From a virus: 39,670 nucleotides of DNA. The notes beneath the pieces are model-generated. The model was not told the origin of the DNA. It did not search any database and saw only the letters and a list, made by a program, of their open reading frames with translations. The stretch is taken from positions 1 through 39,670 of the IMG/VR virus record IMGVR_UViG_3300013286_000025; one strand, written 5' to 3'. A program made the translations under genes and the position numbers. Below, piece after piece: positions 1-39,670 of this stretch. The first letter of the stretch is position 1. Each line of letters opens with the position of its first letter.

Positions 1-2259
1 AACTTAACAGTTAATGGTACTATTGAAACTATTAACAGTACAACTACTACATTTGCCGATAAGAATATAGAATTAGCAAAACCAGTAAGCCCTGCAACAG
101 CCAGCGATGCCAGTGCTAACGGTGGCGGTATCACCTTACATGGTACTACAGACAAAACTCTAAATTGGCTATCAAGTTCAAATGCTTGGACATCGAGTGA
201 AAACTTTGATCTTGCCAGTACTAAAACTTATAAGATAAATGGTACAGATGTACTAAGTGCAACTGCATTAGGTAGTGGAGTTGTTAACAGCAGTCTAACT
301 AAAGTTGGCACTATAACCACAGGTGTATGGAATGGCACAGCCATAGCCAACTCATACCTAGCCAACAGCACTATTGTAGTCAACGGTGTTACCTTAACTC
401 TAGGTGACACCAATGATACCATCAAAGCAAGTACTACCAATGCTCTAACTATTGGTACAGGCCTAACTGGCACAAGTTTTGATGGCTCAAGTGCAACAAC
501 TGTTGCTGTAGATACCACAACTATTGCTACTCGTGATTATGTAACTGGACTAGGTTATATTACCAACTCAAGTCTAAGTATTACAACTAACTCTGCCTAT
601 AATGGTGGGGGACTTACTTACAGTAACGGAGTCTTTACATTTACTCCTGTAGACCTATCAGGTTATTTGACCACTACAGGCAATGCTGCCAGCGCCAACA
701 GATTATACACAGCTAGACTAATTAACGGTGTACCTTTTGATGGTACGCATGATATTACTATCACAGCTAATGCTACAGCATTTGACATAAGTCAACTCAA
801 TGCTGGCAGTTTAGTAGGCATCATACCTAGCACAGTACTGGGCAACAGTACTGTTTATGTTGGTACCACCGCAGTTGCCTTAAACAGAGCCAGTGCTCCG
901 CAAGACTTCACTGGTATTGGCAGTATCAGTTTCCCAGAAGCATACGGCGGCTATATTAAACTACAGTCTGCTGGTCCTTCACTGAATACTATTAACTATG
1001 TCACAGTACCTGCCACTACCGGAACAATAGTAACCACTGGTGATAATCAAACTATCACCAACGGTATGTTAGCCAATAGCTCAGTTACTATCAATGGCAC
1101 ATCTGTTAGTTTAGGATCAAGTGCTACTGTAACTGCCGCTGCCGAAACATTAACCAGCACCACACTAAATTCATCAGTGACTGCCAGCAGTTTGACCAGT
1201 GTAGGAATATTGACAGGTCTGACCAGCAGTGGTGCAGTTGTAATTACCAACACAACCAGCAGTACCAATATCAGTACCGGCGCTTTGATAGTTACCGGTG
1301 GTGTAGCAGTAGGTGGCAGAGTATATGCCAACAACATGACAGTGACCAATACTATTATAGGTTCTGTATCGGGAAATTCTGGATCTACTAGCAGACTATT
1401 GAATCCAGTAACTATTAATGGCACCAGTTTTAACGGCAGTGCCAATATCACATTCACCACAGATGCCACTGCTGAAGGCTCAACTAATTTGTACTTTACC
1501 ACTGCCCGAGCAAGAGCAAGTCTAAGTTCCGGAACTGGTATTAGCTATAACAGTACCACAGGTGCTATCAATTCAACGATTACACAATACACTAATGCAC
1601 TGGCTCGAGCAAGTCTATCCAGCGGAGTTGGCATTAATTATATCAGTTCAACTGGTGTGATCAACACTGTGCAAGATATTGCCGCCACAGCTAGCCCAAC
1701 ATTTGTTGCAGAAACCCTAACAGGCACCACAGACAGTATTAGTACTACCACAGGCACACTGACAGTTGCCGGTGGTGTTGGTGTTGCTAAAAATTTAAAT
1801 GTTGGCGGAAATACCAGCCTAAATGGCACTGTGGCAATCAATGCCAACGGCAACACTTGGAATTTCAACAACAACAATCAGTTGGTGTTGCCAGCTGCAA
1901 CTGACATCATTACCAGTAACAGTAACACTGTGTTGGGTAAGAGTGCTTTTATGTACCAAGATGGTAATCTAACACTGAAAACTGGCACACTTCGTTGGTA
2001 TGCCCCGGGTCCTTTGACTATCAAAACTATCATTTGTAGATTGGCCGCAACCAGTGACGGCACAGTCGAAATCAAAGTGAAAAAATCCGGAACTGTGGTA
2101 AGTACTATAGATGTTGTTAGTCCTGTAAGCAAAACAACTGCGGCCGTGGCCATTAACCTAGCTGTAGACGATTATCTCACAGTGGATGTTACCCAAATTG
2201 GCTCAAATGTGGCTCCGGGAGCAGGTTTAAGTATTGAGTTCAAATACTATCTAACATAA
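1..2259 (+). CDS. Tail fibre protein, 3' part (truncated by the window start)
   Basis: The reading frame is open from base 1, so this is the C-terminal 752 residues of a longer protein; the TTG at 667 is not a real start. The protein is rich in Thr, Ser, Asn and Gly, with repeated fibre-type motifs: ITLHGTTDKTLNW near the start, LYFTTARARASLSSGTGISY (about residues 495-515), and TTGTLTVAGGVGVAKNLNVG near residue 600, which resembles the triple-stranded shafts of phage tail fibres. The last ~95 residues lose the repeats and look like a compact beta tip (SDGTVEIKVKKSGTVVST), a likely receptor-binding end. It is followed directly by three small structural-type genes. The fibre call is strong; the receptor is unknown. 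Confidence 0.85.
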   Translation, partial: NLTVNGTIETINSTTTTFADKNIELAKPVSPATASDASANGGGITLHGTTDKTLNWLSSSNAWTSSENFDLASTKTYKINGTDVLSATALGSGVVNSSLTKVGTITTGVWNGTAIANSYLANSTIVVNGVTLTLGDTNDTIKASTTNALTIGTGLTGTSFDGSSATTVAVDTTTIATRDYVTGLGYITNSSLSITTNSAYNGGGLTYSNGVFTFTPVDLSGYLTTTGNAASANRLYTARLINGVPFDGTHDITITANATAFDISQLNAGSLVGIIPSTVLGNSTVYVGTTAVALNRASAPQDFTGIGSISFPEAYGGYIKLQSAGPSLNTINYVTVPATTGTIVTTGDNQTITNGMLANSSVTINGTSVSLGSSATVTAAAETLTSTTLNSSVTASSLTSVGILTGLTSSGAVVITNTTSSTNISTGALIVTGGVAVGGRVYANNMTVTNTIIGSVSGNSGSTSRLLNPVTINGTSFNGSANITFTTDATAEGSTNLYFTTARARASLSSGTGISYNSTTGAINSTITQYTNALARASLSSGVGINYISSTGVINTVQDIAATASPTFVAETLTGTTDSISTTTGTLTVAGGVGVAKNLNVGGNTSLNGTVAINANGNTWNFNNNNQLVLPAATDIITSNSNTVLGKSAFMYQDGNLTLKTGTLRWYAPGPLTIKTIICRLAATSDGTVEIKVKKSGTVVSTIDVVSPVSKTTAAVAINLAVDDYLTVDVTQIGSNVAPGAGLSIEFKYYLT

Positions 2260-2262
2260 ATA
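2257..2262 (+). promoter_or_regulatory. TAAATA late-promoter-like element overlapping the tail-fibre stop
   Basis: ACATAAATAC begins within the stop codon of the tail fibre and lies 28 nt before the next ATG. It matches the core of T4-type late promoters (TATAAATA), which need only a -10-like element. Confidence 0.5.
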
Positions 2263-2289
2263 CATTAAGTTTATTGATAAGGGTAAATT

Positions 2290-2700
2290 ATGGCCATTGT
2301 ATTCACAGATGCTGGGGAAGTTCTTGCATTAAAACATATCGTTAATTATGTAGCTCCAGACACATTAGTTTTAAAACTTTACAGTAATAATTTAACTCCA
2401 AGCAAGTTAGATATTACTGGTAATTACACTGAGGTTAGCGGATTTGGATACAGTGCCGTAACACTGACTCCTAGTAATTTTACATTTGCAGCTGGCGATC
2501 CCAGCACTGCTAGTTATCCACAAATTACATTCACATTCACTGGCGCTGCTGGTAATGTGTATGGTTATTATGTGATCCAAGGAACCACAGGTGATTTGGT
2601 ATTTGCCAACAGATTCTCAAATGCTCCTATACAGATTGCCAACAATGGCGACCAGATTCGAGTTACACTTACTATACAATTGAATAACGGTACATTCTAA
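2290..2700 (+). CDS. Small phage structural-type protein (tail/fibre-associated)
   Basis: This 136-residue protein starts at an ATG preceded by an AAGGG Shine-Dalgarno. It contains LKLYSNNLTP near residue 29, GFGYSAVTL near 51, a YGYYVIQ strand near 91, and a C-terminal half ending in RVTLTIQLN. I recognise this layout from small virion or tail-associated proteins of large aquatic phages, but no biochemical function is known to me. Its place directly after a tail fibre and before two more small beta-rich genes suggests an accessory fibre or baseplate component. There are no membrane segments and no signal peptide. Confidence 0.6.
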   Translation: MAIVFTDAGEVLALKHIVNYVAPDTLVLKLYSNNLTPSKLDITGNYTEVSGFGYSAVTLTPSNFTFAAGDPSTASYPQITFTFTGAAGNVYGYYVIQGTTGDLVFANRFSNAPIQIANNGDQIRVTLTIQLNNGTF

Positions 2701-2702
2701 AC

Positions 2703-3065
2703 ATGGAACTAAGGCCTAATGTTTACTTTGATAGAATCAAAGAAAGCTCTCCCAGCGTAGGCAGTGGCCTTTATACACTGTCCGGTGCCCCTACAGGATT
2801 TGTAACATTCAGTGCTGTGCTGTCCGATGGACAATACTTTGACTATGGTGTTACTACACAATCAGGAGCAGATTGGGAAAACGGTCGTGGAAGATACAGT
2901 GTCAGCGGCAACACTATCACAGTGGTATCTGTCAATGCCAGTTCCAACAACGGACAGCCTATTGTTTGGACAAATCAAATCAAGTATATCTTTTTGACTG
3001 CTGATGCAAACAGTATACAACAGATACAAGATGACACAGTGTACAACAGTTTAATCTTAGGCTAA
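2703..3065 (+). CDS. Small phage structural-type protein
   Basis: 120 residues, starting 2 nt after the previous stop with no clear Shine-Dalgarno, so probably translationally coupled. The pattern is typical of small phage tail/decoration proteins: a leading RPNVYFDRIKE, then GLYTLSGAPTGFVTF, a central DYGVTT strand, WENGRGRYSVSGNTITV, and a late IFLTADANSI. It appears all-beta. No enzyme motif is visible. A role in the virion tail is inferred from neighbours. Confidence 0.55.
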   Translation: MELRPNVYFDRIKESSPSVGSGLYTLSGAPTGFVTFSAVLSDGQYFDYGVTTQSGADWENGRGRYSVSGNTITVVSVNASSNNGQPIVWTNQIKYIFLTADANSIQQIQDDTVYNSLILG

Positions 3066-3077
3066 CGGAGACTACTA

Positions 3078-3635
3078 ATGTTTTTAGGAGTAAATCCACT
3101 AGGTATATCTCCGTTAGGTATCGAAGGCACAATAGTTTCACTGATCACATACAGTGAAGCTAACAGCGCTGTGCTGCTAATTGGCAGTAACTCAACAACT
3201 AATGCACTACTGAACAGTGCCAATGCAGGTAATTTGAGGCTTGCTGCCAATTTCACTACCAGTGCTAGTTTGAACAGCGATGAGAATGCGGCAATCTATG
3301 TGGCCGCAACATTCAAACAGTCAGAGACTTGGGCCTACTTGGATGAACGGGCTCCGTTAATCATCAAAGCCAACGATGCTACTAGTTCATTGAGCGATCA
3401 ACCCGGTGTTGCAGTATTGATCACATCGGCCAGCGCAACCACAAATTCGTCTATAGGCGAGATAACACCAGTATCATTGGTATTCAGCACTCAGACTTAT
3501 CAATCCTACTATACATTTAACATACAAGAATATGATGCAATACCTGCCAAGTTAACACTAGGTGGAAATTCAGTAGACTTGTATGTGCCTAATGGAACCA
3601 TATACACAGACATACCACAAGTCTGGATTGGATGA
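3078..3635 (+). CDS. Hypothetical virion-type protein
   Basis: 185 residues with a good CGGAG Shine-Dalgarno 10 nt before the ATG. It begins MFLGVNPLGISPLGIEG, a Gly/Leu-rich opening seen at the start of many phage tail proteins, followed by Ala/Ser/Thr/Asn-rich beta-type sequence and a hydrophilic Tyr-rich end (YQSYYTFNIQEYD). I do not recognise the family. It is the last gene of the rightward structural run, and a strong terminator follows within 25 nt. Confidence 0.5.
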   Translation: MFLGVNPLGISPLGIEGTIVSLITYSEANSAVLLIGSNSTTNALLNSANAGNLRLAANFTTSASLNSDENAAIYVAATFKQSETWAYLDERAPLIIKANDATSSLSDQPGVAVLITSASATTNSSIGEITPVSLVFSTQTYQSYYTFNIQEYDAIPAKLTLGGNSVDLYVPNGTIYTDIPQVWIG

Positions 3636-3659
3636 TAGGTTAGGATTCTGGATAAAATA

Positions 3660-3685
3660 AAAAAGGACTCCAAAGAGTCCTTTTT
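3660..3685. terminator. Bidirectional rho-independent terminator
   Basis: AAAAAGGACTC, loop CAAA, GAGTCCTTTTT: an 11-bp perfect stem with an A-tract on one side and a T-tract on the other. It can act on both strands and sits between convergent gene runs (3078-3635 plus, 3726-3998 minus). Confidence 0.93.
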
Positions 3686-3725
3686 GTTTATAGTATAATA
3701 TAGTTTTCTCTATAAGCGTATATAA

Positions 3726-3998
3726 TTACTTCTTTGAGACGCCTGCGTTCACAAAGCCATACATTTTTTCTGCGGCTTCTAGGACTTTTTCTAAGCCTGG
3801 AAACTCTGGCATACCCACTTGGGTAACAATCTGTCCAGTCTTTTCATCTTTTGCCGCTGACATTTGCCATCCTGCAAACTTGACTTGATAGTCTTGCATG
3901 ACCACATCTTTGGCCATGGCCAGCACATCGCTACGAATCTCGTAGCCATTCTTGCTGAATTTAATTTCTGGTATTAGTTTTGGAGTGTAGTCTGACAT
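3726..3998 (-). CDS. Hypothetical conserved phage protein downstream of a phasin-like gene
   Basis: 90 residues, starting MSDYTPKLIPEIKFSKNGYE. The protein is hydrophilic and mixed alpha/beta, with a C-terminal helix (LEKVLEAAEKMYGFVNAG). Its ATG overlaps the upstream phasin-like stop by one base (TAATG), which implies translational coupling and a shared transcript. I cannot name a function. It is the last gene of the leftward run and is followed by the bidirectional terminator. Confidence 0.6.
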   Translation of the reverse strand: MSDYTPKLIPEIKFSKNGYEIRSDVLAMAKDVVMQDYQVKFAGWQMSAAKDEKTGQIVTQVGMPEFPGLEKVLEAAEKMYGFVNAGVSKK

Positions 3999-4240
3999 TA
4001 CGCAGTTTCCTTTTTGGCAGTTGCTTTTTTAACTTGCGTTTGAACAGCATCCGTAGTTGTTTTGTACACAGCTTCAGCAATACTTAGGGTAGTTTGATAA
4101 GAGTTTTTGGCAAACTTGGCGTGTGCTTCTGTTAGCTTGACCAGCTCTGCTTGAATCTTTTTGTCTGTAACGTAGGTTTCTACGAATTTGGTTTGAGCAC
4201 CTGTAACGGTGTCGATGATTGTGTCAAATGATGTAAACAT
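3998..4240 (-). CDS. Phasin-like protein
   Basis: 80 residues, all alpha. It is an amphipathic helix (residues 1-60: FDTIIDTVTGAQTKFVETYV, then KLTEAHAKFAKNSYQTTLSI) followed by a Lys/Ala-rich tail (QVKKATAKKE). Amphipathic helices of this length with a FxxTxxxxQxxFVE pattern and a PhaF-like Ala-Lys tail resemble phasins, which coat polyhydroxyalkanoate granules, but phasins are low-complexity and the match could be convergent. An AAGGAG Shine-Dalgarno precedes the ATG and a near-consensus sigma70 promoter lies at 4297-4325. The next gene is coupled. If real, it suggests a PHA-storing host. Confidence 0.5.
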   Translation of the reverse strand: MFTSFDTIIDTVTGAQTKFVETYVTDKKIQAELVKLTEAHAKFAKNSYQTTLSIAEAVYKTTTDAVQTQVKKATAKKETA

Positions 4241-4296
4241 AATATTCTCCTTGTGTATGTTTGTGTGTCAACAGCATTATTGCTGTCTATGTATTT

Positions 4297-4325
4297 ATTA
4301 TACAGTGTACAAGACTGTTTGTAAA
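4297..4325 (-). promoter_or_regulatory. Sigma70-type promoter for the phasin-like operon
   Basis: On the minus strand TTTACA (4325-4320), a 17-bp spacer and TATAAT (4302-4297), about 57 nt before the phasin-like ATG. A TAAATA element (4297-4292) abuts the -10, so both promoter types could start here. Confidence 0.7.
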
Positions 4326-4335
4326 GCTGAATGAC

Positions 4336-4911
4336 TTATTTTTTAAACTTGTTTACTCTTTCTTTAACAAGTCGAACAACTGTGTCACTCAGCACAACTT
4401 CATAGTGGTTGTAGTCCACTTCTATTAGTTCCATATCTTCATGATGTTTTTGACTAGCAATGGTCACTACACCATCGTTAGGCTCATGCATGAACGGACT
4501 TTGTCCCTTTACTGTGACTATATTGGTCCAAGGGTGCTGTATCTTAATACGGCTGGCCTGTTTCATAACCCACGAGCTAGGGCCAATGTCACGCATTAGA
4601 CGACTAAACGGTAAGAAGTATTGAGCATAGTCTGCTACTTCGGCACCACCATATGGCGTACTCAATGTAACCGCACCTTTAACAGCAGTGGGCATTGAGT
4701 TGGCCAGATGTAAACTATAGATACCTCCCAAACTGTGTGCAACAAACACTAGGTCCTTGTGAGCCTGCAATGCTGTTTGCATGTCTTTCAGGTTGTTTTC
4801 AAACCCATTGCGGCTATCGTAGTCAATGTCTATACCAGTGCCCAGTTTGCTTTTGATATAGTTGAAGCTTTCGCTGGTGGCATTGGCACCGTGTATGTAC
4901 ACTAATTTCAT
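4336..4911 (-). CDS. Alpha/beta hydrolase (lipase/esterase-like)
   Basis: 191 residues with an alpha/beta-hydrolase fold. A first strand leads to the oxyanion segment (YIHGANA, residues 5-11). The nucleophile elbow AHSLGG places the catalytic Ser at 60. Asp146 (EPNDGVV) and His169 (DYNHYE) complete the likely triad. There is no signal peptide, so it should act in the cytoplasm. The substrate is unknown; a lipid, ester or polyhydroxyalkanoate-related role is possible given the adjacent phasin-like gene, but that is speculation. There is no Shine-Dalgarno: the ATG sits 5 nt after a minus-strand TAAATA element (4922-4917), suggesting a leaderless message. Confidence 0.82.
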   Translation of the reverse strand: MKLVYIHGANATSESFNYIKSKLGTGIDIDYDSRNGFENNLKDMQTALQAHKDLVFVAHSLGGIYSLHLANSMPTAVKGAVTLSTPYGGAEVADYAQYFLPFSRLMRDIGPSSWVMKQASRIKIQHPWTNIVTVKGQSPFMHEPNDGVVTIASQKHHEDMELIEVDYNHYEVVLSDTVVRLVKERVNKFKK

Positions 4912-4916
4912 GCCAA

Positions 4917-4922
4917 TATTTA
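4917..4922 (-). promoter_or_regulatory. TAAATA element 5 nt before the hydrolase start
   Basis: The minus strand reads CCGATAAATATT with the ATG exactly 5 nt after the hexamer. No ribosome-binding site lies between. Confidence 0.5.
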
Positions 4923-4926
4923 TCGG

Positions 4927-5025
4927 TTAGAACCAGCCGTGGAATTCAGTATCGGTAATGGGATGTACTTCCCATCCGTCCCGCTTCCAACGCAGTAGCA
5001 TTATAAGTGTGTCTAGCCAGTTCAT
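4927..5025 (-). CDS. Small hypothetical protein (32 aa)
   Basis: ATG-initiated frame encoding MNWLDTLIMLLRWKRDGWEV and a hydrophilic end (HPITDTEFHGWF). It begins one base after the stop of the preceding minus-strand gene, so it is probably translated by coupling. Trp-rich and possibly membrane-peripheral. Its function is unknown. It fits the tight head-to-tail packing of the leftward run. Confidence 0.45.
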   Translation of the reverse strand: MNWLDTLIMLLRWKRDGWEVHPITDTEFHGWF

Positions 5026-5026
5026 T

Positions 5027-5125
5027 TTAGTAATGATATTTAGATGCTTTGCTCTGACGATATTCGGCTAACATTGTAGACCAGTCGATTAGAGCTTCGT
5101 AAAGTGTTGTGATAATTTTTTTCAT
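5027..5125 (-). CDS. Small hypothetical protein (32 aa)
   Basis: Encodes MKKIITTLYEALIDWSTMLA and a basic Tyr/Lys end (EYRQSKASKYHY). An AAGGA Shine-Dalgarno lies 10 nt upstream and the ATG overlaps the stop of the upstream gene (ATGA). Short helical peptides of the MKK..TTLYEA type are frequent in large aquatic phages. No function is known to me. Confidence 0.5.
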   Translation of the reverse strand: MKKIITTLYEALIDWSTMLAEYRQSKASKYHY

Positions 5126-5301
5126 ATATTTTTTTCCTTTTGAGAATAGTTGTATTGTTGGATATAGTTTTCCAACTGCGCGGCATCGGTAATGCCTTTG
5201 TCTGCTAGATAAGCATCTAGATTTGATTGGTAACTGCTATCTGGGAACATTTCGGCTAATCGTTCCATGATCCTAATCATTTGATCTGATAGATATTTCA
5301 T
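5122..5301 (-). CDS. Small hypothetical protein (59 aa)
   Basis: Encodes MKYLSDQMIRIMERLAEMFP and a hydrophilic helical remainder (LDAYLADKGITDAAQLENYI). An AAGG Shine-Dalgarno lies 10 nt before the ATG. It is the first gene of a minus-strand group of short genes and its stop overlaps the next start by 4 nt. A 5' leader with an inverted repeat and a TAAATA element lies upstream. The family is unknown. Confidence 0.55.
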   Translation of the reverse strand: MKYLSDQMIRIMERLAEMFPDSSYQSNLDAYLADKGITDAAQLENYIQQYNYSQKEKNI

Positions 5302-5331
5302 GTTATAATCCTTTGTGTGTGTGTTATAATT

Positions 5332-5366
5332 TTAGTAGAGACTCATGGTTTCTACTAAGTTATTTA
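5332..5366 (-). promoter_or_regulatory. TAAATA element and 5' leader hairpin of the small-gene group
   Basis: On the minus strand TAAATA (5366-5361) is followed by an 8-bp inverted repeat TTAGTAGA / TCTACTAA with an 11-nt loop (5358-5332). If transcription starts 6-7 nt after the hexamer, this hairpin is at the very 5' end of the message, a usual place for an RNA-stabilising structure. Confidence 0.45.
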
Positions 5367-5446
5367 GCCTATTGTACACTGCACTGCAATAAAAAGCAAA
5401 TATTTGTTTGCCAGACGAAAAGGTTAAATATTACAAAGGAAAAGGG

Positions 5447-5710
5447 ATGATGCGTAAAAGTACCAGATCAATACTGCAAGAATTAAGTGACTTGGGCATA
5501 AGTCGTGACAAAGACCAAGTGATCGAAAGCCGTGGCGCCAATTTGATTGAGTCAGCTGTTAATTTGTTGTCTCTAATCCGAGAACAATACGATCCGGAAA
5601 CAGCTGCAGAATTAGAACGCCGTTTCATCAATGCTATTCGCACAGCCGAACCAGCCAAGTTTAAACGCGGCATGAAGAAAATACAAGAGAGTAAAAATGC
5701 ATCTATTTGA
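5447..5710 (+). CDS. Conserved phage protein of unknown function (MRKSTRSILQEL type)
   Basis: 87 residues if started at the ATG at 5447, which has AAGGA 6 nt upstream; the upstream TTG (5408) has no support. The protein is helical and charged: RSILQELSDLGISRDK, then GANLIESAVNLLSLIREQYD, then AAELERRFINAIRTAEPAKF and a basic end. I recognise similar proteins among the virion-assembly genes of T4-like marine phages but not a defined role. It overlaps the next gene by 14 nt. Confidence 0.6.
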   Translation: MMRKSTRSILQELSDLGISRDKDQVIESRGANLIESAVNLLSLIREQYDPETAAELERRFINAIRTAEPAKFKRGMKKIQESKNASI

Positions 5711-6554
5711 AGGCGGCAATATTTGGCCAGACACTAGCGAATATGAACAAACACCCGAAATGGTGGACGGGCTAGTCAACGCCACTGAAGAATATCTTAA
5801 AGAACTAGGGTTAGAGCTGCATGTGATCGGCAGCAGTTACAATCCCAAAGTTCCTGTTGCTATATCTGGAGATGTAATTGGATACCTGCACAGCGGTGTA
5901 TTTCACAGTACAGATAAAAAGTATTTGAATGGTAAGATGCCCGACGGTGCTGTGATGCACCCCAAAAAGTCCGGCGATCTAGATGTACAAACTGACTTGA
6001 CACAGGCCGCCGCTTATTTTAAAACACCCGATGCCAAAACTACAAAACAAGCACTAGATGACTTTTTACAAGCCAAAGGGCTAAACACCAAAAAAGCAGG
6101 TGTAACAGTACACACAAGAATTCCTTTCCAAGATAAATTTTATCAAGTTGATATCAAAGTCATACCCAAAGCAGGCAAAGTGGCCGCATTCCATCGACAC
6201 GACTTGCCTCATGGCAGTCCATATAAAGGTGTCAACAAACAAATGGTGTTGAACACTTTGGCCACTAGCCGAGGCTTTCTATGGAGTCCAGACGAAGGAT
6301 TGTATCAGCGTGATGCCATGGGCAAGAAGGGCGAGTTTTTAACAGATGAGCCTGACGAAATTGCAGGTTACTTGTTGAACAGAAAAGACGCCAGTGCAAT
6401 AGGCAGTGTTGAAAGCATCTTAGCTGCAATACCCAACGAAGCAGAGCGCAACGAAGTATTAGCCAAGGCCAAAGCCAGTGCCAGTTGGCAAGCTGCCACT
6501 CCCGATGTGGGCACTAATGAGTGGTTTGTAAGAACCATGCGTAAGCTGTCATAA
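5697..6554 (+). CDS. Nucleotidyltransferase-fold phage protein
   Basis: 285 residues. The motifs of the nucleotidyltransferase fold are present but spread out: IGSS (44-47), then SGDLDV (92-97) as the DxD metal pair, and VDIKV (151-155) with a third Asp. PYKGVNKQMVLNTLATSRG (about 215-235) matches the second conserved block of phage proteins of this type. A ~45-residue insertion separates the GS and DxD motifs. The C-terminal half is helical (ESILAAIPNEAERNEVLAKA). What it transfers, or whether it is active, is unknown. A second NTase-fold protein lies at 8007. Confidence 0.65.
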   Translation: MHLFEGGNIWPDTSEYEQTPEMVDGLVNATEEYLKELGLELHVIGSSYNPKVPVAISGDVIGYLHSGVFHSTDKKYLNGKMPDGAVMHPKKSGDLDVQTDLTQAAAYFKTPDAKTTKQALDDFLQAKGLNTKKAGVTVHTRIPFQDKFYQVDIKVIPKAGKVAAFHRHDLPHGSPYKGVNKQMVLNTLATSRGFLWSPDEGLYQRDAMGKKGEFLTDEPDEIAGYLLNRKDASAIGSVESILAAIPNEAERNEVLAKAKASASWQAATPDVGTNEWFVRTMRKLS

Positions 6555-6632
6555 GCAAGAGTTTTCAAGTGGCAAACCGCTGTATTAGTTCTATCTAATC
6601 TCCTAAAAATCCCCCAATTGAGCCCGTTTTTT

Positions 6633-6718
6633 TACCAAATTGGTAAATAATTATACAAAGGCCTACATGGGGTGGGCCGCTCATAGAGAATGAGCAAGAC
6701 ATACCGAGGAGATTTATT
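6633..6718 (+). promoter_or_regulatory. Structured 5' leader of the 6719 gene: palindrome, TAAATA, two hairpins, strong SD
   Basis: The 164-nt gap contains no gene. It holds a perfect palindrome TACCAAATTGGTA (6633-6645) running into TAAATA (6644-6649), then two adjacent hairpins: GGCCTA / TGGGCC (about 6660-6678) and GCTCAT-AGAGA-ATGAGC (6679-6695). GAGGAG (6707-6712) follows before the ATG at 6719. This resembles a stable leader of a highly expressed phage gene. Confidence 0.6.
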
Positions 6719-7051
6719 ATGTCAGCAACAACAAGAGTAAATGGTTCAGACTTTGCAGTCCGTAACTCATTAGTTTCAACAGTACAATTAAAAGCATTTT
6801 TGATCGACGCAGGCGGTTCATTGGCCGCTCAAACAGGCGTTGACGGTGCTATCGAAGCATTATTGCGTGAACTGCAGCCACAAATGTATTTTGTCGCTAA
6901 CGACACCAGCGGTGCATTGTCAGTGATCATGGACGGACACTGCCAAGATGCTACGGCTCTACAAGCTCGTATCGCTGCATTGGGCACAGTCAACGGTTAC
7001 AGCTTTGCTAGTGCAACAGTTACATTGGGTACAAGCCTAGTAGTAGCTTAA
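6719..7051 (+). CDS. Highly expressed-looking phage structural-type protein
   Basis: 110 residues, MSATTRVNGSDFAVRNSLVS, with an amphipathic helical middle (GVDGAIEALLRELQPQMYFV) and a beta-type C-terminus (ASATVTLGTSLVVA). It is a self-contained transcription unit: structured leader and TAAATA upstream, a near-consensus Shine-Dalgarno, and a strong terminator downstream. That architecture fits an abundant virion protein such as a decoration or head/tail subunit, although the sequence itself does not identify one. No enzyme motif or membrane segment. Confidence 0.6.
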   Translation: MSATTRVNGSDFAVRNSLVSTVQLKAFLIDAGGSLAAQTGVDGAIEALLRELQPQMYFVANDTSGALSVIMDGHCQDATALQARIAALGTVNGYSFASATVTLGTSLVVA

Positions 7052-7085
7052 TAGCAAGTTAATTCTCAGGGATGGGAAGCAGATT

Positions 7086-7108
7086 AGGACTCTTCGGAGT
7101 CCTTTTTT
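7086..7108 (+). terminator. Rho-independent terminator
   Basis: AGGACTC, UUCG-type tetraloop TTCG, GAGTCCT, then a run of six T. It closes the 6719-7051 unit. The stem sequence is the same as in the terminator at 3660. Confidence 0.93.
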
Positions 7109-7125
7109 GTTGGCGGTACGATCGG

Positions 7126-7163
7126 TAGACTTATTAATTAACTGAGTGTATAATGTCTAAATA
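7126..7163 (+). promoter_or_regulatory. Possible promoter pair: TATAAT and TAAATA just before the 7166 gene
   Basis: TAGACT (7126-7131), 17 bp, TATAAT (7149-7154), then TAAATA (7158-7163) only 2-5 nt before the tandem ATGs at 7166 and 7169. There is no Shine-Dalgarno. Confidence 0.45.
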
Positions 7164-7165
7164 CT

Positions 7166-7540
7166 ATGATGATTTACATTCTATACACCCTTGTTGATAT
7201 TACAGCTACCGGTCACTACAAATCTCGAAACGATTTAGAAAGACTACAGCAACAGAACTTTGATACCGTGATCCAGACTATAGGATTAAGCGGCAATGTT
7301 TACTACGAGGATGCTCCAAAAATAATCTCAGCAGATATATTTGGCAATCCCAAATACCGTTGTTGGTATTTTGAATGGCGCATGGAAATTGATCACTTGT
7401 TTGAACAAGACGGTGATGAAATCTACAAGCTAAAACAGCTATTTGAATATGTGCCTTTTATTGCAGGACTAACCGAATCTGCAACAGTTGACAAGCCCAT
7501 GTTCCGTTTAGGCAAGAACATAATATTTGACTGTAAGTAA
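7166..7540 (+). CDS. Conserved T4-like phage protein of unknown function
   Basis: 124 residues (122 if started at the second ATG, 7169). It opens with MMIYILYTLVDITATGHYKS, then a Gln-rich helix (DLERLQQQNFDTVIQTIGLS). A central YRCWYFEWRMEID segment and a late block (FIAGLTESATVDKPMF) follow. I recognise the YTLVDIT...QQNFDTVIQ...GL layout as a family common in T4-like marine phages, usually near head/neck genes, with no assigned function. There is no Shine-Dalgarno; a TAAATA hexamer abuts the start. Confidence 0.65.
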   Translation: MMIYILYTLVDITATGHYKSRNDLERLQQQNFDTVIQTIGLSGNVYYEDAPKIISADIFGNPKYRCWYFEWRMEIDHLFEQDGDEIYKLKQLFEYVPFIAGLTESATVDKPMFRLGKNIIFDCK

Positions 7541-7600
7541 TAAATAAACAGTAAAAGGCACACAGTAATCTATAGGCATTCAATCATACACTAGGCACAT

Positions 7601-7615
7601 GACTCGGAGCGAGTC
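7601..7615 (+). promoter_or_regulatory. Short hairpin in the 7541-7642 gap
   Basis: GACTCG-GAG-CGAGTC is a 6-bp stem with a 3-nt loop, followed by CTTGA, not a T-run, so it is a poor terminator. A TAAATA hexamer starts the gap (7541-7546) and a TTGGAG Shine-Dalgarno ends it. It may be a leader hairpin; no gene is seen in the gap. Confidence 0.4.
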
Positions 7616-7642
7616 CTTGACTTATCACATTGGAGAGCCCAG

Positions 7643-7990
7643 ATGGCCACAAAAGAAGCTGTAGCACAATTAGCCACACTGCCCGAGCGAGTAGCAGTGG
7701 TAGAAACCAAAATACAAGCAATAGAAGGAAAAATTGACGATCTCAAAGCAGATGTCAAAGACATGCATAACTGCTTGGACAACACTAGAGATTTGTTAGA
7801 CAAGAAGCTGAGCGCAATGAGCGATGCTAGCAACAAACAGCATGACGAAATCTTTCAAAAGATCAACAGCTTAGAAAAAATCAAAAGCAAAGTCACAATA
7901 TATGCCATGGTAGGATTGGCTTTTGCCGCTGGCACCGGGTGGATCAATGCTGTTAATTTTCCGCATATATTAAAGTTCCTAGGCTTGTAA
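7643..7990 (+). CDS. Coiled-coil membrane-anchored protein
   Basis: 115 residues. Residues 5-90 form a long heptad-like helix (AVVETKIQAIEGKIDDLKAD, then DLLDKKLSAMSDASNKQHDE and INSLEKIKSK). This is followed by one hydrophobic segment (VTIYAMVGLAFAAGTGWINA) and a short C-terminal tail (VNFPHILKFLGL). The layout resembles XhlA-type haemolysin/holin accessory proteins, but sequence motifs do not prove that. GGAG lies 12 nt before the ATG. A role at the host membrane is likely; the lysis link is inference. Confidence 0.6.
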   Translation: MATKEAVAQLATLPERVAVVETKIQAIEGKIDDLKADVKDMHNCLDNTRDLLDKKLSAMSDASNKQHDEIFQKINSLEKIKSKVTIYAMVGLAFAAGTGWINAVNFPHILKFLGL

Positions 7991-7996
7991 TTCTGT

Positions 7997-8002
7997 TAAA
8001 TA
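7997..8002 (+). promoter_or_regulatory. TAAATA element 4 nt before the 8007 start
   Basis: GTTAAATACAGA followed by ATG; no Shine-Dalgarno is present. One of the cases in which the hexamer abuts the start codon. Confidence 0.5.
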
Positions 8003-8006
8003 CAGA

Positions 8007-8696
8007 ATGCAGTTTACAGAACTATCAATTAATCCTCTAAGTCATAACACTGATCTCAATCCGGCTCTATGGCAGGGTAACCGTTTGCGCAAAGATGCCA
8101 GACACAAACTATTGCAAATTGCCAAACATTTTGCCAACTTCTTAAACACCCCAATCCGACTAAAAGACATCACTGTTAGCGGAAGCAACGCTGGCTACAA
8201 CTATAGTGAATACAGTGATATTGATCTACATCTAGTGGTTAACACATCACCTGCTCAAGCAGAACTGTTCACAGCCAAAAAGAATCAATACAATTTTACC
8301 TACAATATAAAGATAAACGGAGTACCGGTTGAGCTTTATGTACAGTCTGCAGATCAGCCACATCACTCAGCTGGCATTTACAGTGTACTCAACGATCATT
8401 GGATCAGCAAGCCAGACGCTACTGCTCCTGATGTCAGTATTCGAGATATTAGAAGTAAAACTCGCAACTATGCAGGACAAATCAATCAAGCTCTGCGCAG
8501 TGATGACTTACAAAAGGCCAAAGATACTATGGAAGAATTGCGTAGACTACGCAAAGCAGGGCTCGAGTCAAACGGTGAATCTAGTGTTGAGAATCTGGCA
8601 TTTAAACTGCTCAGAGCTCGAGGACAGATTGACAAACTCCATAAATACATAACTAAACTAGAAAGTGCTGAATTAAGCCTTGGGGAACAACAATGA
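8007..8696 (+). CDS. Nucleotidyltransferase-domain protein
   Basis: 229 residues. It shows a clear nucleotidyltransferase signature: SGSNAG (58-63) followed by YSDIDLHLVV (69-78) with the metal-binding Asp71 and Asp73, and a third acidic residue, Glu109, in VPVELYVQ. The C-terminal ~90 residues are helical and charged (LQKAKDTMEELRRLRKAGLE). The fold is shared by poly(A) polymerases, aminoglycoside nucleotidyltransferases and MNT-type antitoxin enzymes; the substrate cannot be told. Its stop overlaps the next ATG. It may be expressed from a leaderless message (TAAATA 4 nt upstream). Confidence 0.75.
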   Translation: MQFTELSINPLSHNTDLNPALWQGNRLRKDARHKLLQIAKHFANFLNTPIRLKDITVSGSNAGYNYSEYSDIDLHLVVNTSPAQAELFTAKKNQYNFTYNIKINGVPVELYVQSADQPHHSAGIYSVLNDHWISKPDATAPDVSIRDIRSKTRNYAGQINQALRSDDLQKAKDTMEELRRLRKAGLESNGESSVENLAFKLLRARGQIDKLHKYITKLESAELSLGEQQ

Positions 8697-9424
8697 AAAT
8701 TAATCATGTAATAAGCGAACAGAAAAAAGGCGTTAGAGCTGTCAAGCACAACAAGAAGCCACACGACCCTGCTGCTACCCACGCCAAGGCCAAAGAAAAA
8801 CTAGCCCCAATCAAGCCAATGGAATCACAAGGTGTAGCGGAGGCTTTCCAAAATGACGAATCTAATTTAATGTATAGATACGACAGCGCAAGCGGTAAAC
8901 TTAAACAACGAATGATTGACAATCACGATGAGCGTACTGCTCATCAACACGGTTATAGAGACAGTGTTGAAAGTGCTCTTAGAGTGGCTAATATTATCCG
9001 TAGCAAATTTGACTCTAGTAAGTTTATACAAAATATTGGCGGCAAATGGGTACCGGTAAATCCATTTGGTAGTGCCGATGATGTTGAAGAAGCGCAAGGC
9101 GATCCAATTGGTACAGTACAATCAGCTACCCCAGATGGTAAAGTGGCTATTAAAACTGACACTGGCGTAGTTACTACTGATAAAACAGCATTGCTTCCAG
9201 GAGCAACTCCGCAAGACCCACTACAGATGAAACCAGATGCTGCCGGTGATGCGTTAAAACCCGGCGCAAAAGTTGTTAGTGCCGCAGAAGACATACTACC
9301 TCCTCCAGCCGATAGTCAAAGTCCTATACACGGCGGGACAGTACACGGTGACGAAGGCCACGGCGATAACCACCATAATGAAATTATTCAATTGCTCAAG
9401 CGCCTAGCACATCGTGACGCCTAA
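8693..9424 (+). CDS. Hypothetical phage protein, probably virion/core-associated
   Basis: 243 residues. The N-terminus is basic and Lys-rich (HVISEQKKGVRAVKHNKKPH). A central stretch carries GVAEAF, a hallmark of a group of phage proteins that begin MKI...; then HQHGYRDSVESALRVANIIR. An acidic, Pro/Gly/His-rich C-terminus (HGGTVHGDEGHGDNHHNEII) follows. No catalytic motif. It overlaps the upstream NTase gene by 4 nt and belongs to a run of small virion-assembly-type genes up to 11302. His-rich clusters might bind metal, but this is inference. Confidence 0.5.
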   Translation: MKINHVISEQKKGVRAVKHNKKPHDPAATHAKAKEKLAPIKPMESQGVAEAFQNDESNLMYRYDSASGKLKQRMIDNHDERTAHQHGYRDSVESALRVANIIRSKFDSSKFIQNIGGKWVPVNPFGSADDVEEAQGDPIGTVQSATPDGKVAIKTDTGVVTTDKTALLPGATPQDPLQMKPDAAGDALKPGAKVVSAAEDILPPPADSQSPIHGGTVHGDEGHGDNHHNEIIQLLKRLAHRDA

Positions 9425-9425
9425 G

Positions 9426-9638
9426 ATGAAAATAACAGAAATTAATGACATCACTGTGTATGTGTCTAATGCCGAGAAAAAGATGTTAGACACTATACGC
9501 CGAGCAGGTCGTCCATTACACAGCTTTTCGGAACACGAACAGTTCATAATCGCCAGCCTAGTACGCAAAGATTTGGTAATTAAAGAGGGGGATATATATC
9601 CTCAAGTATTTGCCAATGAAAATAAAAAAACAAGCTGA
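9426..9638 (+). CDS. Small hypothetical phage protein
   Basis: 70 residues from the ATG at 9426 (MKITEINDITVYVSNAEKKM); a GTG at 9414 in the same frame is less likely because the MKITEI opening recurs in this phage group. Content: LDTIRRAGRPLHSFSEHEQF, IIASLVRKDLVIKEG, a helix-turn-helix-sized helical body that resembles winged-helix fragments, but no specific motif is provable. It overlaps the next gene by 23 nt. Confidence 0.5.
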   Translation: MKITEINDITVYVSNAEKKMLDTIRRAGRPLHSFSEHEQFIIASLVRKDLVIKEGDIYPQVFANENKKTS

Positions 9639-10047
9639 ACGATTAGAAACTTTTCTTGAAGATGAATTCAAGAAAAAAGTCCCATTGGCAGTGTTACCTG
9701 ACCGAAGCATAGTCTATAAAAGATTTAAAATATCACAAAACAAACAAAGTCAGTGGTGTTTACGCTATCTAGGCGGTTTTGATATAGACACATTTAGACT
9801 TAAGACAACAGCAGCCATTGCAGCCAAACATTACGATCGCAGTAGTCTAGTTAAATACAATGAAGTAAAACTTCTTGACACCAACTATTGGACTGCCGCA
9901 GTTGATGCTGAGATTTTCAAATACAGATACGACAACACAAAAGATTTTGACCGTAAAATGCTGTTTTTGTGCAGATGGGAACTTGCTCGCGATAAAGCCA
10001 ATCACTATAAAAGCGAAATAACCAGAATGTTCAAAGCGGCCTTTTGA
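9616..10047 (+). CDS. Hypothetical conserved phage protein
   Basis: 143 residues from the ATG at 9616 (MKIKKQAERLETFLEDEFKK). It is basic and helical, with a central VYKRFKISQNKQSQWCLRYL, then DIDTFRLKTTAAIAAKHYDR and a C-terminal helix rich in Arg/Lys. A nucleic-acid- or core-binding role would suit the charge, but I do not recognise the family. A TAAATA element follows its stop directly. Confidence 0.5.
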   Translation: MKIKKQAERLETFLEDEFKKKVPLAVLPDRSIVYKRFKISQNKQSQWCLRYLGGFDIDTFRLKTTAAIAAKHYDRSSLVKYNEVKLLDTNYWTAAVDAEIFKYRYDNTKDFDRKMLFLCRWELARDKANHYKSEITRMFKAAF

Positions 10048-10053
10048 TAAATA
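10048..10053 (+). promoter_or_regulatory. TAAATA late-promoter-like element
   Basis: TGATAAATAAT directly after the stop of the 9616 gene and 27 nt before the ATG at 10080. Confidence 0.5.
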
Positions 10054-10079
10054 ATACTAAAGCCTTTAGGGACTAAAAA

Positions 10080-10988
10080 ATGAACATCACAGAACTTTCA
10101 CATCCAAAAACAAGCAAGGCGCTGAACGAAAGCCTAGCTAAGAAATTTGGTTATAAATTAAACTTGGACAGTTTCACCATGGAACAACTGCAATCTGCTC
10201 GTGACAAGATCACAGCACAATTAGTTGCGTTCGAAACCAGTCAAAATTATGATGCTGTTTATGAAAACAACAGTTATCAAAAGGATCGCACATTGTTAGA
10301 TGTGATCACACAAGCAATTTCAGAGCGTACTCTAAGCCCAGGCGAAGAATCTAAGAAAGAAAAGTTTGTTAAAGGCATGAAGAAAAAGTCAGGCGAATTT
10401 AAAAAGCGTTATGGCGACAAAGGCGATGAAGTAATGAACGCCACAGCTACTAAAATGGCAAAGAAAGAAAGCATTGAAGAAGCAATGGGTGTACTACGCG
10501 ATGTACTTGCAGAAAGAACATTACTAGAAGGCGAAGAAGAAAAAGCCGCACTAATCATGAGTGCTAGAGACATGGTAGATAAACTTACCGGATGGTTAGA
10601 AGATGTGGCTTCATTAAAAGCAGAAACAATGCTCGAATTAGTAGACTCTATAAGAGACGAACTAGGCTCGCAGACCAGCACTCAGTTTGCAGAAAAAGTT
10701 AAACCAGCATTAGAAGAAGTATACACTTGTTTGGAAACAAACCGTCAGGCATTATCACAAGCAGTTGCTATCCTAACAGGCGAAGAAGCTCCGGGCATGG
10801 GCGCAGAAGGTGCTCCGGCCCCAGCTCCAAATGAGGCAACTCCGGGCGCAGAAGAATTTCCATCAGGCGATGCATTTGATGCAGCTGCTGCTGCGGCCGG
10901 TGGTACTGAAGAAGCAGGCCGCGAAAAGCGTGAGTCAGTGGAATACAGCCGCAGACTAGGCAACATACTAAGCTCAAAAAAAAAGTAA
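10080..10988 (+). CDS. Virion/prohead-core-type protein, zero-frame product of a probable frameshift gene
   Basis: 302 residues. Helical and charged throughout: MNITELSHPKTSKALNESLA, a conserved KFVKGMKKKSGEFKKRYGDK basic block near 98-117, VMNATATKMAKKE, then acidic helices. A Pro/Ala/Gly/Glu-rich linker (about 237-290) precedes the end RRLGNILSSKKK. Such proteins are seen as core or structural proteins in T4-like marine phages. The frame ends at TAA (10986) immediately after nine A and a G; a -1 slip there continues the protein for 105 residues (separate entries). The short and long forms probably share this N-terminus. Confidence 0.65.
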   Translation: MNITELSHPKTSKALNESLAKKFGYKLNLDSFTMEQLQSARDKITAQLVAFETSQNYDAVYENNSYQKDRTLLDVITQAISERTLSPGEESKKEKFVKGMKKKSGEFKKRYGDKGDEVMNATATKMAKKESIEEAMGVLRDVLAERTLLEGEEEKAALIMSARDMVDKLTGWLEDVASLKAETMLELVDSIRDELGSQTSTQFAEKVKPALEEVYTCLETNRQALSQAVAILTGEEAPGMGAEGAPAPAPNEATPGAEEFPSGDAFDAAAAAAGGTEEAGREKRESVEYSRRLGNILSSKKK

Positions 10989-11017
10989 ATGAGGGTGCGG
11001 ATAATCTTATCCGCACC
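10979..11017 (+). promoter_or_regulatory. Probable programmed -1 frameshift signal: A_AAA_AAG slippery site plus hairpin
   Basis: In the zero frame the bases at 10979-10985 read A AAA AAG, the canonical bacterial -1 heptamer used in dnaX. The stop TAA follows at once. After an 8-nt spacer comes a perfect hairpin: GGTGCGGATA (10994-11003), loop AATCT-type 4 nt, TATCCGCACC (11008-11017), 10 bp with no mismatch. No T-run follows, so it is not a terminator. The -1 frame is open for 105 codons and has no ATG, GTG or TTG near its start. Confidence 0.8.
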
Positions 11018-11302
11018 TTAACTGTTCTCAAAGCTAGAGCAGATTCAAAAAATCAAACAGCTACATACAGTTGGGATGCCGTTGGTAATATTCTAGATGG
11101 CAGCTTTGACTATGAAACATTCAAAGCTGAGTTTGATCAAATACCCGCACTAAAAAATCTAGTAAACAACTTTGACAGTCGTGGTATCACATTAAAAACC
11201 CGGGCCAAACCGGAACCTACAAAAGGTGCCGATGATGGTAAATCTGGGTTAGATGCTGGTGCAAAACGAGCCGCGAGCAAAACACTCAAACAACCCGGTT
11301 GA
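10985..11302 (+). CDS. -1-frame C-terminal extension of the 10080 protein
   Basis: From the slip point the -1 frame reads VNEGADNLIRTLTVLKARAD, an aromatic/acidic core (SWDAVGNILDGSFDYETFKA), IPALKNLVNNFDSRGITLKT and a Lys/Ala/Gly-rich tail ending TLKQPG. This is coherent protein sequence: the SFDYETFKAEFDQIPALKNL block looks like a small conserved phage domain. There is no in-frame start codon or Shine-Dalgarno, so it is most simply made as a 407-residue fusion. The alternative is a one-base error in the A9 run, which would make one continuous gene; the hairpin argues for regulation. Confidence 0.7.
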   Translation, partial: VNEGADNLIRTLTVLKARADSKNQTATYSWDAVGNILDGSFDYETFKAEFDQIPALKNLVNNFDSRGITLKTRAKPEPTKGADDGKSGLDAGAKRAASKTLKQPG

Positions 11303-11332
11303 CCTAGGGGGTAAAAGGCTATATAATGAACT

Positions 11333-12034
11333 ATGACCCTTTTACAACCCAAATATACATATACCAAATTATCAAGAGACGACAGTTCGGGTAAACGCTT
11401 GTATGCCACTCCCCAAGGACACAAAGTACCAAGTGTAACTACAATCTTAGATAAAACCAAACCACAAGAAGCTCGCGATGCACTGGCTCGATGGAAAAAA
11501 TCTGTTGGTGAAAAGAAAGCACAAGAGATAGTTACCGAAGCCGCAGGCCGTGGTACTCGTATGCACAAGTACCTTGAAGACTATGTGGAGCAAGGGTTTT
11601 TGTCAGAACCCGGAACTAATCCATTCAGTCAACAAAGCCATAGCATGGCTGGAGTGATTGTAGAACAAGGACTTGCCAATGTCAGTGAAGTTTGGGGTAA
11701 CGAAGTTCCCTTATATTTCCCAGAACTATATGCGGGAACTACTGATTGCGTGGGCATACACAACGGTGATCAAAGTATCCTAGATTACAAACAGTCAAAT
11801 AAGCCTAAGAAACTAGAGTGGATTGGTGATTATTTTCTACAGTTAACAGCCTACGCATTGGCACACAACGAAGTACACGGAACTAACATACGCAAAGGTG
11901 TTATTATGATGTGCGTCAAACCAGTAGAAAATGATCTGCCTGTTTATCAGGAATTTATACTAAAACCTGAAGATTTTGACTACTGGACAGAAGAGTGGTG
12001 TAAACGAGTGGAACAGTACTATAAACAGATGTGA
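11333..12034 (+). CDS. PD-(D/E)XK (RecB/Cas4-like) nuclease
   Basis: 233 residues. The motifs of the RecB-type nuclease fold are in order: GTRMHKYLEDY (74-84), a typical early helix; EVPLYF (124-129); AGTTDCVG (134-141) with the catalytic Asp138; ILDYKQS (149-155) with Asp151 and Lys153; and YFLQLTAYALA (167-177), the QxxxY motif. This set predicts a Mg-dependent DNA exonuclease, a common gene in T4-like phages and probably used in DNA processing or repair. AAAAGG lies 14 nt upstream. It follows the frameshift extension by 30 nt. Confidence 0.8.
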   Translation: MTLLQPKYTYTKLSRDDSSGKRLYATPQGHKVPSVTTILDKTKPQEARDALARWKKSVGEKKAQEIVTEAAGRGTRMHKYLEDYVEQGFLSEPGTNPFSQQSHSMAGVIVEQGLANVSEVWGNEVPLYFPELYAGTTDCVGIHNGDQSILDYKQSNKPKKLEWIGDYFLQLTAYALAHNEVHGTNIRKGVIMMCVKPVENDLPVYQEFILKPEDFDYWTEEWCKRVEQYYKQM

Positions 12035-12040
12035 TAAATA
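12035..12040 (+). promoter_or_regulatory. TAAATA late-promoter-like element before the tail spike gene
   Basis: TGATAAATATCG directly after the nuclease stop, 20 nt before the tail spike ATG, with AGAGGA between as Shine-Dalgarno. Confidence 0.55.
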
Positions 12041-12060
12041 TCGTATAAGAGGATATTTTC

Positions 12061-13704
12061 ATGGCTGTTTTACAGATTTCTAAAATACAAGTCCGCAGAG
12101 GTCAAAAGCAACAGGGTACCGGGTTGCCGCAATTGGCATCGGGTGAAATGGCATGGGCTATTGATACTCAGGAACTTTACATAGGTAACGGTGCGTTGAC
12201 CGAAGGTGCTCCAATTATTGGAAACAGCAAAGTGATTACTGAGCATGACAATCTTCTAGATCTTGTTGGAGCTTATCAATTTGCTAAAAATACACCCACA
12301 ATACGAACTGGTGTAGATTCAACTCATCCTGTACTACAAAATCTACAAGATGTAATAGATCAATTGGTAACAGCAAATAACTTTGGTGTGAGAGGAAACG
12401 GCATCACCGACGATACTGCGGCAATACAACGAGCAATAGATCAATTATTCTTAAATCCTGCCACAGTTGGCAGTGCAGATGCTCGAGTTGAATTGTCGTT
12501 TGGTCCTGGTACCTATATTATTTCTAGCACTATCTACTTGCCCAGCTATGTGTTTATCACAGGTACTGGTGTAGAAAAAACCATATTCAGCTACACCGGA
12601 ACAAATAATAGTTCAGTGTTTAGTTTTATCAATGACAGTTCTACTACCAACAGCAGAAATAAATTTACAAATATCACATACAATGCTCAACCCAAATATG
12701 CCAAGTTGCGAGCGTTCAGTATTCGAACAAACCAAAACAATGTTACTGGAATAGAATTAAATTCTGTAAGAGACAGTATATTTGAAGAAATTGAAATTAA
12801 CGGCACATGGGTTTACAATGTAGGTCCATTATCAGCCAGTGTTGGCATACTGGCAAATGTTGATCCTGCCCACTCATCAGTGACTTGCCAACGAAATACT
12901 TTTGACAAAGTTTCTGTACAGTCATTGGCCTATGGTATCTATGCAGACATCGGGTTCAACAGAAATACTATTGACAACTGTTATTTTTATAGAAACTTCA
13001 ATGGACTAGCATTTGGCATTGGCAACACTCCTGGTACCGGACCTGCAAAAAACTCTATCAGCAACACATCGTTTGATTATATTTCTCGACAGGGTATTAT
13101 AATAACCAAAGGCACTGGTAATCGATCAAGAGGCAACAATTTCTTGAATGTTGGTAACAGCGGCGCCAGCAATGCAGATCCATTCAATGGTTCTGGACAG
13201 TTTAGTCAAATACAGTTTACACAACCTGGAAACACCAGTGTACAAGACACATTTGACCGTGTGGTAGATTTGTCAATCAATCCCACTAACTTTTCTCAAT
13301 CGTATATTTCAGAAGTTGGCGGGTATGCAAATTTGATCAATCAAGAACCTGTTAGTCTGGGACTTCCTTACACTGTCACATTCCTTAAATTATTTAGATT
13401 GCCATTGGGCGCTTCAATGAGTTATAATGTACAGTATGTTTACAGAACAAGTGCCTACAATCGCATGCGCAGTGGCACCATACAATTGATGATTGACTTG
13501 CAACATAACAGTGTACAGTTGACTGACGAATTTGACTTTACTGGCGCTCAATGGGGTACCGGCGGTTATACTGGCGACGAAGAAAGCCTTTACTTCAAAG
13601 CCACTATAGAAAATGGAAGTGTTGTAATTTCTTATATCAACACTGCGCCCAGTGACACTGCCAACAATGCATCCTTAACCTATACCTATAACCTATTGCG
13701 TTAA
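12061..13704 (+). CDS. Tail spike/fibre with pectate-lyase-type beta-helix
   Basis: 547 residues. Residues 5-55 (QISKIQVRRGQKQQGTGLPQ, SGEMAWAIDTQELYIGNG) form the small N-terminal tail-attachment domain found in many phage fibres and in major tropism determinant-like proteins. A link follows, and FGVRGNGITDDTAAIQRAID (108-127) opens a right-handed parallel beta-helix of the pectate-lyase superfamily, with a typical FGPGTYIISSTIYLP. The C-terminal ~150 residues form a beta-type cap (SIEDLQ-free, NSVQLTDEFDFTGAQW). It may bind or cleave a host surface polysaccharide; catalytic residues cannot be assigned. Its stop overlaps the next ATG (TAATG). Confidence 0.85.
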   Translation: MAVLQISKIQVRRGQKQQGTGLPQLASGEMAWAIDTQELYIGNGALTEGAPIIGNSKVITEHDNLLDLVGAYQFAKNTPTIRTGVDSTHPVLQNLQDVIDQLVTANNFGVRGNGITDDTAAIQRAIDQLFLNPATVGSADARVELSFGPGTYIISSTIYLPSYVFITGTGVEKTIFSYTGTNNSSVFSFINDSSTTNSRNKFTNITYNAQPKYAKLRAFSIRTNQNNVTGIELNSVRDSIFEEIEINGTWVYNVGPLSASVGILANVDPAHSSVTCQRNTFDKVSVQSLAYGIYADIGFNRNTIDNCYFYRNFNGLAFGIGNTPGTGPAKNSISNTSFDYISRQGIIITKGTGNRSRGNNFLNVGNSGASNADPFNGSGQFSQIQFTQPGNTSVQDTFDRVVDLSINPTNFSQSYISEVGGYANLINQEPVSLGLPYTVTFLKLFRLPLGASMSYNVQYVYRTSAYNRMRSGTIQLMIDLQHNSVQLTDEFDFTGAQWGTGGYTGDEESLYFKATIENGSVVISYINTAPSDTANNASLTYTYNLLR

Positions 13705-14135
13705 TGTTTGTAATTGACCGTGCTAGTCAAACACAATTTGCATCTTGGATGCAATTAAGAAAGGACCTCGAACAGGTCGATAATCCCCTAGAAACTGCGG
13801 CACAGTATTTTTTAAAACTGCCTCGAGCTAAATTTTATACTGATCCATACGACGATTCAAGATGGCCCACTCCTTGGGAACTGATTGAAGAAAATGAATA
13901 CTGCCAATTCAATATCATTCTCGGCATCTGTTATACTTTACAATTAACTGAGCGTTTTAAAAATTGTAATGCAACGATAAATGTGGCACTTGACACGATC
14001 GATAAAACAGTGTATTATATACTGTTTATAAATGATAAAGTATACGGCTACCTAGAAGAAGATTGGATCTTATCTGCTCAATTGCCTAAATCTTTAAGAT
14101 TACAGAAGATTTACACGATGAAGCCACTCCACTAA
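13704..14135 (+). CDS. Hypothetical phage protein after the tail spike
   Basis: 143 residues; the ATG shares a base with the upstream stop and there is no Shine-Dalgarno, so coupling is likely. It begins MFVIDRASQTQFASWMQLRK and carries FYTDPYDDSRWPTPWELIEE near 50-70, then a Cys/Ile-rich central strand and a YVYYILFINDKVYG-like beta hairpin. The WPTPWEL block recurs in large-phage proteins of unknown function; I cannot give a role. The stop lies inside a TAAATA hexamer. Confidence 0.5.
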   Translation: MFVIDRASQTQFASWMQLRKDLEQVDNPLETAAQYFLKLPRAKFYTDPYDDSRWPTPWELIEENEYCQFNIILGICYTLQLTERFKNCNATINVALDTIDKTVYYILFINDKVYGYLEEDWILSAQLPKSLRLQKIYTMKPLH

Positions 14136-14138
14136 ATA
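14133..14138 (+). promoter_or_regulatory. TAAATA element overlapping the stop before nrdA
   Basis: CACTAAATACAAC; the stop codon TAA is the first half of the hexamer. The nrdA ATG is 23 nt downstream. Confidence 0.5.
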
Positions 14139-14161
14139 CAACCTGTACAAGCGAAAGAACA

Positions 14162-16486
14162 ATGAGCAATATAACTGTAATCAAAAGAAATGGAAACAAA
14201 GAGCCACTAACAATTGAAAAGTGGCAGGCCCAGATCACAAAGGTCTGTCAAGGTACCGCCGATGTTAGCCAGAGCATGATTGAAATCAAAAGTCAGCCTC
14301 ATTTTTACGATGGCATTACGACTGAAGAAATTGACGAAATAACCTTACGAGCAATTGTTGATTTGATTGATGTAGAATCAAATCCAGATGTGGGGCATAC
14401 CAACTATCAATATGTGGCAGGCAAACAACGCTTGAGCATGTTGCGTAAGGATGTATACGGGTCTTATACGGTTCCTCACCTCTACACGATCGTAAAGAAG
14501 AATGTAGAAGTAGGATTATACACCGAAGAGTTACTGTCATGGTACACGGAAGACGATTGGAACAAGATGGATGCTATGTTGGATCATAGCAAAGATGAGC
14601 AATATGGATATGCCGCCATTGAGCAGTTGATTGAAAAATATCTTGTTAAAAATCGTGCTACCAAGGAAACTTATGAAACTCCACAAATTAGATACATGGT
14701 TGCGGCTGCCACAGTGTTTCACAAGGAAGAACCCAACTCGGCTCGTATGCGATATATCAAAGAATACTACAATGCTGCCAGTGATGGCCTATTCACACTG
14801 GCTACTCCTGTGCTTGCTGGTCTTGGTACTCCTACCAAACAATTTTCTAGCTGTGTGCTTATCCGCAGTGATGATGACCTTGACTCCATCTTTGCCAGTG
14901 GGGAAATGATGGCCAAGTATGCTAGCAAACGAGCTGGCATTGGCCTAGAGATTGGTCGACTGCGCCCATTGGGCAGTCCAATTCGCGGTGGCGAAATCAT
15001 GCATACTGGTATGATCCCATTCTTAAAGAAATGGTTTGGTGACCTGCGCAGTTGTAGTCAAGGAGGTATTCGTAATGCTAGTGCTACAGTATTTTATCCC
15101 ATTTGGCACCATCAGTTTGATGATCTTATTGTGCTTAAAAACAATCAAGGCACAGAAGAAACACGGGTTAGACACATGGACTATGGAGTTGTGTTATCCG
15201 CTTTTTTCTGGAGACGATTTAAAAACAAAGAAAACATAACTTTCTTTGATCCCAACCAAGTACCGGATTTGTACGAAGCGTTCTACAAGAACACACAACG
15301 GTTTGAAGAGTTGTATGTGAAATATGAAAAGCGCAAAGACCTACGTACTAAAACAATGAATGCAGAAGATGTATTCAAAGGTGGCATCTTAAAAGAACGC
15401 ACTGACACTGGACGCATTTATCTGGTGTTCATTGACAATGTGCAGAATCAAGGACCGTTCGATCCGGAGTACCACACCATTTATCAAAGTAACCTATGCT
15501 GTGAAATCTTATTACCTACTAAATCTTTTAAGCGTCTTGATGATGTGGACGGCCGTATTGCTCTTTGTACGCTCGGTTCGATCAACTGGGGAGCATTCCG
15601 TAATCCCGAAGATATGCGCCGTGCTTGCCGTATTTTACAGCGTAGTTTATGCAACATACTGGACTATCAGGACTTTTTAAGCATACAGAGTAAATTAAGT
15701 AATGATGAAATATCGCCATTAGGCATCGGTGTTACAAACCTAGCCTACTGGCACGCCAAACGCGGCCTTAAATATGGCGAGAAGGATGCACTGCAAGAAG
15801 TTAAATCATGGATGGAGCATCTTGCATTTTATCTAACAGAAGCAACTGTGGAATTAGCCAAGGAGCGTGGTGCTTGCACCCACAGCGAACACACACGATA
15901 TGGCAAAGGCATATTCCCTTGGGAACTGCGTGCCAAGGGTGTGAATGAACTGGCTGACTTTACTCCAGAACTGGATTGGGAAACACTTCGTGCCAACATG
16001 AAACAGTATGGAGTACGCAATGCAACACTCATGGCTGTTGCTCCTGTGGAGTCCAGCAGTGTTGTTATTAATTCAACAAACGGTATTGAAATGCCCATGA
16101 GCTTGATCAGTGTTAAGGAATCAAAGGCAGGTTCTTTTGTGCAAGTTGTGCCCGAATATCATAAACTCAAGAACAAGTATCAAATGATGTGGGAACAAAA
16201 AGACTGTGATGGTTACTTAAAGACAGCGGCTGTGATTGCGGCATATGTTGATCAGGCTATTTCTGTGAATACTTTTTATAACCCCGCACACTTTGCTGAT
16301 AGGAAAGTTCCCACAACATTGATTGCCAAGAACTTGATGCAAGCACATTTATGGGGCCTTAAGACCTTCTACTATAGCCTCGTGAATAAGCAAGGATCAA
16401 AATCTATTGATGAGACTCCGCCAGATATGCCACTTGAACAAATTAATTTTGATGACGAGGCCGATTGTGAGGCCTGCAAGCTCTAG
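14162..16486 (+). CDS. nrdA: Ribonucleoside-diphosphate reductase class I, alpha subunit
   Basis: 774 residues, full length. It has an N-terminal ATP-cone (ITVIKRNGNKEPLTIEKWQA). The active-site residues are in place: Cys231 (FSSCVLI) and Cys469 (ALCTLGSINW) as the redox pair, and Asn444-x-Cys446-x-Glu448 (SNLCCEILLP) as the radical site. The C-terminal CEAC pair (769, 772) allows re-reduction by thioredoxin or glutaredoxin. It reduces ribonucleotides to deoxyribonucleotides together with NrdB, which here is 6.5 kb away (23011), and a glutaredoxin follows NrdB. The presence of the ATP-cone suggests dATP control. It looks functional. Confidence 0.97.
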   Translation: MSNITVIKRNGNKEPLTIEKWQAQITKVCQGTADVSQSMIEIKSQPHFYDGITTEEIDEITLRAIVDLIDVESNPDVGHTNYQYVAGKQRLSMLRKDVYGSYTVPHLYTIVKKNVEVGLYTEELLSWYTEDDWNKMDAMLDHSKDEQYGYAAIEQLIEKYLVKNRATKETYETPQIRYMVAAATVFHKEEPNSARMRYIKEYYNAASDGLFTLATPVLAGLGTPTKQFSSCVLIRSDDDLDSIFASGEMMAKYASKRAGIGLEIGRLRPLGSPIRGGEIMHTGMIPFLKKWFGDLRSCSQGGIRNASATVFYPIWHHQFDDLIVLKNNQGTEETRVRHMDYGVVLSAFFWRRFKNKENITFFDPNQVPDLYEAFYKNTQRFEELYVKYEKRKDLRTKTMNAEDVFKGGILKERTDTGRIYLVFIDNVQNQGPFDPEYHTIYQSNLCCEILLPTKSFKRLDDVDGRIALCTLGSINWGAFRNPEDMRRACRILQRSLCNILDYQDFLSIQSKLSNDEISPLGIGVTNLAYWHAKRGLKYGEKDALQEVKSWMEHLAFYLTEATVELAKERGACTHSEHTRYGKGIFPWELRAKGVNELADFTPELDWETLRANMKQYGVRNATLMAVAPVESSSVVINSTNGIEMPMSLISVKESKAGSFVQVVPEYHKLKNKYQMMWEQKDCDGYLKTAAVIAAYVDQAISVNTFYNPAHFADRKVPTTLIAKNLMQAHLWGLKTFYYSLVNKQGSKSIDETPPDMPLEQINFDDEADCEACKL

Positions 16487-16494
16487 GAACTATT

Positions 16495-17151
16495 ATGTTA
16501 GAAACCATATGTGAAGTATTGGAAGACGCTTACAAGCGCAATTGGATCACCAGCAGGGATGGCAATGTCAGTATCAGGCACCATGATCGTGATCACTTTT
16601 ACATCACACCCAGCGGTGTGCGCAAGCAAACACTGCAACCTGATCAGTTCAAAAAGATTGCAATTGATAGAACCATCAACAGCGGCCACGGCACTGGCGT
16701 CTTCAACTACACTTGGAGAGACTTGCCGTACACTGACATCAGTAAGAATTTGACACCCAGTGGCGAGATTCCCTTGCATTTTGGTCTTCAACGTGAGTTG
16801 GGTCAACATGCAGGTGAAGTGCGTGTGGTTGTGCATGTGCATCCCACTTATTGTATTGCGGCCATGCATGCCGGCATTGATCTCAGCACTATCTCGGATG
16901 CATTTCCAGAACTAAATCGTTATACCAGAGTAGCACCCAATGTGGGCGATGTGGCTCCTATTAGCCAAGAGCTTGCAGACCAGTGCCATGCCAATCTCAA
17001 GTTGGATCGAGACGGAAACATTGCCTATGACATTGTGGGCATCAAAGGTCACGGAGTGGTTGCCATTGACACCAGCCCATGGCGTGCTTATGAACATATA
17101 GAGCGAACCGAACATATTTGTCGTATTGTGTTAGCCAGTGGACGATACTAA
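16495..17151 (+). CDS. Class II aldolase/adducin-family protein
   Basis: 218 residues. It carries the fuculose/ribulose-phosphate aldolase signature: GNVSIR (23-28), TPSGVRK, the catalytic-type Glu in SGEIPLHFGLQRE, Zn-binding His in VVVHVHPTYC, and a third His in GHGVVAIDT, followed by a helix that packs over the site (AYEHIERTEHICRIVLA). Members cleave or epimerise sugar phosphates. The substrate cannot be read from sequence. It begins 8 nt after nrdA and overlaps the next gene by 14 nt, so it is in the nrdA operon. Its job in infection is unknown; a sugar-nucleotide or sugar-salvage role is possible. Confidence 0.88.
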   Translation: MLETICEVLEDAYKRNWITSRDGNVSIRHHDRDHFYITPSGVRKQTLQPDQFKKIAIDRTINSGHGTGVFNYTWRDLPYTDISKNLTPSGEIPLHFGLQRELGQHAGEVRVVVHVHPTYCIAAMHAGIDLSTISDAFPELNRYTRVAPNVGDVAPISQELADQCHANLKLDRDGNIAYDIVGIKGHGVVAIDTSPWRAYEHIERTEHICRIVLASGRY

Positions 17152-17758
17152 GTTCATAAGTGATTGTGATGTATGGGCAACATGTCCACGTGAGTGGCTG
17201 TGGATCTACGACAAATTGATCGTGGCACAGCATGAAGGTATTACCTCAGGACCAGCTGGTGTGTCAGTGCCCGAGTCGGGCAACTATATTGTCCGTCCTA
17301 TTACCAACATTAGAATGATGGGCCGCGGTGCTAGAAAATGTTGGCTAGAACCTGGGGACGATGAGTCTGTGCCGGATGGCTATTTTTGGAGTGAAATACT
17401 TGTAGGAAATCACATCAGCGTGGACTATCACTGGGGCAAACCAGTGCTGTCAGTACAGGGATTCAGAGATGATGCCGATAGATTGGACAGATTCAATCGC
17501 TGGAAGAAAATTGATTACTCACGTGCCTTACCTGATTGGCTACAGTCTTTAGGCACTACTCAAGAATGGATCAATGTGGAATATATTGGCGGCAGGGCCA
17601 TTGAAGTACACCTAAGATACAATGATGACTTTGCCAATCACACAGCAGACGAAATTGTTCCGGTTTGGGCTGGTGATGATGTTGCTTATAGACCGGGATG
17701 GAGTTGGTATGCGAGTCCTAGCCAAGATAGATTGGGATTTTGGACAAAAAACTCTTGA
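17138..17758 (+). CDS. ATP-grasp-like protein
   Basis: 206 residues, GTG start overlapping the aldolase. A series of features resembles a shortened ATP-grasp fold: YIVRPITNIRMMGRG (50-64) as the ATP-binding strand-loop, WSEILVGNHISVDYHWGK (around 86-103), and INVEYIGGRAIEVHLRYNDD (about 161-180), which matches the metal-binding E-x-[HN] end of ATP-grasp enzymes. Such enzymes ligate a carboxylate to an amine or thiol. The usual N-terminal domain is missing, so it could be degenerate. Its partner and substrate are unknown; the aldolase upstream is the obvious candidate. The stop overlaps a sigma70 -35 box. Confidence 0.5.
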   Translation: MDDTKFISDCDVWATCPREWLWIYDKLIVAQHEGITSGPAGVSVPESGNYIVRPITNIRMMGRGARKCWLEPGDDESVPDGYFWSEILVGNHISVDYHWGKPVLSVQGFRDDADRLDRFNRWKKIDYSRALPDWLQSLGTTQEWINVEYIGGRAIEVHLRYNDDFANHTADEIVPVWAGDDVAYRPGWSWYASPSQDRLGFWTKNS

Positions 17759-17783
17759 CAACACACTGAAAACACTGTATAAT
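17755..17783 (+). promoter_or_regulatory. Perfect consensus sigma70 promoter
   Basis: TTGACA (17755-17760), exactly 17 bp, TATAAT (17778-17783). Both hexamers are perfect. It should start an mRNA near 17790 and drive the host-like operon from 17815. The -35 overlaps the stop of the preceding gene. Confidence 0.9.
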
Positions 17784-17814
17784 TAGCATTTTAACACACA
17801 CAGATAGGTGTCAT

Positions 17815-18201
17815 ATGTTCAGTGTACTCAAATTCTTTTGGTTGGTGACTCGTTCCTCATGGAACCTCATGAATCCCAACATCAATCCCCTGCGTCATGC
17901 TCCCGCACATGTCAAATACTTTGCCTCAATCCTACTGGGCTGTTTTTGGAGTCTGGCATTTGGTTTATATATAGGTGAACTGCTCACCATCGGCTACAAC
18001 ATGCTGGGGCACATTGCCATCATTAGCATGGTGTTTGCCACCTGGGCTGTGTTCCGCACCACTGAGAATGTGTATGCACCACGAAAGGGTGTAGAGTGGT
18101 TGCGAGCCCCGGATCACAGCAGCCGTTGTGACGAACTTACTGAAGAACAGCGTTTGGCCAATGTGGCCCGTGCTGATCAAATGCTGAAAGAGCGTGTATG
18201 A
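17815..18201 (+). CDS. Small inner-membrane protein, first gene of the host-like operon
   Basis: 128 residues. Two hydrophobic segments: YFASILLGCFWSLAFGLYIG (about 42-61) and MLGHIAIISMVFATWAVFRT (about 69-88). The N-terminus is basic/aromatic and the C-terminus is charged (DELTEEQRLANVARADQMLK). An AGGTG lies 11 nt before the ATG and the consensus promoter is just upstream. The stop overlaps the next ATG. I do not recognise the family. Confidence 0.55.
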   Translation: MFSVLKFFWLVTRSSWNLMNPNINPLRHAPAHVKYFASILLGCFWSLAFGLYIGELLTIGYNMLGHIAIISMVFATWAVFRTTENVYAPRKGVEWLRAPDHSSRCDELTEEQRLANVARADQMLKERV

Positions 18202-18446
18202 ACGAACGAATTCAAGAACTTGCTATCATGGCCAATCCTTCAAGTAAAGAAATTTACGAAGCAGATAATTGGCAATATAATTGTGCCGCTTGGGATTCTA
18301 ATAATTTAACAAAGTTCGCCGAGTTGATTGTGGCAGAATGTAAAAAAGCAATTGATCCAACCGGAGACTTGACTTCAATGTCCGAAGCCGGTTGGAGAAA
18401 AGCATGTATGAAAATGATTGATGAACATTTCGGAGTTGAAGAATGA
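18198..18446 (+). CDS. NERI-family small phage protein
   Basis: 82 residues beginning MNERIQELAIMANPSSKEIY and with FAELIVAECKKAID in the middle, ending HFGVEE. This MNERI...FAxLIVxEC...HFGVE layout is common as multicopy small proteins in uncultured aquatic phages; function unknown. A paralogue lies at 19582, so the two copies flank the subtilase-like gene. Its final codons contain a sequence that works as the next gene's Shine-Dalgarno (see findings). Confidence 0.7.
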   Translation: MNERIQELAIMANPSSKEIYEADNWQYNCAAWDSNNLTKFAELIVAECKKAIDPTGDLTSMSEAGWRKACMKMIDEHFGVEE

Positions 18447-19579
18447 TTAACGGTGTGGCAATTATGGAAACTCCATTTAACGGATTAACCAGTGAAGGAT
18501 TACCTGATAATCTACACTATGCCTATCATGGTGCAGAAACTTATGATATTGTATTAGCAGATGGATTTTCAAAAATACCAATCGGCGTTTTTAGTTTTGA
18601 TCGATATGCATATATTGGTTCCACTACAAATGAACCTATTCTACTGACAGAAATTAAACAATTAGCTGGTATTTTTTCAGTAATTAATTGTAGTATAGGC
18701 GCCATTGAACCCGTTGATGATTATAATTTCGATCCAACGGAATTTGGTCGATTCTGTTTTAATAAAGGTACAGAAAATGTATGGGCGGCTGGTAATTGGG
18801 ATGGGCAAATATTTACAGTAGATAACAAACCTATTTGGTATCCCTGGATTGACAAAACAATTGCTAGTCCTTATCTAATGGTGGCAGGAGCATTAGGCAG
18901 GACTGCACAAAACTCAAACAATTGGGATGTAGCTGATTACAGCATGGCTAATCCTAGGTTTGTAACATTTATGTTGAGTGGTTATACTATACCTGTAGTT
19001 GATCCAAATAGCCCAAGCGGTTTTAATGGTAGTCAAGGCACAAGTTTTGCGGCACCTAGATTAAGTGCATTTATATCACAAATTGTAGGTGCTCATCCAG
19101 AATATAACATGAGTCAAATCATGACCACATTGATGAATAATCAAACACCTTTTGTTAGTATTGAAAAAAATAATTGGATCGAAGAAGCCTTGTTAGGTGA
19201 TCGATTGAAAACTACTAGAGAAAGTATTGACACCTCAATCTTAGTAGAGAATGCGTATGAAGTATTTTTAGGACGCCATGCTAATCCAACTGAATTAACT
19301 TCAATGGTAACTAACCTAAATAAAGGTAATCAAACTTCTATTCAAGCACTAACTTGGTTTGAAACAAATAGTAATTATACTCAAAAACTATGCCCGTTAC
19401 AACAACAGGTAGAAGGCTTATATCATTTGTTTTTAGGACAAGATGGCAGTGATGTTGAGATTGATACCAGTATACAATACTATGCTAATAACGACAAAGA
19501 AAATTGGGCAAAATTTTGCAATGATTGGATACAGTTTTATAAAATAAGTTTGCCTAACAATTACCATTTTGGAATTTAA
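18443..19579 (+). CDS. Subtilisin (S8)-like protein with C-terminal DUF4214-type repeats
   Basis: 378 residues. The S8 signature Ser box is clear: GSQGTSFAAPRLSAF (196-210) with Ser201. VWAAGNWDG (113-121) supplies the oxyanion Asn118 and VINCSIG (80-86) matches a core strand. The usual Asp-box is degenerate: VAIMETPF puts Glu9 where D-[ST]-G is expected, and the His box is reduced to YHGAETYDIVLADG (His29). Residues ~265-360 hold two DUF4214-like units (VFLGRHANPTELTSM; HLFLGQDGSD), usually found in secreted proteins. It may be inactive or divergent. No signal peptide. AT-rich compared with neighbours, suggesting recent gain. Confidence 0.7.
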   Translation: MINGVAIMETPFNGLTSEGLPDNLHYAYHGAETYDIVLADGFSKIPIGVFSFDRYAYIGSTTNEPILLTEIKQLAGIFSVINCSIGAIEPVDDYNFDPTEFGRFCFNKGTENVWAAGNWDGQIFTVDNKPIWYPWIDKTIASPYLMVAGALGRTAQNSNNWDVADYSMANPRFVTFMLSGYTIPVVDPNSPSGFNGSQGTSFAAPRLSAFISQIVGAHPEYNMSQIMTTLMNNQTPFVSIEKNNWIEEALLGDRLKTTRESIDTSILVENAYEVFLGRHANPTELTSMVTNLNKGNQTSIQALTWFETNSNYTQKLCPLQQQVEGLYHLFLGQDGSDVEIDTSIQYYANNDKENWAKFCNDWIQFYKISLPNNYHFGI

Positions 19580-19581
19580 GA

Positions 19582-19764
19582 ATGAACGAACGAATTCGAC
19601 AACTTGCTCAACAGGCTGAAATTTGGCAAGGAATAGAAGGCGGTTATGTCTTCAGTGAGGAAAAGTTCGCCCAGTTGATTGTGCGGGAATGTATTGATAC
19701 TGCCTTTCATCGAGGTCATCCCGATTTAGAATTTTTGTTGAAACATTTCGGAGTTGAACTATGA
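19582..19764 (+). CDS. NERI-family small phage protein, second copy
   Basis: 60 residues, MNERIRQLAQQAEIWQGIEG, FAQLIVRECID and LLKHFGVEL. It is clearly paralogous to the 18198 gene, only shorter in the middle. It starts 2 nt after the subtilase-like stop and its stop overlaps the next ATG. Its last codons share a long identical stretch with the end of the first copy, which contains GGAG. Confidence 0.7.
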   Translation: MNERIRQLAQQAEIWQGIEGGYVFSEEKFAQLIVRECIDTAFHRGHPDLEFLLKHFGVEL

Positions 19765-19904
19765 TACAACGACTAAGAATCCGTTTGGCCCGTTGGATAC
19801 TGGGTACTCATTGCCCCTGCTATCGTATGGGCTACCACAACATGGTGGACTTTGAACAGCGCAGTCGTGATGCTGTGAACAAATCCAAGGAACAGAAAAA
19901 ATGA
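19761..19904 (+). CDS. Small basic hypothetical protein (47 aa)
   Basis: MIQRLRIRLARWILGTHCPC opening, an amphipathic basic helix followed by a Cys-Pro-Cys (18-20) and a charged C-terminus (SRDAVNKSKEQKK). Overlaps both neighbours by 4 nt (ATGA). It is translated from the GGAG embedded in the preceding gene. The CPC may bind metal but this is inference. Function unknown. Confidence 0.5.
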   Translation: MIQRLRIRLARWILGTHCPCYRMGYHNMVDFEQRSRDAVNKSKEQKK

Positions 19905-20002
19905 CCATTGACATGGATTTTGTTATTTTTGTATCAGTCATAGCGACCGTGATAGCCATAGTGGCCTGGGACACAATCAAGGATAAAGAAAATGACTCCT
20001 AA
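19901..20002 (+). CDS. Single-pass membrane peptide (33 aa)
   Basis: MTIDMDFVIFVSVIATVIAI then VAWDTIKDKENDS: one transmembrane helix with a charged C-terminal end. ATGA-type overlap with the previous gene and overlap with the next. Function unknown. Confidence 0.5.
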   Translation: MTIDMDFVIFVSVIATVIAIVAWDTIKDKENDS

Positions 20003-20057
20003 TTTCACAGTGTTCCTAGTATTCACAGCAATTTTTGTTGCTGTGATATTGCTGTGA
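19992..20057 (+). CDS. Tiny membrane peptide (21 aa)
   Basis: MTPNFTVFLVFTAIFVAVIL plus one residue: almost only a hydrophobic helix. Overlap with the upstream gene supports translation, but at 21 codons it is uncertain. Confidence 0.35.
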   Translation: MTPNFTVFLVFTAIFVAVILL

Positions 20058-20094
20058 GCATAAGTAAATGTAAATTTTTAACAAGGAAATCAAA

Positions 20095-20394
20095 ATGAAA
20101 TCATTAGCGTTAGCAGCCGTAATGGCATTCGTATCCTTATCAGCATCAGCACAGAATGCTGAACTGGGCAAGGCCAAATATGCTACCTGTGCAGCCTGTC
20201 ACGGTGCAGCCGGACAAGGCGGAGCAGGACCAAAGCTGGCAGGCCAACGGCCTGAAGTGATTGTACAAAAACTCACAGCCTACAAAAACAAAGAACAGCG
20301 TGGACCACAAAGTCAACTCATGTGGGGCATGGCCGCAGGACTTTCAGCTGATGACATCAAGAACATTGCGGCCTACACAGCCACACTGAAGTGA
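20095..20394 (+). CDS. Class I cytochrome c, secreted
   Basis: 99 residues. A Sec signal peptide (MKSLALAAVMAFVSLSASA, cleavage after ASA) is followed by a mono-haem c domain: TCAACHGAAG with CXXCH at 32-36, and QLMWGMAAGLSADDIKNIAA with Met76 or Met79 as the sixth ligand. The end (GLSADDIKNIAAYTATL) matches the c553/c4-type C-terminal helix. It would act in the periplasm as a small electron carrier and needs the host's cytochrome c maturation. AAGGA lies upstream. Its stop overlaps the next ATG. Phage-encoded cytochrome c is unusual. Confidence 0.93.
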   Translation: MKSLALAAVMAFVSLSASAQNAELGKAKYATCAACHGAAGQGGAGPKLAGQRPEVIVQKLTAYKNKEQRGPQSQLMWGMAAGLSADDIKNIAAYTATLK

Positions 20395-20693
20395 AATACT
20401 TCTTAATCCTGGTTCTGTTTGTGGTAGGTCTTGTGGCGGCACAGTCCATCACAATACAAAAGCCTGTGGAATGTGCTGACACGGCCACACTGTTGCGAGG
20501 ACTGAGCGGCAGAGACTACAAGGAACGACCCATATGGTTTGGCATTGAACCTGAAGCCACTGTGTCGCGATACAGCCTGTTTGTCAACGAAGAAACCAAA
20601 ACATGGACCTTGATTCAGTTTGATAAAGACATGGCCTGTGTGTTGGGCACAGGTGAAAACAGTACTAGAATATTTACAGGACCCAAGATATGA
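20391..20693 (+). CDS. Secreted hypothetical protein
   Basis: 100 residues with a signal peptide (MKYFLILVLFVVGLVAA). Two Cys in the mature part (ECADTATLLRG, MACVLGTGE) could form a disulphide. TKTWTLIQFDKDMACVLGTG is a layout I have seen in secreted proteins of freshwater phages, without function. It overlaps cytochrome c upstream and COQ7 downstream by 4 nt, so it is made with them. Confidence 0.6.
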   Translation: MKYFLILVLFVVGLVAAQSITIQKPVECADTATLLRGLSGRDYKERPIWFGIEPEATVSRYSLFVNEETKTWTLIQFDKDMACVLGTGENSTRIFTGPKI

Positions 20694-21223
20694 ACACACA
20701 TCCTGACTCCAAATACATAGAGCAGGAACTGAGATCAGATCATGCTGGTGAAGTTGGTGCTGTGGAGATTTATCGTGGTATCAAGGCCGTGGCTCTGTGG
20801 CGTGGTGACCATGAACTCATGCAGTTTGCAGATGAGCACGGTAGTGTAGAGCAGAAACATTTGACCATGATGAACCAGCTGGTGTCAGTAGATGATCGCA
20901 GTAGGCTAGAAACACCTTGGCGAGTAGCAGGTTGGCTCACAGGTGCTGTGCCTGCCTTGTTTGGTCGTAATACTGTGTATGCCACTATTGCCGCAGTGGA
21001 AACTTTTGTGGACCAGCATTATCAGCAACAGATTGATCAGTTGAGTGAGTATTCCGACCACAATGCAATCACTTCGGTGCTGATCAAGTGTCAAGCAGAT
21101 GAAGTTCATCACAGAGACGATGCTGGCAGTAGAGTGACAAGCACCAATCTCTTGTTGAGAACATGGTGTGGCATGATTGGTGTGGGTAGCAAGATAGCAG
21201 TGGCCATTTGCCGCAAAATATAG
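20690..21223 (+). CDS. coq7: COQ7-type demethoxyubiquinone hydroxylase
   Basis: 177 residues. The di-iron ligands of COQ7 are all present: Glu21 (DHAGEVGAVEIYRG), Glu54-x-x-His57 (VEQKH), Glu104 (AVETFVDQHY) and Glu138-x-x-His141 (DEVHH). The family adds the last ring hydroxyl in ubiquinone synthesis, using O2, at the inner membrane. The length is a little shorter than many bacterial homologues but the core is complete. It sits between a secreted protein and a small membrane peptide in the host-like operon. It probably acts on host ubiquinone precursors; the effect on infection is unknown. Confidence 0.93.
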   Translation: MNTHPDSKYIEQELRSDHAGEVGAVEIYRGIKAVALWRGDHELMQFADEHGSVEQKHLTMMNQLVSVDDRSRLETPWRVAGWLTGAVPALFGRNTVYATIAAVETFVDQHYQQQIDQLSEYSDHNAITSVLIKCQADEVHHRDDAGSRVTSTNLLLRTWCGMIGVGSKIAVAICRKI

Positions 21224-21239
21224 TAATTAAGGAAATAAA

Positions 21240-21374
21240 ATGAAAGAACTATTAAAAGCGTTTGTATTTTGCATGATTGGAATGACCTTGTGTTTTGTTC
21301 CTATACTTTATAAAAATCATTGGACTGTTCAGATGAATGGTCACCCAGTGAAACTATTCGGAGTTGAAAAATGA
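21240..21374 (+). CDS. Single-pass membrane peptide (44 aa)
   Basis: MKELLKAFVFCMIGMTLCFV is hydrophobic; the C-terminus ends KLFGVEK. AAGGA precedes the ATG and its stop overlaps DoxX. Although not otherwise like the NERI proteins, it ends on the same FGVE-coding sequence that supplies GGAG to the next gene. Confidence 0.6.
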   Translation: MKELLKAFVFCMIGMTLCFVPILYKNHWTVQMNGHPVKLFGVEK

Positions 21375-21835
21375 CAAACATATTTAAAAACTATTGGCAA
21401 CGACTACCAGACTTTGACTGGAGTCACATCCTACTGAGGATTCCCTTGGCCTTGGTGTTTATCACACAAGGTCTAAGCAAGATGCCATTTGATCCTGCTG
21501 TGGGTGCGGGCTTTGGTCTTCCACCCTTGGTATGGTTCTTTGTGTGCTTCGGTGAACTGGCCGCTGGTGTGGGTCTATTGGCAGGCGGATTAGCCACACT
21601 GCCACGCATTAGAGATAATCATATTGTAGCAGTGTTAGGCGATATGTTGACCCGCTTCAGTGGCATTGTGATGTCGTGTATTGCCACTGGTGTTATCTGG
21701 ACCGTGATTAAACCCGAAAGTCTACTGGCTTTTATTGTCACTGATTACCTACACTTTAGCCTTTGGGCAGGTGGCTTGTATTTTGCTCTGCGTGGCAACT
21801 GGGCTGTGAGTGTTCAGAAACAAGGCCAAATATGA
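21371..21835 (+). CDS. DoxX-family membrane protein
   Basis: 154 residues and four predicted transmembrane segments. ILLRIPLALVFITQGLSKMP at residues ~20-39 matches the DoxX R-x-x-x-G...F...G..K pattern; later segments are VWFFVCFGELAAGVGLLAGG, FSGIVMSCIATGVIWTVI and LWAGGLYFAL. DoxX-type proteins are inner-membrane and some are subunits of thiosulphate:quinone oxidoreductase or associate with superoxide detoxification; the family is broad. Together with cytochrome c and COQ7 it suggests a link to quinone-dependent electron flow. ATGA-type overlaps on both sides. Confidence 0.8.
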   Translation: MTNIFKNYWQRLPDFDWSHILLRIPLALVFITQGLSKMPFDPAVGAGFGLPPLVWFFVCFGELAAGVGLLAGGLATLPRIRDNHIVAVLGDMLTRFSGIVMSCIATGVIWTVIKPESLLAFIVTDYLHFSLWAGGLYFALRGNWAVSVQKQGQI

Positions 21836-22251
21836 GTCTACGAATGAAAGACATTGATCGAGTAGGTGATATGGCAGTGAGTGTGTTTCACAAACTGGCC
21901 CTGTTTGGCATAGGTGCCGCAACGGTATGGGCCGCGGGTTGGACCTTTGTGGAACTGTTCGCCAAGCATCATGCCACTGTGAGCGATCTCTTGTTGATGT
22001 TTATCTATTTGGAAATTGGCGCCATGGTGGGTATCTATTTTAGAACCAATCACATGCCTGTGCGTTTCCTGCTGTACATCGCCATCACAGCACTGACTCG
22101 ACACATGGTGGATATCATGAGTCACCTTCCCATCAAGATAGATGAAATGATAGCGGTGGCTGGATCAACCTTTGTGATTGCTGTCAGTGTGTTAATTGTG
22201 AGATATACCAGTGCTAAATATCCCAGTGAACACAAGGAAGAAGAAGTATGA
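21832..22251 (+). CDS. psiE: PsiE-family (phosphate-starvation-inducible) membrane protein
   Basis: 139 residues when started at the ATG at 21832, which overlaps the DoxX stop; an earlier in-frame ATG at 21763 would be inside DoxX. The PsiE core is clear: LLLMFIYLEIGAMVGIYFRT and MPVRFLLYIAITALTRHMVD, with transmembrane helices at about 18-38, 51-66, 79-95 and 107-122. In bacteria psiE responds to phosphate starvation and its activity is unknown. Here it follows DoxX and precedes small membrane peptides. It could relate to phosphate demand during infection, which is only inference. Confidence 0.8.
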   Translation: MSLRMKDIDRVGDMAVSVFHKLALFGIGAATVWAAGWTFVELFAKHHATVSDLLLMFIYLEIGAMVGIYFRTNHMPVRFLLYIAITALTRHMVDIMSHLPIKIDEMIAVAGSTFVIAVSVLIVRYTSAKYPSEHKEEEV

Positions 22252-22370
22252 ATCAAGAACCTGAAAAGGATCCAGTAGAAGAAGTGGTCAAACACATACA
22301 TATTGTGTTGCCCATTGTGGGCGCAGTATTGATCTTTATGCTGGCAACTATTGCCATCACTATGGCTTGA
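22248..22370 (+). CDS. Single-pass membrane peptide (40 aa)
   Basis: MNQEPEKDPVEEVVKHIHIV, then LPIVGAVLIFMLATIAITMA: an acidic amphipathic head and one transmembrane helix at the C-terminus. ATG overlaps the PsiE stop. Function unknown. Confidence 0.5.
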   Translation: MNQEPEKDPVEEVVKHIHIVLPIVGAVLIFMLATIAITMA

Positions 22371-22371
22371 T

Positions 22372-22443
22372 ATGGCACTGATCAAATGGATTCGTTTTAC
22401 AATCATGTTGGCAGAACACATGATCAGTATTTTGCGAGCATAG
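22372..22443 (+). CDS. Possible tiny peptide (23 aa)
   Basis: MALIKWIRFTIMLAEHMISI then LRA: a short basic amphipathic helix, one base after the preceding stop. Coupled translation is plausible; no other support. Confidence 0.35.
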   Translation: MALIKWIRFTIMLAEHMISILRA

Positions 22444-22454
22444 GAGAATGCATA

Positions 22455-22547
22455 ATGGAATGGAACAGTATTGCGGGACTGATATTTTTAGGCATAATAA
22501 TTGCGTTACTGATTGAAGAAGCTATCACAGTACGAAAAAAGAAATAA
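22455..22547 (+). CDS. Single-pass membrane peptide (30 aa)
   Basis: MEWNSIAGLIFLGIIIALLI followed by EEAITVRKKK: one transmembrane helix with a basic end. TAGGAG lies 8 nt before the ATG. Last small member of the host-like operon before two phage-type genes. Confidence 0.5.
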   Translation: MEWNSIAGLIFLGIIIALLIEEAITVRKKK

Positions 22548-22565
22548 TGTATTAAGGAAACAAAA

Positions 22566-22769
22566 ATGAGAGAACAACTATTAACCACACTGCAAGCACA
22601 TTTTTCAGCACAGGTGCAAAAACATCGAATGAATACGGAGATCATGCTGAACAACCCCATGGCTATTCATGATCACACTGACTGGATGGCCGCTGTGGAA
22701 GCGGAAATTGCACACATAGCTGAGTATGAAGACAAGCTGGAAGTGGTGCTCAAACACTTTGCAAAATAA
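22566..22769 (+). CDS. Small phage protein of a widespread helical family
   Basis: 67 residues, all helical: MREQLLTTLQAHFSAQVQKH, NTEIMLNNPMAIHDHTDWMA, VEAEIAHIAEYEDKLEVVLK. This AxVxKHRxNxEIMLxNPxxIxxHxD layout is common in aquatic T4-like phages; its role is unknown. AAGGA precedes the ATG. Its stop shares a base with the next ATG. Confidence 0.6.
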   Translation: MREQLLTTLQAHFSAQVQKHRMNTEIMLNNPMAIHDHTDWMAAVEAEIAHIAEYEDKLEVVLKHFAK

Positions 22770-23014
22770 TGGAAAATAAGCGGTTTGCGTGGTGGCCTAC
22801 CACGATGACCAGCGGAAAACTGATTTGGCTTAAATACTACTACCAACACAAAAGTCTATATGATGAATCAACTGGCAGACCGCCGTTGACCAGCTTGTAC
22901 TTTGAGTGGACAGAAACACCCCAAGAAAAAACTTGGAGATTATTAAAGAACAGTGTTGTACACAATAGAAATGTGTGGAACACTACAGAATTGACAAAAC
23001 AGGACACACTATGA
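22769..23014 (+). CDS. Conserved phage protein before nrdB
   Basis: 81 residues: ENKRFAWWPTTMTSGKLIWL, KYYYQHKSLYDESTGRPPLT, SLYFEWTETPQEKTW. The WWPTxMTSGKxIWL...YYD.....GRPP motif is common in T4-like marine phages next to DNA-metabolism genes; no function known. Its stop overlaps the nrdB start (ATGA). Confidence 0.6.
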   Translation: MENKRFAWWPTTMTSGKLIWLKYYYQHKSLYDESTGRPPLTSLYFEWTETPQEKTWRLLKNSVVHNRNVWNTTELTKQDTL

Positions 23015-24111
23015 GCACTGCCCAATACAATTTAAAGACAAAAACAGATTACCTTGGTCGCAAAATGTTTCTGGACCCAGCAGGTCCAGTTACTATCCAA
23101 CGCTTTGAAGAAGTCAAATACAAAAAGATTGCAGACTTTGACGCCACCGCTCGAGGTTTCTTTTGGCAACCCGAGGAAGTGAGTCTTACCAAAGATTCAA
23201 ATGACTTCAAAGAAGCAAGTGATGCTGTCAAGCACATCTTTACCAGCAATCTACTGCGTCAAACAGCATTGGACAGTTTGCAAGGTCGTGGACCAACACA
23301 GGTATTCACTCCTGTATGCAGTTTGCCCGAAGTGGAGGCATTGATGTACAACTGGGGCTTCTTTGAAACTAACATTCACTCAAAAAGCTACAGTCACATT
23401 ATCCGCAACATATATAATGTGCCCAAGGATGTGTTCAACACAATTCACGACACAGAAGAAATTGTGGGTATGGCGTCAAGTGTAGGAAAATATTATGATA
23501 ATTTACATCTAATTAATTGTCGTAAAGAAACAGGTGAATTCATTTCCGAAGACGAACATATCAAAGCAATCTGGATGGCACTGCATGCTAGTTATGCGTT
23601 AGAGGCGTTCCGTTTTATGGTTAGCTTTGCTACTAGTTTAGCCATGGTAGAGAACAAGATCTTTATTGGTAACGGCAACATTATCAGTTTGATCCTACAA
23701 GATGAACTGCTACACAAAGGCTGGACTGCTTACTTGATCAACCAAGTGGTCAAAGAAGATCCACGCTTTGCTAACGCCAAACTTGATTGTGAACAAGAAG
23801 TGTACAATCTTTACATGGATGTTATCCGAGAAGAAAAAGACTGGGCAGTATACTTGTTTAAGAAAGGCCCTGTAATTGGACTAAATGCAAATATTCTAAA
23901 AGATTTTGTAGATTACACAGCGGTAGGTGCATTAAAGGATATCGGTATCAAGTATCAACATCCTGCTCCTAAAAACACACCTATTCCGTGGTTTAATAAA
24001 CATACGGATACAAGTAAAAAACAAACAGCATTACAAGAAAACGAAAGTACTAATTATGTTATCGGTGTGATGTCCGATTCAATTGACTATGACGAGCTGC
24101 CGGCTCTATAA
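23011..24111 (+). CDS. nrdB: Ribonucleoside-diphosphate reductase class I, beta subunit
   Basis: 366 residues from the ATG at 23011; the upstream frame to 22975 has no support. Metal and radical residues are present: Asp88 (ALDSLQGRGP), Glu119, His123, the radical Tyr127 (IHSKSYSHI), Glu214 (LAMVENK), Glu232 and His235 (QDELLHKG). Compared with E. coli, one residue is inserted between Glu119 and His123 (E-TNI-H instead of E-TI-H). It provides the tyrosyl radical to NrdA. The gene is separated from nrdA by the host-like operon. No Shine-Dalgarno; it is coupled to the previous gene. Confidence 0.95.
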   Translation: MSTAQYNLKTKTDYLGRKMFLDPAGPVTIQRFEEVKYKKIADFDATARGFFWQPEEVSLTKDSNDFKEASDAVKHIFTSNLLRQTALDSLQGRGPTQVFTPVCSLPEVEALMYNWGFFETNIHSKSYSHIIRNIYNVPKDVFNTIHDTEEIVGMASSVGKYYDNLHLINCRKETGEFISEDEHIKAIWMALHASYALEAFRFMVSFATSLAMVENKIFIGNGNIISLILQDELLHKGWTAYLINQVVKEDPRFANAKLDCEQEVYNLYMDVIREEKDWAVYLFKKGPVIGLNANILKDFVDYTAVGALKDIGIKYQHPAPKNTPIPWFNKHTDTSKKQTALQENESTNYVIGVMSDSIDYDELPAL

Positions 24112-24116
24112 TAGTG

Positions 24117-24122
24117 TAAATA
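24117..24122 (+). promoter_or_regulatory. TAAATA element between nrdB and glutaredoxin
   Basis: GTGTAAATACAAAG, 26 nt before the glutaredoxin ATG. Confidence 0.45.
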
Positions 24123-24148
24123 CAAAGCGAAAGTTACAGGAGAAAATT

Positions 24149-24379
24149 ATGTCAACAGCAGTTATTTGGAGTAAGGACGATTGCCCTTACTGCGTTCAAG
24201 CCAAGGCCCTATTAACATCTAAGGGTATCAAGTTTACAGAAAACAATATCACTACAGGTCCAAAAACCATCGATGATTTAAAAGCCGCAGTTCCTAATGC
24301 AAGAACACTTCCACAGATTTTTATGGATGATGTTCTAGTTGGCGGATTTGGTGATCTAAAGAAAAAGTTAGCGAGCTAA
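24149..24379 (+). CDS. grx: Glutaredoxin
   Basis: 76 residues from the ATG at 24149, which has ACAGGAG 5 nt upstream; an earlier in-frame start would be inside nrdB. CPYC at 12-15 (DDCPYCVQAKALL) is the classical dithiol glutaredoxin motif, ARTLPQIFMDD carries the TxP cis-proline, and LVGGFGDLKK is the GSH-binding Gly pair. Probable electron donor to NrdA via the C-terminal CEAC. It can also bind Fe-S clusters in some family members, but the CPYC type is usually a reductant. Confidence 0.92.
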   Translation: MSTAVIWSKDDCPYCVQAKALLTSKGIKFTENNITTGPKTIDDLKAAVPNARTLPQIFMDDVLVGGFGDLKKKLAS

Positions 24380-24380
24380 A

Positions 24381-24698
24381 ATGTTATTTGATAAATCAAA
24401 ATTAGATGAAGGTGATATTATTACCTTCAAAATGAGTTCCGGCGAAGAAATTCTTGGCAAGTTAAAAAGTCAAGATATGATGACAGTAACCATTAGTAAA
24501 CCTGTTGTGTTAGCCATGACTAAAAATGGGCCAGGAATGGCACCTGCACTGATGACTGTTAGTCCAGACTCAGATTTGTCTTTTAACCGCGCCAGTATTG
24601 CTATTGGCCCTGCATTAACAGACAAAGAAATAGCCAATCAATACATATTCCAAACTACCGGAATCCAGCCTGTAACTGCCAGCAGCATCATCTCTTAA
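24381..24698 (+). CDS. Sm-like-fold phage protein of unknown function
   Basis: 105 residues. GDIITFKMSSGEEILGKLKS at 10-30 and MTVTISKPVVLAM at 34-46 resemble the two-strand start of an Sm/Hfq-like small barrel; the rest has no further match. It starts 1 nt after grx and follows it in an operon. Small proteins of this type, commonly found by the glutaredoxin/tail region in marine T4-like phages, have no assigned function. Confidence 0.5.
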   Translation: MLFDKSKLDEGDIITFKMSSGEEILGKLKSQDMMTVTISKPVVLAMTKNGPGMAPALMTVSPDSDLSFNRASIAIGPALTDKEIANQYIFQTTGIQPVTASSIIS

Positions 24699-24717
24699 TT
24701 GTCTAATCAAGTCATAA

Positions 24718-24723
24718 TAAATA
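24718..24723 (+). promoter_or_regulatory. TAAATA element 4 nt before the 24728 start
   Basis: ATAATAAATATGTT followed by ATG; no Shine-Dalgarno is present between the hexamer and the start. Confidence 0.5.
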
Positions 24724-24727
24724 TGTT

Positions 24728-25507
24728 ATGACTTATAAATTAGAAGCAGGTGCCGCGCTAGATTCTAGCTACAGTTTTGGCCCTACACTTATTGACGGTG
24801 GCCCTATCGTTAATCTAAGCTACCCCTATCTAGTTGTTTCTACAATAGATGGGGGTTTCTTTACGGATGGCGCAGGCATACAGTTTGATGCAGGTGCATT
24901 GCCGTTGGTGGGAAAAGGCACTTTTGATCCTAACAAAGTCTACACCGATGCTGACATCATTATTCCTTATGTACCACCTCCACCACCTCCACCACCTCCA
25001 ATCACAAAACCCACTATCACAGTAACAATAGAACAATACGCTCATCCAAACACTGTAAAAACTCTAACATGGACCACAACAAATACCAATTATGTTACGA
25101 TTGATGTTGTTGATAACAATCAAACAGCCAACGGTTCTGCTACATTTACAGCACCGGGCACTATAGGACCTCAAAGCGTAAGTTTAACTGCTTATAATAC
25201 TGTTACCGGTGAAACAACCACTTTTACAGCATTGTATTCTGTTATTGGTCCTCCTACAGTTAAATTGCGAGTCAGTCCAACTGGTGTAAACATAGGCGAC
25301 CGTATAACAATTTTTTGGGAATCAGCCAATTCAACTTATGTAACGACCAATATAACTACAGGGCCACAGTTACCTTCGGGTTCTATCACAATTAGAGCAG
25401 AATCTGTAGGTTTTCGTACAATAACAGCAACTGCCACTAGTAGTTTATCTAATAATACAGATGTAGTGGTCAGCCCAATTGCAACTACCACATATACAGT
25501 AGCATAA
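24728..25507 (+). CDS. Tail/adhesin protein with Pro-tract and Ig-like domains
   Basis: 259 residues. A ~75-residue N-terminal domain (YKLEAGAALDSSYSFGPTLI) is followed by nine consecutive prolines (about 80-88) as a rigid linker. Two Ig-like domains follow, opening TITVEQYAHPNTVKTLTWTT and KLRVSPTGVNIGDRITIFWE, each with the W-x-[ST]-x-N pattern of phage and bacterial beta-sandwich domains. It begins the tail-adhesin cluster. No Shine-Dalgarno; TAAATA 4 nt upstream. Confidence 0.65.
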   Translation: MTYKLEAGAALDSSYSFGPTLIDGGPIVNLSYPYLVVSTIDGGFFTDGAGIQFDAGALPLVGKGTFDPNKVYTDADIIIPYVPPPPPPPPPITKPTITVTIEQYAHPNTVKTLTWTTTNTNYVTIDVVDNNQTANGSATFTAPGTIGPQSVSLTAYNTVTGETTTFTALYSVIGPPTVKLRVSPTGVNIGDRITIFWESANSTYVTTNITTGPQLPSGSITIRAESVGFRTITATATSSLSNNTDVVVSPIATTTYTVA

Positions 25508-25510
25508 ATA
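25505..25510 (+). promoter_or_regulatory. TAAATA element overlapping the stop before the 25532 fibre
   Basis: GCATAAATATCAT; the stop TAA begins the hexamer. The fibre ATG is 21 nt downstream. Confidence 0.5.
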
Positions 25511-25531
25511 TCATAACTTAATGATATTTTT

Positions 25532-27568
25532 ATGACAAATCCCACAGGAAGTATATTACTACGCCGCGGCCCAACTACTGACCGTCTAGCATTTGTGCCA
25601 TTGGATGGTGAAATTATCTACGACACAGTTGAAAAGAAAGTGTATGTTGGCGACGGTGTTACTTATGGTGGCAAAACAGTAACCAGTGACATTACAATCA
25701 GCGGAACTGGCCAAATACTTAATATTCCAAATAATGCGTTACAAAACAACACTATTAGTGGGGTCGCACTAGGTGGTAATTTATACTCTTTAACTATCGG
25801 TACTTATCTAACAGGTACAAGTTATAATGGATCAGCGGCTGTTACACTAGGCATTGATGCAACCAATGCCAATACTGGTGGCAAAATTGTTGCCAGAGAT
25901 TCAAGCGGTAATTTTTCAGCAGGCACTATCACAGCTAGTCTCAATGGCAATGCAACCACAGCTACCACAGCAACAACCGCTACCACTGCCGGATCAGTGA
26001 CCAACGGAGTGTACACCACAGGTTCGTATGCTAATCCAAGTTGGATCACGAGTCTTAGCGAAACTAAAGTGCTACCGAGTCAACTGAACAATAGTGGAAA
26101 GTATTTGAGCACCAATGGCGCCAACACAGGATGGGTCAGTGCCGCGTCAATTGGATTTCCCAGTGTTGTAGGACAAGATGGTAAATTTTTATACACCAAT
26201 GGCAGTACAGTATCTTGGTCTAGCCCCAATAACGGTACACTGACATTATCTACCAGCGGTGCAGGTATTGATGTTGCTTCAACCACATTCGGCGCCAATC
26301 AATTGACCAATACTAGTTTCATTGTTAACAGTAATGCAACACAGTTTAATACTCCGGGTACAATTGTCTATAGAGATGACAACGGTAATTTTTCAGCAGG
26401 TACTATCACCGCTGGAATAACAGGCAGTCTCGTTGGCAATGTTGTTGGCAATGTTGTTGGCAATTTAACCGGCAATGCAGACACAGTTACCAACGGAGTT
26501 GTTACCACTGGATCTTATGCAAACCCCAGTTGGATTACAGCCCTAGGTATTGCACAAGGAGGAACCGGTGCAAACAACAAAGCCGATGCTCTTACTAATT
26601 TTTTACCTACAGGCGAGTCTGTAGGGTATGTTCTTAAAACCACAGGCCGTGGCAGTTATTTCTGGTCACTAGAAACTGGCGGTGCAGGCACTGTGGGCAA
26701 CACTATTTCAACTGTTCGAAATACATTTCCTGCCACCGCCGGGCAGACTTTATTTTCCGGTACTGGTACTTACACTCCGGGTGCCGGCCAGTTGCGAGTA
26801 TACATAGACGGTGTAAGACAATTTCCGTCTGAATATATCGAAACCAGCTCCACCAGTTTTACTTTGACTGTCGGCGTCCCAGCTAATACGGTTGTGTTTG
26901 CCGAAGTTGATGGATATACCAGTGTGTCGACCCCAGCATCATCTATTGTGTTTAGTCCTGTAGGTTCAATAACAGCAACCAATACACAGTTAGCAGTTAC
27001 CCAACTTGAACTTGCTAAAGCTCCATTAGCCAGTCCTACATTTACTGGCACAGTTGGGGGTATTACAGCCGCAATGGTTGGATTAGGCAATGTTGCCAAT
27101 GAAAGCAAGACCACTTTGTTTACTAACCCTACACTTACAGGAAACATTAACTTAAACGGTTATGCATCAGTTAAAACATTAATAGAACAAGCCACTGTTA
27201 CAAATTCAGCACCTGCATTGATAACCAATTTTGATGCAGCTGTCCAGGGAGTACAGTACTATACAACAAATACCTCCACTTCATTCACTTTGAATATCCG
27301 AGGCGACAATTCAACAACATTGTCGTCCATGCTGACCGTTGGGCAATCTATTTCCATTGGATTGTTAGTAACATGTGCTAGTACTTCACACTACTTGGCG
27401 TCAATAACCATTGACGGAATTATAACAAATATAGCAGTCAAATGGCAAGGCGGTGCTACTCCTTCTTCTGGCAACGCATCATCTATTGATGTGTATACTT
27501 TAACCATTATTAAAACTTCTAATATCCCTGCATACACAGTATTAGGGACACAGACTAAATTTGCTTAA
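25532..27568 (+). CDS. Tail fibre with tandem shaft modules and paralogous C-terminal domain
   Basis: 678 residues. The N-terminal domain (LLRRGPTTDRLAFVPLDGEI, then KKVYVGDGVTYGGK) is of the fibre-attachment type also found at 12061. The shaft shows two copies of a module ending TNGV.TTGSYANPSWIT (around 158-171 and 318-331), with ATTATTATTA and NVVGNVVGNL repeats. The last ~125 residues (from ATVTNSAPALITNFDAAVQG) are paralogous to the whole 29259 protein and end VLGTQTKFA. It probably forms a trimeric fibre. Confidence 0.85.
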   Translation: MTNPTGSILLRRGPTTDRLAFVPLDGEIIYDTVEKKVYVGDGVTYGGKTVTSDITISGTGQILNIPNNALQNNTISGVALGGNLYSLTIGTYLTGTSYNGSAAVTLGIDATNANTGGKIVARDSSGNFSAGTITASLNGNATTATTATTATTAGSVTNGVYTTGSYANPSWITSLSETKVLPSQLNNSGKYLSTNGANTGWVSAASIGFPSVVGQDGKFLYTNGSTVSWSSPNNGTLTLSTSGAGIDVASTTFGANQLTNTSFIVNSNATQFNTPGTIVYRDDNGNFSAGTITAGITGSLVGNVVGNVVGNLTGNADTVTNGVVTTGSYANPSWITALGIAQGGTGANNKADALTNFLPTGESVGYVLKTTGRGSYFWSLETGGAGTVGNTISTVRNTFPATAGQTLFSGTGTYTPGAGQLRVYIDGVRQFPSEYIETSSTSFTLTVGVPANTVVFAEVDGYTSVSTPASSIVFSPVGSITATNTQLAVTQLELAKAPLASPTFTGTVGGITAAMVGLGNVANESKTTLFTNPTLTGNINLNGYASVKTLIEQATVTNSAPALITNFDAAVQGVQYYTTNTSTSFTLNIRGDNSTTLSSMLTVGQSISIGLLVTCASTSHYLASITIDGIITNIAVKWQGGATPSSGNASSIDVYTLTIIKTSNIPAYTVLGTQTKFA

Positions 27569-27577
27569 GAATACACT

Positions 27578-28978
27578 ATGCCACTATTAGGATCAAGAGG
27601 TAATGCATCAATAAAAGCTCTAGGTTTTGGAGCCGCAGGCAAACCAACGGCACCTACTATAGGTACAGCCACCAGAACCAGCGCAGCCATTAGCATACCA
27701 TTTACTGCAAACTATGATGGTGGATCTACAGTAACTTTGTATACTGCAACTTCAACTCCTGGCAATTATACTTTTACCGCAAACGGTTCTCCTATAACTG
27801 CCACAGGATTAATTTTAGGTATATCATACACTTTTCAAGTATACGCACAAAACAACTACGGCAGTAGTTTATTGAGTCAAAGTAGTAATGGAGTAGTATA
27901 CGCATCAATACCGAATGCTCCCGTCATTGGTAGTGCTAGTGCTAATGGTGCAACTTCGGCTACCGTTTCATTTACTGCGCCCAACAATGGTGGTGAACCT
28001 ATTATACAATATACTGCATATGCACTAGTCAACAATGCTTTTAACGGAGAATCCGGCACAGTGAGCCAATCGGGCTCGGGCACTATTACAGTCAATGGAT
28101 TGACTGCAGGGACCAACTACACATTTAAGCTAGTTGCAATCAATGCATTAGGTAACAGTAATTATAGTGTAGCAAGTAACAGTGTCACTCCAAACTATAC
28201 TCCTCGTGGCACATATCAGGGACAGTTCTGTGCAGGACCTGGAAATTACAATCTATATTATATCTATGCCGATGGCAGTGGTGGAACATACAGTAGTCTA
28301 TATCAAGCCAATAGTCCATTATGTGGATATGTTCAGCCCACTATTACCGGTATCACATTATCAACAACATTGTATTACCAGAGCTATCCTCCGTATACTA
28401 ATACTAAAGGAACCACAGTGATTATAAGCAATGGATCATCTATTAGCGGTGCAAGTTATTCGGTTACAACAGATGCTGGACTTGATAGAAATTTATATTT
28501 CAATCAACCAACCTCGGGAACACTAGCCGTCGGTGCTGGAACATACATAACCTACAACGGGCCACATTCTGCCACGACTGCAAGAGTAACAGTTAGTAAA
28601 TCAGGATACACTAGTTACTCTGGTACGATATCTCTTGCGGCAAATACAAACTATTCTCCGTATACCATATATCAGGGTTTCCTACAAGAAAGCGGATACG
28701 CCTACTCTGCTGCTCTTGCCTATGCAGTGTATCAGTATTACGCCGGTAGTGGAACGTTTTATGTAACTCAAGATCCTGGGGTAATTCGATATCAATTGTA
28801 TCGAGCACCGGATTATGGCGGATTGGTATATTGGTGTAGTTTTTGCATAAGCAACGCTATAGATCCATCCTCCCAACAATTCCGTGATGCATTTGGATCC
28901 GCTCCAGAAACATTTACTGGCCCAAAAACTTCCTATAATCCAGGTACAGGATTCAACATGTTTTACGATAGACCATAA
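27578..28978 (+). CDS. Fibronectin-III tail adhesin with DUF4214-like C-terminus
   Basis: 466 residues. The N-terminus (MPLLGSRGNASIKALGFGAA) is paralogous to that of the 29720 protein. Two or more FN3 repeats follow (APTIGTATRTSAAISIPFTA; APVIGSASANGATSATVSFT), with GLTAGTNYTFKLVAIN-type cores. A Cys-containing unit (GQFCAGPGNYNLYYIY; GSGGTYSSLYQANSPLCGYV) is shared with the C-terminus of 29720. The end (RYQLYRAPDYGGLVYWCSFC) resembles a DUF4214 unit. It is probably a side protein of the tail-adhesin complex, of unknown target. Confidence 0.75.
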   Translation: MPLLGSRGNASIKALGFGAAGKPTAPTIGTATRTSAAISIPFTANYDGGSTVTLYTATSTPGNYTFTANGSPITATGLILGISYTFQVYAQNNYGSSLLSQSSNGVVYASIPNAPVIGSASANGATSATVSFTAPNNGGEPIIQYTAYALVNNAFNGESGTVSQSGSGTITVNGLTAGTNYTFKLVAINALGNSNYSVASNSVTPNYTPRGTYQGQFCAGPGNYNLYYIYADGSGGTYSSLYQANSPLCGYVQPTITGITLSTTLYYQSYPPYTNTKGTTVIISNGSSISGASYSVTTDAGLDRNLYFNQPTSGTLAVGAGTYITYNGPHSATTARVTVSKSGYTSYSGTISLAANTNYSPYTIYQGFLQESGYAYSAALAYAVYQYYAGSGTFYVTQDPGVIRYQLYRAPDYGGLVYWCSFCISNAIDPSSQQFRDAFGSAPETFTGPKTSYNPGTGFNMFYDRP

Positions 28979-28988
28979 GGAATAATAT

Positions 28989-29237
28989 ATGCTAACAAGA
29001 CAACAGGTAATTGATATATTTGTAGCGGGCGTTAATGAAATACCCGGCGACGAATTAATTGTAGTTTATGAAACTTTTACTCGAGAACAATTAGATGAAG
29101 TTGTTCGTCGTAATCTAGCAATTAGACAAGATCCAACATATACACAACGAGTTGCAGAAGACTACCAAAAGTATATGGCAGCAACACTAGAAGAACAAGC
29201 AGTCTGGCAACAGATTGAGCCAAATACTGTACCATAA
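28989..29237 (+). CDS. Small hypothetical protein in the tail cluster
   Basis: 82 residues: MLTRQQVIDIFVAGVNEIPG, then FTREQLDEVVRRNLAIRQDP, VAEDYQKYMAATLEEQAVWQ. Hydrophilic and helical, unlike the beta-rich neighbours. AAGGA lies 8 nt before the ATG. It could be a chaperone or connector for the adhesins on either side, but that is inference from position only. Confidence 0.55.
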   Translation: MLTRQQVIDIFVAGVNEIPGDELIVVYETFTREQLDEVVRRNLAIRQDPTYTQRVAEDYQKYMAATLEEQAVWQQIEPNTVP

Positions 29238-29240
29238 ATA
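29235..29240 (+). promoter_or_regulatory. TAAATA element overlapping the stop before 29259
   Basis: CCATAAATACTAC; the stop TAA is the first half of the hexamer. The next ATG is 19 nt downstream, after an ACGGG. Confidence 0.5.
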
Positions 29241-29258
29241 CTACTAACGGGAAATATA

Positions 29259-29708
29259 ATGACAACCAAAGTATCATCCACAGTCTGGAACGGCGTAACC
29301 AAAGCAATATTTGAGACTGCTACTATAACTGCTGGCGCACCGGCTGCTACCACAAACTTTGATGTGTCAACTCAGGCTGTTCAATATTATACTTCAGCCA
29401 GCGCCAATTCGTTTGTTATAAATCTTAGGGGTGATGGTACTACTACTCTTGAAAGTATCATGTTAATCGGGCAGTCAACTACTGTAGCAATGTTGGTCAA
29501 CTGTAGTAACATTGCACATTATCTAACAGGATTTAGAATTGACAGCAACGCCAGTGGATCAAATGGATACTCTTTTATATCAAGGTGGCAAGGCGGTGCT
29601 ACTGCATCGGCTGGCAGTTTAAGTTCAATAGACATTTATACAATTAATATTATCAAAACTAATACCAAGACATATACCATACTAGCAAGTCAAACTAGGT
29701 TTGCTTAA
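29259..29708 (+). CDS. Tail protein paralogous to the C-terminus of the 25532 fibre
   Basis: 149 residues. Almost all of it matches the last ~125 residues of the 25532 protein: shared TNFD...QAVQYYT, FxxNLRGDxTTTLxS.M, GQS, YLT.F.ID, RWQGGAT, IDIYTINIIKTN and the terminal ILASQTRFA. This domain occurs as a fibre C-terminal module in many aquatic phages. Here it is a free-standing gene, the first of the second module that continues with 29720, mirroring 25532-27578. Confidence 0.75.
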   Translation: MTTKVSSTVWNGVTKAIFETATITAGAPAATTNFDVSTQAVQYYTSASANSFVINLRGDGTTTLESIMLIGQSTTVAMLVNCSNIAHYLTGFRIDSNASGSNGYSFISRWQGGATASAGSLSSIDIYTINIIKTNTKTYTILASQTRFA

Positions 29709-29719
29709 AGGCTGATACC

Positions 29720-32700
29720 ATGCCAGTCTTGGGAACATTAGGTGCAATGACAGCAAAGGGGGTAGGCTTTACTGCCGTCTCTGCAAAACCTCCAGGTGCA
29801 CCGACCATGGGGACAGCTACGGTTATTTCCACACCGAACGCTTTAGTCACTACTACTTATGACATACCTTACGGCACAAACTTTCTACAACAAGTTGATC
29901 TATTAGTTCCTGATAGTACAATAAAAGGTGTAATCATGCACATACACGGCGGCGGCTGGACCGGCGGATCAAAGAGCGCCAGCGGGTTTACACCGAGCCA
30001 GGCCGCGTACACCGTCAATGATGATGCAGAGGTACAGCTAGTCGCACAAGCCGGATATGTTGTTATAAATTGTAACTATCGACTAGTTTCTCAGGCAGCC
30101 TATGGATATGGCGGCGACGGCACTGGCGGCTATCCTAACTCGATTAATGATATACAAACAATATTACAGTATTGTTTGGTCAGTGGCGCAGGAGATAGTC
30201 AAAGTCCTTATTGGTCTACAATATATAACTATGTTAATACTTACGGACTAATGGTAACTGGAACTAGTGCCGGAGGCCATTTAGCAGTTATGGGAGTAGG
30301 CAACTACGGAACAAGCTCTGGTAACTGGCCTAGGTCCGTTGGCAATTGTTGTGGACCAATGGATATAACATTTAATGGTGCAGAGAATCCGGCAGCAGTT
30401 CCACAACAACAATTGGCCAATGCATTTGCAGTACCCGGTGATCCTAGTGGTAATACTGTTAATCTTGCAAATTTAAAAGCCAGCAGTCCTAGATATCAAT
30501 ATTATTATGACGGCGTTCAAGGTCCTTGGTATACAGCATTAAACGCATCTTCATGTAAATTTTACTTTATACAAAACAATAATGATACATTGGTCAACAA
30601 TACAATGGTGTTGCCTTTTATTAATAGTTTACCTGTTGCTAAACACAATTTAGAATTGGTCACAGAGGGCACAATTACGCTTGGAGTATATGATCATAAT
30701 TACACTACTTCTTTGTCTGCACACATATTAGATTTTGCTAATCATACATTTTCTATCACAGCAGTTGGCAGTGCCGCTATTACATATACAGCACCTGCAG
30801 ACGATGGTGGCGCCGCAATAGTTTATTATCAAGCAACAGCCTATCAGTCAAGCGTGTCAACTGGTATCACCGGACGGAAATATGGTTCAGGAAACGGAAC
30901 TGTGAATGTATCAGGACTGGGATTGAGCACAGCATACACATTTAAAGTGCTGGCTCATAATTCTGCACTTGACAGCGCATTGAGTGGATTTAGCAACAGC
31001 ATAACAACCTATACTACACCCGGTGTTCCAACAATTGGCTCAGTGACCTACACAAATGGACCAACCGCTAGTGTGGCATTTACTGCTCCTGGAAGCAATG
31101 GTGGCAGTGCAATAACTGGATATACTGTATTAGGGTTTATTGGAGGGGTACAAGTAGCAGTATACAAAATCTCAACAACTAGCCCCGTAACAGTGAATGG
31201 ATTAATTGGGGGACAAAGTTACACCTTCAAAGTTTATGCTACTACAGCCGTTGGAAACAGTGCAGTGAGTTCTGCTACTAGCCCGGCTATTTCAGTAATT
31301 ACATCTCCTTACCAACCAACTGGTATTTTGGTCACTAACACCAGTGTTTCTACCTCGTCAGTTGCCACTGCCAATATAACATTCACTGCTCCGGCCAATA
31401 ATGGAGGTAGTGCCATTACCAGCTATACTGTAACTGCCTATACAGCATCTAATGATTCTACCACCGGATTAACTGCCAGCGGTACTCCTGCTGGTGCAAC
31501 ATTTAGCGGATTGTCCAAAGGCGTAGCATATACATTTAGAGTCACTGCTACTAACACTGTTGGTACTAGTATATATAGTGCCCCAAGTAGTTCGATAACT
31601 CTAACAACTGCGCCCGGTGCTCCTACTATTGGAATTATCTACGCTACTAGTGGAACCAGTATGTCTGTTCCATTTACTGCACCAACAGACACAGGAGGTG
31701 TTACTATTACCAGATACACCGCAGTATCAACACCTGGTAATATTACAAATTATATAAGTCAAGCCGGCAGTGGAACTATACCGATTACTGGGCTAACCAA
31801 AGGTACTGCTTATACATTTGTTGTGTATGCAACTAACAGTATTGGTAATAGTGCAAATTCAAACACCAGTAATAGTATTACTCCGGCAGACGCTCCAAAT
31901 GCACCTACTATAACATCGGTAACAACACCTACTACTAATACAGGAACTACAGGTTCAGTTACAGTTAACTATACCGCACCATTAGACAATGGCGGCGCTG
32001 TCATCACTAGTTATACAGCAACTAGTAGTCCCGGTAGTTTGACCAACACAGTGACCACAGCACTGGGAGGCGCTATCACCGTCACCGGATTGACCAAAGG
32101 CACTGCTTATACCTTTACAGTATATGCAACTAATCGAATTGGCAATGGTGTTAATTCGAATACTAGCGATTCGATTACACCAAGAACAAAACCTAGTATA
32201 CCAACAATCGGCACAGCAATTCCTACCGGTGTAAATTCAGTAAGTGTGGCATTTACACCTAGTACAGACAACGGTGGTGTCAGCCTTACATTGCTTTATA
32301 GTGCAACTGCCTACAATCAACCTTCTGCCACTAAAACATTATCGGTTTCTAGTGGGACAACTAGTCCAATTAGCATTGGTGGATTGACTCAAGGTGCTCA
32401 ATACTCATTTACAGTATATGCCACAAACCAGATAGGCGATACTGTTGAAAGCAGTTTGAGTAATATTGTTTACACATGGGATATCCCGGGTACGCCTACT
32501 ATCGGTACTCCAACATATTCTACAGCCTATGTAAGTACCACTACATCAGTGACTGTTCCGTTAACATCGGCAGTTATCAATACCAACATACCTAACTTGA
32601 CTTACGGTGCTGAGGCATATTTAAACAGTAACAGTAGTGATACTAATATTGGCGGAACTACTTTCACAAGTCCACAAACAGTAGCATCCACTAGCAGTCA

Positions 32701-35700
32701 GGCATCGTCTGTTACAGTTAATGGACTAACTAAAGGCATCGCATACAAGTTTAAAGTTTATAGTGTTAACACAGTTGGCACAAGTACCTATAGTGGGTTC
32801 AGCACAGCAGTTACACCCGTAACAGTGCCAAATGCACCAACCATTGGTACTCCTACTACTTCTAATGTGTACACATCAGATGGACGAGTAACTGTGTATT
32901 TTACAGCACCCATTGACACCGGCGGACTTGTGGTAGACCAATATTATGTGCTATCATCTCCAGGAAGCCTAACAAACACAGGGTCGTCAAGTCCTGTCAT
33001 AGTATCGGGGTTGACCAAAGGCACTGCCTACACTTTCCAAGTTCGTGCATCGAATACCGCCGGATCAACTTACGGCGCATATAGTACATCAAGTACCAGT
33101 ATCACCCCAATTACTAGACCAACTGCACCTGCCAGTGCATCCGCAACTGCATTATCTGGAACCACTGCATCTATCAGCATAGGTTCCCCTAGTGACACCG
33201 GTGGTAGAAGTATTACTAATTATTTTGTAACTACTGTAGTTAGTAACACCACTGGTGGTCCTTACGCTGATGCAGCACTTGAGTTTACCAGCACTACTAA
33301 TACGATATCAGTAACTGGGTTGACTAATGGCAAATATTATAAATTTACAGTGTATGCTACCAATTCTATTCCTGCAGATGGCGCAACTGTCTATGGAGCA
33401 AGTGTTGATAGTAACGAGATAAACCCAGCTGATGTTCCTAGTTCACCAAGTATTACAAATATTGTGCAATATCCAAGTTATACTACTGACGGTAGAATCA
33501 ATGCCACAGTAAGTACTCCGTACAACGGTGGCGCTGTTATTGATTTATACACAGTAAGTGATGGGTTGGGCCATAGTGGAACTCGAGCAAGTGCCATCGG
33601 CGGAACTATTACAGTTACAGGACTAAACAAAGGATCCTTGTATAGTTTTACAGCCACAGCTCGTAATAGAATTGGGTATAGTAATCCCAGTGCAGGTTAT
33701 TCTTTTACACCGTTATCTGTGCCAGGGGCGCCGTCGTTAGGTACCCCTACTTTTGTTGCCACTGTGGGAGTATCAACTGCTAGTGTCAGCATACTTGTCA
33801 GCACTCTAGATAATGGCGGATCGGCAATTACTAGTTATTCGGCAACTAGCAGTCCCGGCGGATTTACAGGATCACTAACAGCATCAACTGGTACTATTAC
33901 TATAACAGGACTAAACAAAGGCACTGCTTATACTTTCAGTGTGACTGCGACCAATGCTCAGGGAACCGGTAGCGCAGCAATTTCTAGTTCAGTTACTCCG
34001 GCCAGCGCACCTAATGCTCCAACCAGTGTGACTGCTACAAAAACTTTAGACAGTACCACTGCCAGTTTGACTTGGACTGCTCCTAGTGACACCGGTGGTA
34101 CTGGCGTATCAATTACCAGTTACACAATTACTGACAATTACGGAGTACAAACTACATCATCTACCACTAGTAAATCTTTATCTAATCTAACAGCAGGGTC
34201 CAGCTATTATTGGACTGTGACTGCTACAAACAGTTCTAGTTTGACCAGTGCTGCCGGAACCAGTAATACAATTGTTTTGCCTGCTTACTTTGTTGGCGTA
34301 AGCCCTACCAGTGTAAACGAAACAACTAACAATTTTGTTGCAGTGACATTGACTACTAGTAATGTTACTGACGGTACGACAATATACTGGACAACGACTG
34401 GCTCAGCTGGGCCGGCTGATTTTGTTGATCTAGTATCTAGTGGTTCAGTAACAATATCAAGTGGCTCCGCACTAGTATCAAGATCAATTTTGGCAGATCA
34501 TTTGACTGAGGGCGGCGAAAGTTTTCAAATTCAATTTAGGATCAATTCAACCAGCGGTACTGTACAGGTTACATCAAGTTTGATATCAATTGCTGACACA
34601 TCACTGACCTACGGCGTAATAACTTTCTCATCAGCTAGTAACACAGTTAATGTACCAAAGTCTAGTATTAGTGCATATACTAGTTCAGGATCGTTTGTGG
34701 TTACCATGTCTAGTGGCACCGTTGGAACTGTAACTATAGGTTATTCTGGTAACGGTTCAACTGTTATAACTCCTTCAAGTTTTACTTTTACCTATGTTGG
34801 CCAAACTCAAACTGTTTCCTATACAGTAACTACTCCGGTGGGTGTATCAGCCGAGACGAGTTATCTCACTATTTTTGCTGGCGGCATCAGTACAGGAAGT
34901 GGATTGAGTAATCCAAATCATACTTTAACGCAAAACAGAATTGCTTATACAGAAGATATAACTGTAAGCCCGACTAGTGGTTATACTACAAGTACATTTA
35001 CCTATACTGTCAAAGGCGCCCCGGGTACACAAATAGTCACTTGGGATTCAGCTAACGGGTATGCAAACAGGGTAACTAATACATTATCAGGTAGTCAAGG
35101 TGACGCCGGCTATGGAACTTTTACAGCTAGTGGTGTATATTGGATCTCACCCGGAACATATGGTGTATTTGTATATTGGACAACCACAGGTGATGGAGAC
35201 TCTAGTGGTGGATATAGTGCCGGCAATGCTATACATACCTATGCAGCCGTAACAGTAACCTATCCGCCATTGGTAGTATCATCAAATCAAGGTACCGGCT
35301 TGTTAGGACAAGTTGGTTCTTCTTTTTCAGGTAACAATAGTTCATACTATCCTAGTCAGTACACTAATATTAGTACAACTGGCGGCAGTGGCACAGGTTA
35401 TACCTATGCAGTAACATCGGGCTCACTACCTCCTGGATTATCATTATCAGGTACGGGCGCTTTGGCTGGACTTATTACCGGTACACCTACGGTCAGTAGC
35501 TTTTATTCAGTGACGATAACTGCAACTGATAGTGTTGGTACTACAGGTACAATATCACTTAGTTTTGCCATTGTAGCAGCACCTACCATATCGTCGTCTT
35601 CTTTGAGCAGTGCGCCAATAAGCGGAACAAACTATGTTGTAGGCAGTGCGCCAACTGTAACTTGGACATCAACCGGAACTAGTGCTGTTGGTATTACTGT

Positions 35701-37144
35701 AAACACCAGTGGTCAAGGTTCGTATAGTAGTAATACCTCTAAAAATCTATCAACTAATGCCAACACTGCAACTTATTTTCCAGCTGGATCTTACACAGTA
35801 TATCTTACTCCGATAGCCCTAGCAGGTATCGGTGTTTACGGTACCGATTCAACTTTGACCTATACATTATACAATGCAGTAAGTATTGGATTGTATGGGG
35901 CTACATTAAACGCACCCCCATACAATTCTTCTACTTTATTATCTGTATCTACTAGGGTAGGAACTACTGCATATTATAATTGGACCACATCGAATGCTAC
36001 CAAATTGGTATATTACGACAATGTTGACAGTAACGGATTTAACGGACCAAAGGATATAAGCGGCAATCTGCAAGGCCCTAGCGGCCCACAGGTTGTACCT
36101 ATTACTGGCACGACCACTAGTACATTGTCTATCTACTTAATAGCTAGCAATCCTGCAAGTTCGGTAACTAGTAGTACTGCCACCATTACCTGGACTCCGT
36201 ATAACGAGGTACTTACAAATAGTCCTACTTCGATTACCTATCCTAACGGAACAACTCTTACAATCACAGGCGGCGTTCCTAGCGATACATTTACATGGAG
36301 TGTAAACAGTACTAATTACGACCAACCTGCTATTTCCCTTGACAGTAATGGTAGCTACACCAATACCGGTGCTTATGCAGGAGTTGCACCGGGATCTTAT
36401 ATATTTTATGCAAAGTTTACCGCAACGGGTCATACAAGACAAACTCCTACAATAACCATATCAGCACCCGCACCGGTTATATCAAATGTTACTGTTTCGT
36501 CAGCATACCCGAGCGATGTTATCACAGTAACATTCCATACAGACTTAGATATTAATTACTTGGCTGCCACACTGGACGGCGGCAGTGGGCCATATGGCGG
36601 TACTATTCAAAATAGTAATAACCATAATCACTATTTCTACATCCCCGCTTCAAGCGCAGGTAGTCATAGTTTTGTTATCTATGTTAAAGACAGTACATAT
36701 GGAGCAAACGGAAGTTACAACGGATCATTTACAGTAAGTAACTATCCATACGGTACTGCCAAAGGTGGACAGTACTGCAATGGAACTACTCTGCAACAAG
36801 ACTACTGGAACGGATCAGGCGGGACATATACATCTGTTGTGGCTTACAATAGTCCAACTTGCGGTTATGTGCCGCCAGCCGCTACAATAACAATTAGAGC
36901 CTACGGAGATACTAGTAACATTACCATAGTTTGGAGTACAACAAATGCCGACAGCACATCGTGGAATAATTATGTAACTAGTACTGCCGCAAGTGGTAGT
37001 CAATATTTTAATGGTGCAGGTGGTGCATTTGCAGGTGGTAGCTTTAGTCTAACTGGCACTGCTAATGCTAACAACGGCGGCAGTAATGGAAGTAAAACAA
37101 TCAACATTGGACCAATTAATGGTGCATTTGATCAAACGGTATAA
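29720..37144 (+). CDS. Giant tail adhesin with an inserted alpha/beta-hydrolase domain and many FN3-like repeats
   Basis: 2474 residues. The N-terminus (MPVLGTLGAMTAKGVGFTAV) is paralogous to 27578. Residues ~40-342 are an alpha/beta-hydrolase of the HSL/carboxylesterase type: HGGGW (76-80), VTGTSAGGHLAV with Ser183, Asp289 and His326. The flanks (GAPTMGTATVIST before, SAAITYTAPADDGGAA after) are the two ends of a single FN3-like repeat. About twelve to fifteen FN3-like repeats run to ~1520 (GLTKGTAYTF cores), then a Calx-beta-like unit, a He_PIG-type unit (LPPGLSLSGTG, ~1901) and, at ~2347-2385, the same Cys unit as 27578 (GGQYCNGTTLQQ). Probably a surface-binding, ester-cleaving fibre. No signal peptide. 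Confidence 0.85.
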   Translation: MPVLGTLGAMTAKGVGFTAVSAKPPGAPTMGTATVISTPNALVTTTYDIPYGTNFLQQVDLLVPDSTIKGVIMHIHGGGWTGGSKSASGFTPSQAAYTVNDDAEVQLVAQAGYVVINCNYRLVSQAAYGYGGDGTGGYPNSINDIQTILQYCLVSGAGDSQSPYWSTIYNYVNTYGLMVTGTSAGGHLAVMGVGNYGTSSGNWPRSVGNCCGPMDITFNGAENPAAVPQQQLANAFAVPGDPSGNTVNLANLKASSPRYQYYYDGVQGPWYTALNASSCKFYFIQNNNDTLVNNTMVLPFINSLPVAKHNLELVTEGTITLGVYDHNYTTSLSAHILDFANHTFSITAVGSAAITYTAPADDGGAAIVYYQATAYQSSVSTGITGRKYGSGNGTVNVSGLGLSTAYTFKVLAHNSALDSALSGFSNSITTYTTPGVPTIGSVTYTNGPTASVAFTAPGSNGGSAITGYTVLGFIGGVQVAVYKISTTSPVTVNGLIGGQSYTFKVYATTAVGNSAVSSATSPAISVITSPYQPTGILVTNTSVSTSSVATANITFTAPANNGGSAITSYTVTAYTASNDSTTGLTASGTPAGATFSGLSKGVAYTFRVTATNTVGTSIYSAPSSSITLTTAPGAPTIGIIYATSGTSMSVPFTAPTDTGGVTITRYTAVSTPGNITNYISQAGSGTIPITGLTKGTAYTFVVYATNSIGNSANSNTSNSITPADAPNAPTITSVTTPTTNTGTTGSVTVNYTAPLDNGGAVITSYTATSSPGSLTNTVTTALGGAITVTGLTKGTAYTFTVYATNRIGNGVNSNTSDSITPRTKPSIPTIGTAIPTGVNSVSVAFTPSTDNGGVSLTLLYSATAYNQPSATKTLSVSSGTTSPISIGGLTQGAQYSFTVYATNQIGDTVESSLSNIVYTWDIPGTPTIGTPTYSTAYVSTTTSVTVPLTSAVINTNIPNLTYGAEAYLNSNSSDTNIGGTTFTSPQTVASTSSQASSVTVNGLTKGIAYKFKVYSVNTVGTSTYSGFSTAVTPVTVPNAPTIGTPTTSNVYTSDGRVTVYFTAPIDTGGLVVDQYYVLSSPGSLTNTGSSSPVIVSGLTKGTAYTFQVRASNTAGSTYGAYSTSSTSITPITRPTAPASASATALSGTTASISIGSPSDTGGRSITNYFVTTVVSNTTGGPYADAALEFTSTTNTISVTGLTNGKYYKFTVYATNSIPADGATVYGASVDSNEINPADVPSSPSITNIVQYPSYTTDGRINATVSTPYNGGAVIDLYTVSDGLGHSGTRASAIGGTITVTGLNKGSLYSFTATARNRIGYSNPSAGYSFTPLSVPGAPSLGTPTFVATVGVSTASVSILVSTLDNGGSAITSYSATSSPGGFTGSLTASTGTITITGLNKGTAYTFSVTATNAQGTGSAAISSSVTPASAPNAPTSVTATKTLDSTTASLTWTAPSDTGGTGVSITSYTITDNYGVQTTSSTTSKSLSNLTAGSSYYWTVTATNSSSLTSAAGTSNTIVLPAYFVGVSPTSVNETTNNFVAVTLTTSNVTDGTTIYWTTTGSAGPADFVDLVSSGSVTISSGSALVSRSILADHLTEGGESFQIQFRINSTSGTVQVTSSLISIADTSLTYGVITFSSASNTVNVPKSSISAYTSSGSFVVTMSSGTVGTVTIGYSGNGSTVITPSSFTFTYVGQTQTVSYTVTTPVGVSAETSYLTIFAGGISTGSGLSNPNHTLTQNRIAYTEDITVSPTSGYTTSTFTYTVKGAPGTQIVTWDSANGYANRVTNTLSGSQGDAGYGTFTASGVYWISPGTYGVFVYWTTTGDGDSSGGYSAGNAIHTYAAVTVTYPPLVVSSNQGTGLLGQVGSSFSGNNSSYYPSQYTNISTTGGSGTGYTYAVTSGSLPPGLSLSGTGALAGLITGTPTVSSFYSVTITATDSVGTTGTISLSFAIVAAPTISSSSLSSAPISGTNYVVGSAPTVTWTSTGTSAVGITVNTSGQGSYSSNTSKNLSTNANTATYFPAGSYTVYLTPIALAGIGVYGTDSTLTYTLYNAVSIGLYGATLNAPPYNSSTLLSVSTRVGTTAYYNWTTSNATKLVYYDNVDSNGFNGPKDISGNLQGPSGPQVVPITGTTTSTLSIYLIASNPASSVTSSTATITWTPYNEVLTNSPTSITYPNGTTLTITGGVPSDTFTWSVNSTNYDQPAISLDSNGSYTNTGAYAGVAPGSYIFYAKFTATGHTRQTPTITISAPAPVISNVTVSSAYPSDVITVTFHTDLDINYLAATLDGGSGPYGGTIQNSNNHNHYFYIPASSAGSHSFVIYVKDSTYGANGSYNGSFTVSNYPYGTAKGGQYCNGTTLQQDYWNGSGGTYTSVVAYNSPTCGYVPPAATITIRAYGDTSNITIVWSTTNADSTSWNNYVTSTAASGSQYFNGAGGAFAGGSFSLTGTANANNGGSNGSKTINIGPINGAFDQTV

Positions 37145-37156
37145 AGGAGAAAAACA

Positions 37157-37450
37157 ATGCCAGCAGTAGTAAGAGTAAACGACGACCATCATCAGGGACA
37201 CGCAGGATACAAGGTGCCATTTCATCTGACCTATTATGCATCAGGCAGTCCAAATGTTTTTACCAACAATGATGCCACAGTTCGAATAGGTGACAAATGT
37301 GAGTGTGGAGATCCTGCGGTTGCAGGTAGTGACACAGTATTTGTCAACAATATTCCTGTACATCGTTTGGGAGATGCCACCGGCGGACACGGTAACTGGG
37401 TGCCAAATGCTGCGGCTACCGGATCGCCAAATGTGTTTGCAGACAGTTGA
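37157..37450 (+). CDS. PAAR-domain spike-tip protein
   Basis: 97 residues. It has the PAAR repeat layout: MPAVVRVNDDHHQGHAGYKV, SPNVFTNNDATVRIGDKCEC, then TVFVNNIPVHRLGDATGGHG and a final repeat of SPNVF. His (10-15, 73, 81) and Cys (51, 53) are placed to bind the tip metal, as in T4 gp5.4-type tips. It caps the central spike of contractile tails. GGAG lies 9 nt before the ATG, and the gene follows the adhesin, consistent with baseplate function. Confidence 0.93.
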   Translation: MPAVVRVNDDHHQGHAGYKVPFHLTYYASGSPNVFTNNDATVRIGDKCECGDPAVAGSDTVFVNNIPVHRLGDATGGHGNWVPNAAATGSPNVFADS

Positions 37451-37500
37451 CTATTATTTTCTTAGGTGTTATACTTGCGCATAAGTAATTACCTAAGGAG
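37447..37500 (+). promoter_or_regulatory. Extended -10 sigma70 promoter with an SD-sequestering inverted repeat
   Basis: TTGACT (37447-37452), 17 bp, TATACT (37470-37475), with TG one base before the -10. The arms CTTAGGT (37461-37467) and ACCTAAG (37491-37497) pair; the second contains part of the Shine-Dalgarno AAGGAG (37495-37500). A message started near 37482 lacks the first arm and has a free ribosome site; readthrough from upstream would hide it. Confidence 0.6.
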
Positions 37501-37506
37501 ACTATT

Positions 37507-37701
37507 ATGTCAGCAAACAAATATCAAGAATTCACAAAGATCGTAGAAGCCATGGAAGCAGACTTTGAAAAGTTTTATGACAAGGAAGTTGGCGCTGCCG
37601 GCACCCGTGTTCGTAAGCATTGTCAAGATCTAGCCAAACTGTGCAAAGAAACACGCAACGATGTTACCGCAGTTAAAAACGCTCGTAAAGAACCAAAATA
37701 A
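37507..37701 (+). CDS. Hc1-type histone H1-like protein
   Basis: 64 residues: MSANKYQEFTKIVEAMEADF, EKFYDKEVGAAGTRVRKHCQ, DLAKLCKETRNDVTAVKNAR. The EADFEKFYDK...AAGTRVRKHxQDLxKLxxExR pattern matches short Hc1-type histone-like proteins of chlamydiae and Bacteroidetes. Such proteins bind DNA or RNA and compact the chromosome. A phage copy could condense host or virion DNA. It has its own promoter, and AAGGAG with a typical spacing. Slightly acidic N-terminal half and a basic C-terminus. Confidence 0.7.
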   Translation: MSANKYQEFTKIVEAMEADFEKFYDKEVGAAGTRVRKHCQDLAKLCKETRNDVTAVKNARKEPK

Positions 37702-37707
37702 GTCAAC

Positions 37708-37739
37708 TAAATACTAGTCTAGGGCGTTATATTAGTATA
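37708..37739 (+). promoter_or_regulatory. Candidate promoter before the 37754 gene
   Basis: TAAATA at 37708-37713 and a TATATT at 37728-37733 aligned with the upstream gene's -10 (GTTATATTAG versus GTTATACTTG). The -35 is poor. Both genes share the identical start region GGAGACTATTATG. Confidence 0.35.
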
Positions 37740-37753
37740 GCCGGGAGACTATT

Positions 37754-38074
37754 ATGAAAAAATTACTTTTAACACTTTCAATGTTAGCAGTCGTTGGCAC
37801 AGCTAACGCACAATGGCATCATCACGGTGGACACTATCGTGGTGGGTACTACGGGGGTGGGGGCAATTGGATTGCTCCAGCACTTATTGGTGGCGTAATT
37901 GGCTATGAACTTAGTCGTCCACGCTATTATGAACCACCTGTAGTTGTACAGCAACCTGTTATTATACAGCAACAACCAGTGTATTCAGTAACACCCCAAC
38001 CAAACTGTACTGTATGGACAGAAACACAACACTCAGACGGCACAATCACACGCACTAGAACCTGTACACAATAA
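37754..38074 (+). CDS. Secreted Gly/His/Tyr-rich protein
   Basis: 106 residues with a Sec signal (MKKLLLTLSMLAVVGTANAQ, cleavage ANA). The mature protein starts WHHHGGHYRGGYYGGGGNW, has a short hydrophobic helix (WIAPALIGGVIGYEL), a Pro/Val/Gln stretch (VVVQQPVIIQQQPVYSV) and ends in a Cys-containing strand (CTVWTETQHSDG). I have seen similar secreted, glycine-rich proteins in betaproteobacteria and their phages; the function is unknown. The His cluster could bind metal. GGAG precedes the ATG. Confidence 0.6.
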   Translation: MKKLLLTLSMLAVVGTANAQWHHHGGHYRGGYYGGGGNWIAPALIGGVIGYELSRPRYYEPPVVVQQPVIIQQQPVYSVTPQPNCTVWTETQHSDGTITRTRTCTQ

Positions 38075-38098
38075 CACTCACAAACAGGCGCACCTAGA

Positions 38099-38104
38099 TA
38101 AATA
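38099..38104 (+). promoter_or_regulatory. TAAATA element 5 nt before the HNH start
   Basis: AGATAAATACTTGT followed by ATG, exactly 5 nt from the hexamer; no Shine-Dalgarno is present. Confidence 0.5.
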
Positions 38105-38109
38105 CTTGT

Positions 38110-38709
38110 ATGAAAAACAAGTATGGTTTAAGTAAGGTGTGTCTTTTTTGTGAATCTAGTTTTATAACTAAGCCTAGATTTTTAGATTATTGTTCACAAA
38201 AATGTAAAAATCCTCTCAATAGAGGAGAGTTCGATCCTTGGAATAAAGGCATCAAACTTAATGAGGAACAAAAAGCAAAACAAAACACAGTCGGACTTAG
38301 TAAAGGGTGGGGTTGGAACAAAGGCGGAACTAATGAAATAGCTCGTCAACGTTTCCTTACCAATAATCCTAACAAGGACGGTAAATTAAATAACCTACGT
38401 CCAAAGAATCCAATCACAGAACCTCTCAAATTATATCGTAATAAAGTTCGTTATCATACATACAGAACTCTTAAAGAAATGAAAACAAACGGTGAGTGGG
38501 TACCAAAAACAGGTAAGTATAAAGATAGCTGGCAAATAGATCATATTATTCCCCATAGGCAAGGATTTGAATTAGGTATAGACCCTTCGTTGCTTGGTGG
38601 TAAAAAGAATATACAATTTATCAAAGGCGAAGAGAATAGGAAAAAGTGGGATAGTTATCAACCTATCGAAGTAGTAAAATTAATTATAGGAGGTCAATAT
38701 GACCTATAG
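38110..38709 (+). CDS. HNH homing-type endonuclease
   Basis: 199 residues. An N-terminal zinc-finger-like set (CLFC 11-14, YCSQKC 27-32) leads to PWNKGIKLNEEQKAKQ and KGWGWNKGG, a NUMOD3-like DNA-binding repeat. The HNH core follows: WQIDHIIPHRQGFELG (141-156) with Asp144 and His145, and KNIQFIKGEENRKKW (166-180). This is a free-standing homing endonuclease typical of phages. Its C-terminus reads through the strong Shine-Dalgarno of iscU and its stop lies 8 nt inside it. Confidence 0.88.
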   Translation: MKNKYGLSKVCLFCESSFITKPRFLDYCSQKCKNPLNRGEFDPWNKGIKLNEEQKAKQNTVGLSKGWGWNKGGTNEIARQRFLTNNPNKDGKLNNLRPKNPITEPLKLYRNKVRYHTYRTLKEMKTNGEWVPKTGKYKDSWQIDHIIPHRQGFELGIDPSLLGGKKNIQFIKGEENRKKWDSYQPIEVVKLIIGGQYDL

Positions 38710-39082
38710 TGCAAAATTATTAGATCATTATGAAAATCCAAGGAATGTTGGTTCACTGGATAAAAACGATTTGAGTGTTGGTACAGGACTCACCGGAAGT
38801 CCGGCATGCGGTGACGTGATGAAACTGCAAATTAAAGTTGAAGATGGTATCATTGTAGATGCAAAATTTAAAACTTATGGTTGCGGCAGTGCTATTGCTA
38901 GTTCTTCGTTAGTGACAGAATGGCTTAGAGGTCAAACACTCGATCAAGCTAGTAAAATAAAAAATTCAGAAATAGCCGAAGAACTTTCGCTTCCGCCGGT
39001 TAAGATCCATTGCAGTATACTTGCTGAAGATTCATTAAAGTCTGCTATTGCTGATTACAAACAAAAAAATAATCTCATTTAA
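38699..39082 (+). CDS. iscU: IscU Fe-S cluster scaffold
   Basis: 127 residues. The three cluster Cys are present: Cys37 (SPACGDV, with Asp39), Cys62 (YGCGSAIASSS) and Cys105 (KIHCSILAED). LPPVK (98-102) is the HscA-recognition loop. It assembles [2Fe-2S] clusters from IscS-derived sulphur. AGGAGG (38688-38693) lies 5 nt before the ATG, inside the HNH frame. iscA follows with a one-base overlap. The host's IscS and HscA must serve it; none are in the window. Confidence 0.95.
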   Translation: MTYSAKLLDHYENPRNVGSLDKNDLSVGTGLTGSPACGDVMKLQIKVEDGIIVDAKFKTYGCGSAIASSSLVTEWLRGQTLDQASKIKNSEIAEELSLPPVKIHCSILAEDSLKSAIADYKQKNNLI

Positions 39083-39408
39083 TGATTACCGTAACCGACA
39101 CCGCAAGTAAAAAGATCAAACAGAATCTTGAGAAGCGAGGTCAAGGTGTTGGTATCCGTTTGGGTGTAAGAACTACAGGCTGTAGTGGACTAGCATACAC
39201 CCTGGAATATGTGGACAAGTATGAAGCAGAAGTGGGTGTGACCAATTATGCACAGAAAGACTTTGTGGTGTTGGTTGATGCAAAAAGTCTAGCCTATCTG
39301 AATGGCTTGACAATGGATTGGGTCCGCAATGGACTTAATGAAGGTTTTGAATTCTTCAATCCAAATTCCAAAGGCGAATGCGGATGCGGCGAATCATTTC
39401 GAGTATGA
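39082..39408 (+). CDS. iscA: A-type Fe-S carrier (IscA/ErpA-like)
   Basis: 108 residues. The three conserved Cys are present: Cys34 (TTGCSGLAY), Cys100 and Cys102 (GECGCGESF). The fold and length match A-type carriers, which receive clusters from IscU and pass them to target apoproteins. Its ATG shares a base with the iscU stop (TAATG). The family cannot be told apart as IscA, ErpA or SufA without phylogeny. Together the pair makes a minimal scaffold-carrier relay. Confidence 0.93.
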   Translation: MITVTDTASKKIKQNLEKRGQGVGIRLGVRTTGCSGLAYTLEYVDKYEAEVGVTNYAQKDFVVLVDAKSLAYLNGLTMDWVRNGLNEGFEFFNPNSKGECGCGESFRV

Positions 39409-39414
39409 ACCCTG

Positions 39415-39443
39415 TTGACACAGTTTGATTAATCTAGTATAAT
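39415..39443 (+). promoter_or_regulatory. Perfect consensus sigma70 promoter
   Basis: TTGACA (39415-39420), 17 bp, TATAAT (39438-39443), 7 nt after the iscA stop. It drives the truncated gene that follows. Confidence 0.9.
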
Positions 39444-39473
39444 ACTAGTATCGTATAACTTTTGGAGTGTAAC

Positions 39474-39670
39474 TTGACGCCAGAACAACAACACTTTTGG
39501 AATGTTCTTAAATTTGATCCTAAAACTATGGCAGATGAATTGGGCAATCTCATGCAGGATGCTAGGTTGAAATATGGCGATGACAGTGTTGAGTTTCACG
39601 ATACTGTTGACAGATGTTTATTTTTATCAATGCAACAATGTCAGAATGATATAGATCTGATTCGTATGAC
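39474..39670 (+). CDS. Hypothetical protein, 5' part (truncated by the window end)
   Basis: The frame opens with TTG at 39474, supported by TGGAG 6 nt upstream; an ATG at 39529 in the same frame has no site. The sequence LTPEQQHFWNVLKFDPKTMA, a helical acidic stretch (DELGNLMQDARLKYGDDSVE) and LFLSMQQCQNDIDLIRM are visible. It is a new transcription unit from the consensus promoter. No family recognised. Confidence 0.55.
   Translation, partial: MTPEQQHFWNVLKFDPKTMADELGNLMQDARLKYGDDSVEFHDTVDRCLFLSMQQCQNDIDLIRM

Follow-up and report, generated by a model that had tools for sequence, protein, structure and literature searches.

The closest described precedents for slippage at a run of A come from two bacterial genes. 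In E. coli dnaX, a hairpin follows the heptamer A_AAA_AAG, which is among the most efficient slippery motifs of E. coli (PMC4066793). In Thermus dnaX, nine A allow one gene to yield two products by transcriptional slippage; runs of nine A or T slip efficiently in bacteria (PMC5009743), and runs of more than seven A are the usual signature of the transcriptional process (PMC3711429). Among phages, gene 10 of T7/T3, Lactobacillus phage A2 and the lambda G-GT pair provide examples of a protein with a minor, C-terminally extended form, and in the Gag-Pol systems of retroviruses and totiviruses a further domain is appended by a -1 shift where a structural gene ends. With respect to delivery into the head, the internal proteins of T4 carry capsid targeting sequences of 10-19 residues, and its protease gp21 cuts after L/I-X-E (PMC9026906).

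The locus considered here lies in a 39,670-nt stretch of viral DNA from IMG/VR record IMGVR_UViG_3300013286_000025 (the window), and shares features with each of these systems. Like E. coli dnaX it has the heptamer followed by a hairpin, but its run is A9, it is devoid of a conserved Shine-Dalgarno (SD)-like stimulator, and its shift lengthens the product whereas that of dnaX shortens it. With Thermus dnaX it shares the nine A and the derivation of two products from one gene; however, it differs in having a conserved AAG, a shift that is always -1 and a hairpin downstream, all of which favour the ribosome. Unlike the T7/T3, A2 and lambda cases, the upstream protein (the core) is neither a major capsid protein nor a tail chaperone, and the extension is free-standing in some relatives and follows a protease-like motif. 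As in Gag-Pol, a structural gene ends in a -1 shift that appends a domain beside a putative cleavage site, though this is a DNA phage without the polymerase, and its packaging and cleavage steps are putative. Finally, the core resembles the T4 internal proteins in its short N-terminus ending in (L/I)xE and in the presence of a genome-encoded gp21-type protease, but here one protein would carry its partner by frameshift, and the likeness is one of motif rather than of sequence homology.

Organization of the locus

The core frame ends TCA AAA AAA AAG TAA, i.e., on nine A, a G and the stop, exactly as the preliminary description had reported. The features, all on the plus strand, are as follows:

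10080-10988 (+): core gene in the 0-frame, 302 residues, all-helical; PHROG 14154 (virion structural protein)
10080-10130 (+): putative capsid-targeting N-terminus MNITELSHPKTSKALNE; LNE falls at residue 16-17 in each of the 173 distinct N-termini
10521-10529 (+): LLE(G) motif preceding a conserved helical domain; second putative prohead-protease site
10976-10985 (+): slippery tract AAAAAAAAAG, comprising the A-run (10976-10984) and G (10985), with the heptamer A_AAA_AAG at 10979-10985
10986-10988 (+): 0-frame stop TAA, read from the sequence
10985-11302 (+): -1 frame extension, 105 residues, without a start codon of its own, ending in TGA (11300-11302)
10985-10993 (+): first -1 frame codons, V-N-E; conserved [VLI]xE junction motif and putative cleavage site
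10994-11003 (+): 5' arm of the hairpin, GGTGCGGATA, 8 nt past the heptamer and perfectly paired with the 3' arm
11008-11017 (+): 3' arm of the hairpin, TATCCGCACC, in perfect 10-bp pairing with the 5' arm

The A9 is the sole A/T run of eight or more within the 39.7-kb window. The -1 frame is indeed open for 105 codons with no start of its own, as ATG, GTG and TTG are all absent from them. An ATG of the -1 frame overlapping the stop (TAATG) belongs to some relatives and not to the window, which corrects an earlier note.

Conservation of the slippery run among relatives

IMG/VR searches recovered relatives numbering at least in the hundreds, in each of which the core and extension were located by profile. 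They constitute a widespread frameshift family, spread over hundreds of contigs from freshwater to marine environments, in large, T4-related, uncultured phages. The family is almost without cultured relatives, and ordinary gene calling splits or loses its second protein. When the window's core was compared by tblastn with 50,697 phage records, this cultured collection yielded no relatives; a marine core gave one weak match, in Sinorhizobium phage Phosso, the neighbours of which are all hypothetical except one.

Comparison of relatives, along the lines that the preliminary description had proposed, shows the slippery run to be retained in most of them. Among 221 distinct sequences classified, drawn from the IMG/VR matches listed, in 193 the extension is in the -1 frame relative to the core, with a run of A8-A10 at the overlap, in 27 it is an independent gene starting at an ATG, and in one (L151) the run comprises 11 A (its positions 3948-3958), which alters the frame relation and is either a real variant or an assembly error. 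The direction of the shift is -1 in all 193. One of these, L160, was considered as a minimal A6G site and rejected, as an A9G is present about 30 nt upstream. With L160 left out, merging of near-copies gave 145 frameshift clusters, counts of which lack phylogenetic independence; 127 have A9, 12 have A10 and six have A8, and an in-phase A_AAA_AAG, A_AAA_AAA or A_AAA_AAC heptamer is present in every one. The stop falls 0-13 nt past the run in these clusters and about 30 nt past it in L160, and this variation indicates that the conserved element is the run and not the stop.

Further, the homologous extension domain is found in the -1 frame of relatives at identities down to about 22%, and dN/dS is nearly identical in the extension (0.142) and the core (0.137), indicating equal purifying selection, as expected of -1 frame coding sequence. 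The extension alignment is too diverged for pattern search. Searches of Pfam with the core and extension yielded nothing above cut-off, and PDB profile searches nothing convincing. A structure search with the extension recovered a few uncharacterised phage proteins along with weak winged-helix-like matches (E above 0.1), neither being given weight as functional evidence.

The downstream hairpin

The perfect 10-bp hairpin 8 nt past the heptamer was confirmed, and it behaves as a structure under selection: 300 synonymous recodings of the -1 frame all fold less stably than the native sequence (z = -5.8). In the window's clade, 91.7% of hairpin pairs are kept and both sides have changed at five of the ten pairs, with coordinated replacements in the arms such as GCG/CGC, TCG/CGA and ACG/CGT; the covariation score was reached by none of 500 shuffles. 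More broadly, 92 of the 145 clusters are more stable than synonymous recodings of their own -1 frame (p<=0.05); this holds for 25 of the 26 window-like clusters and for fewer of those in the marine groups, where the hairpin is weak or without clear form in many members. Upstream, SD-like 4-mers precede the heptamer in only eight of the 145 clusters. Hence, the dnaX geometry ascribed to the site in the preliminary description holds for the heptamer, spacer and hairpin, but not for the SD-like stimulator, the A9 found in place of A6G, or the many marine relatives with a weak or absent hairpin.

The arrangement is more than chance because the A9 is the only A/T run of such length in the window, the native fold is more stable than that of every recoding, and the whole recurs in 193 distinct relatives. 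On these comparisons it is close to certain that some form of frameshifted product arises at the A9G tract. Conservation, covariation and purifying selection give good support to programmed -1 frameshifting and to the predicted pair of 302- and 407-residue products, and comparison strongly indicates that the longer of these is a core-extension fusion. Most ribosomes would terminate at the TAA to give the 302-residue core, while a fraction would slip back one base on A_AAA_AAG to give the 407-residue fusion, with the hairpin probably assisting in the window's clade.

The core protein and a possible packaging role

The virion location suggested for the core at the outset is plausible, with 30 of 31 relatives matching PHROG 14154, annotated as virion structural protein. 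The accompanying suggestion of a core or scaffold role is not supported: the core gene lies about 200 kb from the capsid gene cluster, and there a typical gp22-like gene sits between the protease and capsid genes. An identity with the T4 scaffold gp22 was therefore rejected, this separate gp22-like gene encoding 362 residues. The neighbourhood of the core gene instead includes tail-fibre-like, exonuclease and ribonucleotide reductase genes.

Several observations are consistent with the core being an internal head protein. Its N-terminus follows the pattern MxIxEL...LNE, a (L/I)xE-ending segment within the 10-19 residue range. Peptidase_S77 (PF03420) was detected in four of four large records searched, which also hold the core (the window itself being a fragment); in the large relatives a gp21-type protease gene is located near the portal, gp22-like and gp23-like genes, and their gp23-like proteins bear L(A/S/V)E at about residue 41. 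Additionally, the 364-kb relative G001 has 369 ORFs, of which 13 carry targeting-like N-termini against 0.6 expected; these include the core and two neighbouring genes. In the window, small genes upstream of the core (5697-10047), several with targeting-like starts (MKINHVISE, MHLFE, MQFTE), form a cluster homologous to G001 291845-298484, possibly a store of injected proteins.

At the junction, [VLIFM]xE occurs within 16 residues past the lysines in 144 of 145 clusters as compared with 6% of background windows, usually with A, G, S, D or T as the next residue, and it persists where the stop is shifted. The commonest first residue is V, unlike the L/I of T4 gp21 sites, and where V comes directly past the run, the overlapping TAA (GTA) in part dictates it. 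In relatives with a separate extension gene, the extension itself starts with a targeting-like peptide (e.g., MKVSEILKE, MKVFELYE, MRVSDIILE). The core fusion with its junction motif, taken with these starts, suggests that the extension travels on the core or else bears a targeting-like peptide of its own. In three relatives (L087, L101 and L102), the variable linker of the core carries inserted segments, some of them cysteine-rich and some flanked by IDEG- or VKEG-like motifs; these look like cassette exchange between putative cleavage sites.

In a T4-related phage, then, the core could be an internal head protein that its N-terminus directs to the capsid. The fusion might bring the extension domain into the prohead in minor quantity, where the gp21-type protease could free the domain by cutting at the [VLI]xE just past the junction, a release that would parallel that of Pol after Gag-Pol frameshifting. 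As a whole, the best explanation, with a probability of roughly 0.72, would be a programmed -1 site providing a core-borne extension that is packaged and then cleaved. Judged by itself, the packaging and cleavage role of the fusion is a tentative proposal, standing slightly below even odds. More speculatively still, the locus could be a DNA phage counterpart of Gag-Pol, in which lineages losing the frameshift gave the extension its own capsid-targeting peptide. A literature search found no paper linking frameshifting with capsid targeting. Should packaging be correct, phages and retroviruses would have come independently to one solution for controlling the ratio in which a minor protein is packaged, and injected proteins of uncultured jumbo phages could be predicted from the short capsid-targeting motif.

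The strongest competing view accepts the frameshift but leaves the core unpackaged, with [VLI]xE acting as a fixed linker or degradation signal and the fusion having an ordinary cytoplasmic role. The company of tail-fibre-like, exonuclease and ribonucleotide reductase genes would suit it, as would an extension domain whose winged-helix-like fold matches are weak. It is nevertheless unlikely, given the PHROG 14154 match of 30 of 31 relatives and the targeting-like N-termini on the core, its neighbours and the separate extensions.

Ribosomal versus transcriptional slippage

Codon choice around the run bears on which machinery slips. AAG serves as the third lysine codon in 127 of 139 clusters, yet AAA makes up 65% of core lysine codons; this retention of AAG fits ribosomal slippage on A_AAA_AAG. 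The serine codon before the lysines is TCA in 120 of 128, as against a TCA usage of 63% among TCN codons, which implies selection for a run of nine, beyond what the heptamer needs, and suits transcriptional slippage. In the latter process RNA polymerase would stutter on the A9, such that some mRNAs gain one A and place the extension in frame. This would also account for the run of 8-10 A in every classified frameshift cluster (nine in 127 of 145), a universal minimum of eight exceeding the needs of the heptamer; the 11 A of L151, the efficiency of A/T nine-mers in bacteria, as in Thermus dnaX (PMC5009743), and the status of runs above seven A as the usual signature (PMC3711429) point the same way. 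Against this, the direction is invariably -1, the third lysine stays AAG though AAA would extend the run, and a covarying hairpin downstream, untranscribed at that moment, is not expected to affect RNA polymerase. Transcriptional slippage as the explanation is improbable and the frameshift is probably mainly ribosomal, although both processes may contribute, the transcriptional adding to the ribosomal.

Relatives with a separate extension gene

The 27 relatives with a separate extension gene provide a natural experiment: the same domain is made by frameshift or from its own gene, and the parts of the signal can be compared with broken versions. The extension there begins with an ATG, in most cases accompanied by an SD-like AAGGA or AGGAT, and the A-run is broken. 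Some of their cores keep the three lysines as AAG AAG AAG (e.g., TCA AAG AAG AAG TAA), and lysine in their last eight codons is AAG 18 times and AAA three times. The preliminary description had held that a separate extension gene in relatives would count against frameshifting; such relatives do exist, but they are a minority and have lost the run, and this loss supports the function of the slippery signal. These lineages also show that the fusion is dispensable. The tree, being unrooted and so open to either direction, has five changes of state, at least four on well supported branches, and two relatives (L279 and L281) look intermediate, with the A9G running into an overlapping GTG start. In L087, L089 and L093, a GGATAC...GTATCC inverted repeat lies at the start of the separate extension; its loop contains the ATG and its stem an SD-like GGA, and it may couple extension translation to core termination.

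The 27 relatives speak for two independent genes as an alternative, and TAATG or GTGA overlaps in some frameshift-type relatives (L003, L017, L279, L281) might permit translation of the extension from its own start or by reinitiation past the stop. For the window this is strongly disfavoured: its 105 extension codons are free of ATG, GTG and TTG, 56 of the 145 clusters likewise have none in their first 30 codons, and the A-run is kept where a start is absent and lost where one is present. A sequencing error, to which homopolymers are prone, or a real indel in the A-run that split one continuous gene is refuted as a general explanation: across many metagenomes, 193 distinct relatives show the same split with varying stop distances, and the extension dN/dS is 0.14.

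Other features of the window

A cluster at 20095-21835 encodes a cytochrome c, a COQ7-like ubiquinone biosynthesis protein and a DoxX-like protein, and could represent auxiliary metabolic genes or a misassembled bacterial stretch. The large and small subunit genes of ribonucleotide reductase are well apart in the window (14162-16486 and 22975-24111), and in G001 just a short gene lies between them. An open reading frame of 2474 residues occupies 29720-37144.
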